Source: Polaribacter haliotis (GTDB lineage Bacteria; Bacteroidota; Bacteroidia; Flavobacteriales; Flavobacteriaceae). Taken from it: a stretch of 64,000 nt of DNA. Below the pieces are notes generated by a model. It had not been told where the DNA came from. It made no database searches and saw nothing but the letters and a program-made list of their open reading frames with translations. Both the position numbers and the translations under genes were made by a program. Of this stretch, positions 1 through 64,000 are shown piece by piece. The stretch lies in NCBI RefSeq assembly GCF_014784055.1, contig NZ_CP061813.1, positions 831,501 through 895,500 on the forward strand. Reading direction: 5' to 3'. Each line of letters starts with the position of its first letter. Within the stretch, counting starts at the first letter, position 1.

Positions 1-681
1 TTTTTCTTGGTGTTTTTTAATCTCTTGTTCAAAGAAATACCATTTTTCAATTTTTAAATTCTTGTTTGAATATTCTAAATAATGTCCTCCTGATAATTGA
101 GAGATATCTTGCCAAAAAGTTTCATTTGGCAATCCATAACTACCAAATGCAAAATAATTTGCCCAAACTTTTCTATTAGGAGTTTTTTGAATTCCAAAAG
201 CGTGAATTGCCTTTATTTCTGATGAAAAAATTAATTTATTGTCAATTTGAGTATAAAAGAAAGGTTTTACTCCAAAACGATCTCTGGCTGCAAATAATTT
301 TTCTTTTTTAGCATCCCAAATCGCGAACGAGAACATTCCGTTTAATTTATGCAAACAATCTTTTCCCCATTCTAAATAAGCAGCTAATAAAACTTCTGTA
401 TCGGAATTTGTTTTAAAATTATAATTAAGTTCTTTTCTTAATTCTAAATAATTATAAATTTCTCCATTAAAAACTAATTGATATCTGTTTGAATTATCTG
501 TAAAAGGTTGGTTTGATGTTGCTGTTAAATCGATAATTGCCAATCTATTATGTCCTAAAGCTACATTTTCTCCTTCCCAAACACCTGTATAATCTGGTCC
601 ACGATGTGTTTGAGAAAGCAGCATTTTATGAATACTATCTTTCTCTATATTTTCTCCAACAACACCAGCAATTCCACACAT
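1..681 (-). CDS. asnB: Asparagine synthase (glutamine-hydrolysing), N-terminal part, cut by window edge
   Basis: Reading on the minus strand from the ATG at 681 gives 227 codons with no stop before base 1, so the gene continues outside the window. The protein begins MCGIAG, placing the class II glutaminase nucleophile at Cys2, and carries RGPD (about residues 27-30) and NGEIYN, all hallmarks of the Ntn-type glutamine amidotransferase domain. Only this domain is visible; the C-terminal ATP-dependent synthetase domain is missing. Family members release ammonia from glutamine and use it to amidate an acid. In polysaccharide clusters such proteins often amidate sugar acids rather than make asparagine. 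It starts one base after the stop of the upstream SGNH-like gene and appears to be the continuing end of the polysaccharide operon. The family is certain, the substrate is not. Confidence 0.9.
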   Translation of the reverse strand, partial: MCGIAGVVGENIEKDSIHKMLLSQTHRGPDYTGVWEGENVALGHNRLAIIDLTATSNQPFTDNSNRYQLVFNGEIYNYLELRKELNYNFKTNSDTEVLLAAYLEWGKDCLHKLNGMFSFAIWDAKKEKLFAARDRFGVKPFFYTQIDNKLIFSSEIKAIHAFGIQKTPNRKVWANYFAFGSYGLPNETFWQDISQLSGGHYLEYSNKNLKIEKWYFFEQEIKKHQEK

Positions 682-682
682 T

Positions 683-1612
683 TTACAACTTATTTTTAAG
701 TGTTTCTATTAATTTTTTTGTTCTTATTTTTCTTCCCTTTCCATTCAAGTGATAACTACTGTCGTAAAACAAATCTGCATCATATAAATAGTCTGTTGGG
801 TTTCCAACAAATGTAAGATTGGTTTCCTTTCTTAACATATTTATATCTAGTAGAAAGCGATTATCAAATTGAGATTTTTCTAAAGGCGGAAAAGTTATAA
901 TTAATTGAACGCCTTTCTGCTTACAAATAAGATTCATTTTTTGTAAAAAAGTCACAAATTTGCTACTAATTTCTTTACTTTTTAATTTTTGATATCTATT
1001 AATTTCTTCAGCTTTTATTTTTGAATCATTTATAGAGACCAAACTAATATTATCTCCTAAATAATTATAAGATTCTCTTTTATATTGTGTTGGAGCTGCT
1101 TCTTTTTTCTTTAATAAACTTATATAAAATTTTGTTGACAATCGAATTGCTTTCTTAAAAAAAGATTTCTTTTGAAATCTTGTAAAATCTTTAAAAATAG
1201 CTGGGGAATAAAAAAGCGTAGTATAAAGAAAATCGTCTCCATTTTCTTTTCCATAATAATATTCATATTCAGGAATATAAAGTATAACATCTCCTTTTGT
1301 TAGATAGTTTTTCGTTAAGTTTAAATGATATTTACTTCCTAAACTCATTGCCAAACTTGTGTTTATTACTGGCTTTAAAAACGTTTCTCCTAAAAGTTTA
1401 CTATTTATACTATAAGAAGAACTGGATCCACCAGCAATAATAATTTTAGATGTATTTTTTAAAGAGTCTAGTCTATTATATTTATTTATAATTGCTGCAG
1501 GATAATCAGTTTTATCATTATAATTGGCAAAGAATGCTCCTCCAACATACACAGTAATAAGTAGTAACAAAACACTTATTTTAATAGCAATATATTTCAA
1601 AAATTTATTCAT
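683..1612 (-). CDS. Membrane-anchored SGNH-like protein, probable polysaccharide O-acyltransferase partner (copy 1)
   Basis: This 309-residue protein has an N-terminal membrane segment (about residues 8-29) and then an extracytoplasmic domain. A GGSSSS motif at about residues 61-66, after a hydrophobic strand, resembles the nucleophile block of SGNH hydrolases. Near the C-terminus FYDSSYHLNGKG supplies a plausible Asp284/His288 pair. The layout resembles AlgJ/AlgX/DltD-type partners that accept an acyl group passed by an MBOAT membrane protein. It overlaps the next upstream gene by 8 bases and is close in architecture to the copy at 4821-5741 (GGSN block and FDSPYH ending). Substrate and acyl group are unknown. 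The role is inferred from motif and from the MBOAT gene in the same operon. Confidence 0.6.
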   Translation of the reverse strand: MNKFLKYIAIKISVLLLLITVYVGGAFFANYNDKTDYPAAIINKYNRLDSLKNTSKIIIAGGSSSSYSINSKLLGETFLKPVINTSLAMSLGSKYHLNLTKNYLTKGDVILYIPEYEYYYGKENGDDFLYTTLFYSPAIFKDFTRFQKKSFFKKAIRLSTKFYISLLKKKEAAPTQYKRESYNYLGDNISLVSINDSKIKAEEINRYQKLKSKEISSKFVTFLQKMNLICKQKGVQLIITFPPLEKSQFDNRFLLDINMLRKETNLTFVGNPTDYLYDADLFYDSSYHLNGKGRKIRTKKLIETLKNKL

Positions 1613-2522
1613 TAAAAGATAAATTATTTATGTCGTTTGCTAATTTTTTAGAAAAAAATTTTCCAGATGCTTTGTATAAATGATTGCCGTCTATAAAGGT
1701 GTAATTATTTGAATCTTCTTTATAATTTAAATACAATAAATTATTAAATCTAGTGTTAATAATTGAATCGAAATTTTCACATAATTCATTTTCAACTGCC
1801 AAAATTTCTTTATTAACTGGTATACGAACTAAAATTACTCGACCATGTTTTTTTAATAATTGTATAGTTTTATCTAACCAAAATATTCTTTTATCTGAAA
1901 TTTCATATATTTTTCCATTTTCTTTATATACTTCTATCTTAGATAATGTTCGTTTTCTTAAATCGTTTTTCTCCATATTTATATTTACTTCTAACCAGCC
2001 ATTTTTATGAAGCAGTAAAGTCGAATCTCTATTAAACTTATTAATTAATAGGTTAAACATAGAGTTTTTATAAGAATTAACTAAATAGTCGTAATTAGGA
2101 TTCATATTAAAAAAAGTAAGCTTAGAAAGTTCTTTTTTACTTTCGATATCGTAATTTAAATTTGTTCTTTGGGAAATTGACCAAGGATCTACAGATAAAA
2201 TAAATAGCCCATTAAAACTATTCTCATCTAATTTAGATTTTATGGCTTTATAATATGTTTCGCCATAAGGACTATGAAGAATTGTAAAGGCAAAATTATA
2301 AATCGAATGATTTAATATATTTTTATCTATTACTGAATTTAAAATTTGCGGTCTTATCCCTTGAGCGGCTCTTGAAGTTCCTAAAATCAAGGATTTTTGT
2401 TTTGGACTCGTAAATCTTAAATAAAAAGGGTCTGTTGTACCATCTGCTAAAAAACCTAATAAAATATAAGTTATAAGAATAGTAGTTACAAGAAATGTTA
2501 TTTTAATTATAAAGTTTTTCAT
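1605..2522 (-). CDS. Membrane-anchored SGNH-like protein (copy 2)
   Basis: The 305-residue product starts with a membrane segment (about residues 5-25) and is otherwise predicted to be extracytoplasmic. LGTSRAAQG at residues 47-55 occupies the place of the SGNH nucleophile block, with Ser50 the candidate nucleophile. FIDGNHLY near the C-terminus gives the classical Asp-x-x-His pair. It overlaps its upstream neighbour by 4 bases and its downstream neighbour by 8, so the three SGNH-like genes at 683-3403 look translationally coupled. It differs in sequence from the other three copies, which suggests different acceptors rather than simple duplication. Deacetylase or esterase activity is an alternative to acyltransfer. 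Confidence 0.58.
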   Translation of the reverse strand: MKNFIIKITFLVTTILITYILLGFLADGTTDPFYLRFTSPKQKSLILGTSRAAQGIRPQILNSVIDKNILNHSIYNFAFTILHSPYGETYYKAIKSKLDENSFNGLFILSVDPWSISQRTNLNYDIESKKELSKLTFFNMNPNYDYLVNSYKNSMFNLLINKFNRDSTLLLHKNGWLEVNINMEKNDLRKRTLSKIEVYKENGKIYEISDKRIFWLDKTIQLLKKHGRVILVRIPVNKEILAVENELCENFDSIINTRFNNLLYLNYKEDSNNYTFIDGNHLYKASGKFFSKKLANDINNLSFNE

Positions 2523-3403
2523 TCAATAATTAAATTAATAATTGAATCTACTTTTTTCGAAAAAACAGTAGATCCATTTTCATTCAAATGATCTACATTC
2601 TTAAAGTATTTATCTTCAGTAATTTTAAACATCATCCCATCTATGATTTTACTTTTTTTTAGATCTATTTTTTTTAATGTTGATTTTATAAATTTATCAT
2701 ATATTTCATTGGAAAATTTATAGAAATCTGGATGATATGGGGGTAATAATATAAACAATTTAATATTTTTTTCTGAACATATTTTAATTATTTCTTCTAA
2801 AAAAATTATGTTTTTTTCAATAATAGACTTTCTGGATATTTTATTCATAGGGTTACCAATTCTTTTACCTATAATATTTAAGTCGTATTTATAACTTTCT
2901 TTACTTGCTCTCCAGCCAAATAGAGAAACATTTACTTTCCTTACAATTGCATTTTCTACAAGTTCTTTAAATGAATCATTCAACAATAAAGAATTTGCAA
3001 GTATTCCTTGACTATAATTATCTAATTCATAAAAATGATAATACAATCTTTTTTCGTCGTTTGTAATTTCTTCTGTAAAAAGAGTATAGCTAGAAATGGG
3101 CAAAATTATTGCTTTTATATTATTAAAATTAGAGATATTCTTCTTCAATATAAAATAATCTGTTTCTAATTTTCTACTTTTATTAGCCACATTTATAGCC
3201 TTTTTCTTAAAATAAAAAGGGTTTAGTCCAAAAAACGTATGAGAATTTCCTAATATTAAAACTTCAACATTTTTTTCTTTCAACAAGTTATTTTTAAACG
3301 ACATTACATTTATATTCTTTGGGAACACAAAGAGAACTAAAATTCCAAAAAATATTGAAATTATAGCTACGTAATAAAATAACTTTATTAAAAATAGCTT
3401 CAT
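2519..3403 (-). CDS. Membrane-anchored SGNH-like protein (copy 3)
   Basis: This is a 294-residue protein with an N-terminal membrane segment (about residues 7-27). LGNSHTFFG (residues 51-59) matches the GxS block of SGNH/GDSL-type enzymes with Ser54 as candidate nucleophile. NVDHLNENG near the C-terminus contains the probable Asp/His catalytic pair. It lies 3 bases downstream of the MBOAT gene, which is the best argument that it is the direct partner of that transporter-like acyltransferase. Known systems of this type (AlgI with AlgJ/AlgX, DltB with DltD) pair one MBOAT protein with one or two such partners. Function is inferred from motifs and gene order. Confidence 0.6.
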   Translation of the reverse strand: MKLFLIKLFYYVAIISIFFGILVLFVFPKNINVMSFKNNLLKEKNVEVLILGNSHTFFGLNPFYFKKKAINVANKSRKLETDYFILKKNISNFNNIKAIILPISSYTLFTEEITNDEKRLYYHFYELDNYSQGILANSLLLNDSFKELVENAIVRKVNVSLFGWRASKESYKYDLNIIGKRIGNPMNKISRKSIIEKNIIFLEEIIKICSEKNIKLFILLPPYHPDFYKFSNEIYDKFIKSTLKKIDLKKSKIIDGMMFKITEDKYFKNVDHLNENGSTVFSKKVDSIINLIIE

Positions 3404-3406
3404 AAA

Positions 3407-4831
3407 TTAAAACTGAAAATAGATAAATGAAGATTTTTCGTCTACAGAAGCATAATATAAAATCATAAATGCAAACAACATATAAAATACTATTCTGTAT
3501 TTTTTGTCTAAAACAATGGCATATTCTTGCCTTCTTGAAAACCATTCCATAATTACAAATAGCAATAAAAATGGTAGCACTTTTTTATGTCGAATTATAT
3601 CTGGAATAAAATTATTAAAATTAAATATATTCTGAATGTACTCAACAGCTTGTGTTAATGAAGTTGCTCTAAAAAATATCCACGCAAAAGTGGTAATTGT
3701 AAAAGTTCCTAAAATTTGAAGAATTTCTTTAAAACTCGGTAAAATAGAAGTTTCAGCAACTTCATCTAAATTTGTTCTATTTTTACCTCCTATTAATAAT
3801 GGTAAGAAAAATAATGCGTTTAAACCTCCCCAAATAATAAATGTCCAATTGGCTCCATGCCAAAAACCACTCACTAAAAAGATAATAAAAACGTTTCTTA
3901 TTTTAATTTTTAAACTTCCTCTAGAACCTCCTAATGGAATGTATAAATAATCTCTAAACCAAGTACTTAAAGAAATATGCCATCTTCTCCAAAACTCTGC
4001 AATGTCTCTAGAAAAATACGGATAATTAAAGTTTCTCATTAATTTGAAACCAAACAATCGCGATGTTCCAATAGCAATATCTGAATATCCAGAAAAATCG
4101 CAATAAATTTGAAATGCAAAATAAATGGCTCCCATACAAAGTGCTAAGCCAGATTCATCTTGGTAATTTTCGAAAATTCTGTTGACTAAAACTGCACAGG
4201 AATCTGCAATCACCACTTTTTTTACCAATCCCCATAAAATTAATTTCATTCCAGAAACAGCAAAATCATAATTGAATTCTCTATTTTTATAAAATTGAGG
4301 TAATAAATTGGTAGCTCTTTCAATTGGTCCTGCCACTAATTGAGGGAAAAATGCTACGAAAGAAGCAAATGCGATGAAGTTTTTAGTAGGTTCTAATTTT
4401 TCTCTATATACATCTATGGTGTAACTTAAAGTTTGAAATGTATAAAACGAGATTCCAACTGGTAAAATAATATTTAACGAGCTTGCATGCATAGTTACTC
4501 CAATAGATTCCCAAGCCTGAATCCAATTATCTATAAAAAAATTATAATATTTAAAAAAACCTAATAAGCCCAAATTAAAAACGAGACTCACAATTAGTAA
4601 TCGTTTTCTTTGCTTCTTTTCAGTTGTGTTTTTTAGTTGTAAACCTAATGAATAATCTACAACTGTACTTAGTATTATGAGTGATAAAAAACGCCAATCC
4701 CACCAACCATAAAAAACATAACTAGCAATTAAAATTAAAACATTTTGTATGCTTAACTTCTTAAAAACAAACCAATACAATAGAAATACTATTGGTAGAA
4801 AGATTAAAAATTCTATGGAATTAAATAACAT
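3407..4831 (-). CDS. MBOAT-family membrane-bound O-acyltransferase (AlgI/DltB-like)
   Basis: The 474-residue protein is hydrophobic along most of its length, with many membrane helices. It shows the MBOAT signature blocks: an FWRRWHIS segment, then FRDYLYIPLGGSRG, and the SGFWHGANW block with the conserved active-site His at about residue 325. The length equals that of AlgI-type proteins (about 460-520 residues). Family members take an acyl group from a cytoplasmic donor, usually acetyl-CoA, and pass it across the membrane to a polysaccharide or to a partner. The gene overlaps the upstream SGNH-like gene by 11 bases and is followed after 3 bases by another, so acyl relay through these partners is likely. 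The acceptor is probably the O-polysaccharide made by this cluster. Confidence 0.88.
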   Translation of the reverse strand: MLFNSIEFLIFLPIVFLLYWFVFKKLSIQNVLILIASYVFYGWWDWRFLSLIILSTVVDYSLGLQLKNTTEKKQRKRLLIVSLVFNLGLLGFFKYYNFFIDNWIQAWESIGVTMHASSLNIILPVGISFYTFQTLSYTIDVYREKLEPTKNFIAFASFVAFFPQLVAGPIERATNLLPQFYKNREFNYDFAVSGMKLILWGLVKKVVIADSCAVLVNRIFENYQDESGLALCMGAIYFAFQIYCDFSGYSDIAIGTSRLFGFKLMRNFNYPYFSRDIAEFWRRWHISLSTWFRDYLYIPLGGSRGSLKIKIRNVFIIFLVSGFWHGANWTFIIWGGLNALFFLPLLIGGKNRTNLDEVAETSILPSFKEILQILGTFTITTFAWIFFRATSLTQAVEYIQNIFNFNNFIPDIIRHKKVLPFLLLFVIMEWFSRRQEYAIVLDKKYRIVFYMLFAFMILYYASVDEKSSFIYFQF

Positions 4832-5741
4832 TTTTTAAAGTTTTTATTAAATTTCTTGTATAAATTTCTCTTGTTTTTTTCAAGGCATGATATGGGCTAT
4901 CAAAAAACATTGTGTCTTCGAAAATATTTTCTTTTATATGACCAATAAATTTCGAATTAGTATTCGTTAAACTATCCAAAGTAGAAATTGCATTTTTTGT
5001 GATAAATTTTTTAGAATACACTGGAAAAGTAATGTAAAAACGAATCTCTTTTTTTTTCAAAATTAAGTCTAATGAATTAATATTATCTATGAAAGCAGTC
5101 GAAATTTTAACTTTTTCGATAATAGGATATGATCTTACTTTTTCCAGTTTATTTTTTTTATCTAAATGATATGTTAAATCTCCATATTTATTAAAATCTC
5201 TTCTCTTTATTTCTGATGGAATAGATTCGTCTTTTATAAAGCTAAAAACAGGATTAAGCATCGATTTAAATCCGCTTCTAAAAAAATTTAGTGTATTTAC
5301 AGAACCCAAACTCGATATTAATTTCGGTTCTGTTAAAAATGCATTGTTTATAAAATTCGCTCCAAATTGGCCTTTTCCAGAATAATAATTAAATTCTGGT
5401 ATATAAATTATAAAATCTCCTTTTCTTGCATGATTTTTTAAAAAATTTAATTGGAATTGGTATCCTGTATTGAAAACAAAACCACTATTTATAACTTTTA
5501 TTTTCAACTCTTTTTCTAATAATTGAGAATCGATTGAGAAAATAGTGTTGGATCCTCCCATTATAATTAATCTATTCTCGATATTTTTATCAGTAATATT
5601 TTTGTATTTATCAATTACAAAACCAGAAAAAATATTTGAATATTTTGTTTTTAAAAGATAGTTGGAAACTTTAAATAATAGAGCGTAAATTGTAATTACA
5701 ACTAATAAATATTTAGAAAACTTAATAATAAAATATTTCAT
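4821..5741 (-). CDS. Membrane-anchored SGNH-like protein (copy 4), upstream of the MBOAT gene
   Basis: This 306-residue protein has an N-terminal membrane segment (about residues 9-27). MGGSNTIFSID at residues 61-71 is an SGNH-type nucleophile block with Ser64, and FFDSPYHALK near the end provides Asp and His. It resembles copy 1 (683-1612) more than the other two: both have a GGS block, a YIPE(F/Y) motif in the middle and a DSxYH ending. It begins on the base after the neuA stop and overlaps the MBOAT start by 11 bases. Placement between neuA and the MBOAT gene suggests acylation of a nonulosonic-acid-containing glycan, which is inference. Confidence 0.6.
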   Translation of the reverse strand: MKYFIIKFSKYLLVVITIYALLFKVSNYLLKTKYSNIFSGFVIDKYKNITDKNIENRLIIMGGSNTIFSIDSQLLEKELKIKVINSGFVFNTGYQFQLNFLKNHARKGDFIIYIPEFNYYSGKGQFGANFINNAFLTEPKLISSLGSVNTLNFFRSGFKSMLNPVFSFIKDESIPSEIKRRDFNKYGDLTYHLDKKNKLEKVRSYPIIEKVKISTAFIDNINSLDLILKKKEIRFYITFPVYSKKFITKNAISTLDSLTNTNSKFIGHIKENIFEDTMFFDSPYHALKKTREIYTRNLIKTLKNVI

Positions 5742-6434
5742 TTATTTATTATTTACTAATTCTTCTGCTTTTTCCCAATCTTTTAAAGTATCTATATTTA
5801 CATACCATTTTTTTGGAGATTCTATATAAGAAATGCTATTCCCGAACAAAGATTGTTGTTCTAATAAAACACTTGTTTTGGTAATATAAATACTTCCATC
5901 TCTATGAAATGCTTTGGGTAAATCTTGTCTTCGAGTAATAATATCGTTTTCGCCAGTCGCTATTTGTAAAGTTTTATCTTCTTTTTCTTCAAAAACCCAA
6001 TGAGGATTGTATTCATGAGGAACTTCTTGTACAGAAAATAAAGAATCTGTATCTTTTTCTATAAATGTTTGTATTGCTTTATCTAAAAACGCAACAGTTC
6101 TAAAAGGACTTGTTGTTTGCAATAAACAAACTGCATCGAAATACATATTTTGTTTTTTATAAAACTCTAAAGCATGTAAAATAACTGGCAAAGTTGGTGA
6201 AGCGTCCAGCGCTAAATCAGCTGGTCTTTTAAAGGGAACTTCAATTCCTAAAGATTCTGCTATAGCTATTATTTCTTCGTCTTCTGAGCTTAAAATTAAC
6301 GTATTTATAAATTCACTTTTTAAAGCAACTTCAGCTGTGTATGCTATTAATGGCTTTCCTCCTAATAATTTAATATTTTTACGCGGAACTCCTTTAGAGC
6401 CTCCTCTTGCAGGTATAATTCCTAATATTTTCAT
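5742..6434 (-). CDS. neuA: CMP-nonulosonate (sialic-acid-type) cytidylyltransferase
   Basis: The 230-residue protein begins with the nucleotidyltransferase motif IPARGGSKGVPRKN and continues with GGKPLIAYT, the signature of CMP-N-acylneuraminate synthetases. The length fits the NeuA/LegF/PseF group (about 225-235 residues). It activates a nonulosonic acid with CTP for use by a glycosyltransferase in the cytoplasm. It overlaps the neuC stop by one base and follows neuB and neuC, which supply the free acid. The sequence alone does not show whether the sugar is N-acetylneuraminic or legionaminic acid. No 4,6-dehydratase or aminotransferase set typical of legionaminate or pseudaminate routes is next to it, which mildly favours a neuraminate-type product. 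Confidence 0.9.
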   Translation of the reverse strand: MKILGIIPARGGSKGVPRKNIKLLGGKPLIAYTAEVALKSEFINTLILSSEDEEIIAIAESLGIEVPFKRPADLALDASPTLPVILHALEFYKKQNMYFDAVCLLQTTSPFRTVAFLDKAIQTFIEKDTDSLFSVQEVPHEYNPHWVFEEKEDKTLQIATGENDIITRRQDLPKAFHRDGSIYITKTSVLLEQQSLFGNSISYIESPKKWYVNIDTLKDWEKAEELVNNK

Positions 6435-7594
6435 TAATACGTAATTGTTTTGTGAAAACTTAAAGGCGTTTTTGCTAAAATATCTGCAATTCTATCTCCA
6501 GATTTTCCATCTCCATAAATAGTTGAAGAAGTGATATTTTTGGATGAAATTCTGTTTTCTATAGCTTTTATAATTTCATTTTTATCGTAACTAGAGTTTA
6601 GTACGTTATTTCCTCTTTGCCTTCTATTTTGACGACTTCCTATATTTACAACTGGAACTCCTAAATAAGAACATTCTCGAATACCAGCACTAGAGTTACC
6701 AATTAAACATTTACTATTTATTAATAATTTTAAAAAATCCTTTGGTTCCATATTCTTGAAAAAATGGATATTTTCTGGCTTTTTAATTTCTCTAAAAGTT
6801 CTAATTCCGTTTGATGTTCCATCTGAACCAGCATCTACATTTGGCCAAAACCAAAAAGTAGGAATGCCTAATTCGTGAACCGCTTGCAATGTTTGTTCAA
6901 CATCTTTTCTTGCAGATGCATATTCTGTAGTTACTGGATGTTGCATCACCACAATATAACCTTCTTCTTTCCAATTAACATCTGCTCCAACTCCACCATA
7001 TTTTTCAATAGGATCGAAATCTAAATTCGGATTTTGCTTAATTTCTGAAGCTAAATCTATAGATGGACAACCCGTATTAAAAACCGTTGCTGGATTTTCG
7101 CCCATTTTTAAAACCCTTTCTTTTGCATCTTGGGAAGCTACCAAATGTAAGTCTGCTAATTTCGTATTTGCATGACGCACTTTCTCGTCGATATTTCCTG
7201 TAACTTCTCCTCCTTGAATGTGTATTAACGGAATATTTTGATAAGAAGCAGCAATACTCGTTGCAATTGTTTCAAAACGATCTGCAATGGTTACCACTGC
7301 ATCTGGTTGCAATCTGTAAAAAACATTCGCTAATTCCATAACGCCTAAACCTGTCGTTTTTGCCATAGAAGTTGGGTTTTCTCCCTCTAAAACCATAAAC
7401 ACTTTTTCGTCGATTTTAAAACCGTCGTTTTCTATAAAATCAACCGCATTTCCATATCTACCTAACAAAGCAGAACCTGCAATTACCAATTGTAACTCTA
7501 ATTCTGGGTGATTTTTTATGGCTGTTAAAGCTGTTTTTATCCTACTGTAAGATGGTCTTGCAGTTACAACTACACATATTTTTTTTATCGACAT
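6434..7594 (-). CDS. neuC: UDP-N-acetylglucosamine 2-epimerase (hydrolysing), NeuC type
   Basis: The 386-residue length is typical for the hydrolysing UDP-HexNAc 2-epimerase family. Visible family blocks include TARPSYSR at the start, ADRFET around residue 106, HIQGGE near residue 126, TGCPSIDLA and a C-terminal IGNSSAGIRE. The hydrolysing type releases a free ManNAc-type sugar plus UDP, the first committed step of sialic acid synthesis, as opposed to the WecB type that keeps UDP. Its neighbours neuB (one base upstream) and neuA (one-base overlap) fix the assignment to a nonulosonate pathway. A LegG-type role on a diamino sugar nucleotide is the main alternative. Confidence 0.9.
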   Translation of the reverse strand: MSIKKICVVVTARPSYSRIKTALTAIKNHPELELQLVIAGSALLGRYGNAVDFIENDGFKIDEKVFMVLEGENPTSMAKTTGLGVMELANVFYRLQPDAVVTIADRFETIATSIAASYQNIPLIHIQGGEVTGNIDEKVRHANTKLADLHLVASQDAKERVLKMGENPATVFNTGCPSIDLASEIKQNPNLDFDPIEKYGGVGADVNWKEEGYIVVMQHPVTTEYASARKDVEQTLQAVHELGIPTFWFWPNVDAGSDGTSNGIRTFREIKKPENIHFFKNMEPKDFLKLLINSKCLIGNSSAGIRECSYLGVPVVNIGSRQNRRQRGNNVLNSSYDKNEIIKAIENRISSKNITSSTIYGDGKSGDRIADILAKTPLSFHKTITY

Positions 7595-7595
7595 T

Positions 7596-8597
7596 TTATT
7601 CAGTTATATCTTCATAATTCAAAAAATCCCATTGGTTTAAATCTTTATTCAATTTTTTACCAATAATATTTTCGTATTCACTTGCCAAGATACCAAAACC
7701 TTTAGGTTTTTTAGTTTCTAAGTCAGAAAAAGTAATTACACTTCCACTTTTTAAATCTTTATTTACTGCTAACGATTTTTCGAAAATGGATTTTAATTCC
7801 TTAAAGTTTGAGTTGTCTTTTTTATCAATCGGGTTTTGTAAAGCGACTTCAATATTTCTTACAGCAGCAACTAAATTTGTGGTTTCTTCCATTGTTAAAG
7901 ATGCTTTCGCATCTGGACCAAACATTTCTTTATTAAAAACGACATGAAATTCTAAAATTTCGGCACCTAAAGTTGTGGCTGCAATACAAGCTTCTATGGA
8001 AGAAGAATGGTCTGAAAAACCAACTGAAACATTATATCTTTTTTTTAATTCTTGAATTACATTTAACCCAAACTGTACTGGTTTTGTAGGATATGCAGTT
8101 GTACATTGTAATATTGAATACTCTACATTTCTCGATTTTAAAAAGGCAATTGTTTTATCTAATTCATCAAAAGAACTCATTCCAGATGATATAATTACAG
8201 GTTTTCCAGTCTGTGCAATTTTTTCTAATAACACAAAATTATTCACTTCTCCAGAACCAACTTTGTAACGTTTCACATCTACTTTTTCTAACAAATCTAC
8301 TGCAGCATTACTAAATGGTGAACTCATAAATTCCAAACCAACATCATCACAATGTTTTTTTAATCCTTTCCATTGTTCTAAAGTGAATTCCATTCGTTTC
8401 CAATAGTACATTCTTGTGGCATCTTGTTTGGAAAATTTCACACGAAAAGGTTCGTGAATACTGCTTTCTGCTTCAGCAATATGTGTTTGAAATTTAATAG
8501 CATTACACCCTGTTTTCGCAACAGCATCTATATACGCATGTGCCATTCCTAAACTTCCATCATGTGCTTGTGCAATTTCTGCAATTATAAATGTCAT
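7596..8597 (-). CDS. neuB: N-acetylneuraminate-type synthase (NeuB family) with SAF domain
   Basis: The 333-residue protein has an N-terminal TIM-barrel NeuB domain (FIIAEIAQAHDGS at the start, KFQTH near residue 40, KVGSGE, ISSGMSS, VGFSDHS) and a C-terminal antifreeze-like SAF domain (about residues 272-330, with SLAVNKDLKSG and KKPKGFGI). This is the standard two-domain layout. The enzyme condenses phosphoenolpyruvate with a ManNAc-type sugar to form a nine-carbon acid. It overlaps the upstream glycosyltransferase by 4 bases and precedes neuC by one base, forming a compact neuB-neuC-neuA set. Whether it prefers the neuraminate or legionaminate precursor cannot be settled by eye. Confidence 0.92.
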   Translation of the reverse strand: MTFIIAEIAQAHDGSLGMAHAYIDAVAKTGCNAIKFQTHIAEAESSIHEPFRVKFSKQDATRMYYWKRMEFTLEQWKGLKKHCDDVGLEFMSSPFSNAAVDLLEKVDVKRYKVGSGEVNNFVLLEKIAQTGKPVIISSGMSSFDELDKTIAFLKSRNVEYSILQCTTAYPTKPVQFGLNVIQELKKRYNVSVGFSDHSSSIEACIAATTLGAEILEFHVVFNKEMFGPDAKASLTMEETTNLVAAVRNIEVALQNPIDKKDNSNFKELKSIFEKSLAVNKDLKSGSVITFSDLETKKPKGFGILASEYENIIGKKLNKDLNQWDFLNYEDITE

Positions 8598-9784
8598 ACT
8601 AAATTGTGTATAAAAGTTTTTAGTTTTTGGAATTGATTATCGGCTGTAAAAGTGTCTAAAAAAACCTCTTTTCCTTTGCTACTTAACAAATGTAGTCTTT
8701 CTTTGTTAGAATACAAATTCACAATTTCTTCTGTCATTTCTTCTAAATCATTACACAAAACACTATTTTCCTGTGTAATTTCTTTGTAACAACTCACAGA
8801 TGGTTTGGTTGCCACTAAAACTTGTTCGTAATTTAAAATTACTGGAATTCTCGTTCTTGTTCCTGTGTTGTATTCCCAAGGAACAATGTGTATGTCTTTC
8901 GGAATCATCACTTTATCTAAATTTTCTACAAATCCGAAACATGTAATTTGTGGGTCTTCTAATTTTTTTAATAAAGTGGGTGTTGCTTGTTTTAAACTTC
9001 CAATAACTTTTAAATTTACCTTTGGAATTCTTTGCTTTAAATCGGCCCAACTTACGTCTAAAAAACGTTCTAAGCCCAATCTGTTTGCTGTTGTATTCAT
9101 TCCTCCAAGATGTATTATTGAAGGCGCTTTTTCTAAATTATTTTCCTCTAAAATAATTTCTTTATAAGTTGTTGGTAAATACAAGGCTTTTTTTGAAGCT
9201 ATTTTTTCTATTTCTTCCTTTTCTGTAATTGAACCTGAAATACAGGCAGTGGCTTTTTTTACAATAGCTATTTCCACTCGTTTTTTTTGAAACGTATGGA
9301 ACTTTTGTAAGAAATTTCTTCTCTTTCTAAGTTTTGCTAATTTGTATTCCCAATCGTGATGTGCATAAATTACTGGAACTTTTAAAGCTGAATTTGTTGC
9401 TAAAATCGCACTCCATCTCCACTCACACCAAACTAAATCGATATTATTTTCTTGGATTTTATTCTTTAAAAAATCGGAATTTTCTTTATTTATAAAATTA
9501 TATTCAAATTTTGAAGGATTTGTGATTGCTTCTACAATTCTGTTTAATCCTTTGTTATGTTTTTTTGAAATAACTTTATAACTACTAATTTCTGATACAA
9601 ATTTTGCAACTTCTTTATAATCTTCTTCAATATAAATTTGCTGATTCTCCCATTCTAAAACTACGATTTCTATATGAAATTCAGCTTTAAACAAGAGCTC
9701 TAAATGACTGTAATAAACAGATGCTCCACCATTTTCATTTGAAGTTATTTTACCTGCGTTTACTAAGAATAAGATTTTTTTCAT
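8594..9784 (-). CDS. Glycosyltransferase (GT-B fold, group 1-like)
   Basis: The 396-residue protein has a Rossmann-like N-terminus (KKILFLVNAG, GGASVYYSH) and a C-terminal half with strands of the GT-B donor domain: IHLGGMNTTANR around residue 225, LKVIGSL, TCFGFVE and a region near residue 305-330 that takes the place of the usual GT4 nucleotide-sugar motif. The strict ExxxxxxxE donor motif of GT4 is weak, so the family assignment is loose. It is coupled by 4-base overlaps to both neighbours and directly precedes neuB. It may therefore add the nonulosonic acid or a neighbouring residue, which is speculation from order only. Confidence 0.72.
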   Translation of the reverse strand: MKKILFLVNAGKITSNENGGASVYYSHLELLFKAEFHIEIVVLEWENQQIYIEEDYKEVAKFVSEISSYKVISKKHNKGLNRIVEAITNPSKFEYNFINKENSDFLKNKIQENNIDLVWCEWRWSAILATNSALKVPVIYAHHDWEYKLAKLRKRRNFLQKFHTFQKKRVEIAIVKKATACISGSITEKEEIEKIASKKALYLPTTYKEIILEENNLEKAPSIIHLGGMNTTANRLGLERFLDVSWADLKQRIPKVNLKVIGSLKQATPTLLKKLEDPQITCFGFVENLDKVMIPKDIHIVPWEYNTGTRTRIPVILNYEQVLVATKPSVSCYKEITQENSVLCNDLEEMTEEIVNLYSNKERLHLLSSKGKEVFLDTFTADNQFQKLKTFIHNLV

Positions 9785-10935
9785 AAAATATCTTTTTCAA
9801 TATTTTTATACGCTTCCAAAACTTCTTTTTTAATCTTAGAATACTCTAATTTCTCTGAAATACTTTTATTTATGTTGAAGGCATTTTCTAATAAAACATT
9901 ATTATTCAATGCTTTTTTAATTTTTGAAGCAATTTCCTCAACGTCTTCTGGATTTTCAATTAAAAATCCATTTACGGCATTATTTATATATTCTTCAGTT
10001 ACACCTCCAGGATTCGATTGAATTGGAAATGCACCACAAATTATAGCTTCTAATAAAGTATTTGGAATTCCATCTGAAATGTTATTTCCAATGGCAATTT
10101 TAGCTTTTCCAAATTTCTCTAACAATTCGTTATGTGATATTTGTTTGTATCTCGAAGAATATTCAATGTTAATGTTATGTTTTTTATTGATTTCTTTAAT
10201 TTTATCAACCACTTTATTATGGGCAGAATATACATAAATATCGAAGTTTCGAATATCCTCAACAATTATTTCTAATCCATTTAAAACAGATAATGCTCTC
10301 CCTGCCCAATGATCGTAACCTTTTATCAAAATTAATTTTCTCTCTTTTATTGTTAAAGAAAATTTTTGATATTCTTTAATTTTATAACCTCCTCCTCCAG
10401 GAAAAATTGGCATTTCATTTCCTTTAAAGTCTAGTTCTTTTGCAAGGTTAACATCTCTTTTATTATCTGTAAATAAATAGTTTACGTCCTTTAAAACATT
10501 TTTTATTTTATATTGATGGTCTTTATTATGCAGATATAAATACAAATCGCTTCCCCAAGAAAAATACGCCCAATTGAATTTAATTTTCTTTCGAACTTTT
10601 AAAAGTGGATAAGTTTCCGATTGCATTTCTAAAGAATGTACCAAATCTGGCTGAATTTCCTTGATTAAAACTTCTAACCTTTCTGATGCTGTAACACACA
10701 AATAAGGTTCTAAGAAAGCATAAAATTTAGGCAATTTTGTTTTTAAAAAATATTCTCCTTTAAATTTTGGTAATTTCCTTTTATTCCAATTTGTAGTGTA
10801 ATTTGTCCACAATAAATCTTTATGTATTGGCGCATCTAAACAATCGAAAAGATAAATTTCGTGCCCAGAATCTTTCAATTGATTGATCCATCTTGTTGCA
10901 TGGATATATTGCTGACAAACAAAAAGAATTTTCAT
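9781..10935 (-). CDS. Glycosyltransferase family 4-like protein
   Basis: This is a 384-residue GT-B protein. The N-terminus (KILFVCQQYIHATRW) is a typical acceptor-domain strand-loop. The donor domain shows SDGIPNTLLEAIICGAFPI followed by NPGGVTEEY and NGFLIENPED, which is the GT4 pattern around the conserved glutamate of the nucleotide-sugar site. It overlaps both neighbours by 4 bases. It probably adds one sugar to the O-unit at the cytoplasmic face. Donor and acceptor are not deducible. Confidence 0.82.
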   Translation of the reverse strand: MKILFVCQQYIHATRWINQLKDSGHEIYLFDCLDAPIHKDLLWTNYTTNWNKRKLPKFKGEYFLKTKLPKFYAFLEPYLCVTASERLEVLIKEIQPDLVHSLEMQSETYPLLKVRKKIKFNWAYFSWGSDLYLYLHNKDHQYKIKNVLKDVNYLFTDNKRDVNLAKELDFKGNEMPIFPGGGGYKIKEYQKFSLTIKERKLILIKGYDHWAGRALSVLNGLEIIVEDIRNFDIYVYSAHNKVVDKIKEINKKHNINIEYSSRYKQISHNELLEKFGKAKIAIGNNISDGIPNTLLEAIICGAFPIQSNPGGVTEEYINNAVNGFLIENPEDVEEIASKIKKALNNNVLLENAFNINKSISEKLEYSKIKKEVLEAYKNIEKDIL

Positions 10936-11957
10936 AACTTAAGTTTACTTTTTATTCCATTTATGGCAAAATTAGCACCATCTACAGCAATTAACTTTTT
11001 GTCTTCTAAATTTAAAATAGATATATGATGAATCGCATCTTTTGTAATTCCCTTAGATTTATAAAAAAGGGGTTCTTTCACTGATTCCTCAATATAAGAA
11101 TTTTTATTAATTGTTAAAATTTCATAAATATTTATACCAGAACCATACCCTGCTCTTCCATCTTGTGCAACTCTATAATATTTTCCGTTTTCAGCGATAA
11201 TTGCTCCTGCATTTCTATTGTTCTTATTGTTTGAAGTTATTGGCGAACTTGGGTGTATAATCCATTTTTCTTTTAAACCATTACTATAAAACAGCAATAA
11301 ATTAGACGTTTCTAAATCTGTTGTTATCCAATAAAACAAACTTTCTTTCTTTAAGAAAACTGTATCTACAAATTGCTTTCCTTGGAATAAAATGGTATTT
11401 AAATTCCATTTATTAGGAAATTCTGTAGCTTTGTATAAACGAACTTCATTGGCTTGATAGGTTTCAGGAATCATATAATAATCGCCATCTTCTTTAAAAA
11501 TATTTGGAAAAGATTGGTGAAAAGGTTCTTCGATTATTTTTTTTTGAAAAGACCAATCTAAACCATTATTGCTTGTTGCGTAGGCTAAATCTGCATTTTT
11601 ATTGAGATGTTTTTCGTTTTCATATTCAAAAAAAAGATAAAAAAGATTTTTTTCTTTTATTAAAAAAGGGTCTGCAATACTTAATTCTTTATTACTGTTT
11701 TTAAATTTTATCCAGTTTAGCTGTTCAATATAATGTGCATCTAATTCTAAAAATTCTTTTTTACTTTGAAAAACTCCAACTCGCCAATTTTGTTGATTTT
11801 CCCTGAAGAAAAAATTGAGTTTTGTCTTTTTTAAAATTTTAGGAATAAACTTATTGGAATGAGATATAGCTCTTTGTTTTAATATTCTATTTAGAATGTA
11901 ATAACATAGTATAAATACGATTATCAGAATAAAAAAATAGATCAGAAAATTCTCCAT
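10932..11957 (-). CDS. Five-bladed beta-propeller-like protein resembling the N-terminal domain of GINT1-type glycosyltransferases; GH43-like fold
   Basis: The 341-residue protein starts with a membrane segment (about residues 5-24). Its body has repeated propeller-like blocks: ADPFLIKEKNLFYLFFE, then NIFKEDGDYYMIPET, FYWITTD and AGAIIAENGKYYRVAQDG. Such blocks occur in GH43-type propellers and in the domain placed before formyltransferases or the transferase domain of plant GINT1 proteins. No transferase domain follows here, so the protein would be the propeller alone on a membrane anchor. It sits in the middle of the glycosyltransferase genes with 4-base or shorter spacing. It may bind or trim an oligosaccharide; function is not known. 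Family recognition is from memory of the motif pattern. Confidence 0.6.
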   Translation of the reverse strand: MENFLIYFFILIIVFILCYYILNRILKQRAISHSNKFIPKILKKTKLNFFFRENQQNWRVGVFQSKKEFLELDAHYIEQLNWIKFKNSNKELSIADPFLIKEKNLFYLFFEYENEKHLNKNADLAYATSNNGLDWSFQKKIIEEPFHQSFPNIFKEDGDYYMIPETYQANEVRLYKATEFPNKWNLNTILFQGKQFVDTVFLKKESLFYWITTDLETSNLLLFYSNGLKEKWIIHPSSPITSNNKNNRNAGAIIAENGKYYRVAQDGRAGYGSGINIYEILTINKNSYIEESVKEPLFYKSKGITKDAIHHISILNLEDKKLIAVDGANFAINGIKSKLKL

Positions 11958-11960
11958 AAA

Positions 11961-12920
11961 TTATTTTTTTTCTATGACTAAATATGCATTACCAACCATA
12001 AGATCTTCAATAGGCAAGTTTTTATATTTCTTATTGAAATTAGATTTTTGTGACTCTACAAGCGTCTTATATGATTTTTTTATATTTTCTGGAAAGTTTG
12101 GATACTCAATTGGAGCTTCTAATTTTTCTTTATCTAAAAAACATGTGGAAACTATAAATTTATAATCGATATTCTTATTTTTATTTAAATAATCTATATA
12201 TTCTGTAATTCTTTTCCTGTTTCCCATGCCGCGTTTATTTACCATCCACTTATATTCTATTTCTGTAAATGTTAAATAATCATACTCTTTTTTTAAATGG
12301 TGTCGAAAATAATTATAGGGTTCAAAATCTATATGATGCACCATTTTTCCTCCACTTTTAAGCAATTTTATCATTTTATGAAAGGCAGGAAAGGGATTGT
12401 AAATTTCTTGTATGACTTGATTTGAAAAAATATAATTATAAGATTCTTTTTCAAAAAAATTATTGTCAAATTTTATTTTTTCGATTCCTTTTCCAAAAAA
12501 ATAATGTATTTTATTTTGTGGCAATAAATCTTCATTAAAAATATCTTTAAAAGAATATGTATTTTTATTCTTAAACATTTTTAAATAGGCTTCCTTTAAC
12601 AAATTACCATTTCTTTTGGCATAAAATTTATCGAAACAAACTATTTCTTTCGCATTAGAAAACAATAATTTTATAGCAATACCAAAACTATCTCCTGGGC
12701 CAATTTCTAAGATTTTTTTATCTTTAAAATCTTCGTCTTCGATATTCCCAAAAACTTTATAATTGCTGTAAACTTTCTCTATAATCTCAACAACTTGATT
12801 AGAATTCGAATCTATAAACCTATTACCAGCAACGTGCTCTTTAGATTTTAATTTGAATTTCAACCAAACCTTAAGGTTCTTTTTTATGGAATTGTAGATA
12901 AATATTTGAGGTTTGTACAT
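11961..12920 (-). CDS. Class I SAM-dependent methyltransferase
   Basis: In this 319-residue protein KILEIGPGDSFGI (about residues 69-81) is the glycine-rich SAM-binding loop of class I methyltransferases, after a strand and followed by CFDKFYAKR as the acidic-loop region. A later segment, YIFSNQVIQEIYNP, matches the post-motif expected around motif IV, and LLKSGGKMVHHID matches motif V. Proteins of this kind in O-antigen clusters methylate a sugar hydroxyl or amino group. The gene is 3 bases before the propeller gene and 26 bases after the GT4 gene, the widest gap in the cluster. Its DNA is especially A/T-rich, like its neighbours up to 16.5 kb. Confidence 0.8.
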   Translation of the reverse strand: MYKPQIFIYNSIKKNLKVWLKFKLKSKEHVAGNRFIDSNSNQVVEIIEKVYSNYKVFGNIEDEDFKDKKILEIGPGDSFGIAIKLLFSNAKEIVCFDKFYAKRNGNLLKEAYLKMFKNKNTYSFKDIFNEDLLPQNKIHYFFGKGIEKIKFDNNFFEKESYNYIFSNQVIQEIYNPFPAFHKMIKLLKSGGKMVHHIDFEPYNYFRHHLKKEYDYLTFTEIEYKWMVNKRGMGNRKRITEYIDYLNKNKNIDYKFIVSTCFLDKEKLEAPIEYPNFPENIKKSYKTLVESQKSNFNKKYKNLPIEDLMVGNAYLVIEKK

Positions 12921-12946
12921 CCTTATTTTTTTTTAGAAAACAAATA

Positions 12947-14095
12947 TTAATTAGACATGGATAAAAGAATTTCTTTCATTTTCTTTCCCCAAGAATCCCA
13001 ATTTAATTCTGCTTCAAATTTATGCATAGAATTAATAACCATATTATTAATTAAAGATAAGTTATTTAATAAAATTTGAATTTTATTTGCATAATCTTCT
13101 GCATTTGAATCTAAAGGGAGAGTAAAACCATTATAATTATTTTCCACAACAGCAGAAACACCACCTGTATCTGTAGTTATTACAGGAATACCAAAAGCGC
13201 TTGCTTCACAAAAAGCAATCCCATAGCAATCTGCTCTTGTTGGTACAAACATTAAATGTGTTTGATATAATAACTCTTTAAAAGACTTTTCTTGAGTTAC
13301 TATATTTTTATTTAAAAAAGGAATTATATTTACCTTTGGATGGTTAATAGCTGGTGTACAACCACAAACAGTTAAAGTTACATCATAACCTTTTTCTAAT
13401 AGAATTTTCAAAGCCTCAAAAACTAATGGCCCTCCTTTTGTTTCCCAATGCCTTGCTAGAAATAAAATTTTAATAGTTGAATTATAATCTCTACTTAAAA
13501 TATTTCTTTTCTGTGGTTTGTAATCTACATTAGCTCCATATTTAGTAATAAAGACATCTTTCTTCTTTAATTTATATTTTTTTATGGCATCTTTAGATGC
13601 CCATTCAGATGAAAATGTAAAATAAGTTACTTTTGATGCTGCTTTTCTTTCTATATATTTAGATTCTATTAAAGAAAATTTAAAAAAATTGAAATAACCA
13701 GGGTGATAATCTATTAATAAGTCCACAGTAGCATCATCTGACGTGCAAATTGGTATTTTAGTATTTAAAAAGGCTAAAGCTGTTGAACTTGCTGGTGCAA
13801 ATAATAAATCTATTTTTTTATTTTTTAATCTTTTATTGATATACTTACTATGATACCAACTCTTTAGTATGTTTTGTTCTTTATTGTATTTTTTATTTAA
13901 AAAAAAACGAGCTAATACGTCAATTTTATTTACTATTCCACTAATAACTCTACTATTTGGAATTGGCCCTAAAACAACAACTGTTTCAAATTCTTTCTCG
14001 AGTGCTTTTAACATCCTATAATGAGTTCCTGACCAAGATGTTTTATCTCGAGGATCTAAAACAGTTATGAAGCCAATTATATTTTTATTTTTCAT
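12947..14095 (-). CDS. Glycosyltransferase family 4 protein
   Basis: The 382-residue protein has the canonical GT4 donor block VPTRADCYGIAFCEASAFGIPVI, with the two glutamate-bearing positions, followed by TDTGGVSAVVEN and NGFTLPLD. The acceptor domain includes a CTSDDATVD segment around residue 117. The central LFLARHWETKGG strand-loop is the usual start of the second Rossmann domain. Confidence in the family is high; the sugar is unknown. It lies 12 bases after the GT2 gene. Confidence 0.88.
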   Translation of the reverse strand: MKNKNIIGFITVLDPRDKTSWSGTHYRMLKALEKEFETVVVLGPIPNSRVISGIVNKIDVLARFFLNKKYNKEQNILKSWYHSKYINKRLKNKKIDLLFAPASSTALAFLNTKIPICTSDDATVDLLIDYHPGYFNFFKFSLIESKYIERKAASKVTYFTFSSEWASKDAIKKYKLKKKDVFITKYGANVDYKPQKRNILSRDYNSTIKILFLARHWETKGGPLVFEALKILLEKGYDVTLTVCGCTPAINHPKVNIIPFLNKNIVTQEKSFKELLYQTHLMFVPTRADCYGIAFCEASAFGIPVITTDTGGVSAVVENNYNGFTLPLDSNAEDYANKIQILLNNLSLINNMVINSMHKFEAELNWDSWGKKMKEILLSMSN

Positions 14096-14107
14096 ATATA
14101 TATAAAA

Positions 14108-15022
14108 TTATTTTAAAATATGAAGCCTAAATCTATTTTTTATAAATCTTCTTAAAAGTTTTAAAAAAGGGATTAATTTAAAATTTTTAAAATACAGTTT
14201 AAATATAAAGTTCCAATTATTATTTCTAATTTCAGATTTACTCCTTAGTAATGTCTCATGTATTAGCAAAAATTCTAATTTTTGAGATTTATTTAATAAA
14301 TAAAATTTTTCTGAAATAAAATTTTTCTGAAACATTAAAGTAGCTTCTTTTTTTAAATCTAAATTATCATTCTTTCCAGAAATACTTAAGTTAGAAATTC
14401 TTATATAACATGAAGCATTGTTAATAGAAAATATTGGTTTTCCGTCTGAAAAATCTAACCAAGCTTGATCATCACTATGCCATGCTAGAGGGTAATCTAT
14501 AAATTTAAATTTCTCATATGATTTTCTTGAAAAAATATGTTCAGATAAAGAACTACCAGTTAAACCTTTTATTCTTCTAAAAAAAGAGTCTATTGAATTT
14601 TCCCAAATTGGTTGGCAACTTTTATTCTCTATTAAATTTGATTGTTCCAATACATCTTTGGTTGAAAATCTAATAACATTAGTTTTATCTTTAAACTCCT
14701 TAAAAGAATTATACCAACACTCTACTACATTAGATTCTAAATAATCATCGTCTCCAAGAATCATAATCCATTCTTCATCTCCGATTAACTCTATACATCT
14801 ATTCCACTGTTTTACTAAAGAAATTCCACCTAAGTTTTCATCAAATCTCTTGTATGAATAATTAAGTTTATATTTATACTCGGCTAATAATGTTTGTGGG
14901 TTTTCTAAACTAGCATCATCACCAATATAAACTTTAAATTGTTTATTTGTTTGGTTTGCTAAAGATTTTATTGTTTGTTCAAAAAAAGTTAGCTTATAAT
15001 AAGGAATTACAATTGCCAACAT
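14108..15022 (-). CDS. Glycosyltransferase family 2 protein (GT-A)
   Basis: The 304-residue protein opens with AIVIPYYKLTFFEQTIKSL and QFKVYIGDDAS, the GT2 nucleotide-binding strand and first acidic motif. MILGDDDYLE (about residues 88-97) holds the DxD-type metal-binding motif. No membrane span is visible, so it probably works at the inner face of the membrane on a lipid-linked acceptor. Its start overlaps the stop of the upstream 502-residue gene by one base, which indicates translational coupling. Confidence 0.88.
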   Translation of the reverse strand: MLAIVIPYYKLTFFEQTIKSLANQTNKQFKVYIGDDASLENPQTLLAEYKYKLNYSYKRFDENLGGISLVKQWNRCIELIGDEEWIMILGDDDYLESNVVECWYNSFKEFKDKTNVIRFSTKDVLEQSNLIENKSCQPIWENSIDSFFRRIKGLTGSSLSEHIFSRKSYEKFKFIDYPLAWHSDDQAWLDFSDGKPIFSINNASCYIRISNLSISGKNDNLDLKKEATLMFQKNFISEKFYLLNKSQKLEFLLIHETLLRSKSEIRNNNWNFIFKLYFKNFKLIPFLKLLRRFIKNRFRLHILK

Positions 15023-16530
15023 TACATATTTGAGTTTTTAAGTTTATTCATTTTGGTTTGTACTTTTAGTATAAAAATATGTGAAATAACATTCCAAAAT
15101 AAAAAATAATTAAAAAAAGATGTATTTTTTAATAATAATTTAAATGAAAAAATATTTTTATTATGCATATAATTCATCATAAATATTTCATTTTTGGTTT
15201 TATACGATAAGTCTTCTTTAAACTTACTATTAACATAATTGGTATTGTAAATATTTTGTAATTTCAAATTCCAAGCATCAATTAAATTATTGTTTTTTAA
15301 ATATTTATTTTGAAAAAATATTATTTTTTCTCTATATTTATTTTCATTTTTAATTAAAGTTAGTAATTTTTTTTTCCACTCAATAAAATCTTTTGGATAT
15401 TTAAATTCATCATTACTATCTGAAAAAAATCTAATACAATCTTCAGGACTATACATTAAATGAACTGGAGTTTGTTTTTTCATAGCTTCTAAAGTAGATG
15501 TAAAAGAACCTAAAGGATAGCTTTCTAAATAAATGTCTGCTATTAATTCATATTCTTTAATATTTGTAAGTACTCCTAAATATATTATCTGAGGATGTTT
15601 TATAACAAAGACATCATCTTCAGTAACTCCAATTATAAAAATTATAATTTTTTTATCACTATTTAATATATCAACAATATCTAAAAAAAAATTCTTATGA
15701 TTGTTTGGTTTAAATTTATATGCGGATGCTATAGTAAGTAAAATTATAGAATCATCTGAAAGTCCTAAACTTTTTTTAACACTCTCCTTTTTTTGTCTAT
15801 TTTTTTCTTCTAATTTAGAGATAGGAATAGGAAGATAAAATTGTTTTATATCAATTCCCCTTCTTACTGCGTCTAACTCTATGTTACTATTTCTAATTTG
15901 TGCAATAACGTTTGCTACTGAAACACCAACCCAAAATGTATGATCTGCATGGTTTAATAAAATAACCTTGCTTTTATAGTTTGAAAAAGCTAAATTAGGT
16001 ATTATATCATATTGATGAATATGTAAAACTATTCTATCATAATTTACGCTTAAACTTCTTAGCTGAACTGCTTTTTCTACTATATTTCCATTTAAATAAT
16101 AATTAGAGTTGCTTTCTAGGTTATAATGTATTAGAACTTCTTTAAAACTTTTATAATTCATTGAAGTTGATACTATGGAATGTGAATTTTCTTTATCATT
16201 TAAAATCCAATTTTTCATTAATTTTGTATGCCCTCCAGTTAAGTAAATTTCTGAGACTACATGTAAAACATTAAATTGACCTTCATTACTTTCTAATTTA
16301 AAATTATTGAATTTATTAGTAATATTAAAATTTAGTTTTGAAGAAACCTTACTTAAAAGTTGCTCCAACTTCCAGGAAGCGTAGTAACCTGTTTGATTAA
16401 AAGTAGCAAAATAGGCAATTTGTCTAATAAATTTTAAAGCAAAATTATATTGTCCTTTTTCAAAAAAAATATTTGCTAAATTTAAACAATTGTCAAAAAA
16501 AAAAGAATTTCTCTTAATTAAATCAAGCAT
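15022..16530 (-). CDS. Putative GT-B glycosyltransferase with extra N-terminal region
   Basis: The product is 502 residues, longer than its neighbours. The first 75 residues form helices with alternating aromatic positions ([19 protein letters not shown] and following), which looks like one or two TPR-like hairpins. A GT-B-like core follows: [17 protein letters not shown] near residue 96, [12 protein letters not shown] near 190, [12 protein letters not shown] and [33 protein letters not shown] in the donor domain. The last 80 residues are basic and helical. It overlaps aminotransferase and GT2 genes by 8 bases and 1 base. A TPR plus glycosyltransferase reminiscent of surface-glycan polymerases is possible, but I do not recognise a named family. 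Confidence 0.62.
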
Positions 16531-17623
16531 AATCGTTCAAAATTTTAATAATTTCTTCTATCTCTTTTTGAGTCTGTACAGCACTAATTGGTAAGCTTAA
16601 AACTTCATTATGAATTTTCTCTGTAATTGGTAATTGTAAATGTGAAAATTCCTTGTAGGCTAATTGTTTATGGGGTGGAATAGGGTAATGTATTAGTGTT
16701 TGAATATTTTTATCTAATAAATACTTCTGCAATTTATCTCTTTGTTTTGTTCTTATCACAAATAAATGAAATACGTGATTCTCAATTTTATTGAATTTAG
16801 GAAGTATTAATTTATTGTTGTCAATTTTTTCTAAATAAAGTTTAGCTAATTTTTGTCTTTTTTTTATTTCTTGATTAATATATTTTAACTTCACTCTTAA
16901 TACAGCCGCTTGCATCTCATCTAACCTACTATTAAAAGATTTATATTTATGAATATATTTTTCTGTTGAACCATAATTTCTTAAATAAGTGATGCATTTT
17001 GCTAACTCCTGATTATTAGTTGTAATAGCTCCTGCATCACCAAGAGCTCCAAGGTTTTTACCTGGATAAAAACTAAATCCTGCAGCATCTCCTAAATTTC
17101 CAGCTTTTTTACCTTTGTAAGAAGCGCCATGTGATTGTGCTGCATCTTCTATTACAAGTAAATTATATTTTTTAGCAACTTCTATTATAGAATCCATATC
17201 ACAAACCTGTCCATATAAATGTACAGGAAGTATTGCCTTTGTTATATTTGTTATTTTTTCTTTAATTTTAACTACATCTATATTATAAGAATCTAAAGTA
17301 GGCTCGACAAAAACTGGTTTCAACCTATTTTCTGTAATCGCTAATATAGTTGCAATATATGTGTTTGCTGGGACTAATATTTCATCTCCATCTTCTAACA
17401 GACCTAATTCTTTATAAGCTCTCAATATTAATATTAATGCATCTAAACCATTTCCTACTCCAATGCAATATTCAACACCTGAAAACTTTGCAAACTCCTT
17501 CTCAAACAACTTTAATTCATTACCTAAAATATACCAACCAGAATCCAAAACTCTTTTAATTGCGAGTTCAATCTCAGGTTTATATTTTTCATTAAGCCTT
17601 TTTAAATCTAAAAATGGAATCAA
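16523..17623 (-). CDS. DegT/DnrJ/EryC1/StrS sugar aminotransferase (FdtB/QdtB-like)
   Basis: This 366-residue PLP enzyme of the sugar-aminotransferase family begins [11 protein letters not shown] and shows [29 protein letters not shown] and the lysine block [16 protein letters not shown] with the Schiff-base lysine. The early motifs resemble FdtB/QdtB enzymes, which aminate the 3-keto group of dTDP-3-keto-6-deoxyhexoses. An FdtA-like isomerase gene three places upstream supports that reading, since FdtA/QdtA makes the 3-keto substrate. It overlaps the MaoC-type gene by 4 bases. Product would be dTDP-Fuc3N or dTDP-Qui3N; which epimer cannot be read from sequence here. Confidence 0.87.
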
Positions 17624-18030
17624 AATAATATAGTTTTATCTACTTTCATATACGCCTCTCCTTCAAGTACCAATTCATTATTTTGATTAAAACAATTTGT
17701 AATTAAAATAATTCTTGCTTTTTTTATATCAACTTCCTTCACAGTCACCTTAGCAGTAATTGTTTCATCGTAATACACTGGCTTTATAAAGCTCATTGTT
17801 TGTTTTAAATAAATGCTTCCATATCCAGGAAGTTTAGTGCCCAAAACAGCACTAATGTAGGAGCCAACAAGAAACCCATGCACTATCCTTTTTTTAAATC
17901 TTGATGAAGAAGCATATTCTTTATCTAAATGAATAGGATTGATATCCAAACTAATTTCACTAAACAATTGTATATCCTTTTCAGTTATAGTTTTCGATAT
18001 TGAAGCTGTATCTCCGATGGTTATTTTCAT
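17620..18030 (-). CDS. MaoC-like (R)-specific enoyl-CoA/ACP hydratase
   Basis: The 136-residue single hotdog-domain protein has the hydratase-2 motif [10 protein letters not shown], with Asp29 and His34 as catalytic residues in the pattern D-x-N-P-x-H, followed by [15 protein letters not shown] and the [16 protein letters not shown] strand. This matches PhaJ-type enzymes that add water to trans-2-enoyl thioesters to give (R)-3-hydroxyacyl thioesters. Its placement between the aminotransferase (4-base overlap) and the LpxA-like acyltransferase (3-base gap) in a glycan cluster suggests it supplies a 3-hydroxyacyl group for N-acylation of the amino sugar. The catalytic residues are directly visible; the role in the pathway is inference. 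Confidence 0.85.
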
Positions 18031-18033
18031 AAT

Positions 18034-18711
18034 TTAATAAAGAGTTTTTTTAGATTTAATATGATAATTATTAAATCTATCTACTATGTCTTTAATTATT
18101 TTTTCCTTAGGTTCAATATCATTTAATACATAATCCTTAATCGTATCTAAATATTCTAAAAAACCAAATTTTTTTATTGCGTATACATTTACACTAATAG
18201 GATTTCTTGGAATATGCCTAGAAAAGGGTTTTACATTTTTCATAACAAAAGCACTTGCTGAAACCATTGAATACTGACCAATTACATTATATTGATTTAT
18301 ACCTGCTCCAATGCCTATATTAGCTCCTTTCATAATTCTTGTTATACCCGCAAGAACACTCATTGGTGTTATAACCACATCATCTTCTAAAATAGCGTCA
18401 TGAGGTATATGCACACTTTGCATTAAATAAATATTATTACCAAGCTCTGTAATATCTGTATAACAAGGTTTTTGTATTGCTGAAAATTCTCTTATAATAT
18501 TATTATCTCCAATTTTTATAAGTGCATTAGAAGAATCATATCTTGGGTTTTTAGTATCTTGTCCTGGAGAACCAATTACAACATGAGAGCCAATTATATT
18601 ATTATTACCAATTAAAGTTGGGCCATCTATAACTGTATATGCTCCGATTTTATTATTATCACCTAATGTTACATTAGTCGCAATAATAGCTGTAGGATGA
18701 ATATGATTCAT
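18034..18711 (-). CDS. LpxA-like left-handed beta-helix N-acyltransferase
   Basis: The 225-residue protein is built from hexapeptide repeats (for example AIIATNVTLGDNNKIGAY). It retains the LpxA-type active-site block SVHIPHDAILEDD with His101 and His104, and the RHIPRNP segment near residue 170. LpxA itself uses (R)-3-hydroxyacyl-ACP, and it is about 260 residues with a longer C-terminal helical domain, so this is a shorter relative. In this context it would N-acylate the 3-amino-3,6-dideoxy sugar made by the neighbouring FdtA and FdtB-like enzymes, using the product of the adjacent hydratase. FdtC-type N-acetyltransferases are the alternative, but they lack this His block pattern. It begins on the base just after its upstream neighbour ends. 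Confidence 0.78.
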   Translation of the reverse strand: MNHIHPTAIIATNVTLGDNNKIGAYTVIDGPTLIGNNNIIGSHVVIGSPGQDTKNPRYDSSNALIKIGDNNIIREFSAIQKPCYTDITELGNNIYLMQSVHIPHDAILEDDVVITPMSVLAGITRIMKGANIGIGAGINQYNVIGQYSMVSASAFVMKNVKPFSRHIPRNPISVNVYAIKKFGFLEYLDTIKDYVLNDIEPKEKIIKDIVDRFNNYHIKSKKTLY

Positions 18712-19113
18712 TTAATGATTTTTGAATTTTTGAAAATTTCTTATGTAATCGCTTTTAATATAAAATTCTGAGGCCAAACATAAAAGAACCGCATTATGTG
18801 AAAAAGAGATTTCTCTCCAATATAATTCTGGAATATATAAACCTTTAGAGGGGGTATTTAAAATATAAACTTGCTCAAACCCTAACTTGTCAGTTAGTTT
18901 GAACTCTATAACACCTGAAACAGCAACAATTATTTGCTGCAAATTTTTATGAGCATGATGTCCCCTTTGTACATTATTTGGTGTAAAATACGTCCAATAA
19001 ACACGTTTAATATCAAATGGCACTTGTTTCTGTGCTTCTGCAACAGAAATATAACCCAATTCACTTGAACCAATAGAATCAAACTCTATGATATATGGTT
19101 TTTTATTTTTCAT
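18712..19113 (-). CDS. fdtA: FdtA/QdtA-like 3,4-ketoisomerase (WxcM-type cupin)
   Basis: The 133-residue cupin carries LGYISVAEAQKQVPFDIKRVY near the N-terminus, RGHHAHKNLQQ with the active-site histidines, and LYIPELYWREISFS, all typical of dTDP-4-oxo-6-deoxyhexose 3,4-ketoisomerases. I chose the ATG at 19113 rather than 19134. The shorter form starts MKNKKPYIIEFD, as homologues do, and it overlaps wzt by only 11 bases instead of 32. The enzyme converts the 4-keto sugar to the 3-keto form for the DegT aminotransferase in the same operon. The rmlA and rmlB genes needed upstream in the pathway are not in this window. Confidence 0.82.
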   Translation of the reverse strand: MKNKKPYIIEFDSIGSSELGYISVAEAQKQVPFDIKRVYWTYFTPNNVQRGHHAHKNLQQIIVAVSGVIEFKLTDKLGFEQVYILNTPSKGLYIPELYWREISFSHNAVLLCLASEFYIKSDYIRNFQKFKNH

Positions 19114-20362
19114 AAAAATGTGATTTCCATTCAAAACCCTCGTACAAAATCCCTGGTTTTTTATTTGTATTCTTGCTCCCTAAGTTGTCTACTTCGAAAG
19201 ACACAACTTCTAATGCTTCTAAAAGCACGTATTTTTGATCCTTACCAAAAATTAAATTAATTGTAAAAAAACCAGAATTTAATAAATATGCTGGTATTTG
19301 AGTATTTAATTGATAAGTCCCAACTTTTGAATCATTATTAATTAAAACTAAAGCTCCATTATGATAAATAATAACTTCGTCTTGATTTACAATTTCAACT
19401 GTACAATCTAAATTTATATTTCCTGAAAAATTTTTAAATTTTATTAAAATATCAATTCCAGAATTAATTGACAATATACTACCTTCTATTGGAGTTACAG
19501 TAATATTTTCTAATGCAATATGTTTATTCTTAATTTTTTTTATGCTCTTTTCATAACTTAATTTTTTAGATAATTCTTTATAAAAATTTAAAGAATTGTC
19601 AACAGATCCTTCAAATTTTAATTGACCATTATCCAAAACAATCGCTTTATTGCAAAGACTTCTTACAGCTGCCATATTATGACTCACAAACAAAACAGTT
19701 CTACCATCTGTTTTAGAAATATCTTGCATTTTACCAATTGCTTTCTTTTGAAACTCAATATCTCCAACAGCCAAAACTTCATCTACCACCAAAATATCTG
19801 GTTCTAAATGTGCGGCTACTGCAAAAGCCAAACGAACTTTCATTCCGCTAGAATACCTTTTTACTGGGGTATCTATATAACGTTCGCAACCAGAAAAAGA
19901 CACAATTTCATCTAATTTAGAATTTATTTCTTTTTTGGTCATTCCAAGAATAGCTCCATTTAAAAAAATGTTTTCTTTCCCTGTCATTTCTGGGTGAAAA
20001 CCTGTACCAACTTCTAATAAAGAGGCGATTCTTCCTTTCGATTTTATAAAACCCTCTGTAGGACCTGTAACTTTAGAAAGTATTTTTAATAATGTCGATT
20101 TTCCTGCACCATTTTTTCCTATAATTCCTAAAACCTCTCCTCTTTTTACTTCAAAATTAATGTCTTTTAAAGCCCAAACATATTCCGATTTTCCTTTTGA
20201 TGACCTATCATTAGATTCTCCAATTTTTAAATACGGATCTTCTTTACCTCTAATTTTTGCTAAAAAACGATTAAAATCGTGACTAATAGTACCTGTACCA
20301 ATAGTTCCTAAACGATATTGTTTGGATAGGTTTTCGACCTTTAAAATAATATCTTCTTTCAT
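19103..20362 (-). CDS. wzt: O-antigen ABC transporter ATP-binding protein with C-terminal glycan-binding domain (Wzt)
   Basis: The 419-residue protein contains the ABC ATPase with Walker A GKNGAGKST (residues 82-90), signature YSSGMKVRLAF (170-180), Walker B ILVVDEV (190-196) and the switch histidine in FVSHNM. A 30-residue insertion after the first strand is usual for Wzt and TagH. Residues about 275-405 form the extra beta-rich Wzt C-terminal domain, which in known systems recognises the modified non-reducing end of the O-polysaccharide and so sets chain length and export specificity. Its presence implies export of a finished, capped polymer. It follows wzm after 2 bases. Confidence 0.93.
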   Translation of the reverse strand: MKEDIILKVENLSKQYRLGTIGTGTISHDFNRFLAKIRGKEDPYLKIGESNDRSSKGKSEYVWALKDINFEVKRGEVLGIIGKNGAGKSTLLKILSKVTGPTEGFIKSKGRIASLLEVGTGFHPEMTGKENIFLNGAILGMTKKEINSKLDEIVSFSGCERYIDTPVKRYSSGMKVRLAFAVAAHLEPDILVVDEVLAVGDIEFQKKAIGKMQDISKTDGRTVLFVSHNMAAVRSLCNKAIVLDNGQLKFEGSVDNSLNFYKELSKKLSYEKSIKKIKNKHIALENITVTPIEGSILSINSGIDILIKFKNFSGNINLDCTVEIVNQDEVIIYHNGALVLINNDSKVGTYQLNTQIPAYLLNSGFFTINLIFGKDQKYVLLEALEVVSFEVDNLGSKNTNKKPGILYEGFEWKSHFYEK

Positions 20363-20364
20363 AT

Positions 20365-21237
20365 CTAAATCGTATCTATAAAAGTTTTTTCGGTTTTATT
20401 AAAAATCAATAATCCTAAGAAAAATATTACAATGGTAAATATAGCTGTGTATGTAATTCCAAAAACAGAATAATTTCCATCATTTAAAAGCATATATCTA
20501 CCAAGTTCTATAAGATGAGCTATTGGGTTAAAATCTACCACCCAAGAATAATCTGTACCTTCTTCAACATTTATTAACTTTTCTCGCATTAAATCTAAAG
20601 GGTACATTACTGCAGATAAATACATTAGCAATTGTACTCCAAAAGCAACTAAAAAAGTTAAATCTCTATATTTTGTTACCATAGAAGAAATAATCATTCC
20701 CAAACCTAAACCCATCATTCCCATTGCAATAATTAATAATGGAAAAAATAAAATATACATATTTGGCATAATTTCATATCCTGTTAAAGCATAATAAATA
20801 TAAAAACAAATAAATATAAAAATCTGAATTCCAAATTTTAACAAATTGGAAACTACAATAGACATTGGCATTATTACTCTTGGAAAATATACTTTACCGA
20901 AAATGGCTTCATTTTTTTTAAAAGTGTCTGAAGTTGCTGTTAAGCATTCTTTAAAATAATTCCAAATGGTAACTCCTGCTAAATTGAATAAGAAAGGTGG
21001 AACATCTCCTGTGGAAATTCCAGCAATATTATTAAAAACTAACGTAAATATTACAGAAGTAAATAAAGGCTGAATTAGATACCACAAAGGTCCTAAAATT
21101 GTTTGTTTGTATAGAGTAACCACATCTCTTTTTACAAAAAGAATTAGTAAATCTCTATATTGCCAAACTTCTTTAAGATTTAAGTCGAATAAATTGTTTT
21201 TGGGGGATATTTCAAAAAGCCATTTATCTCGCTCCAT
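20365..21237 (-). CDS. wzm: O-antigen ABC transporter permease (Wzm)
   Basis: The 290-residue ABC-2-type permease has about six membrane helices. Visible features include the amphipathic N-terminus WQYRDLLILFVKRDVVTLYKQT, the conserved LGPLWYLIQPL, and FNPIAHLIELGRY before the last helices. It pairs with the Wzt ATPase two bases downstream to move a lipid-linked polysaccharide to the periplasm. It is the first gene of the long polysaccharide operon, with a consensus Bacteroidota -7 box 23 bases before its ATG. The gene is intact and of normal family length. Confidence 0.93.
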   Translation of the reverse strand: MERDKWLFEISPKNNLFDLNLKEVWQYRDLLILFVKRDVVTLYKQTILGPLWYLIQPLFTSVIFTLVFNNIAGISTGDVPPFLFNLAGVTIWNYFKECLTATSDTFKKNEAIFGKVYFPRVIMPMSIVVSNLLKFGIQIFIFICFYIYYALTGYEIMPNMYILFFPLLIIAMGMMGLGLGMIISSMVTKYRDLTFLVAFGVQLLMYLSAVMYPLDLMREKLINVEEGTDYSWVVDFNPIAHLIELGRYMLLNDGNYSVFGITYTAIFTIVIFFLGLLIFNKTEKTFIDTI

Positions 21238-21259
21238 TAATTTGTGTTAAAATTTTTAA

Positions 21260-21267
21260 CAAATATA
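21260..21267 (-). promoter_or_regulatory. Predicted -7 box for the wzm-to-asnB polysaccharide operon
   Basis: Read on the minus strand the bases are TATATTTG, a perfect match to the Bacteroidota TAnnTTTG element. It lies 23 bases before the wzm ATG. No clear -33 TTTG is visible. No other gap in the following 21 kb exceeds 26 bases, so this is the best candidate promoter for the whole cluster. Confidence 0.5.
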
Positions 21268-21390
21268 GTTCATTTTATTAATTTTAGAGACTTCTTTTTC
21301 AATCTTTCCAACGAAATTAATAATCATTATATGAAGAAATTAATTTAAATTTGGACGTTCCATTTCTTTTTAAAACAAAAAAGTTTTAGA

Positions 21391-21470
21391 AAGAAATGTC
21401 GGGCTTTTCGCTGTATCTTTTTTTGATAAAAACAAAAAAAGGATGTCGCTACAATCCCTAACGCAACTTA
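21391..21470 (+). other. Structured intergenic element (candidate dispersed repeat or small RNA)
   Basis: The gap 21238-21476 between divergent wzm and the GNAT gene contains a block GTCGGGCTTTTCGCTGTATC, then a perfect 9-bp hairpin (21417-21425 with 21433-21441, 7-base loop), then GGATGTCGCTACAATCCCTA. The arms flanking the hairpin are noticeably richer in G and C than the surroundings. I recall very similar blocks (CGGGCTTTTCGCT ... CAATCCCTAACG) recurring between genes in many Flavobacteriaceae genomes, so it is probably a dispersed element. No other copy is visible in this window. Confidence 0.45.
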
Positions 21471-21476
21471 CGAACT

Positions 21477-21944
21477 ATGGATAATAAAAAAATAGAAATT
21501 ATAACTTATCAACCAATATTCGCAAAAGACTTTTACGAATTAAATGTAGCTTGGTTAGAAAAATATTTTTATGTAGAACCTTATGACGAAAAAGTATTAA
21601 GCAAACCAAAGGAAAATATTATTAATAGTGGTGGTTTTATTTTTTTTGCAAAATATAATGGTAAAATTGCTGGAACAGTAGCATTAAAGAATCAGAATAC
21701 ATTTTTTGAGCTCACAAAAATGGCTGTTTCACCAGAATTTCAAGGTTTAGGAATTGGTAAGAAATTATTAGAGTTTTGTATCGACTTTGCTATTAAAAAA
21801 AACTGGACAAGTATTACACTTTATTCTCATAGATCTTTAAAAAGTGCTATTCATATTTATAAAATATATGGTTTTAAAGAAATTCCTTTAGAAAAAGATG
21901 TGCATTACGAACGTGCAGACATTAAAATGATTATGGAATTATAA
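21477..21944 (+). CDS. GNAT-family N-acetyltransferase
   Basis: The 155-residue protein has the GNAT fold motifs: FELTKMAVSPEFQGLGIGKKLLE (about residues 78-100) with the acetyl-CoA pyrophosphate-binding pattern QGLGIG, followed by the SITLYSHRSLKSAIHIYKIYGFKEI segment that forms the end of the domain. It transfers an acetyl group from acetyl-CoA to an unknown amine. It is a single gene on the plus strand, divergent from the polysaccharide operon, and followed by a hexanucleotide repeat. Confidence 0.88.
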   Translation: MDNKKIEIITYQPIFAKDFYELNVAWLEKYFYVEPYDEKVLSKPKENIINSGGFIFFAKYNGKIAGTVALKNQNTFFELTKMAVSPEFQGLGIGKKLLEFCIDFAIKKNWTSITLYSHRSLKSAIHIYKIYGFKEIPLEKDVHYERADIKMIMEL

Positions 21945-21955
21945 ACTTTTTTTGT

Positions 21956-21991
21956 TCTCAGTCTCAGTCTCAGTCTCAGTCTCAGTCTCAG
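21956..21991 (+). repeat. Perfect hexanucleotide tandem repeat, six TCTCAG units
   Basis: Six uninterrupted copies of TCTCAG lie 12 bases after the stop codon of the acetyltransferase gene, in the gap before the convergent aroQ gene. The composition is unlike the surrounding AT-rich DNA. A related CAGT-based array lies at 58061-58097. Confidence 0.95.
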
Positions 21992-22051
21992 TAAAGTATT
22001 AGTTGAGAATTCTTTTAAATTCTTTAAAAAAGCACTTTTTTTTAATAAAAA

Positions 22052-22465
22052 CTATATAAAACTTTCAATCGCCAAATCATATCCTTTTAAACCAAATCCA
22101 AAAATTACTCCTTTTGCATTTGGAGCAATAAAACTTTTGTGTCTAAAATCTTCACGAGCATGAATATTAGAGATATGAATCTCTACAACAGGAGTTTCTA
22201 TACCTTTTACAGCATCTCCAATACCAACTGAAGTATGGGTATAAGCAGCTGCATTTAAGACAATGCCATTATAATCGAAACCTACTTCGTGTATTTTATC
22301 TATTATTTCTCCTTCTACATTAGATTGAAAATAAGACAATTCTATTGTTTTATATTTTAGTTGTAAATCTCTAAAATAATCTTCAAAAGATGCAGAACCA
22401 TAAATTTCTGGTTCTCTTTTCCCTAATAAATTTAAGTTCGGTCCGTTTATAATTATAATTTTCAT
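22052..22465 (-). CDS. aroQ: 3-dehydroquinate dehydratase, type II
   Basis: The 137-residue protein matches type II dehydroquinases (about 140-150 residues). It begins KIIIINGPNLNLLGKREPEIYG, containing the conserved catalytic tyrosine and arginine of the flexible loop. It also has NAAAYTHTSVGIGDAV and EIHISNIHAREDFRHKS with the active-site histidine. It converts 3-dehydroquinate to 3-dehydroshikimate in the shikimate pathway in the cytoplasm. In this clade aroQ commonly sits near xerD, and xerD is found here 2.7 kb away. It is transcribed convergently with the acetyltransferase gene. Confidence 0.95.
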   Translation of the reverse strand: MKIIIINGPNLNLLGKREPEIYGSASFEDYFRDLQLKYKTIELSYFQSNVEGEIIDKIHEVGFDYNGIVLNAAAYTHTSVGIGDAVKGIETPVVEIHISNIHAREDFRHKSFIAPNAKGVIFGFGLKGYDLAIESFI

Positions 22466-22489
22466 TTTGCTAAAATACTATTATAAAAC

Positions 22490-22523
22490 AAAAAACGGAA
22501 GCTAAATTTAGCTTCCGTTTTTT
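22490..22523 (-). terminator. Strong palindromic terminator after the outer-membrane barrel gene
   Basis: A 34-base perfect palindrome is centred between 22506 and 22507, with GGAAGCTAAA/TTTAGCTTCC as core and A/T runs on both sides. It lies 22 bases after the stop of the 22546-23049 gene, read on the minus strand, and isolates it from aroQ. The A/T runs would let it work in both directions. Confidence 0.85.
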
Positions 22524-22545
22524 ATAAAATATTTTATTCGGTTTT

Positions 22546-23049
22546 TTAAATTCCAAACATAACTCCTAAACTTACATTAGAAGCAGTTATACCATCATTA
22601 GATATACCTGAATAAGATAAGTTTAATTGTGTAGTTTCTCCAACTTTGTAACCTATAATTGGTCTGTAATAGAAACCTCCTTCATTGCCTTCATTAATAC
22701 CAACTGCATAACCAATGTTAGCTCCGACTACGAATTTATCTGACACATTAAATCTTGCTGCACCAGAAATTGGTAAAAAAGAAGTGTCTGGTGTGTCAAA
22801 AGTTCCTCCACCAACTAAATCAATATCTTTACCAAAAAAATGAGAATATTGGATTGAAGGCCCTAAAGTAAAACCTTCTGCTACTGGAAACATATAATTT
22901 AATTCAGCTCCTAAAGTAAAGCTATTTGAATTATTAAAGTCTCCTGTTGGTAAACCAATATTAAATCCTCCATTTAAGACTCCTTCTTGAGCATTCATTT
23001 TTCCTAATCCTGCAATTGCTAAAAATGCAATAAATAGTACTTTTTTCAT
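22546..23049 (-). CDS. Small outer-membrane beta-barrel protein (paralogue A)
   Basis: The 167-residue protein has an N-terminal signal peptide (MKKVLFIAFLAIAGLGKMNAQ, cleavage after the AQ-type end). The rest alternates hydrophobic and polar residues as in an eight-stranded barrel: LGAELNYMFPVAEG, LGPSIQYSHFFG, VGANIGYAVG and YYRPIIGYKVG. It belongs broadly to the porin/OmpA-barrel-like families common in Bacteroidota, with no peptidoglycan-binding domain. It is a clear tandem paralogue of 23173-23670 and has its own -7 promoter and terminator. Exact function is unknown. Confidence 0.8.
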   Translation of the reverse strand: MKKVLFIAFLAIAGLGKMNAQEGVLNGGFNIGLPTGDFNNSNSFTLGAELNYMFPVAEGFTLGPSIQYSHFFGKDIDLVGGGTFDTPDTSFLPISGAARFNVSDKFVVGANIGYAVGINEGNEGGFYYRPIIGYKVGETTQLNLSYSGISNDGITASNVSLGVMFGI

Positions 23050-23078
23050 AATTTTTAATTTAAGTTTTAATTATGATA

Positions 23079-23086
23079 CAAAACTA
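23079..23086 (-). promoter_or_regulatory. Predicted -7 box for outer-membrane barrel paralogue A
   Basis: The minus-strand sequence is TAGTTTTG, a perfect TAnnTTTG match, 29 bases before the start codon. The same eight bases occur at the same kind of distance before paralogue B. Confidence 0.6.
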
Positions 23087-23172
23087 AATATGACGTAAAA
23101 CTTAAATGAACTCTATTGTAAAAAAAAATAACTCAAATGAAATTAATGTTCGGTTTTGTATTTAAAAACCTC

Positions 23173-23670
23173 TTAAAGTCTAAACATTACTCCTATATTA
23201 ACGTTCGAAAAATCGATTCCATTTGTAGCAATATTAGAGTATGATATATTAAATTGTAAATCTTCATTGGTTTGATAACCTATAATTGGCTTATAGTAAA
23301 AACCTCCATCAAGCCCATCTGAAAAAGCAACAGCATAACCTAAATTGGCACCCAATACGAATTTTGGTAAAACCCTAAATCTTAAGGCAGCTGATAATGG
23401 TAAAAAAGATTCATCTGGAATAGAAGTTTTATTAACTCCTGCAGTTTCTCTTCCAAAAAAATGGTTGTATTCCACAGAAGGTCCTAAACCTATCTTTTCT
23501 GAAACTGGTAACATATAATTTAACTCTGCTCCTAAAGTAACTCCATAAAAATTATCTGCGACACTATTTGGTAAACCAAAATTTACACCTCCGTTTAAAA
23601 CTCCTTGTTGTGCATTAATTTTTCCTAAACTTGCAATTACTAAAAATGCAATAAATAAAACTTTTTTCAT
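23173..23670 (-). CDS. Small outer-membrane beta-barrel protein (paralogue B)
   Basis: The 165-residue protein has a signal peptide nearly identical to that of its downstream neighbour (MKKVLFIAFLVIASLGKINAQ) and the same barrel strand order: LGAELNYMLPVSEK, LGPSVEYNHFFG, LGANLGYAVA and YYKPIIGYQTN. It is clearly a tandem duplicate that has diverged. Each copy has its own promoter box, and a 123-base gap separates them, so they need not be co-expressed. The role is unknown; small barrels of this type are usually structural or adhesive. Confidence 0.8.
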   Translation of the reverse strand: MKKVLFIAFLVIASLGKINAQQGVLNGGVNFGLPNSVADNFYGVTLGAELNYMLPVSEKIGLGPSVEYNHFFGRETAGVNKTSIPDESFLPLSAALRFRVLPKFVLGANLGYAVAFSDGLDGGFYYKPIIGYQTNEDLQFNISYSNIATNGIDFSNVNIGVMFRL

Positions 23671-23699
23671 AATTATAATTTTTAAATTTAATTAGATTA

Positions 23700-23707
23700 C
23701 AAAACTA
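23700..23707 (-). promoter_or_regulatory. Predicted -7 box for outer-membrane barrel paralogue B
   Basis: The minus-strand sequence is TAGTTTTG, a perfect TAnnTTTG match 29 bases before the ATG. It is identical in sequence and position to the box before paralogue A, which supports duplication of gene plus promoter. Confidence 0.6.
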
Positions 23708-23786
23708 GTAATGTCTTTTATTTATTGGTTGCTCTTTATCTTTAGATATTAACTCAGATGAATTATATTAAAAAAATTTTAAATTA

Positions 23787-24698
23787 TTATTTCTTCTTAA
23801 CTTTTAGTTTTACAACATTTATACTTGCAGATTTACCTTCCTCTAAATCTGCAACTACTTCGTATTCTCTTCTAAAGTCGTATAATTTAAGCTTAGTTGT
23901 ATTTGTTTTTATTTTACCTGCGTCTACAGTAATAATTTTAATTATATTTTTATCTTTTTTTAAATTTAAAATAATGCTTTTCCTTTTTTTGGCTACTGAA
24001 AAGTTCTCTAACACAGGAATGTTATTAAGTAAAATTGTTATTTTATCGCCATCTTCTTTTCCATAATCCCAAATTTCCATTTTCATTTTACTAGTGTAAA
24101 CAAAAACAGAAACATTTTCCCCTGAACCAATTTTAGTTTCACTAAATTTCTTTAAATAATTTACTGGTTTCAATTCTTCTTTTACAACACTATCAATCTT
24201 TTTAATTTTATCAATTTTTTCTACTTTTTTATAAAATTTCTTAACTTTTTTCTCTAAGAATTTTGTGCTAACTAATTTTATTTTTCCTGTTGCGCAAGTA
24301 TCTTTATCGTCGTAAATTCCAATAAAATCTCCGTTTAAAGACTTTTTCTTTGTTTCTCCTTTAAAAACACCATCAAACTTTATAAAACAAAATTCTTCTG
24401 GTAAGTACTTGGATTTGGTGTATAAAATATCGCTTTCTTTAAATTGAATTGTTTTAGATTTAGGATTGTAATATCCTCTTATATATGATTTTGTTTCATT
24501 TTCCCCACCAAGATCTGTGTAAGAGTAACCTTCAATAAAACTAGTTTCACTGGAATTAAATTCAATCTTATAGGAAAACAATTGTTTGGAGTCTAAAACC
24601 AAAGCACCAACTAGCTCATAATCAAACTCTTTATTTTCTTGGGAATTTAAAAATGAAATGAATAAAAAACTAATTAAAAATAAAATATTTTTTTTCAT
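23787..24698 (-). CDS. Secreted protein of unknown function
   Basis: The 303-residue protein has a signal peptide (MKKNILFLISFLFISFLNSQ). The middle region (about residues 60-150) is beta-rich, with an FIGIYDDKDTC-like segment. A lysine-rich stretch follows at about 150-185. The C-terminal 110 residues look like a small beta-sandwich (MKMEIWDYGKEDGD, ILLNNIPVLENFSV, IIKIITVDAGK). Similar C-terminal segments occur in secreted Bacteroidota proteins, but I do not recognise a named family. No sorting domain is visible, so it is probably periplasmic. It is transcribed away from the TM2 gene. Confidence 0.6.
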   Translation of the reverse strand: MKKNILFLISFLFISFLNSQENKEFDYELVGALVLDSKQLFSYKIEFNSSETSFIEGYSYTDLGGENETKSYIRGYYNPKSKTIQFKESDILYTKSKYLPEEFCFIKFDGVFKGETKKKSLNGDFIGIYDDKDTCATGKIKLVSTKFLEKKVKKFYKKVEKIDKIKKIDSVVKEELKPVNYLKKFSETKIGSGENVSVFVYTSKMKMEIWDYGKEDGDKITILLNNIPVLENFSVAKKRKSIILNLKKDKNIIKIITVDAGKIKTNTTKLKLYDFRREYEVVADLEEGKSASINVVKLKVKKK

Positions 24699-24747
24699 GT
24701 ATATTTTTCTATATTGTGGCTAAATAACTAAAAAAAACTTGAATACC

Positions 24748-25116
24748 ATGAAAAAATCATTATCTATTTGTGCATTTTTATTTGCTTTCTTAGCATTTTC
24801 TTTCAACACACACGCTTCTTTTCCAGTAAAAAAGAAAACCGAAAAAGTTGAAGTTATTAAAGACAATAAAGTTGAAAAGAAAGAAGTTACTTCTTATGCA
24901 GCTCCTTATTCAGGAAAAAGCCAAACAACTGCTTTGTTATTATCTATCTTTTTAGGAGGTTTAGGAGTCGATAGATTTTATTTAGGCTACACTTTATTAG
25001 GTGTACTTAAATTAATAACTTTAGGTGGTTTTGGAATTTGGTATATTATTGATCTTGTTTTAATAATTACTGGAGATTTACAACCAAAAAATGGAAGTTA
25101 CTCTAAGACTTTATAA
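24748..25116 (+). CDS. TM2-domain membrane protein with signal peptide
   Basis: The 122-residue form starts at the ATG at 24748. An upstream in-frame TTG at 24739 adds only three residues before the obvious signal peptide and is less likely. After the signal peptide (MKKSLSICAFLFAFLAFSFNTHA) comes a charged linker with a VEKKEV-type repeat. Then follows a TM2 domain with two helices around GGLGVDRFYLGYTLLGVLKLITLGGFGIWYIIDLVLI, containing the DRFYLG motif that defines the family. TM2 proteins are small membrane proteins of unclear function. A strong terminator follows. Confidence 0.85.
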   Translation: MKKSLSICAFLFAFLAFSFNTHASFPVKKKTEKVEVIKDNKVEKKEVTSYAAPYSGKSQTTALLLSIFLGGLGVDRFYLGYTLLGVLKLITLGGFGIWYIIDLVLIITGDLQPKNGSYSKTL

Positions 25117-25140
25117 GAATATTACATCTTAAAATTTATA

Positions 25141-25166
25141 AAAAACCATCCATTAGGATGGTTTTT
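25141..25166 (+). terminator. Rho-independent terminator after the TM2 gene
   Basis: AAAAACCATCC and GGATGGTTTTT form an 11-bp stem with an ATTA loop, followed by more T residues. It lies 25 bases after the stop codon and only 17 bases before the xerD ATG. Confidence 0.85.
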
Positions 25167-25182
25167 TTTGTAGTTTAGTTTT

Positions 25183-26079
25183 ATGAATTGGCAACACGCA
25201 ATTAAAGATTATCAGTTATTTTTAAAAATTGAACGTGGACTTTCTAAAAACACTATAGAGAGTTACACTCGAGATTTACAAAAGTTGAATTTATTTTTAA
25301 ATAAAAATGAAATAAAAGTTTCTCCCACAGAAATTGATTCGTCAATTATAAAACAGTTTGTCTATGAAATTGCAAAAAGCGTAAATCCAAGAAGTCAGGC
25401 AAGAATAATCTCTGGTTTGCGCAGTTTTTTTGACTTTATGGTTTTTGAAGATTACAGAAAAACAAATCCCACAGATTTAATAGAAACTCCAAAAACTGGA
25501 AGGAAATTACCAGATACGCTTTCAGAAGAACAAATAGACGAATTAATTTCAGCAGTCGATTTAAGTCATTCTCAAGGAGAAAGAAACAGAACTATTTTAG
25601 AAACGATGTATAGTTGTGGTTTACGAGTTGGAGAATTAGTAACCCTAAAAATTTCCGACTTATTTTTTGAAGAAGGCTTTATTCGTGTTTTAGGAAAAGG
25701 AAATAAAGAAAGATACATTCCCATTCATAATACCGCTAAAAAGTATATTACAATTTATATCAATCAGATTAGAAACCACATTAAACCTAAAAAGAGTTTT
25801 GAAGATACCTTATTTTTAAACAGAAGAGGAAGTGGCTTATCGCGACAAATGGTTTTTATGATTATTAAAGATTTAGCAGTTAAAATCGATTTGAAGAAAA
25901 AAATTAGTCCACATACTTTGCGACATTCCTTTGCTACACATTTATTAAAAGGAGGTGCAGATTTAAGAGCAATTCAACAAATGCTAGGTCATGAAAGTAT
26001 TACAACCACAGAAGTTTATGTTCATGTAGATAAAAGTTTTTTAAAAGATGTATTAGAAAAATACCATCCTAGAAAATAA
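25183..26079 (+). CDS. xerD: Tyrosine site-specific recombinase XerD
   Basis: The 298-residue protein matches XerC/XerD length. The N-terminal SAM-like core-binding domain (about 1-90) begins YQLFLKIERGLSKNTIESY. The catalytic domain shows Arg148 in GLRVGELV, Lys172 in GKGNKERY, His244 and Arg247 in HTLRHSFATHLL, His270 in LGHESI and the nucleophile Tyr279. All six active residues are present. It resolves chromosome dimers at dif with a partner or alone at the division septum. Proximity to aroQ is a usual flavobacterial arrangement, which supports housekeeping XerD over a mobile-element integrase. No att-type repeats are visible around it. Confidence 0.93.
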   Translation: MNWQHAIKDYQLFLKIERGLSKNTIESYTRDLQKLNLFLNKNEIKVSPTEIDSSIIKQFVYEIAKSVNPRSQARIISGLRSFFDFMVFEDYRKTNPTDLIETPKTGRKLPDTLSEEQIDELISAVDLSHSQGERNRTILETMYSCGLRVGELVTLKISDLFFEEGFIRVLGKGNKERYIPIHNTAKKYITIYINQIRNHIKPKKSFEDTLFLNRRGSGLSRQMVFMIIKDLAVKIDLKKKISPHTLRHSFATHLLKGGADLRAIQQMLGHESITTTEVYVHVDKSFLKDVLEKYHPRK

Positions 26080-26105
26080 AAAATCCTGCAAAAGCAGGAT
26101 TTTTT
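26078..26105 (+). terminator. Terminator after xerD, probably bidirectional
   Basis: TCCTGC and GCAGGA, extended by A/T pairs, form a stem of about 11 bp with an AAAA loop and a T-run. Its 5' arm starts in the last bases of the xerD stop codon. It lies between convergent xerD and rny. Confidence 0.8.
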
Positions 26106-26132
26106 AAATATTTATAAAACAGTTTACAATTA

Positions 26133-27698
26133 CTATCTAGCAACATTTACTGCTCTTGTTTCACGAATTACTGTAACTTTTACTTGTCCAGGATATGTCA
26201 TATCATTTTGTATTTTCTGAGAAATACTAAATGATAATTCAGATGCTTTGGTATCGTTTACTTTTGTACTTTCTACCATTACTCTTAATTCACGACCAGC
26301 TTGTATAGCATACGCTTTTTGTACACCTGTAAAACCAAATGCAATATCTTCTAAATCTTTTAAACGTTGTATGTAAGAATCTAAAACTTGACGTCTTGCT
26401 CCAGGTCTTGCTCCAGAAATAGCATCACAAACTTGTACGATTGGAGAGATTAAACTCTTCATTTCAATTTCGTCATGGTGCGCTCCAATTGCATTACAAA
26501 CATCTGGCTTTTCACCATATTTCTCTGCCCATTGCATTCCTAATAATGCATGTGGAAGTTCACTTTCTTCATTTGGTACCTTACCAATATCATGTAATAA
26601 ACCAGCACGTTTTGCAACTTTAGAATTTAAACCCATTTCTGCTGCCATAATTCCACATAAGTTGGCAACTTCACGCGAGTGCTGTAATAAATTTTGTCCG
26701 TAAGAAGATCTGTATTTCATTCTACCTACAGCTTTTACTAATTCTGGATGCAGTCCATGTATTCCTAAATCAATAACTGTTCTTTTACCAACTTCTATAA
26801 TTTCTTGGGTAATTTGCTTTTCTGTTTTTCCAACAACTTCTTCGATTCTCGCTGGATGAATTCTACCATCTGTAACTAACTTGTGCAAAGATAAACGCGC
26901 AATTTCTCTACGAATTGGATCGAAACAAGAAAGTATAATTGCATCTGGAGTGTCATCAACAATAATTTCTACACCAGTTGCAGCCTCAATCGCTCTAATA
27001 TTTCTACCTTCTCTACCAATAATTCTTCCTTTTACATCATCCGATTCTAAGTTAAAAACAGAAACACAGTTTTCTACAGCTTGTTCTACTCCTACTCTTT
27101 GTATGGTTCCTAAAACAATTTTCCTTGCTTCCTGTTCTGCTGTTAATTTAGCTTCTTCTATGGATGTTTGTACAAAAGCCATTGCTTCTGTTTTTGCTTC
27201 ATCTTTTAAAGAAGAAACCAATTCTTTTTTAGCTTCATCTGCAGATAATCCGGAAATTTGCTCCAACATGTCTACATGACGTTTGTGCATTTTATCTAAA
27301 TCGTCTTCTTTTTTTTCTAGAAAATCTAGTTTAAAATCGTAGTCTTTTTCTTTTTCTTCTAAAGAGCGATTTAATTTTTTATTCTTATCAACTTCAGATG
27401 CTACTTGTGATTCTCTATCTCTAATTCTTTTTTCAACATCAGAAATCTTCTTTTCTCTAGATAATATTACTTTTTCGTGCTCGGATTTAAGTTCTATAAA
27501 TTTTTCTTTCGCTTGTAAAATCTTTTCTTTTTTTATTGATTCTGCGTCGACTTTGGCTTCTTTAAGAATAGAATTTGCTTCTTTTCTTGTAGAGTTTAAT
27601 AACTTTTTCCCTTTAGATTTTTCTATTGATTTTGCAACGATAAAACCAATTGCAATTCCTATGATTCCCACAATAATGGGAAGTAACATTCCGTCCAT
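26133..27698 (-). CDS. rny: Ribonuclease Y
   Basis: The 521-residue protein matches RNase Y. It has one N-terminal membrane segment (about residues 5-23), a long charged coiled coil (about 25-180), a KH domain with [15 protein letters not shown] near residues 224-238, and an HD domain with HSREVANL and LLHDIGKV (His-Asp metal ligands). It is a membrane-anchored endoribonuclease that starts mRNA decay. It is the last gene of a minus-strand unit: coiled-coil gene, zapA, 6S RNA, rny. Start at 27698 is supported by the membrane segment following directly. Confidence 0.95.
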
Positions 27699-27712
27699 AA
27701 TTTAAGTTTAGT

Positions 27713-27900
27713 ATATAAAAAAAGCCTACATTAGTTGGGTTTTTTAAACTCCATTATGGTATGTATAGGACTAACTAACTGATCAAGGATCCACCTAAGA
27801 ACTGAAACAAGTTCAGCAATAGTGGCATGCTTTTGCAGTTAAGACTCATCCTTCATAATTGAATCGTGTTGAGTTTAATAAACAATTTACTAACGTAGGC
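27713..27900 (-). ncRNA. ssrS: 6S RNA (6S-Flavo type)
   Basis: On the minus strand the RNA begins GCCTACGTTAGT at 27900 and ends ACTAATGTAGGC at 27724. These ends form a 12-bp closing stem with one G-U pair. A T-run follows at 27723-27713 as terminator. The total of about 177-188 bases is the usual 6S size, and the interior contains further helices separated by a large bubble (for example GAACTTGTTTCAGTTC around 27798-27813). 6S RNA mimics an open promoter and binds sigma-loaded RNA polymerase. Its position between zapA and rny is the conserved place for Bacteroidota, and E. coli also has it next to zapA. Confidence 0.87.
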
Positions 27901-27928
27901 AGTGTGTTGTTAATGTATTTTAAAGAAC

Positions 27929-28219
27929 TTATGTTAAATGAGTATCCACTAATTGTGTTAACTCTTTAATTTTATCAATTGCTTCAGCACTATTTTGGTC
28001 TTTATCTAAGGAAGAAATTTCTAATTTAGATGCAAATTGTAATGCACACATGGCTAAAACATCTTGTTTGTCGCTAACTGCATAATTTTGTTCGTATTTA
28101 GAAATTAAATTATTAATTGCACTGGCCGCTTTACGCATACCTTCTTCTTCTTTGGTATTATTTACACTTAAAGGGTAAGACCTACCTGCAATAACAATAT
28201 TAATTTTTAATTTCCCCAC
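27929..28219 (-). CDS. zapA: Cell division protein ZapA
   Basis: The 96-residue protein begins KLKINIVIAGRSYPLSVNNTKEE, the conserved ZapA N-terminal beta region, and continues with a helical coiled-coil part (AASAINNLISKYEQNY, DVLAMCALQFASKLE). ZapA binds FtsZ filaments and stabilises the Z ring. It is 12 bases downstream of a small coiled-coil gene that shares its promoter, and is followed by the 6S RNA gene. Confidence 0.93.
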   Translation of the reverse strand: MGKLKINIVIAGRSYPLSVNNTKEEEGMRKAASAINNLISKYEQNYAVSDKQDVLAMCALQFASKLEISSLDKDQNSAEAIDKIKELTQLVDTHLT

Positions 28220-28231
28220 ATTTAAAGAACT

Positions 28232-28522
28232 TTATTCTTGTAACTGAATGATGCATTTATCGATCTCTCTAATTAATGCATTTATTTTGAGTTTTGTATC
28301 TCTTGTTTCTCCACTACTGCCATCTATAGTTTTCGCAATTTTTAACAAATCGTATTGTTTTTTTTGATTTGCTAACTCCTGCTGTTTATCTAATAAATCT
28401 TGTTGTAATTTTGTACTACTTTGAAGCAAAATTTCGTTTTCTTTTTTCAAAAATTCATAATTAGAAAGCAAGCTTTGTAACTTATCTTCCAGTAAATGAA
28501 TTGCTTCTAAGGTATTACTCAT
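28232..28522 (-). CDS. Small coiled-coil protein upstream of zapA (possible ZapB-like partner)
   Basis: The 96-residue protein is predicted to be almost entirely helical with heptad spacing: EAIHLLEDKLQSLLSNYEFLKKENEILLQSS, then a second helix rich in Gln and Lys. It ends with an INALIREIDKCIIQL helix. Size and coiled-coil nature recall ZapB, the ZapA partner. Conserved placement directly before zapA (12-base gap) supports a division role. The sequence itself does not prove ZapB homology, so the name is not assigned. Confidence 0.7.
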   Translation of the reverse strand: MSNTLEAIHLLEDKLQSLLSNYEFLKKENEILLQSSTKLQQDLLDKQQELANQKKQYDLLKIAKTIDGSSGETRDTKLKINALIREIDKCIIQLQE

Positions 28523-28550
28523 ACAAATTATTAGAATAAAACTATACTTA

Positions 28551-28558
28551 CAAAGTTA
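28551..28558 (-). promoter_or_regulatory. Predicted -7 box for the coiled-coil / zapA / 6S / rny unit
   Basis: The minus-strand sequence is TAACTTTG, a perfect TAnnTTTG match 28 bases before the start codon of the coiled-coil gene. Confidence 0.55.
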
Positions 28559-28668
28559 GCATTCTGTTTTAAATTTTCCAACATTTAATTGATATATTAA
28601 TAACGGCCTGATATTTAGCACTTTAATCACATACAAAATTTTACTATTTTTACAGAAAAATTCGTCTT

Positions 28669-30372
28669 TTGAAGCAACTTATTACATTATTTTTATTAAC
28701 CTTTACTATTACCTGTTTTTCACAAAAAAAATATCCCAAAGATTACTTTAGAAACCCTTTAGGAATACCGAATATTTTATCGGGAACTTTTGGTGAATTA
28801 CGAAGCAATCACTTCCATTCTGGTGTAGATATTAAAACACAAGGCAAGGAAGGATTAAAAGTTTATGCAACCGCAGATGGCTATATTTCGCGTATTAAAA
28901 TTGCTCAATTTGGTTTTGGAAAAGCACTTTATATTACACATCCAAATGGATACACAACTGTATATGCACATCTAAGTAAATATGCTGGTAAAATCGAAGA
29001 ATACGTAAAATCCATTCAATATAAAAAAGAAAATTACCAAACTGGAAATATTTTTTTAAAAGAAGGTAAATTCTCTTTAAAAAAAGGAGATTTGATTGCT
29101 TTTTCTGGAGATACAGGTGGTTCTGGTGGCCCACATTTACATTTTGAAATTCGAAACACAAAAACCGAACATATTATAAATCCAATGTTTTTCGGAATTA
29201 CTTCTGCAGACACAAAACCACCAACAATACAATCTCTTTTAGTGTATCCTTTAAGTTTCGATGCTAGAATTAACCAACAACACAATCGTTATAAAGTGTC
29301 CGTTAAGAATATTGGAAAAGGAAAATATTTGGGGAGCAGAATTTTTGCTAGTGGAACTATTGGTTTTGGAATTAATGTTTTTGATAGATTGAACAAAGCA
29401 AACAATAAAAACGGGATTTATAGTTTAGAAATGTTGGTAAATGGTAAACGTTTTTATTATCATGATGTGGAAACATTTTCGTTTGCAGAAAGTAAATACA
29501 TTAATTTATTGATAGATTATGAGTATTATAAGAAATACAAAAGCAGAGTTCAAAAAACACATAAAGTAGATGCAAATAGCTTATCTATTTACGAAGGTTT
29601 ACAAAATAATGGTAAAATTAAAATTGAAAAAGGACTTAATTATACTATTGAAATAATAGCGAAAGATTTTAATGGAAATAAAAGTTCTATAAAAATTCCT
29701 GTTGTTGGAAAAGAAAGTAATTCCATCTTTAAACAACAGAAAGACACCACTGCTTATAAAATTATTGCGAAGAATTTTCAAAAGTTCACTCAAGAAAATG
29801 TAACTATAGCTTTCCCTAAAAACACCTTTTACGAAAATGTTTATTTAGATTTTAAGGTTGATAAAGGTATTGCAAACATCCATAACCCAACAATTCCTTT
29901 AGACAAAAGCTTTACTTTAACTTTCGACGTTTCTAAGTATTCAAAAGAAGAGAAAAAACATTTATACATTGCAAATGTACAATATGCAAAATACCCAAGA
30001 TACCAATACACCAGAAAAAAGGACAGTACTTTTTACACTACTACAAAAACTCTAGGAAAATATAAATTACTTTCCGATACAAAAAAACCTACAATTAATT
30101 TGTTATATTTTAAAGACAAAGAATGGATTTCGAGTCACAAAACACTAAAAGTAAAAATTGCTGATATTGGTTCTGGTATTAAAAATTTTAGTGCCACAAT
30201 CGATGGAAAATGGATTTTAATGGAATACAATCATAAAAAAGGTATATTGACCTATAATTTTAATGATAAAAAATTGGTTGGTAGCAAACATATCTTTAAA
30301 ATTGTAGTCTCGGACAATGTTGGAAATACCAAAGAGCTTTCTGCTACGTTCTTTAAAAAACAAGTAAACTAA
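28669..30372 (+). CDS. M23-family (LytM) metallopeptidase, exported
   Basis: The 567-residue protein starts at a TTG. No in-frame ATG precedes the clear signal peptide (MKQLITLFLLTFTITCFSQ), so TTG is the likely start. The LytM domain follows at once: HFHSGVDI with His50 and Asp54, and HLHFEI with His156 and His158 complete the zinc site. The rest (about residues 190-567) is beta-rich, with a final Ig-like segment (VKIADIGSGIKNFSATIDGKW). Such enzymes cut peptidoglycan cross-bridges or act as activators in the periplasm. It runs 6 bases before a TonB-dependent receptor gene, an arrangement suggesting one operon. Confidence 0.88.
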   Translation: MKQLITLFLLTFTITCFSQKKYPKDYFRNPLGIPNILSGTFGELRSNHFHSGVDIKTQGKEGLKVYATADGYISRIKIAQFGFGKALYITHPNGYTTVYAHLSKYAGKIEEYVKSIQYKKENYQTGNIFLKEGKFSLKKGDLIAFSGDTGGSGGPHLHFEIRNTKTEHIINPMFFGITSADTKPPTIQSLLVYPLSFDARINQQHNRYKVSVKNIGKGKYLGSRIFASGTIGFGINVFDRLNKANNKNGIYSLEMLVNGKRFYYHDVETFSFAESKYINLLIDYEYYKKYKSRVQKTHKVDANSLSIYEGLQNNGKIKIEKGLNYTIEIIAKDFNGNKSSIKIPVVGKESNSIFKQQKDTTAYKIIAKNFQKFTQENVTIAFPKNTFYENVYLDFKVDKGIANIHNPTIPLDKSFTLTFDVSKYSKEEKKHLYIANVQYAKYPRYQYTRKKDSTFYTTTKTLGKYKLLSDTKKPTINLLYFKDKEWISSHKTLKVKIADIGSGIKNFSATIDGKWILMEYNHKKGILTYNFNDKKLVGSKHIFKIVVSDNVGNTKELSATFFKKQVN

Positions 30373-30378
30373 TTTTAC

Positions 30379-32826
30379 GTGAAAAAACTCTTTCTACTCT
30401 TTCTTTGTATTCCTTATTTTGCGTTTGCGCAAAAAACAACCATTTTAAAAGGAACTGTAAAAAACAAGGAAAAACAACCTATTGAAAATGTTTCCGTAAA
30501 ATTTGGCAATACTGGAACAACTACAGACGAGAATGGAAATTACAGTGTTAGAATTCCTTTTAAAGAAGAAATTACCATAATTTTTAGACATGTTTCTTAT
30601 AAAACTTTTACTAAAAAACTTACAGCTACAAGCAGAAACTCAATTAGGTTCTCTCCTATTTTATCTTTAAAAACAGAAAAATTAAAAGAAGTTGTTGTAA
30701 AAGATCGTAGAAAAGAAGCACAAGGAATTACAAAGATAGATGTAAACAAAGCAAAAAATATTGTGGGACCAAATGCTGGTGTAGAAAATGTTTTAATGAC
30801 TTTACCTGGCGTAAATAATAACAACGAATTAAGTACACAATACAATGTTCGTGGTGGAAATTTCGACGAAAACCTAGTGTATGTAAATGGAATTGAAGTT
30901 TACAGACCTTTTTTAATACGTTCTGGACAGCAAGAAGGTTTGAGTTTTATCAACTCGAATATGGTACAAAATATTAATTTTTCTGCTGGTGGATTTCAAG
31001 CTAAATATGGAGATAAATTATCATCAGTATTAGATATTACCTATCGAAAACCAACTGAAATTGCAACTACTGTAGATGCAAGTTTGTTAGGCGCAAGCGC
31101 CACTTTCGAAGGTGGTTTTTTAGATAATAAATTAAGTGTGCTTACAGGAATTAGATACAGAGACAACAGTCTTTTTGTAAATAGCAAACAAATTGAAACC
31201 AATTTTAGACCACGTTTTACAGATTTGCAGTCTTATATTTCTTATGATTTTTCTAATCAATTAACACTAAGTTATTTGAGTAATTTTTCATTGAATAATT
31301 ACGATTATCAACCAATTTCTAGAAGAACTCGTTTTGGAACCATTGCAGATCCTTTAGAATTAATTGTTTTTTACCAAGGTAAAGAAGAGAATAATTATTT
31401 TACCTTATTTAATGCCTTGTCTGCGGATTATAAAGTGAACGATAATTTGTCTTTTAGAACCACAGTTTCTAGTTATAACACGCAAGAAGAAGAATATTAC
31501 GATGTTTTGGCTTCCTATAATTTAGGTGAAGTAGATGCTAATATTGGTTCGCAAGATTTTGGGGAAGTCGATTTTTCTGAAGGAATTGGCTCTCAATTAA
31601 ACCATGCAAGAAACGATTTAGACGCACTAATTAATAATGTGCAAATAAGAGGGACTTATAAAAAAGATAGAATTCAGTGGGATTTTGGTGTTAAATATCA
31701 AAATGAAGATATACGTGAACGTATTCGTGAATGGGAAGTTATAGATTCTTTAGGTTTTTCTGTACGTCCTCCAAACCATGCTGGAAACAACCAACCTTAT
31801 GAGCCTTTTGAAGGCCCAATTACTCCTTTTCAGAATATTAGAGAAGATAATAAAGTACAAATTAATCGTATTTCTGGGTTTGTTCAAATTAACGAACGCC
31901 TATTTTGGAACGATAACGAAGTTTGGTACAATTTCGGGATTAGAGCACAAAATTGGACAGTTTCTTCAAATGGAAATAACTCTAAAAGTCAGCTTATAAT
32001 TAGTCCAAGAGCACAATTTGCAATTAAACCAAATTGGGCTAGAGATATGTTATTCCGTTTTTCTGGTGGCTGGTATTCGCAACCACCTTCTTACAGAGAA
32101 TTAAAAGATTTTAACGGAAAAATTAATGTAGATGTTAAGGCTCAAAAATCGATTCATTTAGTAACTGGAATGGATTATAGTTTTAATTTATGGGAAAGAC
32201 CTTTTAAACTAACAACTGAATTGTATTTTAAAGATTTATCGAATGTAAATGCATATTCTGTGGATAATGTAAGAATTCGTTACAGAGCAGATAATATTAC
32301 TACTGCTTATGCACATGGTTTAGATGTTCGTTTAAATGGTGAATTTGTTCCAGGAAGTGAAAGTTGGGTGAGTTTAGGATATTTAAAAACGGAAGAAAAC
32401 ATCAACAACAGAGGGAATATTGCAAGACCTTCTGACCAACGTATAAAATTCGGAATTTTATTCCAAGATTATGTCCCAAATTTACCAAATTTAAAAGCGT
32501 ATTTAAACTTGGTTTACAATACTGGAGTTCCTGGTGGAGCACCTGCATATTCGGATGTTTATCAATTTCAAGAACGTTTGCGAGATTATAAAAGAGCCGA
32601 TTTAGGTGTTTCTTATGTTTTTACGGATGCAAACAAACAATACCAAACTGGATTTTTATCAAAATTTAAAGAATTAACAGCTGGTTTAGAGCTCTTTAAT
32701 ATGTTTGATATCCAAAATGCAATTACCAATACTTGGGTAAGAGATGTATATTCTAAAACCCAGTTTGGTATTCCTAATTTTATGACAGGTAGAGTTTTAA
32801 ATTTTAAAGTTAGCATGAAGTTTTAA
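30379..32826 (+). CDS. TonB-dependent outer-membrane receptor with carboxypeptidase-like regulatory domain
   Basis: The 815-residue protein starts at GTG, with a signal peptide (MKKLFLLFLCIPYFAFAQ). Residues about 23-105 form a CarboxypepD_reg-like beta-sandwich (LKGTVKNKEKQPIENVSV, TTTDENGNYSV). The plug domain follows (LMTLPGVNNNNELSTQYNVRGGNFDENLVYVNGIE), then a barrel of about 580 residues with strands ending in aromatic residues. The last residue is Phe (FKVSMKF), as needed for outer-membrane insertion. The substrate is unknown; there is no SusD-like partner, so it is not a standard polysaccharide locus. Linkage to the LytM peptidase is 6 bases. Confidence 0.92.
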   Translation: MKKLFLLFLCIPYFAFAQKTTILKGTVKNKEKQPIENVSVKFGNTGTTTDENGNYSVRIPFKEEITIIFRHVSYKTFTKKLTATSRNSIRFSPILSLKTEKLKEVVVKDRRKEAQGITKIDVNKAKNIVGPNAGVENVLMTLPGVNNNNELSTQYNVRGGNFDENLVYVNGIEVYRPFLIRSGQQEGLSFINSNMVQNINFSAGGFQAKYGDKLSSVLDITYRKPTEIATTVDASLLGASATFEGGFLDNKLSVLTGIRYRDNSLFVNSKQIETNFRPRFTDLQSYISYDFSNQLTLSYLSNFSLNNYDYQPISRRTRFGTIADPLELIVFYQGKEENNYFTLFNALSADYKVNDNLSFRTTVSSYNTQEEEYYDVLASYNLGEVDANIGSQDFGEVDFSEGIGSQLNHARNDLDALINNVQIRGTYKKDRIQWDFGVKYQNEDIRERIREWEVIDSLGFSVRPPNHAGNNQPYEPFEGPITPFQNIREDNKVQINRISGFVQINERLFWNDNEVWYNFGIRAQNWTVSSNGNNSKSQLIISPRAQFAIKPNWARDMLFRFSGGWYSQPPSYRELKDFNGKINVDVKAQKSIHLVTGMDYSFNLWERPFKLTTELYFKDLSNVNAYSVDNVRIRYRADNITTAYAHGLDVRLNGEFVPGSESWVSLGYLKTEENINNRGNIARPSDQRIKFGILFQDYVPNLPNLKAYLNLVYNTGVPGGAPAYSDVYQFQERLRDYKRADLGVSYVFTDANKQYQTGFLSKFKELTAGLELFNMFDIQNAITNTWVRDVYSKTQFGIPNFMTGRVLNFKVSMKF

Positions 32827-32836
32827 GTAAAAAAAA

Positions 32837-32863
32837 ATCTCGCTATTATTATAATAACGAGAT
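32837..32863 (+). terminator. Bidirectional terminator between convergent genes
   Basis: ATCTCG and CGAGAT enclose an inner TATTAT/ATAATA helix with one C-A mismatch between the two helices, giving a long hairpin. An A-run precedes it and ATTTAAT follows. It separates the TonB receptor gene from the convergent giant surface-protein gene. Confidence 0.7.
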
Positions 32864-32900
32864 ATTTAATCTTAAATAAAAATTATGCTATTTCTCTTTC

Positions 32901-35900
32901 TTATCTTTTTATTAGTTTTTTAGTGATGTTTCCTTTATTTGAAATTATTTTTACAAAGTAAATACCATTTGCTAAATTACTAATATCTAATTGTTCTTTG
33001 GTAGCTTTTAAAACTCTTTTGCCAACTAAATTATATAATTCTACAGATTTTAATTCCAATCCGTTAGACAATGATATCTGTACATTAGAAATTGCAGGGT
33101 TAGGATATATAGAAATGTTATTTCTTAAAAACGCTTCGTCTATAGATAATGTTTTTGCACAAAATGTATTGTAATTTGCAGTTGCATCTTTTTTCCAATT
33201 TGTATTCGCAATTGCATTGGCTACATTATCTACTTGAATACAACCTAATTTAGAATTTCCAGTAGCATCGAACTTTGTTAGGGTTCCGTTAGAAGAGTTA
33301 TTAATATTCAAATAAGTAAGATTGTTATTACTTACATTTAATTCTGTAATATCAGAAAGTATAGAAATATCTATTTCTTCAATTAAGTTATTTGCAACGT
33401 TTAATACTTTTAAATTATTTGTATTTCTCTGTAAAGTTCTCTTTTTACCTGTTAATCTCGAAGAAAGAACAACTGTGTTTGCATTTATTAAACTACTAAT
33501 ATCTGTAATTGAGTTTCCAGAAATATTTATACTTGTTGCATTTGTAAAAGCTTCTAAACCTGCAACAGATGTTATGTTTTTTCCACTTAAATCTAAATCT
33601 CCAGTAAATGCTTGCGCTTCTTCGTAAGTAATTATTCCATCTCCATCTCCATCTAAGCCTGCAACTGCATTTAAAGTTGTTTTTAAATTTGCATCTGTTG
33701 TATACACTTCCCATTCTCCACTACAATCTAAATTGTAAGACGCTGTTGCATCTTTGCTGGTCCAATTGGTGTTTGCAAAATCTACATCATCTACAGCAAT
33801 ACATTTTAAATCTTCATTGTTTATAATATTAAAATTTGTAATTGAAGTATTTGCACCATTCTTTAAAAATGCTCTCTCGATTTTATTATTATTTAATAAC
33901 AAAGTATTTAATTTTTTATTCTGATTAATATCAACATTAATAATATTATTATTATTCAATATTAATTCTTCTAGCAATATATTTTCAGTTGTGTTAACAC
34001 CTGTTAAACTATTTTCACTTGCCCAAAGTCTCTTTAGTTTCGTGTTCTTTGTAATATCTAATTCAAACACATTCGTTTTTACAATATCTATTCTTTCTAG
34101 ATCTAAATTTTTAGAAAAATCAAAAGAACTTATATTGTTTTCGCCTGCTCTAATATCATAAAGTTTTGTGTTTTTTGATAAATCTATAGAAGTTAAGTTC
34201 GTTTCTGTTACATATAATCTCTCTAAGTTTAAAAGATTGGTAACATCTAGAGTAGAAATTGCTGTTTTCCATAAATGGATTCTATTTAAGTTTAAATTCT
34301 TCGAAAAATCGATATTTGATAAGCCAAAATTCCAATCTAGTTGAAGTTCTTCTAAAAGCGCATTGTTAGAAATATCTAAAGAGGTAATTTCGTTAGTGTT
34401 TAACCATAATTTCTTTAATTTTGTATTATTAGAAACATCTATATTCGTTATTTTATTTTCTCCTGCATACACTACTTCTAAATTAGCTAAAGCACTAATA
34501 TCTAAATCTGTAAGTTGATTTTTATCTATACTTAACCAAGTTAATTTTGTGTTTTTAGACAAATCTACCGTTGTTAAATTGTTATTTCGAATATTTAAAC
34601 CTGTAATATTAATAAAAGCCTCAATACCAGTTAAATCGGCTATTTCTAAACCTTCTCCTTTATCTATATCTTTATCAATTGCCTCTGCTTCCGAAACTTG
34701 AATTTCATTATCTCCATTCGTATTTATAAATGGATCTGCCAATAAAGCAGCTTTCATATTTGCATCTGGAATATTTACAATTGGAGCAGGATTGTAACAA
34801 TTTATACTAAAAAATGAAGCATCATCTATATTTGTGAAATTTGCTGTTGCATAGGTAACATCATCTACTTGTACACAATTTAATTTTGCGTTTCTTGAAA
34901 CATCTATGTAAGTGATATTTGTATTTGAGTTATTGTTTAAATTTATTTTCTCTATAAGTTTATTAAAATAAATTTGAACTTTTTTAAGATTAGTAAACTC
35001 ACTTAAATCTATCGAAATTAGGTCTGTATTAACAATTGTAAGATCATCTAAATTAATTTGATTACTAAGGTCTAAGCTATTTATTTTTGTATCAGCAATA
35101 AAAACTCTAGTTATATTTACATTCTTTGAAATATCTACATTTGTAATATTTGTATTAGAAACCGCAAATTCTTCTAAAAGAATATTTTGAGATACATCTA
35201 TAGCACTTAAATTACTATTATATGAAAAGTAGATCTTTTTAAGTTTTGTTAATTTGGTAACATTAATTTCTGATAATTTATTAAACTCTACCCATAAAAA
35301 TTCTAAATCTGTATTTTTAGACACATCTATTGATGTTAATTGATTATTACCTAAATGAAGAAATGTTAGTTTAGTGTTTTTAGAAACATCTATTGTGCTA
35401 ATTGCATTTTTACTTGCCCCCAGATAAGTTAAGTTTATCATAGATTCAATACCTGTTAAATCTGAAATTTTAGCATTTACATTTGGTAAATTCGTATTCA
35501 CCTCTGGATTTCCTATTTCAATTGAAGTTATTGTTTCTGCATCACTTTGTAAAATATTTCCGTTTAAACCATTTGTATCTAAACCTAAATCTATTAACGC
35601 TTGTTCGAAATTTGCATCTGGAATATTAACAATTGGTGGATTGTAACAATCTAAACTTAAGGCAGATAAATTATCTATTTGATTCCAATTTGCTGTGGAA
35701 TATGTTACATCATCTACTTCTACACAAGAAATATTTGGGTTGTTCGATAAATTTAAATCATTAATATTGATGTTATTTCCGTTCTTTAAATTTACTTTTA
35801 GAAGTTTATTATTAGAAGCATAAACATCTTTTAAATTCGTTTGTTTCGATAAATCTAATTCTTCAATAAGGTTATTCTCAAAACCAATTTTTTCAATTAG

Positions 35901-38900
35901 TAAATTGTTTGAAACATCTATACTTGCTACTTTATTATTTAAGAAAAATAGTTGTTTTAACTTCGTGTTTTTAGAAACATCTAGAGAAGTTAATTGGTTG
36001 TCTCTTATACTAAAAGTTATTAATTCTGTATTTTTTGAAACATCTATACTTGTTAATTTGTTTTCAAAAACCCCTAAGTACGTTAGCAAATTGTTTTTTG
36101 AAACATCTATGCTTGCTAAATTATTATTGTAAGCTCCTAAAAAAGTTAACAAAGTATTATTTGTAACGTCTAAAGTATTTAAACCACATTCATTAATAAA
36201 TAAATAAGATAATTTTGTGTTTACAGAAAAATCTATGTTGGTAAAAGGGTTTTTACCAATATTTACTGAAGCAATCTCTAAATTATTCGAAAAATCTATA
36301 GTTGATAATTGATTTTCACTCGCAACTAAATTTTCTAATTGTGTAAGTAAAGAAATATCTAAATTAGTTAATTGATTATTAGCAACGTTTAAAGAAACTA
36401 ATTTTGTGTTCTTTGATAGATTTAAATTGGTTAAATTGTTATTACTAATATTTAAACCAGTAATATTTACAAACGCTTCTACTCCTGTTAAATCTAAAAT
36501 TCCTAAGCCTACCCCATCTAAAGGTTGTGTTATTGCTTCTGCTTCTGAAACTTGTATTTCTGCATCTCCATTAGAATTTATAACTGTGTCTGCCAATAAT
36601 GCTGCTTTCATTTTTGCATCTGGAATATAAACAACTGGTCCACCACAATCTTTACTAAAATTAATATTTTCATCAACAAAAGTCCAATTATTAGTAGCAT
36701 TTGTAACATCATCAACTTGTACACATGTTAAGTTAGAGTTGTGTTTAATTTCAATTCTTGTAATTGCTACATTATTACCATTATTCAAATTTAAACTTGC
36801 TAATAATGTATTGTTTACAACAACATCTTCTAAAAGAGTGTGTTGTGATAAATCTAAATAACCTGTTTTTTTTATTTGATTAATATCTAATTTTTTTAAT
36901 AATACATTTTGTGATAAATCAATATCCGTCATATTATTATCGTAAAGAGACAACCTTTCTAATTTGGTGTTTTTAGTGACATCAATAGTTGATAAACCTG
37001 TGTTACCCAATTCCAAAATTTTGAGATCTACATTGGCAGTAACATCCATTGTAGCAGTTTTTGTATTATTAGCCGCAAACTCTTCTAAAACTAACAAATT
37101 AGCTACTGACAAACCAGTTAAATTTGGATTATCATTTAACCATAATCTTGTTAATTTTGCGTTATTGCTTAAATTTATACTTCCAATATTATTATTGGTT
37201 GCATAGATTTCTTCTAAATTTGGTGCGTTTGTAAAATTTGCTATTGAAGTACCAATATTATCTATACCAATCTTTTTTAAATTCGGATAAATTGAACTAT
37301 CAAAATCGCCAATATTTGGATTGTTTCCAATAAAAATAAACTCTAACAAAGTGTTTTTTGATAAATCTAAATTTGTTAGGCCATTTCCATCCATTTCAAA
37401 ACTTTTCAAATTTACATTTGCTGTTGCATCTATTGTTGAAATCTTATTATTACTAATTCGTAGAGATTCCAAAGCAGTTAAATTAGAAATTACCAGTGAA
37501 GTTATTTGATTGTCCCAAGCCCAAACAGAAGTTAATTTAGAATTGTTACTAAAATCTACAGAAGTAACTTGATTTCCAAAAATAGTGTACCATTCTAAAT
37601 TTGGAGAATTGCTAACATCCATAGACGTTAATTTATTGTTTTCTGCTAAAGCTCTTTTTAAATTTGTCATAGAACTTAAATCTAGAGAAACCAATTGATT
37701 ATTACCTATATATAATCTTTCTAAAACTGTATTGTTGCCAAAAGTAACCTCTGTAAGCACATTATTATATGCATATAATTGCTTTAGGTTTTCATTTTTA
37801 GAAACATCTAAAGTTGCTATTTGGTTTCTATCAATACTTATAATTTCTAATAATGTATTTTTACTTACATCTATTGTAGTTAATTCATTCTCAGCTGCGT
37901 CTAAATAAACTAAGTTTGGCATTTTTTCAATACCAGTTAAATCTTTAATTTTTGTGTTTACGTTTGGTAATAGTATATTGTTTATTGGGGTAGATATTTT
38001 TAAAGTATCTATAACTTTTGCTTCAGAAGTTAAAATATTTCCATTTAAACCATTCGTATCAAAACCTAAATCTATTAAGGCTTGCTCGAAGTTTGTGTCT
38101 GGGATTACTACAACTGCTTTGCTGTAACAATCTGTACTGTAAACTGATGAATCATTTATATTTCTCCAATTAGTATTAGAATATGCTACATCATCAACTT
38201 GAACACAGCTTAAATTAGTATTAGCATTCAATTGAAAAAATTTAGCTAAAGTGTTTGCTCCATTTTTTAAATTTACTTGAGTTAAATTATTGTAACTTAA
38301 ATTAAGGTTTGTTAGATTTATATTATTTGACAAATCTATATCTTCCAAAATATTTCGATCTGCAGTAATACTAATAATTTTAATATTATTGTCTGTTTTT
38401 AAAGTTGAGATAGAATTATTAGAAATTGCTAAATACTCAAGTTTCAAATTATTATTAATATCTATTTCTGTTAAATCATTATTATCAAGTACGATCGTTT
38501 GTAAATCTAAATTATTAGAAAGATTTATTGATTTTAAATTATTTGATGCTAAATATAGGTCTCTTAATTGATTATGATTAAGTAAGTCTATTTCAGTTAA
38601 ATTTTGGTGTTGAATTTTTAATGTTTTGAGATTTAAATTATTCGTAAAATCTATTGAAGATATTGCAGTATACTCAATTTCAAGACTAACTAACAAAGGA
38701 TTATTTTTAATATTTAAAGATGTAATTGGTACAATATCAGTAGAAGTACCACCAATTGAAAGTTGCAATAAATTAGGCAACATAGAAACGTTTAAAGAAG
38801 ATAGTGGGTTATTATCTATTCTTAACACATTAATTTTTAAATTATTAGAAAGATCTACTTCTGTAATATTATTAAAAGAAACAGAAAGACTTTCTAAGTT

Positions 38901-40244
38901 AGGCATTTTATCAATTCCAGATAAATTAGAAATATTTTTCGCTGGCATAACAAGAACTTTAATTTCTTCGGCCTCTTTCTGTAATATATTTCCATTTAAT
39001 CCATTTGTATCATATCCCAAATCTATTAAAGCTTGCTCGAAATTTGTATCTGGAATATTTACAACTGTCTCAGTTTCCTTACTAAATAATTTTGCAATAT
39101 ACCTTTTACTTTCACCATTAAAATTGGTAAAATTACCTCCAATTAAAATTTTATTATCAGATTGTATCGAAATATCATATATATATCTATACTGCTCACT
39201 AGCTGCAGTACCAGGGTTAAATGAAAAATCTAAACTTCCATCACTATTTAATCGAGCTATCTTATTACGTGTTATACCACCAACTTTTGTAAATCTTCCT
39301 CCAATCAAAATTTTATCATTAGAATCTATACCAATGCTTTCTATTCTATCATTTATTGAAGTTAAATTTGTATCAACTGTTCCATCTGTATTTATTCTAT
39401 AAACTTTTGAAATATCTCCTATCAATATTTTCCCCCCAGCTTCTATTGCAATTGAAGTTACAAATGTATCTGGGGTATTCAAATTAAAAGCATTATCTAA
39501 AGAACCATTAGAATTTAAACGTATTAATCCCCTGGTATCACTATTAGTATTTATGGTTGCTCTACCACCAACCAAAACTTTTCCATCAGATTGAATTTTA
39601 ACTTTATTAACAGATGAAAAATAAATACCTGATAATGAAAAAGGATAAAAATTAAAAGAAGATAAGAGACTTCCACTGGAATTTATGCTTGCAACATTTG
39701 TCCTGTTTTGATCATTTACCTTAACAAAATCTCCTCCAAATATAATATTACTATTAGGCAAAATCCCAATTGACCTTACACTACAAGAGTTACTGTTATT
39801 TAAACCCGTAAATGTTACTTTGTTAAATGAAGAGTCTAAAGTACCATTTGTATTTAATCTATATACATAACTATATGCTTTTAACGAATTTGTTAATACG
39901 CTAAACCCAATAAGTATTTTCCCATCTGATTGTATTTTTATTGCTTCAATACTTACACTTGAAAAATCATCTCCTGTTACTTCAGTAGTATATTGAAATG
40001 TGGTATCTAAACTTCCATCAGAATTTAATCTTGCAATTTTATATCTTGGAATACCATCATAAGTGGTAAAATGCCCACCAATAAGTATTTTCCCATCTGA
40101 TTGGGTAACAATAGCCGTTACACTAGCATTAAAACCGGTTCCAAATGTAGTAAAGGAGTTATCCACACTTCCTGCTGGAAGTTTTTGTGCACTAAAATGT
40201 ATGCTGATAAATAAAATTCCAAGTAGTAGTAGTTTTGTTTTCAT
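32901..40244 (-). CDS. Giant T9SS-exported surface protein: delta-60 repeats plus six leucine-rich modules
   Basis: The 2447-residue protein has a signal peptide (MKTKLLLLGILFISIHFSAQ). Residues about 25-390 hold delta-60 repeats (QSDGKILIGG...RLNSDGSLD, around seven copies). Six modules follow, each with a cap (IPDxNFEQALIDLG or IPDAxMKAALLAD plus a DTNGLNGNI or NGDxEIQVSEAEA loop) at about residues 395, 711, 1203, 1538, 1820 and 2180. Each cap is followed by LRRs of the LxxLxVSxNxLTSIDVSKN type, and each module ends with a tail CVQVDDV...NW...C bearing two cysteines. The sixth cap has a full EF-hand-like loop, DGDGDGIITYEEA, so calcium binding is likely. The C-terminal 75 residues (SIYPNPAISNVQISL ... 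NGIYFVKII) are a type A T9SS sorting domain. It is probably an adhesin or ligand-binding surface protein. No frameshift is seen. Confidence 0.92.
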   Translation of the reverse strand: MKTKLLLLGILFISIHFSAQKLPAGSVDNSFTTFGTGFNASVTAIVTQSDGKILIGGHFTTYDGIPRYKIARLNSDGSLDTTFQYTTEVTGDDFSSVSIEAIKIQSDGKILIGFSVLTNSLKAYSYVYRLNTNGTLDSSFNKVTFTGLNNSNSCSVRSIGILPNSNIIFGGDFVKVNDQNRTNVASINSSGSLLSSFNFYPFSLSGIYFSSVNKVKIQSDGKVLVGGRATINTNSDTRGLIRLNSNGSLDNAFNLNTPDTFVTSIAIEAGGKILIGDISKVYRINTDGTVDTNLTSINDRIESIGIDSNDKILIGGRFTKVGGITRNKIARLNSDGSLDFSFNPGTAASEQYRYIYDISIQSDNKILIGGNFTNFNGESKRYIAKLFSKETETVVNIPDTNFEQALIDLGYDTNGLNGNILQKEAEEIKVLVMPAKNISNLSGIDKMPNLESLSVSFNNITEVDLSNNLKINVLRIDNNPLSSLNVSMLPNLLQLSIGGTSTDIVPITSLNIKNNPLLVSLEIEYTAISSIDFTNNLNLKTLKIQHQNLTEIDLLNHNQLRDLYLASNNLKSINLSNNLDLQTIVLDNNDLTEIDINNNLKLEYLAISNNSISTLKTDNNIKIISITADRNILEDIDLSNNINLTNLNLSYNNLTQVNLKNGANTLAKFFQLNANTNLSCVQVDDVAYSNTNWRNINDSSVYSTDCYSKAVVVIPDTNFEQALIDLGFDTNGLNGNILTSEAKVIDTLKISTPINNILLPNVNTKIKDLTGIEKMPNLVYLDAAENELTTIDVSKNTLLEIISIDRNQIATLDVSKNENLKQLYAYNNVLTEVTFGNNTVLERLYIGNNQLVSLDLSSMTNLKRALAENNKLTSMDVSNSPNLEWYTIFGNQVTSVDFSNNSKLTSVWAWDNQITSLVISNLTALESLRISNNKISTIDATANVNLKSFEMDGNGLTNLDLSKNTLLEFIFIGNNPNIGDFDSSIYPNLKKIGIDNIGTSIANFTNAPNLEEIYATNNNIGSINLSNNAKLTRLWLNDNPNLTGLSVANLLVLEEFAANNTKTATMDVTANVDLKILELGNTGLSTIDVTKNTKLERLSLYDNNMTDIDLSQNVLLKKLDINQIKKTGYLDLSQHTLLEDVVVNNTLLASLNLNNGNNVAITRIEIKHNSNLTCVQVDDVTNATNNWTFVDENINFSKDCGGPVVYIPDAKMKAALLADTVINSNGDAEIQVSEAEAITQPLDGVGLGILDLTGVEAFVNITGLNISNNNLTNLNLSKNTKLVSLNVANNQLTNLDISLLTQLENLVASENQLSTIDFSNNLEIASVNIGKNPFTNIDFSVNTKLSYLFINECGLNTLDVTNNTLLTFLGAYNNNLASIDVSKNNLLTYLGVFENKLTSIDVSKNTELITFSIRDNQLTSLDVSKNTKLKQLFFLNNKVASIDVSNNLLIEKIGFENNLIEELDLSKQTNLKDVYASNNKLLKVNLKNGNNININDLNLSNNPNISCVEVDDVTYSTANWNQIDNLSALSLDCYNPPIVNIPDANFEQALIDLGLDTNGLNGNILQSDAETITSIEIGNPEVNTNLPNVNAKISDLTGIESMINLTYLGASKNAISTIDVSKNTKLTFLHLGNNQLTSIDVSKNTDLEFLWVEFNKLSEINVTKLTKLKKIYFSYNSNLSAIDVSQNILLEEFAVSNTNITNVDISKNVNITRVFIADTKINSLDLSNQINLDDLTIVNTDLISIDLSEFTNLKKVQIYFNKLIEKINLNNNSNTNITYIDVSRNAKLNCVQVDDVTYATANFTNIDDASFFSINCYNPAPIVNIPDANMKAALLADPFINTNGDNEIQVSEAEAIDKDIDKGEGLEIADLTGIEAFINITGLNIRNNNLTTVDLSKNTKLTWLSIDKNQLTDLDISALANLEVVYAGENKITNIDVSNNTKLKKLWLNTNEITSLDISNNALLEELQLDWNFGLSNIDFSKNLNLNRIHLWKTAISTLDVTNLLNLERLYVTETNLTSIDLSKNTKLYDIRAGENNISSFDFSKNLDLERIDIVKTNVFELDITKNTKLKRLWASENSLTGVNTTENILLEELILNNNNIINVDINQNKKLNTLLLNNNKIERAFLKNGANTSITNFNIINNEDLKCIAVDDVDFANTNWTSKDATASYNLDCSGEWEVYTTDANLKTTLNAVAGLDGDGDGIITYEEAQAFTGDLDLSGKNITSVAGLEAFTNATSINISGNSITDISSLINANTVVLSSRLTGKKRTLQRNTNNLKVLNVANNLIEEIDISILSDITELNVSNNNLTYLNINNSSNGTLTKFDATGNSKLGCIQVDNVANAIANTNWKKDATANYNTFCAKTLSIDEAFLRNNISIYPNPAISNVQISLSNGLELKSVELYNLVGKRVLKATKEQLDISNLANGIYFVKIISNKGNITKKLIKR

Positions 40245-40292
40245 GATAGTTTGGTTTAAGTTTCAAATTTGAGACTTTATACAACACACAAC

Positions 40293-40312
40293 AATACCTA
40301 CATTTAGGTATT
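40293..40312. promoter_or_regulatory. Perfect 8-bp inverted repeat upstream of the giant surface-protein gene
   Basis: AATACCTA and TAGGTATT are separated by CATT, forming a perfect dyad 49 bases before the giant gene start and 28 bases after the stop of the LuxR-type gene. No T-run follows it on the minus strand (the next bases are GTTGTGTG), so it looks more like an operator or mRNA hairpin than a classical terminator. A binding protein cannot be named; the adjacent LuxR-type regulator is the obvious candidate. Confidence 0.5.
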
Positions 40313-40339
40313 TTATTTGAAAACAATTTATTGGTATAT

Positions 40340-40744
40340 TTAAAATTCAATTAAATCGAAAGCTCTGGCATATCTATACCAATCGAAAGTAGATTTTAAC
40401 TGAAGTTTTTGTTTAATTTTTTTTCTGTGTGTAGATATTGTAGTAGATTCTACACATAAGATGTTAGCGATTTCAGCTGTAGATTTTCCATTTACAACAA
40501 GTTTAAAAATCTCATTTTCTCTATCTGTTAAAGAATTAAATTGTTTTTTATTTCTTGCTACAAAAGACTTGTTTTTTTCTATGGTCTTAGAAAAATCTGT
40601 AAGTTTAGAAATGTCTTCTAAAGAAATGTCAAAGAAGAAAAGAAAATCTTTTACAATTTGAATAGGTAATTTTTTTTGACCATCTATTCTTAATGTTGTA
40701 TATTCTTTATCATCTAAATCATTATATAATTTAACAACCCCCAT
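40340..40744 (-). CDS. Stand-alone LuxR-type HTH transcriptional regulator
   Basis: The 134-residue protein has a C-terminal LuxR/GerE HTH (about residues 68-128): LTDRENEIFKLVVNGKSTAEIANIL, then STTISTHRKKIKQKLQLKS. The N-terminal 65 residues are not a receiver domain (no phospho-Asp pattern) and are not recognised. It lies between the giant surface protein (downstream, same strand) and the hybrid kinase (divergent). This placement suggests it controls the surface gene, perhaps through the dyad at 40293. Activation signal is unknown. Confidence 0.85.
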   Translation of the reverse strand: MGVVKLYNDLDDKEYTTLRIDGQKKLPIQIVKDFLFFFDISLEDISKLTDFSKTIEKNKSFVARNKKQFNSLTDRENEIFKLVVNGKSTAEIANILCVESTTISTHRKKIKQKLQLKSTFDWYRYARAFDLIEF

Positions 40745-40765
40745 AATTAATTTTTTTTTAGTTGT

Positions 40766-40773
40766 TCAAAATT
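40766..40773 (-). promoter_or_regulatory. Predicted -7 box for the LuxR-type regulator
   Basis: The minus-strand sequence is TAATTTTG, a perfect TAnnTTTG match 22 bases before the start codon. Confidence 0.5.
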
Positions 40774-40826
40774 AATTTTATCATTCCAAAAAAAACCATA
40801 CTTTAGTACAGTCTTTTAGCCCTAAA

Positions 40827-43250
40827 ATGAGAATATTACTCCTATTTTTACTGCCTTTTACGTTGTTTTCTCAAAAAACTGCCCCCTCTATTTACAATAA
40901 AATAAGTTCTCTTCAACTTGAACAAAACAACAATTACAGCATTAATAAAATCGTTAAGAATTTTGAAAAAGGAGCATTTAAAAAAGAAGATAAACCACAG
41001 ATTTATAAGAAATTAGGCTCGAATACACTCTGGATTCATTTTGCAATAAACCCGTCTAAAAAAGAACAATTTCAATATTTTACAAACTCCAATTCTTATT
41101 TAGCTTACGGAAAAATTTATTTAAGAAAAGGAGACAAAATAGATTCACTGCAACAGGTATCTAACAATGTAAACTTTCCTCATAAATTTGTTTTTTATAG
41201 AGATCCTGTGTGGAAAATACCCACAGATTCCCTCTTAAAAACAGATATTTTTTTAAAAATTAAAAATAAAAATGGAAGAACACGCTTATTATTTTATTTA
41301 GAAAACGAGAACGAGTTTTTAAAACGAGTAGAAACCGAATATACTTTCTTTGGTTTGTATTTGGCTTTTTTAATTTCTATGACACTTGTTTTAACCTTTT
41401 TTGCAGTGCTAAAAAAAGAATATGCTGTACTATTTTATGCCCTTTACATTGTTACAGCCATCATAGAATTTCTTGCAGGAAAAGGCTTGGGTGTACAATA
41501 TTTCTGGTCCGATAGTTCTTTTTTAATTAATAATTTTAGGAGTTTAAGTCAAACTCTTGGCACCATGTTATTAGGTTTCTTTTATCTAAAATTTTACAAT
41601 TTTGGGAAGAAAGAAAAAATCTCTAAATCGGTTTTTAAATGGGGAACACATTTAACAATTCCTCTTTTATGTGTTTACGTTTATAAGTTTTTTTATGGAG
41701 GTTTAGAAAGCTATTTTTTAACTGTTTGGATTATTTTACAACTTATAATATTTACTTGGATTCTGAATCATTTTTACTTAACCTATAGAAAACAGTTGCC
41801 TTTATATTTAGTAATTGCCTTTGTTTTACCAATTGTAGCAGTCATATTCGGACAAATGTTCAACCCTAGTGTAACCAATAGTTTGGGTGTGTTTTTTAGT
41901 GGACCAAACACGTATTATTTGGCGCTTTCTATCGAAATTTTGCTGTTTACACGTTTTATTTTCGACTCTGTAATCAACACTCAAAAAAAATATTTTAAAT
42001 TGAAGAAAGTAAGTGACGAACTAAAATATAATTTCCAGAATAAGACTTTAGAAATTCAGCATCAAGAGCAAAATAAATTAGTGAGTAATGTGCATGACAC
42101 TTTTGGAGGGTATTTAGAAGCATTAAAACTAAGATTGCTTCAAAAAGCAGAGAATACACCAGAAAAAATTCAAGAAATATTAGATGCTTTTTACAAAGAT
42201 TACAGGTATTTATTAAACAGTTTATATGCTCCAAAAATTAATTCAGAAAATTTTGTAGAAAGTTTGGTAGAATTCTGTGAAAAACTAAACTCCATAACAG
42301 AACAAGAAATTAAATGCGATTTTAACATCTCTAATATTGATTTACATCAAGAAAAATGTGTGCATCTTTACAGAATCATATCAGAATTGACTACAAATGC
42401 CATAAAATATTCCAAATCTTCGGAAATTAAAATAGTATTATATCAAAAAAACAATAAAATTCTTATTTTAGAGGTCTTAGATAACGGAATTGGTTTCGAT
42501 AAAAACACAAAATCAACCAAAGGTTTTGGTCTAAAAAATGTGCAAGAAAGAGTCCAACAAATGAGAGGTGTTTTAGAAATTGAAGCAAATGAAATTGGTA
42601 CAAAAATTAAAGTTGAAGTTCCCATAAATGAATACCCCCCTATTAGAATAGTTATTGCAGACGATAATCGGTTTTTCTGTGATGCTTTAAAAGATAGTTT
42701 AAACACTCACAAAGAGCTAGAAGTAATTAACACATTTACCACTTTAAATGCGCTAATTAACTTTACAAATTTGCACAATTTAGATGTTTTAGTTTTAGAT
42801 GTAAATTTTAACGGAGAAAGTTCTTTAGATTTTATTGCTGATATAAAGAAAAACAACGACTTTAAAATTATTGCGCTTACAACCCTAAACAATAATTTTA
42901 TAAAAGAAAAAGCAATGGCAAATGGCGTGAATGAATTTGCTGGAAAAGATGGTAATTTATCGAATTTTAAAAACGTAATTTTAAATTGTTTTTATAATAA
43001 TAGTAAGGAAAAACAAAAGAAAAAATCAAAAATTAAAATTGGAAACCACGTTTTTACCAAAAGAAAATTAGAAATTTTACAAGCCTTGTATATTCATTCA
43101 GATAAAAAAGAAAAAGAGCTTTCTATAAAATTAAATATTACAGAAAGCTCCTTAAAATCTCATAAAAGAGAATTATTTGAAATAACCAATACTAAAAGTA
43201 CTCCTGAATTGATAAAATTCGGAATTCAGCAAGGTTTAATTGTTGCTTAG
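40827..43250 (+). CDS. One-piece signalling protein: 7TMR-DISM sensor, histidine kinase, receiver and LuxR-type output
   Basis: The 807-residue protein has a signal peptide (MRILLLFLLPFTLFSQ), an extracellular DISM-type domain (about 20-170) and seven membrane helices (about 175-385). The HisKA_3-type dimerisation helix has His423 in SNVHDTFGG, and the HATPase domain shows TTNAIKYSKSSE (N box) and LDNGIGFD (G box). A receiver follows (about 607-725) with Asp658 in LVLDVNF and a later AGKDG. The last 70 residues form a LuxR-like HTH (KRKLEILQAL, LNITESSLKSHKREL). Sensor, kinase and DNA-binding output in one chain are unusual, as NarL-type regulators are normally separate and soluble. It is divergent from the stand-alone LuxR gene and convergent with bcp, overlapping its end by 4 bases. 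Confidence 0.88.
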   Translation: MRILLLFLLPFTLFSQKTAPSIYNKISSLQLEQNNNYSINKIVKNFEKGAFKKEDKPQIYKKLGSNTLWIHFAINPSKKEQFQYFTNSNSYLAYGKIYLRKGDKIDSLQQVSNNVNFPHKFVFYRDPVWKIPTDSLLKTDIFLKIKNKNGRTRLLFYLENENEFLKRVETEYTFFGLYLAFLISMTLVLTFFAVLKKEYAVLFYALYIVTAIIEFLAGKGLGVQYFWSDSSFLINNFRSLSQTLGTMLLGFFYLKFYNFGKKEKISKSVFKWGTHLTIPLLCVYVYKFFYGGLESYFLTVWIILQLIIFTWILNHFYLTYRKQLPLYLVIAFVLPIVAVIFGQMFNPSVTNSLGVFFSGPNTYYLALSIEILLFTRFIFDSVINTQKKYFKLKKVSDELKYNFQNKTLEIQHQEQNKLVSNVHDTFGGYLEALKLRLLQKAENTPEKIQEILDAFYKDYRYLLNSLYAPKINSENFVESLVEFCEKLNSITEQEIKCDFNISNIDLHQEKCVHLYRIISELTTNAIKYSKSSEIKIVLYQKNNKILILEVLDNGIGFDKNTKSTKGFGLKNVQERVQQMRGVLEIEANEIGTKIKVEVPINEYPPIRIVIADDNRFFCDALKDSLNTHKELEVINTFTTLNALINFTNLHNLDVLVLDVNFNGESSLDFIADIKKNNDFKIIALTTLNNNFIKEKAMANGVNEFAGKDGNLSNFKNVILNCFYNNSKEKQKKKSKIKIGNHVFTKRKLEILQALYIHSDKKEKELSIKLNITESSLKSHKRELFEITNTKSTPELIKFGIQQGLIVA

Positions 43251-43699
43251 CCTAAAATCTGTTCAGCATGAGCCTTGGTTTTTACTTTTGATATAATATC
43301 TTCAATTACTCCATTTTCGTCGATAACAAAGGTAGTTCTGTGAATTCCATCATATTCTTTTCCCATAAATTTTTTCGGACCCCAAACTCCAAAAGCTTCA
43401 ATTACAGCTTTGTCTTCGTCTGCTAAAAGCGGAAAAGGTAAATCGTGTTTATTAATCCAATTTTGTTGTCTTTTTGCAGAGTCTGCACTTGCTCCTAAAA
43501 CGTCATATCCTTTTGCCAAAAAAGATTGATAATTGTCTCGTAAATCACAAGCTTCGTTTGTACAACCTGGTGTGCTTGCTTTAGGGTAAAAGAATAAAAC
43601 TAACTTTTTACCTGAATAATCATCAAGTTTAATTGTATTTCCTGCATTATCTTTTGCTTCAAATTGTGGAGCCTTATCTCCTATTTTTAGAGTTGTCAT
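43247..43699 (-). CDS. bcp: Thioredoxin-dependent thiol peroxidase (BCP/PrxQ-type peroxiredoxin)
   Basis: The 150-residue protein is of BCP length. The YPKASTPGCTNEACDLRD block contains the peroxidatic Cys46 in PGCT and the resolving Cys51, the five-residue spacing typical of PrxQ/BCP. It reduces hydrogen peroxide and organic hydroperoxides with thioredoxin as reductant. It is divergent from nth with a consensus -7 box each way. Its 3' end overlaps the hybrid kinase gene by 4 bases on the opposite strand. Confidence 0.94.
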   Translation of the reverse strand: MTTLKIGDKAPQFEAKDNAGNTIKLDDYSGKKLVLFFYPKASTPGCTNEACDLRDNYQSFLAKGYDVLGASADSAKRQQNWINKHDLPFPLLADEDKAVIEAFGVWGPKKFMGKEYDGIHRTTFVIDENGVIEDIISKVKTKAHAEQILG

Positions 43700-43719
43700 A
43701 ATTTATTATTTAATTTAAT

Positions 43720-43727
43720 CAAAAATA
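43720..43727 (-). promoter_or_regulatory. Predicted -7 box for bcp
   Basis: The minus-strand sequence is TATTTTTG, a perfect TAnnTTTG match 20 bases before the bcp start codon. Confidence 0.55.
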
Positions 43728-43792
43728 CGAAGTTTAAAAAGAGTTCATTTAAAACAATTCTTAAATTTTACTGAAATTTATTTTTGTTGCTG

Positions 43793-43800
43793 TAACTTTG
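43793..43800 (+). promoter_or_regulatory. Predicted -7 box for nth
   Basis: The plus-strand sequence is TAACTTTG, a perfect TAnnTTTG match 34 bases before the nth ATG. It sits in the same 135-base gap as the divergent bcp box. Confidence 0.55.
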
Positions 43801-43834
43801 AATTCCAAATATTAAATCTTGAATTCTTAAAAGA

Positions 43835-44497
43835 ATGAACAAACAAGAAAAAGTACAATTTGTAATCGATACATTAGAAGAGTTTTATCCAGAAATTCCT
43901 ATTCCTTTAGATCATAAAGATCCTTATACTTTGTTAATTGCAGTTTTACTTTCTGCACAATGTACAGATGTTCGTGTAAATAAAATTACGCCTTTGTTAT
44001 TCGCAAAAGCAGACAATCCTTTTGATATGGTAAAAATGACTGTCGAAGAAATAAAGGAAATTATTCGTCCTTGTGGCTTATCGCCTATGAAATCGAAAGG
44101 AATTTATGGTTTGTCTAAAATATTAATCGAAAAATATAATGGAGAAGTTCCAAAATCTTTTGAAGGTTTAGAAGAACTACCAGCAGTTGGTCATAAAACA
44201 GCAAGCGTTGTTATGAGTCAGGCTTTTGGAATTCCTGCTTTTCCTGTAGATACACATATTTTGCGTTTAATGTATCGTTGGAACTTATCGAACGGAAAAA
44301 GTGTTGCACAAACAGAAAAAGATGCAAAACGATTATTCCCAAGAGAGTTATGGAACGATTTACACTTGCAAATTATTTGGTATGGACGTGAATATTCTCC
44401 AGCTCGTGGTTGGAATTTAGAGAAAGATATTATTACGAAAACGATTGGTAGACAGACAGTTTTAGACGCTTACAATAAAACAAAAAAAACACCTTAA
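43835..44497 (+). CDS. nth: Endonuclease III-type DNA glycosylase without the iron-sulfur cysteines
   Basis: The 220-residue protein has the HhH-GPD fold: LLSAQCTD near residues 38-45, the HhH loop ELPAVGHKTASVV with catalytic Lys121, and FPVDTHILRL with catalytic Asp139. These residues make it a bifunctional glycosylase/AP lyase for oxidised pyrimidines. After LQIIWYGREYSPARGW, where E. coli Nth has Cys-x6-Cys-x2-Cys-x5-Cys, there is no cysteine, and the sequence continues NLEKDIITKTIGRQ. The cluster is therefore absent, as in some other cluster-less Nth relatives. Both catalytic residues remain, so activity is expected. It is divergent from bcp. Confidence 0.92.
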   Translation: MNKQEKVQFVIDTLEEFYPEIPIPLDHKDPYTLLIAVLLSAQCTDVRVNKITPLLFAKADNPFDMVKMTVEEIKEIIRPCGLSPMKSKGIYGLSKILIEKYNGEVPKSFEGLEELPAVGHKTASVVMSQAFGIPAFPVDTHILRLMYRWNLSNGKSVAQTEKDAKRLFPRELWNDLHLQIIWYGREYSPARGWNLEKDIITKTIGRQTVLDAYNKTKKTP

Positions 44498-44511
44498 AAG
44501 GTGTTTTTTTT
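44482..44511 (+). terminator. Terminator whose 5' arm lies inside the nth coding end
   Basis: The stem ACACCTT/AAGGTGT, extended by long A/T arms, is centred at 44496-44497, so its left arm encodes the last Lys-Lys-Thr-Pro codons plus the start of the stop codon. A long T-run follows. The A-run before it makes it usable from the other side for the convergent SDR gene. Confidence 0.85.
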
Positions 44512-44533
44512 TTAATAAAATTAAATACGTTTT

Positions 44534-45160
44534 TTATTCATTTGGTATTGCTTTTCCAATTAAGGTTTCTCCTTTTATAATTTCAAAAGTTTCATTTAAA
44601 GTTGCAGAATCATGTAAAACTCTTACCAAAGTTTGTGCAACATCCTCTCTACTAATTTCCCCAGATTTATTTAATTCTTTACTTAACTCTATTTTTCCAT
44701 ATCCTTTTTCGTTTGTTAATGCTCCTGGTCTTACTATAGAATAAGGCAAATTACTTTCTCTTAAATAAACATCTGCATTCTGTTTAGCTTTTAAATAATC
44801 TTTTAAATCTTCTGCTTCTTCTGGGCTATCTACTCCCATAGAACTTAACATTACAAATTTTCTAACGTTAGTTTTTTTACCAGCATCAATTAGTTTTTTT
44901 GCTCCATTTTCATCAACTTCTTTAACTTTTTTTCCTCCTGAGCCAGCAGCAAAAATAATTTTGTCTATATTTTTTGTTGTATTAGAAACATCATTCTCTA
45001 AATCTGCTAAAACAGTTTCTATGTTTCTATCTTCAAATTGCCTTTGTTGTTCTTTTTTTCGAACCATAGCAACTGGATTAAAATATTGTGATGACTCTAA
45101 TAATTCTACTATCTTTTTTCCTGTGGTACCATTTGCACCTGCTACTAATATATTTTCCAT
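44534..45160 (-). CDS. NAD(P)-binding atypical SDR / NmrA-like protein
   Basis: The 208-residue protein begins with the Rossmann glycine motif ILVAGANGTTGKKIVELL (about residues 4-21). It also shows VMLSSMGVDSPEE and the SIVRPGALTNEKGYG segment typical of extended or atypical SDR proteins. The usual catalytic Tyr-x-x-x-Lys is not clear, which is common for NmrA-like redox sensors and flavin-reductase-like members. The substrate is unknown. It is convergent with nth. Confidence 0.83.
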   Translation of the reverse strand: MENILVAGANGTTGKKIVELLESSQYFNPVAMVRKKEQQRQFEDRNIETVLADLENDVSNTTKNIDKIIFAAGSGGKKVKEVDENGAKKLIDAGKKTNVRKFVMLSSMGVDSPEEAEDLKDYLKAKQNADVYLRESNLPYSIVRPGALTNEKGYGKIELSKELNKSGEISREDVAQTLVRVLHDSATLNETFEIIKGETLIGKAIPNE

Positions 45161-45312
45161 GTTCGCAAGCTAGTATTAATATAAGATTAGTGTTAACTTG
45201 AATAAAATTTAGATTAACTGAATTGAATTAGTAAAAATGAGTAAGCTTTATAAGTTAGCAAAATAGTTATGTTGAGAATTGTAACAAAAATTTGACTTTT
45301 AAATATTGAAAT

Positions 45313-45344
45313 AAAAAAAGCCTCAACATTCGTTGAAGCTTTTT
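45313..45344 (-). terminator. Terminator downstream of the 46-residue small ORF
   Basis: On the minus strand, AAAAAGCTTCAAC pairs with GTTGAGGCTTTTT around a GAAT loop with one mismatch and is followed by a run of seven T. It closes the sigma factor/small ORF unit. Confidence 0.8.
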
Positions 45345-45350
45345 CCACTC

Positions 45351-45491
45351 TTAATTCAAATTCAATTCAATGAAATCTTTTGATTTGGTTTTTACAAAAG
45401 TTAGCGATTTGGAAAAATTAATCAAAAATTGAACTGTTTCTTTTTTTGGTTGCATCTCTAAATGAGAAGACTTTTCTGAGTAAAGTTGCAT
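45351..45491 (-). CDS. Small ORF, 46 residues, downstream of the ECF sigma gene
   Basis: An ATG at 45491 opens a 46-codon frame ending at the TAA at 45351. The product begins MQLYSEKSSHLEMQPKKETV and continues with a basic amphipathic part (QFLINFSKSL). An internal ATG (residue 13) is an alternative start giving a 34-residue product. It lies 60 bases after the sigma stop on the same strand and has a good terminator 6 bases after its stop, which is what a real last gene of an operon looks like. I do not recognise a family. The gap 45161-45551 otherwise holds only the terminator and an AT-rich stretch. Confidence 0.55.
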   Translation of the reverse strand: MQLYSEKSSHLEMQPKKETVQFLINFSKSLTFVKTKSKDFIELNLN

Positions 45492-45551
45492 CGTATAAGC
45501 TATTTAATTTATTGGTTATAAACAGTTAACGAAACAATTTTACTTTTATTA

Positions 45552-46139
45552 TTAGTTCACCAAAATAATTTTATGTTTTTCTATTAATTTACGCATATTT
45601 ATTAAAGCATAACGCATTCTACCCAAAGCTGTATTGATGCTAACACCAGTGTTTTCACTTATTTCCTTAAAACTCATGTCTTTGTACATGCGCATTACTA
45701 AAACTTCTTTTTGTTCATCTGGAAGTTCATTAATTAGCTCACGAACATCATTATAAATCTGTTCTTGGATAATTTTCTTTTCTGCATTTAAGCTTCCATC
45801 ACCTAAAACAGAAAAAATATCGAACTCATCTGTATTTTTAAAATTTGGCATTCTATTATTTTTTCTAAAATAATCAATCACCAAATTATGAGCAATTCTC
45901 ATTACCCATGGTAAAAACTTTCCTTCTTCGTTATATTTTCCTTTTTTTAAAGTTCTAATTACTTTAATAAAAGTATCTTGAAAAATATCTTCAGTAACAT
46001 CTTTACTTTGCACTTTACTGTAAATAAAACTAAATAAACGTTGCTGATGCCTATTGATTAATATAGATAAAGAAGCCTCTTTACCACTAATATAATCACT
46101 TACTAAAATACTGTCTGAAATTTTGTTTGCACGTATCAT
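45552..46139 (-). CDS. ECF-type RNA polymerase sigma factor
   Basis: The 195-residue protein has region 2 (INRHQQRLFSFIYSKV, DVTEDIFQDTFIKVIR, FLPWVMRIAHNLVIDYFRK) and region 4 (LPDEQKEVLVMRMYKDMSFKEISENTGVSINTALGRMRYAL). The order and spacing are those of sigma-70 ECF factors. No anti-sigma gene follows. The only candidate next to it is the 46-residue ORF, so control may be different. The gene is divergent from uvrA in a 215-base gap, a common flavobacterial neighbourhood. Confidence 0.93.
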   Translation of the reverse strand: MIRANKISDSILVSDYISGKEASLSILINRHQQRLFSFIYSKVQSKDVTEDIFQDTFIKVIRTLKKGKYNEEGKFLPWVMRIAHNLVIDYFRKNNRMPNFKNTDEFDIFSVLGDGSLNAEKKIIQEQIYNDVRELINELPDEQKEVLVMRMYKDMSFKEISENTGVSINTALGRMRYALINMRKLIEKHKIILVN

Positions 46140-46354
46140 AATTACCTTGTAGAAAAGCGAAAAGGCTTTTCCTATTATTATTTTGTTAATAATTTTTGAA
46201 GTAATTTTATGCTATATACGTCTAATTTTGTGTGGTTTATGAATAACAAATATGCTTCTTATTTTTCAATCAAGCAAACTTTTCTTAAAAAAAGTGTATA
46301 GATTCCATAAAAAAGGCAATTTTTTGGTAAATTTATCGTTCATATTTCTGCTAA

Positions 46355-49147
46355 ATGATAAAAGATATTTCCAAAGTAAATCCGAAAGAAAACATCATAA
46401 TTAAAGGAGCTAGACTCCATAATTTAAAAAATATTGATGTTGTAATTCCTAGAAATAAATTAGTTGTAATTACTGGTTTATCTGGTTCTGGAAAATCTTC
46501 TTTAGCTTTTGATACCTTGTATGCAGAAGGTCAAAGACGTTATGTAGAAAGTTTAAGTTCTTATGCACGTCAGTTTTTAGGAAAATTACACAAACCAAAA
46601 GTAGATTATATCAAAGGAATTGCGCCTGCAATTGCGATTGAGCAGAAAGTAAACTCAACAAATCCTCGTTCTACAGTTGGAACATCAACAGAAATTTACG
46701 ATTACATTAAATTATTATATGCAAGAATTGGAAAAACCATCTCTCCTATTTCTGGGCAAGAAGTAAAAAAAGACACAGTTTCCGATGTTGTAAACTTTAT
46801 AAAAAAGTTTGAGCAGAAAACGAAATTATTATTATTAGCTCCTGTTACAATTAATGAAGATCGCGATTTAAAAACGGTTCTACAAGTTCTAGAACAACAA
46901 GGTTATGCGCGTTTAAAATGGAATGATAAAGTTTACAGAATTGGGGATTTCCCTCAAAAAGATTTCAAAAACGAACCTTTATTTTTAGTGGTTGATAGAA
47001 TTGTTACGAAAGATGATGAAGATTTTTACAACAGATTGGCAGATGCAATTCAGACTGCTTTTTTCGAAGGAAAAGGAATTTGTTTTATCGAAAATTTAGC
47101 AGATAATAAAGTGTCTGAATTTAGCAATCAGTTCGATTTAGATGGAATGTCTTTTCTCGAACCAAACACGCATTTGTTTAGTTTTAACAATCCTTATGGA
47201 GCTTGCCCAACTTGTGAAGGTTATGGAAATGTCATTGGAATTGATGAAGATTTGGTAATTCCTAACACTGGTTTATCAATTATGGAAGATGCTATTTTTC
47301 CTTTTAAAACGCCTTCTTACATTCATTATAAAGAAGATTTAATTGATGTTGCATATAAGTTTGATATTCCAATTCACAAACCTTGGTTTCAGTTAACAGA
47401 AAAACAACAGGAATTAGTTTGGTCTGGAAATAAGAGTTTTAACGGAATTCAGCATTTTTTTACGGTTTTAGAAGAAAAAAGTTATAAAATTCAGAATCGT
47501 GTAATGTTGTCTCGTTATCGAGGAAAAACGAAATGTACTACTTGTAATGGCAAGCGTTTGCGAAAAGAAACCGATTATGTAAAAATAAATAAAAAGACAA
47601 TTTCTGACTTGGTAACGCTTCCTTTAGATGAATTATCTGTCTTTTTCAAAAATTTAAAATTAGATAAATACGAAGAGAAAATAGGTAAACGTTTGTTGAC
47701 GGAAATTAATAATCGACTACAATTTTTAACGAATGTTGGTTTGAATTATTTAACTATCAACAGAACTTCTAACACACTTTCAGGTGGGGAAAGTCAGCGT
47801 ATAAATTTAGCAACTTCGTTAGGAAGTTCACTTGTAGGTTCTATGTATATTCTAGATGAACCGAGTATTGGTTTGCATCCAAAAGATACAGAAAGATTAA
47901 TTGGCGTTTTAAAAGATTTGCGTGATTTAGGTAACACAGTTGTGGTTGTGGAGCATGATGAAGATATTATGAAAGAGGCTGATTATATTATAGATATTGG
48001 CCCAGAAGCAGGAACTTTTGGTGGACATGTTGTTGCAGAAGGAACTTTTAAAGAAATTCTAAAATCCGATTCTTTAACTGCACAATACTTAAATGACGAT
48101 TTACGAATTGAAGTTCCAACAAAACGTAGAACATCAAAAAATAATATTCAGATAATTGGCGCTAGAGAACACAATTTAAAAAATATCGATGTTACTTTTC
48201 CACTAAATTGTTTATCCGTAATTACTGGAGTTTCTGGTTCTGGAAAAAGTACTTTGGTAAAGAATATTTTATATCCATCAATGCAAAAAAAGTTGAATGG
48301 TTATGGAGATAAAATTGGGCAACATACAGATATTAAAGGAAGTTTTGAAACGATAAAACATGTAGAATTTATAGATCAAAACCCAATTGGGCGTTCTTCT
48401 CGTTCCAATCCTGTAACTTATATAAAGGCTTATGATGATATTAGAGCATTATTCTCAAATCAGAAATTATCAAAAATAAGAAACTACAAACCCAAACATT
48501 TTTCTTTTAATGTTGAAGGTGGACGTTGCGAAGTTTGTAAAGGTGAAGGAGAGGTTACAATTGAAATGCAATTTATGGCAGACGTCCATTTAGAATGTGA
48601 TGTTTGTAATGGAAAACGTTTCAAAAAAGAAGTTTTAGAAGTTAAATTTGATGGAAAATCTATTGACGATATTTTAAATTTAACTATTGATGATGCTGTG
48701 GAATTTTTCTCTGAAAACTTAGTAACTAAAATCGCGCAAAAACTAAAACCTTTGCAAGATGTTGGTTTAGGATATGTGCAATTAGGGCAATCTTCTTCTA
48801 CGCTTTCTGGAGGAGAAGCACAAAGAATAAAATTGGCTTCGTTTTTAGTAAAAGGGAACACTAAAGATAAAGCACTATTTATTTTTGATGAACCTACAAC
48901 AGGTTTACATTTTCACGATATTCAAAAATTATTAGCTTCTTTTAATGCTTTAATCGATAAAGGCCATTCCATCATCGTTATTGAGCACAATATAGAACTA
49001 ATAAAATGTGCAGATTATATAATTGATTTAGGTTTAGAAGGAGGAAAAAATGGAGGTAAATTGATTTTCCAAGGAACTCCAGAAGAATTAGCTAGAAATA
49101 AAGAATCTTATACTGCTAAATATTTAGCAGAGAAATTGGTGTTTTAG
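46355..49147 (+). CDS. uvrA: Excinuclease ABC subunit A
   Basis: The 930-residue protein is a full UvrA. Two ABC ATPase units are visible with Walker A GLSGSGKSS (residues 41-49) and GVSGSGKST (about 629-637). Both signature motifs (LSGGESQRI and LSGGEAQRI) are present. Zinc-binding CxxC pairs occur (CPTCEGYG, CTTCNGKR, CEVCKGEGE, CDVCNGKR). It recognises bulky DNA damage and loads UvrB. The stop codon overlaps the GTG of the next gene by one base, so the downstream membrane protein is translationally coupled. Confidence 0.96.
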   Translation: MIKDISKVNPKENIIIKGARLHNLKNIDVVIPRNKLVVITGLSGSGKSSLAFDTLYAEGQRRYVESLSSYARQFLGKLHKPKVDYIKGIAPAIAIEQKVNSTNPRSTVGTSTEIYDYIKLLYARIGKTISPISGQEVKKDTVSDVVNFIKKFEQKTKLLLLAPVTINEDRDLKTVLQVLEQQGYARLKWNDKVYRIGDFPQKDFKNEPLFLVVDRIVTKDDEDFYNRLADAIQTAFFEGKGICFIENLADNKVSEFSNQFDLDGMSFLEPNTHLFSFNNPYGACPTCEGYGNVIGIDEDLVIPNTGLSIMEDAIFPFKTPSYIHYKEDLIDVAYKFDIPIHKPWFQLTEKQQELVWSGNKSFNGIQHFFTVLEEKSYKIQNRVMLSRYRGKTKCTTCNGKRLRKETDYVKINKKTISDLVTLPLDELSVFFKNLKLDKYEEKIGKRLLTEINNRLQFLTNVGLNYLTINRTSNTLSGGESQRINLATSLGSSLVGSMYILDEPSIGLHPKDTERLIGVLKDLRDLGNTVVVVEHDEDIMKEADYIIDIGPEAGTFGGHVVAEGTFKEILKSDSLTAQYLNDDLRIEVPTKRRTSKNNIQIIGAREHNLKNIDVTFPLNCLSVITGVSGSGKSTLVKNILYPSMQKKLNGYGDKIGQHTDIKGSFETIKHVEFIDQNPIGRSSRSNPVTYIKAYDDIRALFSNQKLSKIRNYKPKHFSFNVEGGRCEVCKGEGEVTIEMQFMADVHLECDVCNGKRFKKEVLEVKFDGKSIDDILNLTIDDAVEFFSENLVTKIAQKLKPLQDVGLGYVQLGQSSSTLSGGEAQRIKLASFLVKGNTKDKALFIFDEPTTGLHFHDIQKLLASFNALIDKGHSIIVIEHNIELIKCADYIIDLGLEGGKNGGKLIFQGTPEELARNKESYTAKYLAEKLVF

Positions 49148-49671
49148 TGGCTGGAATATTTTTCATATTTATTTTATTACCAATTAGTCTAATCTTGCTC
49201 ATAACTGCTGGTATCACAAATAAAAAAATATTTGCACAAGTTGTTTTATATTTTTGGTTGTTTGTTATTATTATATCAATTTTAGGAGAAATTTCACGAC
49301 CTTTATTTGAAAAGAAAGTTTTAGAAAAATCAGATTTTTATGGAGAATATATAATTGATAGAAATTATTTTTCTCCAAAACAAGCAGATTGGCAGTACAA
49401 TAATTTTCGATTTGAGATTAAAGAAAATGATTCAATCTATTTTTATGTCACAGATGGAAAAGTCATAAATGAAACTTACAAAGGAAAATTTTCTACAAGA
49501 AAAACTTTCACATCAGAAAGACCTAAACTTGAAATGTTATTTCCAAACCATCATATTTTAACAACCAATCCAACAGTTTACAGAGAAATTTGGGATTTTA
49601 TTCTTGTATTTAATTCTCCTAAATTTAATAATATGTATTTTCGAAAAGGAGAATGGAAAGAAATTAACTAA
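49147..49671 (+). CDS. Membrane protein of unknown function coupled to uvrA
   Basis: The 174-residue protein starts at a GTG overlapping the last base of the uvrA stop. Two N-terminal membrane helices (about residues 3-22 and 27-48) are followed by a 125-residue extracytoplasmic or cytoplasmic domain with a beta-rich pattern (FYGEYIIDRNYF, FRFEIKENDSIYFYVTDGK). This layout resembles small sensor-like or lipocalin-like domains on a double anchor, but I recognise no family. It precedes another membrane protein by 2 bases. Confidence 0.7.
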   Translation: MAGIFFIFILLPISLILLITAGITNKKIFAQVVLYFWLFVIIISILGEISRPLFEKKVLEKSDFYGEYIIDRNYFSPKQADWQYNNFRFEIKENDSIYFYVTDGKVINETYKGKFSTRKTFTSERPKLEMLFPNHHILTTNPTVYREIWDFILVFNSPKFNNMYFRKGEWKEIN

Positions 49672-49673
49672 TT

Positions 49674-50816
49674 ATGCTAAAAAACTTAACCAACGAACAA
49701 AAAGTAAACTCTGTAAGAATTTTAGCAATTCTACCTGTTTTGGTTATGATGTTGTATGCACCAAAATTATGGCTTACAACTAAAATATTTCCTGTAATTC
49801 CTTTGTTTGATTGGTTGCCAATACCTACTGCTCCTTTTGATTATATTTTAGCAGGTTTCTTTTTTGTGATTCAAGTTGTATATATTTTTCAGAATAAAAG
49901 ATGGCAAGGTTGGTTAGTTGTTTTACTCTACGTTTTATTAGCTTTAATTGACCAAAACAGACTCCAACCCTACTTCTACCAAAGTTTTTTAACCATTTTT
50001 GCAATTGTTTTATTTCCTAAAAACGCCGATGCAAAAAAAGTTTTATATGCAGTTATTCTCGTTTTCTTTGCAACTTATTTTTGGAGCGGAATTCAGAAAG
50101 TTAACGAAGCATTTTATGTGCAATGGTTAAGTGCTTTAAACAAACATTTTAGTTGTGTAGAAACTGTAAATACAGCTTTAATTTGTTTACCTCAATGGTT
50201 TTTAGAATTGTTTACGTATGCTGTTCCTTGGTTGGAAGCATCAATGGGTGTTTTATTATTGTTTAATAAAACGAGAAAATTCGGAGTGATTTTCATTATA
50301 GGAATGCATGGGATTATCACTTTTTTGCTTTTCTATTTAGGCTATGGTTACAATGTTGTGCCTTGGAATATTCAGAATATGATTAGCGTATTTATTATTT
50401 TTTGGACGCTAAAAACCACAAATGCTTTAGAGTTTTTCTTAAAGTTCTTCAACAAACAAAAATTAGTTATTTTGGTGTTTACGATGGTTTTACCTTTAGC
50501 GAATAACCTAACTGGTTTTTATGATAATTTACTTTCTTTTCATTTTTTTACGGCAGATTTAAACTATTACAATGTTTTTATCAATAATGAATTAGAGGAA
50601 GCACTTCCAGAACATATTCAAAATTTTTACAGATATGAAAATGGAAAGACTTACATTCAAATGAATGAATGGGCACAATATGACAATAAAGTGCTGTTTT
50701 ATCCTGAAGAACGCATCATAAAATATATGGATGCTTATTTACGTTCGTTTGCCAAAAATCCAGATGAAAAAGGGTTAACAGAATTGGTTAATTATAATGA
50801 GGTTATTATTGAGTAA
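49674..50816 (+). CDS. Polytopic membrane protein of unknown function
   Basis: The 380-residue protein has about eight hydrophobic helices. It contains a conserved-looking segment ATYFWSGIQKVNEAF (about residues 136-150) and IIGMHGIITFLLFYLGYG. Such SGIQK and HG motifs recall the HTTM-like or DoxX-like groups, but the match is weak, and the C-terminal 110 residues are soluble. It follows the 174-residue gene by 2 bases, so the two may act together. No function is assigned. Confidence 0.65.
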   Translation: MLKNLTNEQKVNSVRILAILPVLVMMLYAPKLWLTTKIFPVIPLFDWLPIPTAPFDYILAGFFFVIQVVYIFQNKRWQGWLVVLLYVLLALIDQNRLQPYFYQSFLTIFAIVLFPKNADAKKVLYAVILVFFATYFWSGIQKVNEAFYVQWLSALNKHFSCVETVNTALICLPQWFLELFTYAVPWLEASMGVLLLFNKTRKFGVIFIIGMHGIITFLLFYLGYGYNVVPWNIQNMISVFIIFWTLKTTNALEFFLKFFNKQKLVILVFTMVLPLANNLTGFYDNLLSFHFFTADLNYYNVFINNELEEALPEHIQNFYRYENGKTYIQMNEWAQYDNKVLFYPEERIIKYMDAYLRSFAKNPDEKGLTELVNYNEVIIE

Positions 50817-51113
50817 TCTTTTTTTAATTTCCTTACGTAATTTGTCACTCTGCAATGCTAGAGGCTAAAAATTATTAATTTACTCTTATGTAAGACGCTT
50901 TAACGTGACAAACTTCTAGGTCTGTTCGTGGAATTTTTGAAAATAATATCTTATTTCTTACTTTCTGTGATTGAGTAAATCTCACAATTCGTGGCAAATT
51001 TCATAATTAATAAACGAATTCTAATTCATCCTTCACGAATTCTAATACAGCCAAAATTTAAGTAAAGTTCTCTACTACTTTTACAGTGTATTAACACTTA
51101 AAAATTAGAAACC
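50817..51113. other. Non-coding gap with weak inverted repeats
   Basis: No ORF with coding character is seen. TTTGTCAC (50841-50848) and GTGACAAA (50905-50912) form an 8-bp inverted repeat around a GC-richer stretch, and a TTACGTAA palindrome lies just before. The right part has a TACTTTTA box at about 51074, one mismatch from the -7 consensus, 33 bases before the next start codon. Confidence 0.4.
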
Positions 51114-52217
51114 ATGAGAACATTATCAAAAAAATTAATTATTGTATTTTCATTTATATTAACATTAACGCTTTGTTTAAGATGTGATAATCCAGAAGTT
51201 AAAAAAGAAAATCAGAAAAAAGTTGTTGCTGAAAACAACACACCAATTTCAACAGAATTAAAAACTAAAGAAAAAAAAATAACCTATAAAAAACCAATCG
51301 TATTTATTGCAGGTTTCGACAAAGGAAATGAAACATTTTATTCTACTGCAAGAAATTATTTTAAAGAAAAAGGATTAAAAGTTATCGATGGTCAATATTC
51401 CTTAGAAGAAATTATTACTTGGTTAAATGATAATGGAAATAAGAATCCTTATAGCGAAATTCATATAGTAAATAAAAGCAATCCTTACAAAGGAATGAAT
51501 TTAGAAACCATTGTAAGAGGAGATAAAATTACATCAGAAACATTAAGAAAAACGATTACTCAAGGAACATTACCAAAATTGAAAAATGTGGTAAATAAAA
51601 ATTCTAAAATTATATTTCATGCTTCTGGTTTAATCGAAAATGCCGATTTAATTAAAACGCTAAAAGATGCATTTCATACAAGTGAAAACGCAAAAGTAAT
51701 TGCATCTCCTTATCACACAATTTTCGGAGGAAAATTCTCAAATCATTATTTGGCAAAACCTTTCTATGTTTTTTATCCGACAGCGAATTCACCTGGAAAA
51801 ATGGATTTATCGAAAGAAATGGCTAAGAAATACCCAGAAGAAACAGAAATCGATTGGTATGATGCCTTAAATAATGAAGAAGAAAGATATGTAGGTGAAG
51901 CTTATACAACTCAATTTAGTATTCCTGTTCAATGGAAATTCGATTTCCATAATACAGATGAAGAAATGCCAAAATTTACCATGCAAGAAGAAGTAATGGA
52001 TTGGATTGAATTACACAACGAATTAACTGCAGAATTGAATAAGCTAAACATTCCAATTGAAAAATTTAGATGGAATTGGTCTGTAAAAAATAACATGTTA
52101 GTAATTAGAGGAAGAACAACTGGTTTGTGTGTTTTAAAACCATTAATTAAGCCTTATGGAGATCTAAAACATATAGAGCCAGATACAAGCAACAAGCGTT
52201 TGTACGCAATGAAATAG
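51114..52217 (+). CDS. Probable exported lipoprotein of unknown function
   Basis: The 367-residue protein has a hydrophobic N-terminus (KKLIIVFSFILTLTLCLRCDN) with a Cys at the end, consistent with a lipoprotein signal with the Cys-Asp-Asn start. A charged linker of about 30 residues follows. Two alpha/beta-like parts follow, with a VFIAGFDKGNETFYSTARNYF start (about residues 62-82), KIIFHASGLIENADLI and VIASPYHTIFGG. The C-terminus contains FRWNWSVKNNMLVIRGRTTGL. I do not recognise a family. The strand-helix order at 60-200 could be a Rossmann-like fold. It is transcribed with, but separated by a terminator from, the following kinase gene. Confidence 0.65.
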   Translation: MRTLSKKLIIVFSFILTLTLCLRCDNPEVKKENQKKVVAENNTPISTELKTKEKKITYKKPIVFIAGFDKGNETFYSTARNYFKEKGLKVIDGQYSLEEIITWLNDNGNKNPYSEIHIVNKSNPYKGMNLETIVRGDKITSETLRKTITQGTLPKLKNVVNKNSKIIFHASGLIENADLIKTLKDAFHTSENAKVIASPYHTIFGGKFSNHYLAKPFYVFYPTANSPGKMDLSKEMAKKYPEETEIDWYDALNNEEERYVGEAYTTQFSIPVQWKFDFHNTDEEMPKFTMQEEVMDWIELHNELTAELNKLNIPIEKFRWNWSVKNNMLVIRGRTTGLCVLKPLIKPYGDLKHIEPDTSNKRLYAMK

Positions 52218-52244
52218 TAAATGAATTGTAAATTATAGATGGAG

Positions 52245-52287
52245 AAAACGTCATTGCACAAAATTAAAAATGGTGTAATGACGTTTT
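52245..52287 (+). terminator. Long hairpin terminator after the lipoprotein gene
   Basis: AAAACGTCATT (52245-52255) and AATGACGTTTT (52277-52287) pair perfectly, and the inner bases extend the stem to about 15 bp. It is 27 bases after the lipoprotein stop and 6 bases before the -7 box of the kinase gene. Confidence 0.8.
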
Positions 52288-52293
52288 AATTAG

Positions 52294-52301
52294 TAAGTTT
52301 G
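52294..52301 (+). promoter_or_regulatory. Predicted -7 box immediately before the LytS-type kinase start
   Basis: TAAGTTTG is a perfect TAnnTTTG match. Only 5 bases separate it from the ATG, so transcription starting about 5-7 bases after the box would make a leaderless or nearly leaderless mRNA. Confidence 0.5.
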
Positions 52302-52306
52302 TTAAA

Positions 52307-54334
52307 ATGAATTTTTCTTTAAAAAATATCGTAAACTCTTGTTCTTTTCAATTTATATTGAAGAGAAATTTACTATTTCTCATCTTTTCGTTTTTCTGTT
52401 TAAATGCTGGTTTTTCTCAAGAAAATGATTTCCAAAAAATAGAAGCTTTTAGAGATTATAAATCGTATAAAATTTCGGATATCCATCAAGATAATAACAT
52501 TTATATCTGGTTTTCTTCAAATAAAGGCATTTTACAATTCGATGGAGAAAAAATTACGAAATTTAATTCAGAAAATTCAACCACACTTTTATCTAAAAAC
52601 GATAGTCTTTTTATAGGTACAGAAAACGGATTAACCATAAAAACTAAAAAAGGATTCTCTAATTTTGAAGGCAAAGAAATCCACAAAATAATTGAACATA
52701 ATAATCAAGTTTATGTGGGTTCTAACCAAGGAATTCTTCAATTTAAAACAAACTATTTACAACCTTTAAAAACCACGTATAATTTAGATTTTTCAGTTGT
52801 AAATGATATTATTTTCTACAAAAATTTCTTTTACATTGCTACCAATAATGGATTATGGAAATTAGACAAACTCTACAAACCAACAATAATAAAAGAGCTT
52901 AAAAGTGGAACTTTCAATTCGTTTTTAAAAGTAAATTCTTCTCTTTTGGTTGTAGAAAACAACCATGCAATTATTCGTATTTTAAATGAAGAAAATTTCG
53001 TTAAGAAATACACAAAAAACGACATTTCTAACATTTCTAATATTAATGATGAAATTTATGTAAATACTAAAAATAACGGAATTACAATTTTAGATGTTAC
53101 TTCTTTCAACTTTAAAAAAAGCATGAATAAATACAACAGTAATTTAAAAACAAACACTATTTATAAAGTTTTTAAAGATGCTGAAAACAATGTTTTTATT
53201 GCAACAGATAAAGGTGTTTTTATAAAGAAAAATTCAAATTACATTAAAGCTCCTACTCTAATTATTAAAAATGTTTTAATTAATTTTATCTCTATAGATT
53301 CAATAAATAATGAGTATTCAAATAAAACATTATTGTTAGAATCAAACCAGAATAACATTTCTTTTTTATTTAAAAGTATCGCTATTCAGCAAACTAAAAA
53401 TATAGAATATCGTTTTAAAATAAATAAAACATTTTCTCCTTGGAACTCAACAAACAGGGTTGATTTTGCAAACTTAAAATATGGGAATTACGAATTTATT
53501 GTAGAATCGAGATTTAAAAATTCAGATGAAATAAGTCGTAAAACATTCACTTTTAATATTGATAAACCTTTTTACTTGAAAGTTTGGTTTATCATACTTT
53601 CCATTGCTGTTTTCTGTTTTTTATTAGCATTGATTATTGATATTTATATTCGAAAAATCAACAAGAAAAACAAGCAAAAAGTACAGCAATTAAAACTCGA
53701 AAACCATTTATTAAGTTTAGAGCATAAAGCGTTACAATTACAAATGAATCCGCATTTTATTTTTAATGTTTTAAATGGAATAAAAGCGTTAGGAAATGCT
53801 GGAAACACGAAGGAATTGAATAAAACAATATCACAATTTTCTATACTTTTAAGAAGTGTTTTAAACAATTCTCGTTTGGAAGAAATCAGCCTAAAAGATG
53901 AAGTGGAATCGCTTACCAATTACTTAGATCTAGAGCAAAAAATGAGTACTAACACATTTCAATATTATATAGAAACGAAGTTAAATAATATAGATATTGA
54001 AGAAATTCTAATTCCGCCAATGTTGGTGCAACCTTTTGCTGAAAACGCTATTAAACATGGATTTTCAGCAAATAAAGATGGGGTTATAACCATTTGTTTT
54101 GATGTAAAACAACATAATTTAGAGTGTACAATTACCGATAATGGAGTTGGGTTTCATCAATCTAAAAAAATAAATATAGACACTTCTCATAAATCTGTCG
54201 CATTAAAAATAACGAAAGAAAGAATCGAAAATTTATCTAAAAAAGGTGCTTTTTCAATTAAAGAAATAAAAGAAGAAACCCATATTATAGGAACCAAAGT
54301 TTGGTTTAAAATTCCATTAAAAACGGATTATTAA
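52307..54334 (+). CDS. LytS/YehU-type sensor histidine kinase with propeller sensor domain
   Basis: The 675-residue protein has an N-terminal hydrophobic segment (about residues 20-36) and an extracellular part of short propeller repeats (WFSSNKGILQF, VGSNQGILQF, IATNNGLWKL, IATDKGVFIK). A Y_Y_Y-type domain (about 335-420) and one membrane helix (about 425-447) follow. The cytoplasmic kinase has the LytS-type histidine box LQLQMNPHFIFNVLNGIK with His483, and the HATPase part shows FAENAIKHGF and DNGVGF. It would phosphorylate a LytTR regulator, and one is encoded two genes downstream. The metallophosphoesterase gene between them is 6 bases away, so the three form an operon. Confidence 0.9.
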   Translation: MNFSLKNIVNSCSFQFILKRNLLFLIFSFFCLNAGFSQENDFQKIEAFRDYKSYKISDIHQDNNIYIWFSSNKGILQFDGEKITKFNSENSTTLLSKNDSLFIGTENGLTIKTKKGFSNFEGKEIHKIIEHNNQVYVGSNQGILQFKTNYLQPLKTTYNLDFSVVNDIIFYKNFFYIATNNGLWKLDKLYKPTIIKELKSGTFNSFLKVNSSLLVVENNHAIIRILNEENFVKKYTKNDISNISNINDEIYVNTKNNGITILDVTSFNFKKSMNKYNSNLKTNTIYKVFKDAENNVFIATDKGVFIKKNSNYIKAPTLIIKNVLINFISIDSINNEYSNKTLLLESNQNNISFLFKSIAIQQTKNIEYRFKINKTFSPWNSTNRVDFANLKYGNYEFIVESRFKNSDEISRKTFTFNIDKPFYLKVWFIILSIAVFCFLLALIIDIYIRKINKKNKQKVQQLKLENHLLSLEHKALQLQMNPHFIFNVLNGIKALGNAGNTKELNKTISQFSILLRSVLNNSRLEEISLKDEVESLTNYLDLEQKMSTNTFQYYIETKLNNIDIEEILIPPMLVQPFAENAIKHGFSANKDGVITICFDVKQHNLECTITDNGVGFHQSKKINIDTSHKSVALKITKERIENLSKKGAFSIKEIKEETHIIGTKVWFKIPLKTDY

Positions 54335-54340
54335 AACGCT

Positions 54341-55183
54341 ATGAAAAGAAGAAAATTTATTAAAAACACATTTATATCTTCCATTGGAATTGGTGTTGTT
54401 GGTGGTTTGTATTCTTGGCAAATAGAACCTTTTTGGTTAGAATTTGTAAAAGTTAAAATGCCAATTAAAAATTTACCCGAAAATTTAGTTGGTAAAACAT
54501 TGATGCAAATCAGCGATATTCACGTTGGAAATGGTTTTGATTATCAATATATAGTTGAATCTTTTCAAAAAGCACAAGAATTAAAACCCGATTTTGTTGT
54601 GTACACTGGAGATTATGTTTCTTATGAAAATGAAGAGCAATTCACACAGTTAGAAACCGTTTTAAGAAGCGTTGTAAAAGGAAAATTAGGAACTGTTGGA
54701 ATTTTAGGTAATCATGATTATGGGTATAATTGGACTGAACAAAACGTGGCTGATAAAATTACAAATCTTTTAGAGAATGCAGGAGTTTCAGTTTTAAGTA
54801 ATCAGCAAAAAGAAATAAATGGATTGAATATTATTGGTTTAGATGATTTTTGGGGATTGAATTTTGATCCAAAAAAAGTTCTGAATCAAGTTCATAAAAA
54901 TAGGGCAAATGTTGTTTTATGTCATAATCCTGATGTTTGCGACTTAGACGTTTGGAACAATTATAAAGGTTGGATTTTAGCTGGACACACACATGGAGGG
55001 CAAGTAAAACCGCCTTTTATAAATCCGCCAGTTTTACCAGTTAAAAATAAAAAATATACAGCAGGAGAAATCGATTTAAACGATGGGAGAACATTATATA
55101 TTAACAGAGCTTTAGGAAATATTTTACAAGTTCGGTTTAATGTAAGACCAGAAATAACCATTTTTGAATTAGAGAAAAAATAA
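54341..55183 (+). CDS. Membrane-anchored calcineurin-like metallophosphoesterase
   Basis: In this 280-residue protein an RR-containing N-terminus and one membrane segment (about residues 10-26) place the catalytic domain outside the cytoplasm. The metal-binding motifs are complete: QISDIHVGNG, VVYTGDYV, LGNHDYG, VLCHNPD and AGHTHGGQ. It resembles the YkoQ/YaeI group that acts on UDP-diacylglucosamine-like or lipid substrates, but the substrate is not known. It is 6 bases after the kinase and 2 bases before the regulator. Position inside a kinase/regulator pair is unusual and suggests co-regulation by that system. Confidence 0.88.
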   Translation: MKRRKFIKNTFISSIGIGVVGGLYSWQIEPFWLEFVKVKMPIKNLPENLVGKTLMQISDIHVGNGFDYQYIVESFQKAQELKPDFVVYTGDYVSYENEEQFTQLETVLRSVVKGKLGTVGILGNHDYGYNWTEQNVADKITNLLENAGVSVLSNQQKEINGLNIIGLDDFWGLNFDPKKVLNQVHKNRANVVLCHNPDVCDLDVWNNYKGWILAGHTHGGQVKPPFINPPVLPVKNKKYTAGEIDLNDGRTLYINRALGNILQVRFNVRPEITIFELEKK

Positions 55184-55185
55184 AT

Positions 55186-55932
55186 ATGAAATCGTACACT
55201 GCAATCATAGTCGAAGACAACCCATTAGCATTAAAAATGCTAACAAGCGATATTTCTAACAATCATTCAGAAATTGAAATCATTGGAACTGCAACTTCAG
55301 TAGTAGAAGCTTCCAAACTAATTCGAAAAAATACACCAGACATTTTGTTCTTAGATATTATGTTAGGTGATGGCACTGGGTTCGATGTTTTGGAGATTTT
55401 ACCAGATTTACATTCGAAAATTATATTCGTTACTGCAAGTGATGCTCATGCCATCAAAGCCTTTAAGTTTTCTGCGATTGATTATATTTTAAAACCATAT
55501 TCAGATTCCGATTTAGAAACAGCTATCAAGAAAGCCAAAGTTCAAATACTACCAGAAAAAGCACAATTAGAAGTGTTACAACAAACTGTAACTTCACCAA
55601 ACAACAAACCAGAAAAGATTTCCTTACACACTTCCGATAAAATTATTGTTGTTAATATTAGTGCTATTATTCGTTGTAAATCCGAAAATAACTACACAAC
55701 TTTTCATTTTAATGATGGTTCTAAAATTTTAGTTTCTAAAACATTAAAATATTATGCAGATATGTTGAAGGAAGTCGGTTTTTTAAGAGTGCACCAAAGT
55801 CATTTAATAAATTCAAAATATATTAAAGAGTTTATAAAGTCAGATGGAGGTTACCTTTTATTAACCGATAAATCGAATGTACCTGTTTCAATTAGAAAAA
55901 GAGCAGAGGTTTTAGAATATTTTAAACAATAA
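55186..55932 (+). CDS. LytTR-family response regulator
   Basis: The 248-residue protein has an N-terminal receiver (about 1-120) with acidic residues EDN near residue 10, phospho-acceptor Asp57 in LFLDIMLG, TAS near 88 and Lys in LKPYSD. The C-terminal LytTR DNA-binding domain (about 145-245) contains LHTSDKIIVVNISAIIRCKSENNYTTFHF and the HQSHLINSKYI motif. It is the natural partner of the LytS-type kinase in the same operon. Target promoters cannot be identified from this window. Confidence 0.93.
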   Translation: MKSYTAIIVEDNPLALKMLTSDISNNHSEIEIIGTATSVVEASKLIRKNTPDILFLDIMLGDGTGFDVLEILPDLHSKIIFVTASDAHAIKAFKFSAIDYILKPYSDSDLETAIKKAKVQILPEKAQLEVLQQTVTSPNNKPEKISLHTSDKIIVVNISAIIRCKSENNYTTFHFNDGSKILVSKTLKYYADMLKEVGFLRVHQSHLINSKYIKEFIKSDGGYLLLTDKSNVPVSIRKRAEVLEYFKQ

Positions 55933-56443
55933 AAACCTTCATATTACACTCAATTTTACACTTCGTATTATATCTAAACATTTTTAAAAGTTAATATTTT
56001 TTCTCTATAGAAAACTTTTTTTAATATTATTTTGGTGTAATTAATTATTTTTTTAAACGATAATAATTACCCAAAATTGATATAAAACAATTCAATTAAA
56101 GTAATTTTTAAGTTTTTATTGTCCTTCTTTTTTGTGAAATTTTCGAATAAATATTTGAAATAAATTTAACAATCATGAATGATTTATCACATATATTTAA
56201 ATTAATTTTAGTTAAAAAAACAAATAAAATCATTAATTGTAGATTTTTAATCCTTATTTGTAGTATGAAATTATAAAGAATTTAAAAAATATATTATTTT
56301 TAAATTAAAACACTTTAATTCAAATAATTAAAAACTATTACATAAACTTTAACTTTAATTATTTTATTTTAAAAAACGGAATTATTCTTACTTAAAATCA
56401 TAAAAAATATTAAAATATATCATTATATGTGGTTTTTTTAATT
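55933..56443. other. Very AT-rich gap of about 510 bases
   Basis: No credible gene is seen. The region is extremely AT-rich even for this genome, with long T and A runs. Only a 33-codon frame (ATG at 56175) is noticeable, and it lacks codon bias or a good end. The right end carries the promoter of the following HTH gene. Such DNA can be a binding region for nucleoid proteins or a remnant of an insertion. Confidence 0.5.
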
Positions 56444-56451
56444 TACATTTG
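56444..56451 (+). promoter_or_regulatory. Predicted -7 box for the Cro/CI-type HTH gene
   Basis: TACATTTG is a perfect TAnnTTTG match, 24 bases before the GTG start. The following GGAATCCCCC is GC-rich against a long AT-rich stretch, which makes the box stand out. Confidence 0.55.
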
Positions 56452-56475
56452 GAATCCCCCTAGCAAAAAAAAAAA

Positions 56476-56841
56476 GTGAAAAGTGAAGATAAAAAAAGGA
56501 CAGAAAGAATCGTTAAGGTTTTTAAAGATACTGGATTAAACCAAAAACAGTTTTCAGAACTCATAGGAGTTTCTCAACAGTTGGTAAGTGCGGTTTTAAA
56601 TCATTCAAAAAAACCTAATGAAACAATCTTGCTTGGAATTATCGATAACATAAATAAAATAGATCCAATTTGGTTATTTAAAGGAATTGGAAAGAATAAA
56701 AAAAACTATATGTCTTTGGATGAAAATCGATCCCCTATAGATTATCATGTTAAAAATATAGTTAGAAATCAATTTAAAGAAATATCAATTGATATTTTGG
56801 AAAAATTGTCAAGTATTGAAGAGTATGTGAAAAAAAATTAA
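56476..56841 (+). CDS. Small Cro/CI-type HTH transcriptional regulator
   Basis: The 121-residue protein starts at GTG. Residues about 8-62 form an HTH_3 domain: RIVKVFKDTGLNQKQFSELIGVSQQLVSAVLNHSKKPNE is the helix-turn-helix region. The C-terminal 55 residues are charged and helical and end KKN, possibly a dimerisation tail. Regulators of this size occur in prophage and toxin-antitoxin loci, but no partner gene is found within 300 bases on either side. It stands alone between an AT-rich gap and a pair of terminators. Confidence 0.8.
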   Translation: MKSEDKKRTERIVKVFKDTGLNQKQFSELIGVSQQLVSAVLNHSKKPNETILLGIIDNINKIDPIWLFKGIGKNKKNYMSLDENRSPIDYHVKNIVRNQFKEISIDILEKLSSIEEYVKKN

Positions 56842-56872
56842 TTAACTATCCCTATAAGGTTAATTGTACTTA

Positions 56873-56906
56873 AAAAGGTTTATTGTTCCCTAGCAATAAA
56901 CCTTTT
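56873..56906 (+). terminator. First hairpin after the HTH gene
   Basis: AAAAGGTTTATTG pairs with CAATAAACCTTTT around the loop TTCCCTAG, a 13-bp stem, 31 bases after the stop codon. The T-run after it is short. Confidence 0.7.
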
Positions 56907-56957
56907 AAAAAGTTAACTCAACGCTTAATTACTTGCTCTAACCCTAATTAGAGTGTT

Positions 56958-56993
56958 AAAAAAAAGCCTTCATTTATTGAAGGCTTTTTTTTT
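56958..56993 (+). terminator. Second terminator after the HTH gene
   Basis: The A-run plus GCCTTCA pairs with TGAAGGC plus T-run, loop TTTAT, followed by nine T. This is the stronger of the two hairpins after the HTH gene. Confidence 0.85.
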
Positions 56994-57020
56994 GTAAATT
57001 TCTTAAGAAGAATAACAAAA

Positions 57021-57048
57021 AAATCCTTCTCAAAATTGAGAAGGATTT
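57021..57048 (-). terminator. Terminator of the tRNA-His gene
   Basis: AAATCCTTCTCAA and TTGAGAAGGATTT form a 13-bp stem. Read on the minus strand it follows the tRNA by a few bases and is followed by a T-run, so it ends the tRNA transcript. Confidence 0.8.
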
Positions 57049-57055
57049 CATTTTG

Positions 57056-57130
57056 GGTGGAAGACGGGACTCGAACCCGCGACACTCGGTACCACAAACC
57101 GATACTCTAACCAACTGAGCTACAACCACC
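57056..57130 (-). tRNA. tRNA-His (anticodon GTG)
   Basis: On the minus strand the gene begins GGTGGTTGTAGCTCAG and shows D arm, anticodon arm TCGGT-TTGTGGT-ACCGA with anticodon GTG, T arm GCGGG-TTCGAGT-CCCGT, and ends CTTCCACC. The encoded extra 5' G opposite the terminal C is the identity element of tRNA-His. CCA is not encoded. In the acceptor stem positions 5-68 and 6-67 are both T opposite T, so only five of seven pairs are standard. Confidence 0.93.
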
Positions 57131-57145
57131 ATATAATTGCGGGTG

Positions 57146-57153
57146 CAAATATA
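57146..57153 (-). promoter_or_regulatory. Predicted -7 box for tRNA-His
   Basis: The minus-strand sequence is TATATTTG, a perfect TAnnTTTG match. A TTG at 57177-57175 lies 21 bases upstream and may be the -33 element. Confidence 0.55.
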
Positions 57154-57178
57154 AATATTTTTTCTATTCTAAAACAAT

Positions 57179-57217
57179 AAAAAATAATGTTTTTTTTATG
57201 AAAAAACATTATTTTTT
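57179..57217 (-). terminator. AT-rich hairpin after bshB1
   Basis: AAAAAATAATGTTTTTT and AAAAAACATTATTTTTT form a perfect 17-bp stem. On the minus strand it lies 69 bases after the bshB1 stop. A second small stem CTCGAT/ATCGAG is at 57257-57272. Confidence 0.65.
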
Positions 57218-57285
57218 GGATTCCTTCTTTTACGGGAAAGACAGTTTATCTGAAACCTCGATTAACATCGAGAAGCGTATTCTTA

Positions 57286-58002
57286 TTAAATTAATTTATC
57301 TAAATTTTCTACAGCTACGTAACGTTCTGTGGTAAAACCTTCTGCGAACTCCACTCCTATTAATCTTCCTAAATCTCTTGCGCGATAATTAATACTATCA
57401 ATAAAATTTTTACTGGTAATTGGTGTTTCTGGTTCGTTACTATTTGGATCGTAAAATTGTGTTTTATATGCTAAGACAGAGGCTGTTTTTTTATCAATAA
57501 AACCAGTTACATCAATTACAAAATCAGGTTCTAGGTTTTTCCATTGGATATAATGATACACTTGTTTTGGTCGCCATTTTTCTTGTGGTTTCTCTTCTAC
57601 TTCCGTTTCGATTTTCATTAATCCGCTTAAAAAACAAGCGTCAGAAACTAATTTACTTCCTTTTGAGTGATCTATGTGCCTGTCGTCAATTGCATTACAC
57701 AACACAATTTCTGGCTGATATTTACGAATCATTTTTATGATTTCTAATTGATGTTCTTTATCATTTGTGAAAAAACCGTCTGCAAAAGCTAAATTTTCAC
57801 GCACTGAAACACCTAATATTTTTGCCGAATCTTGTGCCTCCACATCACGAATTTCAGCAGAACCACGAGTTCCTAATTCTCCCCTTGTTAAATCTACAAT
57901 TCCCACTTTTTTCCCTAAGGAAATTTCTTTGGCAATTGTTGCTCCACAACCTAATTCTACATCATCTGGATGAGCACCAAAAGCTAATATATCTAATTTC
58001 AT
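57286..58002 (-). CDS. bshB1: Bacillithiol biosynthesis deacetylase BshB1
   Basis: The 238-residue protein is a PIG-L/LmbE-type zinc deacetylase with the AHPDDVELGCG motif (about residues 10-20), TRGELGTRG and DRHIDHSKG with the zinc-binding His residues. The length and these blocks match BshB1. It removes the acetyl group from GlcNAc-malate to give GlcN-malate, the middle step of bacillithiol synthesis. Bacteroidota use bacillithiol, so this fits. The bshA and bshC genes are not in the window. The gap to the next gene carries repeats. Confidence 0.92.
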   Translation of the reverse strand: MKLDILAFGAHPDDVELGCGATIAKEISLGKKVGIVDLTRGELGTRGSAEIRDVEAQDSAKILGVSVRENLAFADGFFTNDKEHQLEIIKMIRKYQPEIVLCNAIDDRHIDHSKGSKLVSDACFLSGLMKIETEVEEKPQEKWRPKQVYHYIQWKNLEPDFVIDVTGFIDKKTASVLAYKTQFYDPNSNEPETPITSKNFIDSINYRARDLGRLIGVEFAEGFTTERYVAVENLDKLI

Positions 58003-58010
58003 ATTTTAAT

Positions 58011-58097
58011 GTGTAATCGTGTAATTGTTTAAATGTGTAATTGTATTACTGTAACTTTCAGCTGCTACTGCTACTGAAAACTGCGACTGCCTACTGA
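58011..58097 (-). repeat. Two short repeat blocks: GTGTAAT copies and a CAGT-hexamer array
   Basis: GTGTAAT(C/T)G occurs three times in 58011-58043 on the plus strand. On the minus strand 58097-58061 reads as an imperfect CAGTNN array: CAGTAG, GCAGTCG, CAGTTTT, CAGTAG, CAGTAG, CAG. The array begins inside the last Gln codon and stop codon (CAG TAG) of the trans-sulfuration gene. Its composition resembles the TCTCAG array at 21956. Confidence 0.75.
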
Positions 58098-59245
58098 AGA
58101 CTAATCAAAGCCTGTTCAATATCATTTATTAAATCTTCCACTTCTTCAATTCCGACAGAAAAACGGATTAAACCGTCTTTAATTCCTCTTTCTAAGCGCT
58201 CTTCTTCGCTTAATAAAGCGTGTGTAGTTTGTGCTGGACTAACTGTTGTACTTTCCAAACCTGCCAAACTCATAGACGGTTTTATCAGCTGTAAATTACG
58301 CTGAAATTCCATGGCATCAATATTTTCTTTTAATTCGAAAGATAACATGGCTCCAAAACCCTTCATTTGTTTTTTCGCTAATTCGTGTTGTGGATGACTT
58401 TTTAAACCTGGATAATAAACTCGGTCCATATTTGGGTTCCCTTCCAAATACTCAGCCATTTTTTGTGCGTTTTTAGTTTGTTCTTTTACACGAAGATTCA
58501 ATGTTTTTAAACTTCTTTCTAACAACCAAACTGTTTGATCACTTAAATTTCCACCAAAATTAATAGCCGTTTTCCAAATTTGCGCAATATGTTCTTTCGA
58601 ACCTGCAATTGCACCTGCAGAAATATCTGAATGACCTCCCATGTATTTTGTGGCAGAATGCAACATGATATCAATACCAAAATCTACAGGATTCTGATTT
58701 ATGGGAGAAGCAAACGTATTATCAATCATTGTTAGGCAATTATTTGCTTTTGCTAATTTAGCAATAGCCCCTAAATCTGTAATTCCTAAAAGTGGATTCG
58801 AAGGTGTTTCAATATATAAAATCTTTGTATTTTCTTTTAAAAGTGATTTAAAATCTTCAGCTTTATCAGATTCTGTGAATGAATATTCGATTCCGTATTT
58901 ATCGAACTCAGAAACAATTAAATTAAATGTTCCTCCATAAATTACTTGTTGAATAATTACATGATCGCCCGTTTTTAAAAAGGCAAACATTGCTGCAGAA
59001 ATTGCTGCCATTCCAGAACTAAAGATCAAACCATCTTCTGTTTTTTCTAAAGCGGCTATCTTTTTACACAACATTTCTTGGTTTGGTGTATTAAAATAAC
59101 GTGGATATCTTTTTACATCAACACCATCAAAAGCATACGAAGTTGACATATAAATTGGCGAAACTGCGCCTTTATGTTCGTTATCTTTTACTTCACCAAC
59201 GTGAACGCAAGTTGTGTTTATTCCTAGTTGTTTATCATTTCTCAT
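58091..59245 (-). CDS. Cys/Met metabolism PLP enzyme (cystathionine gamma-synthase or gamma-lyase type)
   Basis: The 384-residue protein has the family fold of MetB/MetC/MetY enzymes, with GLIFSSGMAAISAAMFAF, DNTFASPINQNP, and the lysine block HSATKYMGGHSDISAGAI with Lys200 binding PLP. The SLAGLESTTVSPAQTTHALL segment near the end is typical for gamma-family members. Sequence does not separate gamma-synthase, gamma-lyase or O-succinylhomoserine sulfhydrylase roles reliably. It is transcribed away from the DUF2520-like gene. Its last codons begin a hexamer repeat. Confidence 0.88.
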   Translation of the reverse strand: MRNDKQLGINTTCVHVGEVKDNEHKGAVSPIYMSTSYAFDGVDVKRYPRYFNTPNQEMLCKKIAALEKTEDGLIFSSGMAAISAAMFAFLKTGDHVIIQQVIYGGTFNLIVSEFDKYGIEYSFTESDKAEDFKSLLKENTKILYIETPSNPLLGITDLGAIAKLAKANNCLTMIDNTFASPINQNPVDFGIDIMLHSATKYMGGHSDISAGAIAGSKEHIAQIWKTAINFGGNLSDQTVWLLERSLKTLNLRVKEQTKNAQKMAEYLEGNPNMDRVYYPGLKSHPQHELAKKQMKGFGAMLSFELKENIDAMEFQRNLQLIKPSMSLAGLESTTVSPAQTTHALLSEEERLERGIKDGLIRFSVGIEEVEDLINDIEQALISLQ

Positions 59246-59319
59246 TTAAAAAATTTTACTTCTGCTAAAATACCAAATCCAATTCTAAATTTCTATAATT
59301 TTTGAATATCTTCGCTTAT

Positions 59320-60015
59320 ATGATTTCAGTCGTAATTGTTGGTAATGGAAATGTCGCAACGCATTTAGTAAACGCTTTTTCTAAAGTGGATGCAATAAAA
59401 GCGACTCAAATAAATTCTAGAGATTTATCAAATATTCCAAAAGCGGACCTTACTATTATTGCAGTTTCTGATGATGCAATTGCTGAAGTTTCTTCAAAAA
59501 TTGAAAACTCTTTTGTGGTGCATACTTCTGGAAGTTTTTCTATAGAGAATTTAAAAAACACATCTAATAAGGGAGTTTTTTACATGTTACAGACTTTTTC
59601 AAAAGATAAAAAAGTCAATTTTGCTGAAATTCCATTTTGTTTGGAAACTGAAAATGGGAGTGATTATAAATTGCTTGAAACCGTAGCAAAATCAATTGGA
59701 AAAAAAATATATAACGTAAATTCCGAACAAAGAAAAGCCTTGCATGTTGCAGCTGTTTTTGTAAATAATTTTACAAACCAAATGTATAAAATCGGGAATG
59801 ATATTTGTGATGAACACAAAGTTCCTTTTGAAATCTTACAACCTTTAATTCAGGAAACAGCACTAAAAATTGAGACTTTATCTCCTAAAAAAGCACAAAC
59901 AGGCCCTGCAATTAGAAACGATAAAAAGACAATAAAAAATCACTTAGAATTGCTACATAAAGAACAACAAAAAATATATAAATTGATAACAAAATCAATC
60001 CAAAATGGAAATTAG
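59320..60015 (+). CDS. Rossmann/DUF2520-like NAD(P)-binding protein
   Basis: Starting from the ATG at 59320 the product is 231 residues and begins ISVVIVGNGNVATHLVNAF, a Rossmann glycine motif. A TTG at 59302 would add six residues and is less likely. The second part (VVHTSGSFSIENL, FVNNFTNQMYKIGNDI, PLIQETALKI, KKAQTGPAIRNDKKTI) is the C-terminal helical region of DUF2520 proteins. These resemble ketopantoate or 6-phosphogluconate dehydrogenase-like folds but have no assigned reaction. It overlaps the KdsC-like gene by 11 bases. Confidence 0.83.
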   Translation: MISVVIVGNGNVATHLVNAFSKVDAIKATQINSRDLSNIPKADLTIIAVSDDAIAEVSSKIENSFVVHTSGSFSIENLKNTSNKGVFYMLQTFSKDKKVNFAEIPFCLETENGSDYKLLETVAKSIGKKIYNVNSEQRKALHVAAVFVNNFTNQMYKIGNDICDEHKVPFEILQPLIQETALKIETLSPKKAQTGPAIRNDKKTIKNHLELLHKEQQKIYKLITKSIQNGN

Positions 60016-60532
60016 CTATAAACAATTATTACCTAAAATAAACACTTTAATTTTTGATGTTGATGGTGTTTTAACAAACGGAATGGTAACCATTATGCCA
60101 GATGGAGAATTGGTAAGACATATGAATATTAAAGATGGCTATGCTTTAAAAACAGCTGTTGATAAAGGTTTTAACGTGTGTATTATTTCTGGCGGAAGAA
60201 ATGAAGGCGTAAGAACTCGCTTGGCAAACTTAGGAATTAAAGATATTTTTTTAGGTGCTCATGATAAAATTAAACAATACAATCAACTGGTAGAAAAGTA
60301 TAATTTACAACCAGAAAATGTACTATATATGGGAGATGATATTCCAGATTTTCCAGTAATGAAATTAGTAGGAATGCCTTGTTGCCCAAATGATGCTGCA
60401 CCAGAAATTCAGCAAGTTTCTAAATATATTTCTTACAAAAAAGGTGGTGAAGGTTGTGTTAGAGATGTTATCGAACAAATTCTTAGAGTACAAGGAAAAT
60501 GGGAGAATAATTTTAACGCAAAATACGATTAA
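60005..60532 (+). CDS. HAD-family phosphatase, KdsC-like
   Basis: The 175-residue protein has HAD motif I DVDGVLTNG (Asp18 and Asp20), ISGGRNEGVRTR (motif II region), AHDKIKQY with Lys (motif III) and MGDDIPDF (motif IV), plus CPNDAAPEIQ. This pattern is the C0-type KdsC/NeuB-linked phosphatase group. KdsC removes phosphate from 3-deoxy-D-manno-octulosonate 8-phosphate in lipopolysaccharide core synthesis. KdsA or KdsD genes are not here, so a related sugar-acid phosphatase is possible. It overlaps the DUF2520-like gene by 11 bases. Confidence 0.88.
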   Translation: MEISYKQLLPKINTLIFDVDGVLTNGMVTIMPDGELVRHMNIKDGYALKTAVDKGFNVCIISGGRNEGVRTRLANLGIKDIFLGAHDKIKQYNQLVEKYNLQPENVLYMGDDIPDFPVMKLVGMPCCPNDAAPEIQQVSKYISYKKGGEGCVRDVIEQILRVQGKWENNFNAKYD

Positions 60533-60552
60533 AGTTTTTTCCTTATTTTTGA

Positions 60553-60560
60553 TACTTTTG
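60553..60560 (+). promoter_or_regulatory. Predicted -7 box for the DUF2147 gene
   Basis: TACTTTTG is a perfect TAnnTTTG match 20 bases before the ATG. A second match, TATTTTTG, lies 9 bases further upstream (60544-60551). Confidence 0.55.
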
Positions 60561-60580
60561 GAAATAAAAATACGATAACT

Positions 60581-61003
60581 ATGAAAAAGATATTATTAAC
60601 AACTTTACTTTTAATTTTAACAATTACCATAAATGCACAAACAATTTTTGGAAAATGGAATTCTAGAACTGATGAAGGTGTTGTAGATTCTGTTTTAGAA
60701 ATTTATGAGAAAGAAGGAAAGGCATTTGCAAAAGTTGTAGAAATTATGAATCCTGACAGAAAAGATGCACGTTGTGTAGATTGTGAAGGAGAATTTAAAA
60801 ACAAACCTATTTTAGGTTTAGATATTTTGTCTGGTTTAGAAAAAGACGATGATGAATGGTCTGGAGGAACAATTATAGATCCAAGAAATGGAAAAACATA
60901 CAAATGTTATATTGAACTTGTAAAACCAAATAAACTAAAACTTCGTGGTTATATTGGTGTTTCACTTTTTGGAAAAACAGCTTATTGGGAAAGAGCTGAG
61001 TAA
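60581..61003 (+). CDS. DUF2147-family exported protein
   Basis: The 140-residue protein has a signal peptide (MKKILLTTLLLILTITINAQ) and one beta-rich domain with GKWNSRTDEGVVDSVLEIYEK, ARCVDCEGEFKNKP and LKLRGYIGVSLFGKTAYWER, a pattern I know from DUF2147 proteins. These small proteins are secreted, of unknown role, and often have the Cys-x-x-Cys pair seen here. It has its own promoter box and is 38 bases before the ABC gene. Confidence 0.85.
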   Translation: MKKILLTTLLLILTITINAQTIFGKWNSRTDEGVVDSVLEIYEKEGKAFAKVVEIMNPDRKDARCVDCEGEFKNKPILGLDILSGLEKDDDEWSGGTIIDPRNGKTYKCYIELVKPNKLKLRGYIGVSLFGKTAYWERAE

Positions 61004-61041
61004 TTTTATTCTTAAAAATTAAGCAATAATTCAAAAAAAAT

Positions 61042-62277
61042 ATGGAGAACATCCATTTTGCCATTAATAATTCCGCTCTTTTACCCAAAAGTAAATTATT
61101 AAATAACATCTTAAATGGTAAACATTCTTTAGAACCTTTAAAAAATAAAAAAGGATTCTTATTTTCTTATTCAGTTTTAGAAAAACTGATGGATAATGAA
61201 GCAAAACACCATACAAAAACACTTACAAATAAAGAAAACAGGAATATTCGCTCTTTGTCTAGTGGCGAACAAAAAAAAGCATTACTAAATTATGTAATGT
61301 TGCAAAATCCAGATTTTTTAATTTTAGATAGTCCTTTCGATAGTTTAGATGCAACTTCAGTAATAGCTTTAAAAAAAAGACTTGTCCAGTTATCTTCAAA
61401 GATAAATATTATTCAAATTTTTAACAGAGAAGAAGAAGTTCTACCTATAATTACTCATGTATTAGAAATAGAAAATGATAAAATTATTAAGGAAATTCTA
61501 ATTGAAAATTATAATTTTAAAATTGAAAATTTCGTTTTTAATGGCGAAATCCCAAAATCGTCAACAGCTTATAAAACGATAGAAAGCCCACTAATATCTT
61601 TTAAAAATGTAAACGTTATTTATGATGAAAATCAAATTTTAAACAACATAAATTGGACAATTCATCAAAACGAATTTTGGCAATTAATTGGTCCAAATGG
61701 TTCTGGTAAATCGACTATTTTATCGATGATTTATGGAAATAATGTAAAAGCTTACAGACAAGATGTTTATTTATTTGGAAAGAAAAAAGGAACTGGAGAA
61801 AGTGTTTGGGACATTAAACGTAAAATCGGTTATTTTAGCCCAAATATATTAGAGTTATTTCATAGAAAACAAACTGTAAAACAAATGGTTATATCTGGTT
61901 TTTATGACAGTGTTGGTTTATATAAAGTTCCATCTACATTGCAAAATGCGACTGCAGAAAACTGGATAAAATTATTAAATTTAGAAATTGATAAAGATAT
62001 TGCTATCCAAAATATATCTATTCCAAAACAGCGTTTGGTTTTAATTGCCAGGGCAATGATAAAAAACCCTCCATTGTTAATTTTAGATGAACCATTAATA
62101 AATTTAGACGAAAAAGGAACAGCAATTGTTGTTGCTTTAATTAATAAAATTGCAAAAGAAAGTAACACAACTGTACTTTTTGTTTCCCATAGAATTGTAA
62201 AAGATATCCAGCCAGATTTTACGTACGAACTTACACCAACAAAAAATGGTTCTTTAGGAAACGTAAAAAAAGATTAA
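61042..62277 (+). CDS. ModF-like double ABC ATPase with asymmetric, complementary degenerate halves
   Basis: The 411-residue protein has no transmembrane domain. The N-terminal half (about 1-185) keeps the signature LSSGEQ (72-77) and a Walker B-like LILDSPFDS with Ser97 in place of the catalytic Glu, but has no Walker A before it. The C-terminal half (about 190-411) has a full Walker A GPNGSGKST (217-225) and Walker B LLILDEP with catalytic Glu, but its signature position reads ISIPKQR instead of LSGGQ. In the ABC dimer, Walker A of one half binds ATP with the signature of the other half, so one site would be complete and the other dead. The gene overlaps the convergent pcm gene by 4 bases. 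Confidence 0.82.
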   Translation: MENIHFAINNSALLPKSKLLNNILNGKHSLEPLKNKKGFLFSYSVLEKLMDNEAKHHTKTLTNKENRNIRSLSSGEQKKALLNYVMLQNPDFLILDSPFDSLDATSVIALKKRLVQLSSKINIIQIFNREEEVLPIITHVLEIENDKIIKEILIENYNFKIENFVFNGEIPKSSTAYKTIESPLISFKNVNVIYDENQILNNINWTIHQNEFWQLIGPNGSGKSTILSMIYGNNVKAYRQDVYLFGKKKGTGESVWDIKRKIGYFSPNILELFHRKQTVKQMVISGFYDSVGLYKVPSTLQNATAENWIKLLNLEIDKDIAIQNISIPKQRLVLIARAMIKNPPLLILDEPLINLDEKGTAIVVALINKIAKESNTTVLFVSHRIVKDIQPDFTYELTPTKNGSLGNVKKD

Positions 62278-62915
62278 TTCTTCTCTTCTAACATTGGCAC
62301 AAAAGCAAAATCTCCTAATTCGTGTTTTTCGAATTCTTTGGCAGATTTTCTGATAAATAATGTCATAATTTGCGTTTTATCGCCAACAGGAATTAACAAC
62401 ATCCCTCCTATTTTTAGTTGCGATAATAACGGATTTGGTACAAAAGGTGCTCCAGCAGTTACTATAATTTTATCGAAAGGTGCTTTTTCTTTTAATCCTT
62501 TATAACCATCTCCAAATATGAATTTCTTAGGCTTGTAACCTAATTTGGGCAAGAATAAAGAAGTTCTTTTAAATAGCTCTTTTTGCCTTTCTATGGAATA
62601 TACTTCTGCTTTTAACTCTAGAAGAACAGCTGTTTGATAACCAGAACCAGTTCCTATTTCCAGTACTTTATCCTCTGGCTTTATCTCTAAAGTTTGCGAT
62701 TGAAAAGCAACAGTATAGGGCATAGAAATGGTTTGATCTGCTGCAATAGGGAATGCTTTATCTTGATAAGCATGATCTTCGAAACTTGAATCTATAAATA
62801 AATGACGAGGAATTTTACGCACTGCATTCAACACATTTTCATCTGTTATACCTTTTGCTTTTAAAACAGCAGCTAACTGATTTCTACGTCCTTGATGTTT
62901 TGATGTATCTTTCAC
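62274..62915 (-). CDS. pcm: Protein-L-isoaspartate O-methyltransferase
   Basis: The 213-residue protein matches Pcm. KVLEIGTGSGYQTAVLLEL (about residues 83-101) is the SAM-binding motif, preceded by TISMPYTVAFQSQTLE, which matches the conserved substrate-loop segment of Pcm. GKIPRHLFI-type sequence near residue 31 and AGAPFVPNPLLSQLKIGGMLLIPVG near the end are also typical. It repairs isoaspartyl residues by methylation. It is convergent with the ABC gene and divergent from the Gfo/Idh gene. Confidence 0.94.
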   Translation of the reverse strand: MKDTSKHQGRRNQLAAVLKAKGITDENVLNAVRKIPRHLFIDSSFEDHAYQDKAFPIAADQTISMPYTVAFQSQTLEIKPEDKVLEIGTGSGYQTAVLLELKAEVYSIERQKELFKRTSLFLPKLGYKPKKFIFGDGYKGLKEKAPFDKIIVTAGAPFVPNPLLSQLKIGGMLLIPVGDKTQIMTLFIRKSAKEFEKHELGDFAFVPMLEEKN

Positions 62916-62976
62916 TTATAAGAGTTTTCTAAAGTCTAAAAATAACAATAAATCTAAATACATTCCTATAAAATCG

Positions 62977-62984
62977 TATCTTTG
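62977..62984 (+). promoter_or_regulatory. Predicted -7 box for the Gfo/Idh/MocA gene
   Basis: TATCTTTG is a perfect TAnnTTTG match, 126 bases before the ATG, giving a long leader of about 120 bases that contains the dispersed repeat at 63064-63094. Confidence 0.45.
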
Positions 62985-63063
62985 TTTTTGTCGAAATCTT
63001 TTGATAATATATAACTAAATTAATGTCGTTAACAGCAATAATAACGATGTAATCTTTTTAATA

Positions 63064-63094
63064 AACAGATTGCTTCACTAACGTTCGCAATGAC
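63064..63094 (-). repeat. GTCATTGCGA...GAAGCAATCT-type dispersed intergenic repeat
   Basis: On the minus strand it reads GTCATTGCGAACGTTAGTGA followed by AGCAATCTGTT. I recall a very common interspersed element of the form GTCATTGCGAGGAACGAAGCAATCT in Bacteroidota and other genomes. It has short inverted ends (ATTGC and GCAAT). Only one copy is present here. Confidence 0.6.
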
Positions 63095-63110
63095 TAAAAT
63101 ATAAGAATTT

Positions 63111-64000
63111 ATGCTAAAAGCTGGAGTTTTAGGTGCTGGACATCTGGGAAAAATTCATTTACGTTTATTACAACAATCAGAAAAATACGAATTGGTTGGT
63201 TTTTACGATCCGTTTACAGAAAATGCACAAAAAGTTGCCAAAGAATTTGGTTACAAATTGTTCGATTCTATGGAAAGTTTAATGGATGCTGTGGAAGTTG
63301 TAGATATTGTAACTCCAACTTTATCTCATTTCGAGTGTGCAAAAATGGCGATTGAAAAAGGCTGTCATATTTTTGTTGAAAAGCCAATTACTAAAACTGT
63401 TTTAGAAGCGGAAGCTATTAAAACGTTGGCAAGTCAGAATCATGTGCAAGGTCAAGTTGGTCATGTAGAGCGTTTCAACCCTGCTTTTACTGCTGTAAGT
63501 GATAAAATAAACAACCCAATGTTTATTGAAACACACAGATTGGCAGAATTTAATCCAAGAGGAACAGATGTTCCTGTAGTTTTAGATTTAATGATTCATG
63601 ATATTGATATTATTCTTTCTGTGGTAGATTCTAAAGTGAAGAATGTGCACGCAAGTGGAATTTCTGTAATTTCTGAAACGCCTGATATTGCAAATGCAAG
63701 AATTGAATTTGAAAATGGCTGTGTTGCGAACTTAACTGCCAGCAGAATTTCGATGAAGAACATGCGTAAATCAAGATTTTTTCAAAAAGATGCCTATATT
63801 TCTGTTGATTTTTTAGAGAAAGTTTCTGAAGTTGTTAGAATGAAAGATGTTCCTGAAAATCCGGATGAATTTGCTATGATTCTACAAAACGCAGAAGGTG
63901 TAAAAAAACAAATTTATTTTGACAATCCTGACGTTGAACCTAATAATGCCATTTTAGATGAATTAGAATCTTTTGCAGATGCTATTGAAAACGGAACAAA
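63111..64000 (+). CDS. Gfo/Idh/MocA-family oxidoreductase, C-terminus cut by window edge
   Basis: The frame from the ATG at 63111 runs to the window end (296 complete codons) without a stop. It starts LKAGVLGAGHLGKIHLRLL, the NAD(P)-binding Rossmann motif of this family. The EKPI motif (about residues 90-93) with the conserved Lys is present. MIHDIDIILSVVDS contains the family's conserved Asp and His. Such enzymes oxidise or reduce sugars or related substrates. Which substrate is unknown. Start choice is supported by the Rossmann strand beginning at residue 2. Confidence 0.88.
   Translation, partial: MLKAGVLGAGHLGKIHLRLLQQSEKYELVGFYDPFTENAQKVAKEFGYKLFDSMESLMDAVEVVDIVTPTLSHFECAKMAIEKGCHIFVEKPITKTVLEAEAIKTLASQNHVQGQVGHVERFNPAFTAVSDKINNPMFIETHRLAEFNPRGTDVPVVLDLMIHDIDIILSVVDSKVKNVHASGISVISETPDIANARIEFENGCVANLTASRISMKNMRKSRFFQKDAYISVDFLEKVSEVVRMKDVPENPDEFAMILQNAEGVKKQIYFDNPDVEPNNAILDELESFADAIENGT

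Follow-up and report, generated by a model that had tools for sequence, protein, structure and literature searches.

Fuc3N and Qui3N acylated with 3-hydroxybutyryl are known O-antigen sugars, as excerpts of three reports describe (PMC4869667, PMC3726653, PMC11728032). The FdtA/FdtB/FdhC and QdtA/QdtB/QdhC enzyme sets of E. coli O103, Acinetobacter Sv23 and Hafnia lead to Fuc3N or Qui3N bearing (R)-3-hydroxybutyryl, and the gene sets given in excerpts of these papers (PMC4869667, PMC3726653) include no donor enzyme, whereas the operon described here holds a MaoC hydratase. Like that operon, both sets comprise a ketoisomerase, a C3-aminotransferase and an N-acyltransferase within an O-antigen or capsule cluster, and the product class that we propose is the same. 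The N-acyltransferases differ, as FdhC is a GNAT enzyme and its counterpart here is instead an LpxA-like hexapeptide β-helix (LbH) protein. The LbH N-acetyltransferases QdtC, WlbB and FdtD/WxcM share both the pathway step and the β-helix fold with this protein.

Acyl-donor enzymes encoded beside amino-sugar genes also occur in the anthrose and modified-viosamine operons, in which an enoyl-CoA hydratase, or a 3-oxoacyl synthase and a reductase, accompanies an aminotransferase and an acyltransferase. Those operons differ from ours in making 4-amino sugars and in the families of their acyltransferases and hydratases. The literature searched, which had most subscription journals outside its reach, yielded no description of MaoC in amino-sugar or O-antigen clusters and does not contradict the remark, made when the module was originally predicted, that it is not a described unit.

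Organization of the operon

The window, a stretch of 64,000 nucleotides from Polaribacter haliotis, contains a short operon that lies among the surface-polysaccharide genes of this flavobacterium-family genome and probably makes an unusual acylated amino sugar. Four genes, all present, undamaged and in the order given by the original prediction, encode an FdtA/QdtA-type dTDP-4-keto-6-deoxyhexose 3,4-ketoisomerase (FdtA, 18712..19113), an LpxA-like hexapeptide acyltransferase of a separate 225-aa family and proposed 3-amino N-acyltransferase (LbH, 18034..18711), a putative MaoC/PhaJ-type (R)-specific enoyl-thioester hydratase of 136 aa and proposed acyl-donor enzyme (MaoC, 17620..18030) and a DegT/DnrJ/EryC1/StrS aminotransferase for C3-amination of a 3-keto sugar (DegT, 16523..17623). 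All are on the minus strand, overlap or sit at most 3 nt apart, and directly follow wzm-wzt, which encode the Wzm-like permease (20365..21237, minus strand) and Wzt-like ATPase (19103..20362, minus strand) of a polysaccharide ABC exporter; both are best assigned by family and score below the equivalog cut-offs. Wzt and FdtA overlap by 11 nt, the FdtA stop adjoins the LbH ATG, 3 nt separate LbH from MaoC, and MaoC overlaps DegT by 4 nt. FdtA starts with ATG, another candidate start (TTG) lying upstream at 19134, and the TTG start of DegT lines up with the first residue of 7n63.

The next gene of the operon (15022..16530, minus strand) overlaps DegT by 8 nt and encodes a presumed glycosyltransferase of 502 aa, for which the Pfam search returned no match. 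The designation of the region as a putative O-antigen cluster is based on the adjacent wzm/wzt and on glycosyltransferase genes. Promoter-like and terminator-like sites are no more frequent at the locus than expected by chance.

Sugar-nucleotide enzymes

FdtA matches PF05523 (8.8e-40, 136 bits against a cut-off of 23), its best PDB entries being 5tpu, QdtA 4o9e and 7n67. The motif RGHHAHK retains both histidines of RGxHxH, which we take to be catalytic; in the alignments shown, the FdtA entries 2pae, 2pak and 2pam deviate from 2pa7 at these histidines. Two further sites presumably bear on the product epimer (galacto or gluco): the first is Leu here, Tyr17 in QdtA and Arg in FdtA, and the second is Arg here, Arg97 in QdtA and His in FdtA.

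DegT belongs to PF01041 (6e-108, 361.7 bits) and lies nearest to C3-aminotransferases of the FdtB/QdtB/WlaRG type. Its closest PDB entries are 7n63 (455.8 bits) and 5u1z (WlaRG, 449.9 bits), with QdtB 3frk fifth (396 bits), and the PseC model scores only 202 bits compared with 396-455.8 for the C3 enzymes. Adjacent rmlB and rmlA genes, both above their cut-offs, are found elsewhere in the genome (G000:C1:2344231-2346082). The predicted 3-amino-3,6-dideoxyhexose is therefore well supported by an FdtA with both histidines, a DegT close to C3-aminotransferases and the presence of rmlA and rmlB.

The LbH acyltransferase

In Pfam, LbH matches hexapeptide repeats only, together with one sub-threshold LbH model. 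Against the two NCBIfam models for LpxA it scores 132.4 bits (cut-off 226) and 125 bits (cut-off 231.05), thus below the cut-off in each case, and it is also below that of the NeuD/PglB/VioB acetyltransferases (71.1 of 160.8 bits). The predicted structure is a left-handed β-helix (pLDDT 95.2). LbH shares with LpxA this fold and the catalytic Asp/His dyad, but the two are only 21-29% identical in structural alignments and differ in the narrowed pocket of LbH, in the replacement of His144 and in its location within a polysaccharide cluster. By these measures, LbH is a well-defined family distinct from LpxA. Its assignment as an ordinary LpxA is ruled out by the cut-offs, the pocket and the presence of a further LpxA-like gene, a 262-aa frame elsewhere in this genome (G000:C1:770321-770863, 29% identical) that is the better LpxA candidate.

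We aligned 27 proteins of the LbH family with E. coli LpxA. His101 and His104, whose retention had been noted at the outset, are both found in LbH and align with LpxA His122 and His125. The counterparts of Asp74, Met118, His122, His125, Gly143 and Gln161 are unchanged in all 27 proteins, so that the catalytic dyad is kept throughout and the two side chains making polar acyl-chain contacts in LpxA are invariant; Gln73 is retained in 26 of 27. The His144 position is Ile, Leu or Met in 27/27, which fits a 6-deoxy sugar, as the P. aeruginosa LpxA counterpart of His144 touches the sugar 6-OH according to an excerpt of PMC7072397. Bulky Met, Val, Ile or Leu occupies the Gly155 position (27/27), Pro the Asn137 position (26/27) and Met, Thr or Ala the Gly173 position (27/27), Gly173 being the residue that sets acyl length (PMC6408518, in part). 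These three replacements narrow the acyl pocket and thus fit a short chain. In the LbH of the window, Pro116 and Ile134 belong to the narrowed pocket and Ile123 would face C6 of the sugar; the family includes proteins with Ala121, from MaoC loci, and proteins with Gly121.

The narrowed pocket also agrees with a plain 3-N-acetyltransferase that would use acetyl-CoA to form Fuc3NAc or Qui3NAc, MaoC being there by chance or for another reaction or residue. We consider this reading fairly unlikely, although the next structural neighbor after LpxA, Pcryo_0615 (8e62), is named in its entry title as an N-acetyltransferase required for a diacetamido-2,3-dideoxy sugar. By that title, Pcryo_0615 resembles LbH as a short, LpxA-like LbH enzyme acting on an amino-sugar nucleotide, presumably at the sugar C3, and departs from the role proposed here in its acetyl donor; the two proteins are 27% identical. 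L. interrogans LpxA (3hsq), a member of the UDP-GlcNAc 3-O-acyltransferase family, acylates a 3-amino sugar. For comparable modules of A. baumannii, a table in PMC9676051 gives Fuc3NAc and Qui3NAc as products. Retention of the Met118 and His122 counterparts in all 27 LbH proteins argues against a plain acetyltransferase.

The MaoC hydratase and the proposed pathway

MaoC matches PF01575 (4.8e-22, 78.3 bits against a cut-off of 27), and its residues 29-34, DINPIH, form the complete D-x-N-P-x-H motif that had been predicted, which is found in all nine LbH-linked MaoC proteins, that of the window included. The best PDB entries by profile, 1iq6 and 5cpg, are (R)-specific enoyl-CoA hydratases. MaoC is hence a predicted PhaJ/MaoC-type (R)-specific enoyl hydratase that would act on short enoyl-CoA. 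Its Ser60 and Leu63 align with residues of A. caviae PhaJ (1iq6), an enzyme that we take to prefer short chains and whose pocket these residues presumably shape.

We propose, with moderate confidence, that the operon serves an ABC-exported polysaccharide by making a dTDP-3-amino-3,6-dideoxyhexose whose amine bears a short 3-hydroxyacyl group, (R)-3-hydroxybutyryl being the likeliest. In this pathway, RmlA and RmlB would provide dTDP-4-keto-6-deoxyglucose, FdtA would shift the keto group to C3 and DegT would place an amine there. MaoC would hydrate a short trans-2-enoyl thioester (crotonyl-CoA) to give the (R)-3-hydroxyacyl donor, from which LbH would transfer this short acyl group onto the C3 amine. 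This scheme combines the enzyme families, catalytic residues, operon layout and rmlA/rmlB genes read from the DNA with plausible assignments of the acyl group, its thioester carrier (CoA or ACP) and the sugar epimer, either Fuc3N or Qui3N, and with the view that MaoC and LbH act as a pair. As (R)-3-hydroxybutyryl-ACP is a normal intermediate of fatty-acid synthesis, MaoC may boost donor supply rather than be essential.

The same pathway could deliver a small hydroxyacyl group other than 3-hydroxybutyryl, for example 3-hydroxyhexanoyl, 3-hydroxypropionyl or 3-hydroxy-3-methylbutyryl. Pocket residues vary within the LbH family, so the group transferred may not be the same at every locus, and Qui4N of a Shewanella polysaccharide carries 3-hydroxy-3-methylbutyryl and 3-hydroxybutyryl depending on growth medium (excerpt of PMC3210612). 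We nevertheless regard a different group here as distinctly improbable, since the alignment of MaoC Ser60 and Leu63 with pocket-shaping residues of 1iq6 favors linear C4-C6 enoyl thioesters. MaoC-type reactions being reversible, MaoC might instead dehydrate and leave the sugar with an enoyl (crotonyl-type) amide. PhaJ-type enzymes usually act as hydratases, which makes this highly improbable; no enoyl amide was found in the literature searched, and LpxA is specific for 3-OH chains except in Chlamydia, according to part of PMC6408518.

Genomic neighborhoods and distribution

MaoC adjoins LbH in 8 of 26 other LbH loci, in the order opposite to that of the window, and a profile recheck returned the same eight. 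By comparison, the count is 0 at 56 other FdtA loci (all listed FdtA places in 55 other genomes, with flanks of up to about 8 kb). This association, seen in two arrangements once the window is counted, argues against the acetyl-CoA reading, whereas the 18 of 26 loci from which MaoC is absent speak for it. A donor-boosting role of MaoC would fit this absence. With these loci and the title of 8e62, resemblance to LpxA is a weaker argument for a 3-hydroxyacyl donor than the original prediction had made it; the 3-hydroxyacyl claim itself keeps indirect support from MaoC beside LbH (8/26 versus 0/56) and from the two invariant acyl-contact side chains.

The exact gene order of the window was not recovered at any of the 26 other LbH loci. 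At five of them the four genes are contiguous, MaoC always precedes LbH, and four carry a second FdtA. A MocA-type dehydrogenase replaces FdtA at 3/26 loci that still hold DegT and LbH, which indicates that the constant partner of LbH is the aminotransferase; neither FdtA nor DegT is present in the stretch examined at L048, L054, L056 and L057. In a tree of 38 MaoC rows, comprising the nine LbH-linked proteins and 29 background proteins in whose short flanks none of the remaining operon proteins of the window was matched, the LbH-linked proteins group with three changes, compared with a shuffled mean of 8.3 and 0 of 500 shuffles as low. A single origin is compatible with this tree (p-AU 0.297), which thus lends no support to repeated recruitment of MaoC.

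At an E-value of 1e-45, the LbH family occurs in 1 of 166 genus genomes, 2 of 397 family genomes, 2 of 395 phylum genomes and 1 of 395 class genomes, the window's own included in each count and at most seven first-look candidates per genome being scored for the last three. G235 is the L041 record and G862 the L039 record, each counted once. No LbH was found in the plasmids or viral contigs searched.

We tentatively suggest that this LpxA-related branch may have become a family, spread over several phyla, that N-acylates nucleotide-linked 3-amino sugars of surface polysaccharides with short chains, to which Bacteroidota and Balneolota would have added a related set of PhaJ-type (R)-hydratases within the operon, in more than one arrangement, as a self-supplied (R)-3-hydroxyacyl module. 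The new part is the transferase family with its adjoining donor enzyme, the sugar itself being already known. If this is correct, a gene signature consisting of a 225-aa LpxA-like enzyme next to a 3-aminotransferase, whether or not MaoC is present, would allow acylated 3-amino sugars to be predicted for surface polysaccharides of Bacteroidota, and an enzyme related to one that is essential for lipid A would serve polysaccharide decoration.

The MaoC-less LbH loci may hold another acyl-donor gene. Among 67 of the 85 neighbor proteins of these 18 loci that were scanned against Pfam, the 25 commonest of 68 families comprise glycosyltransferases, enzymes of sugar-nucleotide metabolism, methyltransferases and similar proteins, and two proteins fit short-chain dehydrogenase models. 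One FdtA locus without a window-type LbH (L108) carries its own acyl-making run, with a KAS III, several reductases and a fusion of MaoC to a reductase among the products, which suggests that the placing of donor genes next to FdtA has recurred.

Organization of the four-gene set and the predicted sugar

Four intact genes occupy positions 16523–19113 of the window on the minus strand, encoding a sugar 3,4-ketoisomerase (FdtA), an LpxA-like hexapeptide acyltransferase (LbH), a PhaJ-type hydratase (MaoC) and an aminotransferase (DegT), and their coordinates, order and motifs in the original prediction are all correct. The set lies downstream of wzm- and wzt-like genes and is followed mostly by genes matching glycosyltransferase families. 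The layout is polycistronic, with an 11-nt overlap between Wzt and FdtA, a gap of 0 between FdtA and LbH, 3 nt between LbH and MaoC, a 4-nt overlap between MaoC and DegT and an 8-nt overlap between DegT and the next gene.

The nearest structures to DegT are 7n63 and WlaRG (5u1z), followed by 7b0d and then QdtB, WlaRG being given as a C3-aminotransferase in the available part of PMC7725333. FdtA has both histidines of the RGxHxH motif, and its nearest solved structures are Fuc3N/Qui3N-type ketoisomerases. The rmlA and rmlB genes are absent from the window and lie adjacent to each other elsewhere in the genome, both above cut-offs. The ketoisomerase histidines, the DegT relatives and rmlA/rmlB therefore firmly predict a dTDP-3-amino-3,6-dideoxyhexose as the pathway product. 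Sequence comparison at two positions distinguishing FdtA from QdtA, which we take to bear on the product epimer, gave a mixed signal.

Conservation of the module

A single genome-contig scan with the family alignment recovered 26 LbH loci from Bacteroidota, Balneolota, Pseudomonadota and one Deltaproteobacterium, as well as from single metagenome-assembled genomes labelled Acidobacteriota, Myxococcota and Bdellovibrionota, labels that can be wrong. MaoC immediately precedes LbH in eight loci (L033, L035, L037, L039, L041, L043, L051 and L053), which belong to Bacteroidota or Balneola only, and a profile search of the same 26 loci returned the identical eight MaoC genes and none further. All four genes are contiguous in five loci (L033, L035, L037, L041 and L043), of which L041, from a Lutibacter, shares the family Flavobacteriaceae with the window's host. 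The gene-order search proposed in the original prediction recovered the contiguous set; the window's exact order, with LbH before MaoC, occurs in 0 of the 26 other loci, which shows at least one rearrangement. The four genes form a genuine and coherent module that is conserved in part.

FdtA, DegT and LbH share a strand without MaoC in 10 of the 26 loci (L034, L036, L038, L042, L046, L047, L049, L050, L055 and L058); L058 reads Wzm–Wzt–FdtA–LbH–DegT, with a spacing of 1 base between LbH and DegT. FdtA and DegT lie on the opposite strand, some kilobases from LbH, in L052. In three loci (L040, L044 and L045) LbH and DegT are accompanied by a MocA-type dehydrogenase and a family 2 glycosyltransferase instead of FdtA, a gene set that suggests a route to a 3-amino sugar, presumably resembling the Gnn or Wlb ones. 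None of these partners was found within the stretches analysed for four loci (L048, L054, L056 and L057).

Head-to-tail FdtA pairs are frequent in LbH loci (L033–L039, L043, L051 and L053) and also occur in other FdtA loci (L072, L073, L075, L076, L078, L082, L084, L085, L089, L093, L095, L096 and L099). The first copy lacks the second histidine of RGxHxH in 23 of 23 tandem sets (10 of 10 in LbH loci and 13 of 13 among 30 FdtA loci), with Phe or Tyr in 22 and Lys in one, and the next copy has both. The pattern suggests that an active and a degenerate ketoisomerase are conserved as a pair, perhaps forming a hetero-oligomer. The window FdtA is a single, intact copy.

MaoC is associated with the LbH family

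A phylum-wide search placed FdtA at 73 sites in 56 of 247 genomes. The control comprised 56 stretches, together taking in every FdtA site or tandem array of the 55 genomes besides that of the window, with flanks of at most ~8 kb. The LbH family was found in none of the 56 (best profile score, 68 bits), nor was MaoC as an immediate same-strand neighbour of FdtA; MaoC occurs anywhere on the FdtA strand in one stretch (L108, 3.7 kb downstream) and on the opposite strand in another (L105). MaoC lies beside LbH in 8 of 26 loci and beside FdtA in 0 of 56 controls, and its association therefore belongs to the LbH family rather than to FdtA generally. In L108 (7597–15081, genome G669), a tandem FdtA pair precedes a run of candidate acyl-making genes: a short-chain dehydrogenase, a metallo-beta-lactamase-fold protein, a KAS III-type synthase, a methyltransferase and MaoC fused to a FabG-like reductase. 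L108 lacks the LbH family, and its gene run looks like a possible cluster-borne pathway to a special acyl group near amino-sugar genes.

The distribution of MaoC on the LbH tree is patchy and requires five changes, at least three of them forced by well-supported branches, so MaoC was gained, lost or moved several times. The nine LbH-linked MaoC proteins cluster on a tree of 38 MaoC rows: their grouping needs three changes, compared with 8.3 on average after shuffling, and none of 500 shuffles gave so few. Independent recruitment of MaoC is not supported, as a single origin is not rejected (p-AU 0.297, from few columns and a weakly resolved tree); a dedicated MaoC lineage moving together with LbH is equally possible.

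Donor and acyl group

The best solved matches of the MaoC family profile are the (R)-specific enoyl-CoA hydratases 1iq6 (151 bits) and 5cpg (145 bits). The D-x-N-P-x-H motif is complete in all nine LbH-linked MaoC proteins (the window's and eight elsewhere), and Ser60 and Leu63, counterparts of 1iq6 residues that we take to shape the pocket, are retained. Transfer of a short (R)-3-hydroxyacyl group to the 3-amino sugar is the best supported reading, with somewhat better than even chances. Its main rival, an N-acetyl group on that sugar, appears unlikely to us. The PDB entry title of 8e62 (Pcryo_0615), the structural neighbour of LbH next after LpxA, names it an N-acetyltransferase, which shows that LpxA-like enzymes can have this activity, and the A. 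baumannii fdtACDB and qdtACDB modules are tabulated as makers of N-acetyl sugars in the accessible portion of PMC9676051.

Since no MaoC was found in 18 of the 26 LbH loci, LbH probably needs no neighbouring MaoC. MaoC would serve only to boost supply if LbH draws its (R)-3-hydroxybutyryl-ACP from fatty-acid synthesis; should members without MaoC accept a different acyl group, the family would have at least two donor types. In a scan of all 225 LbH positions for association with MaoC, the top five were 121, 120, 85, 118 and 123, four of which fall in the turn corresponding to LpxA 139–144. Ala121 occurs in 9 of 9 LbH proteins with MaoC versus 5 of 18 without, an uncorrected comparison with only three independent pairs, and we treat it as a lead, not a result.

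Anthrose and viosamine operons encode donor enzymes beside amino-sugar genes. (R)-3-hydroxybutyryl Fuc3N/Qui3N is an established sugar class of E. coli O103, Hafnia and Acinetobacter, where the transferase is FdhC or QdhC (PMC4869667, PMC3726653, in part), and this class extends to Proteus O86 (PMC11728032, in part). The product class therefore has precedents, and so does a donor enzyme encoded within the cluster. The sections of these three papers available to us leave the donor enzyme of FdhC/QdhC systems unnamed, whereas the window has MaoC in the operon. A literature search on MaoC in amino-sugar and O-antigen clusters found no description of this family of LpxA-like transferases or of its combination with MaoC, and these are the new part.

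Other genes in the window

Positions 5742–8597 encode a PseF-like cytidylyltransferase (below cut-off), a NeuC-type epimerase (over cut-off) and a NeuB/PseI-like synthase (below cut-off), which may supply a nonulosonic acid to the same polysaccharide. A DltB-like MBOAT protein (below cut-off) flanked by four ~300-residue proteins without a Pfam match (683–5741) may constitute a surface acylation system in which several partner proteins take part. The gene at 10932–11957 matches PF24793 (8.9e-40; glucosamine inositolphosphorylceramide transferase 1, N-terminal domain), a family name unexpected for a bacterial polysaccharide cluster. Positions 32901–40244 encode a repeat protein of 2447 residues that, judged by eye, looks secreted and has leucine-rich-type repeats and an apparent C-terminal sorting domain.
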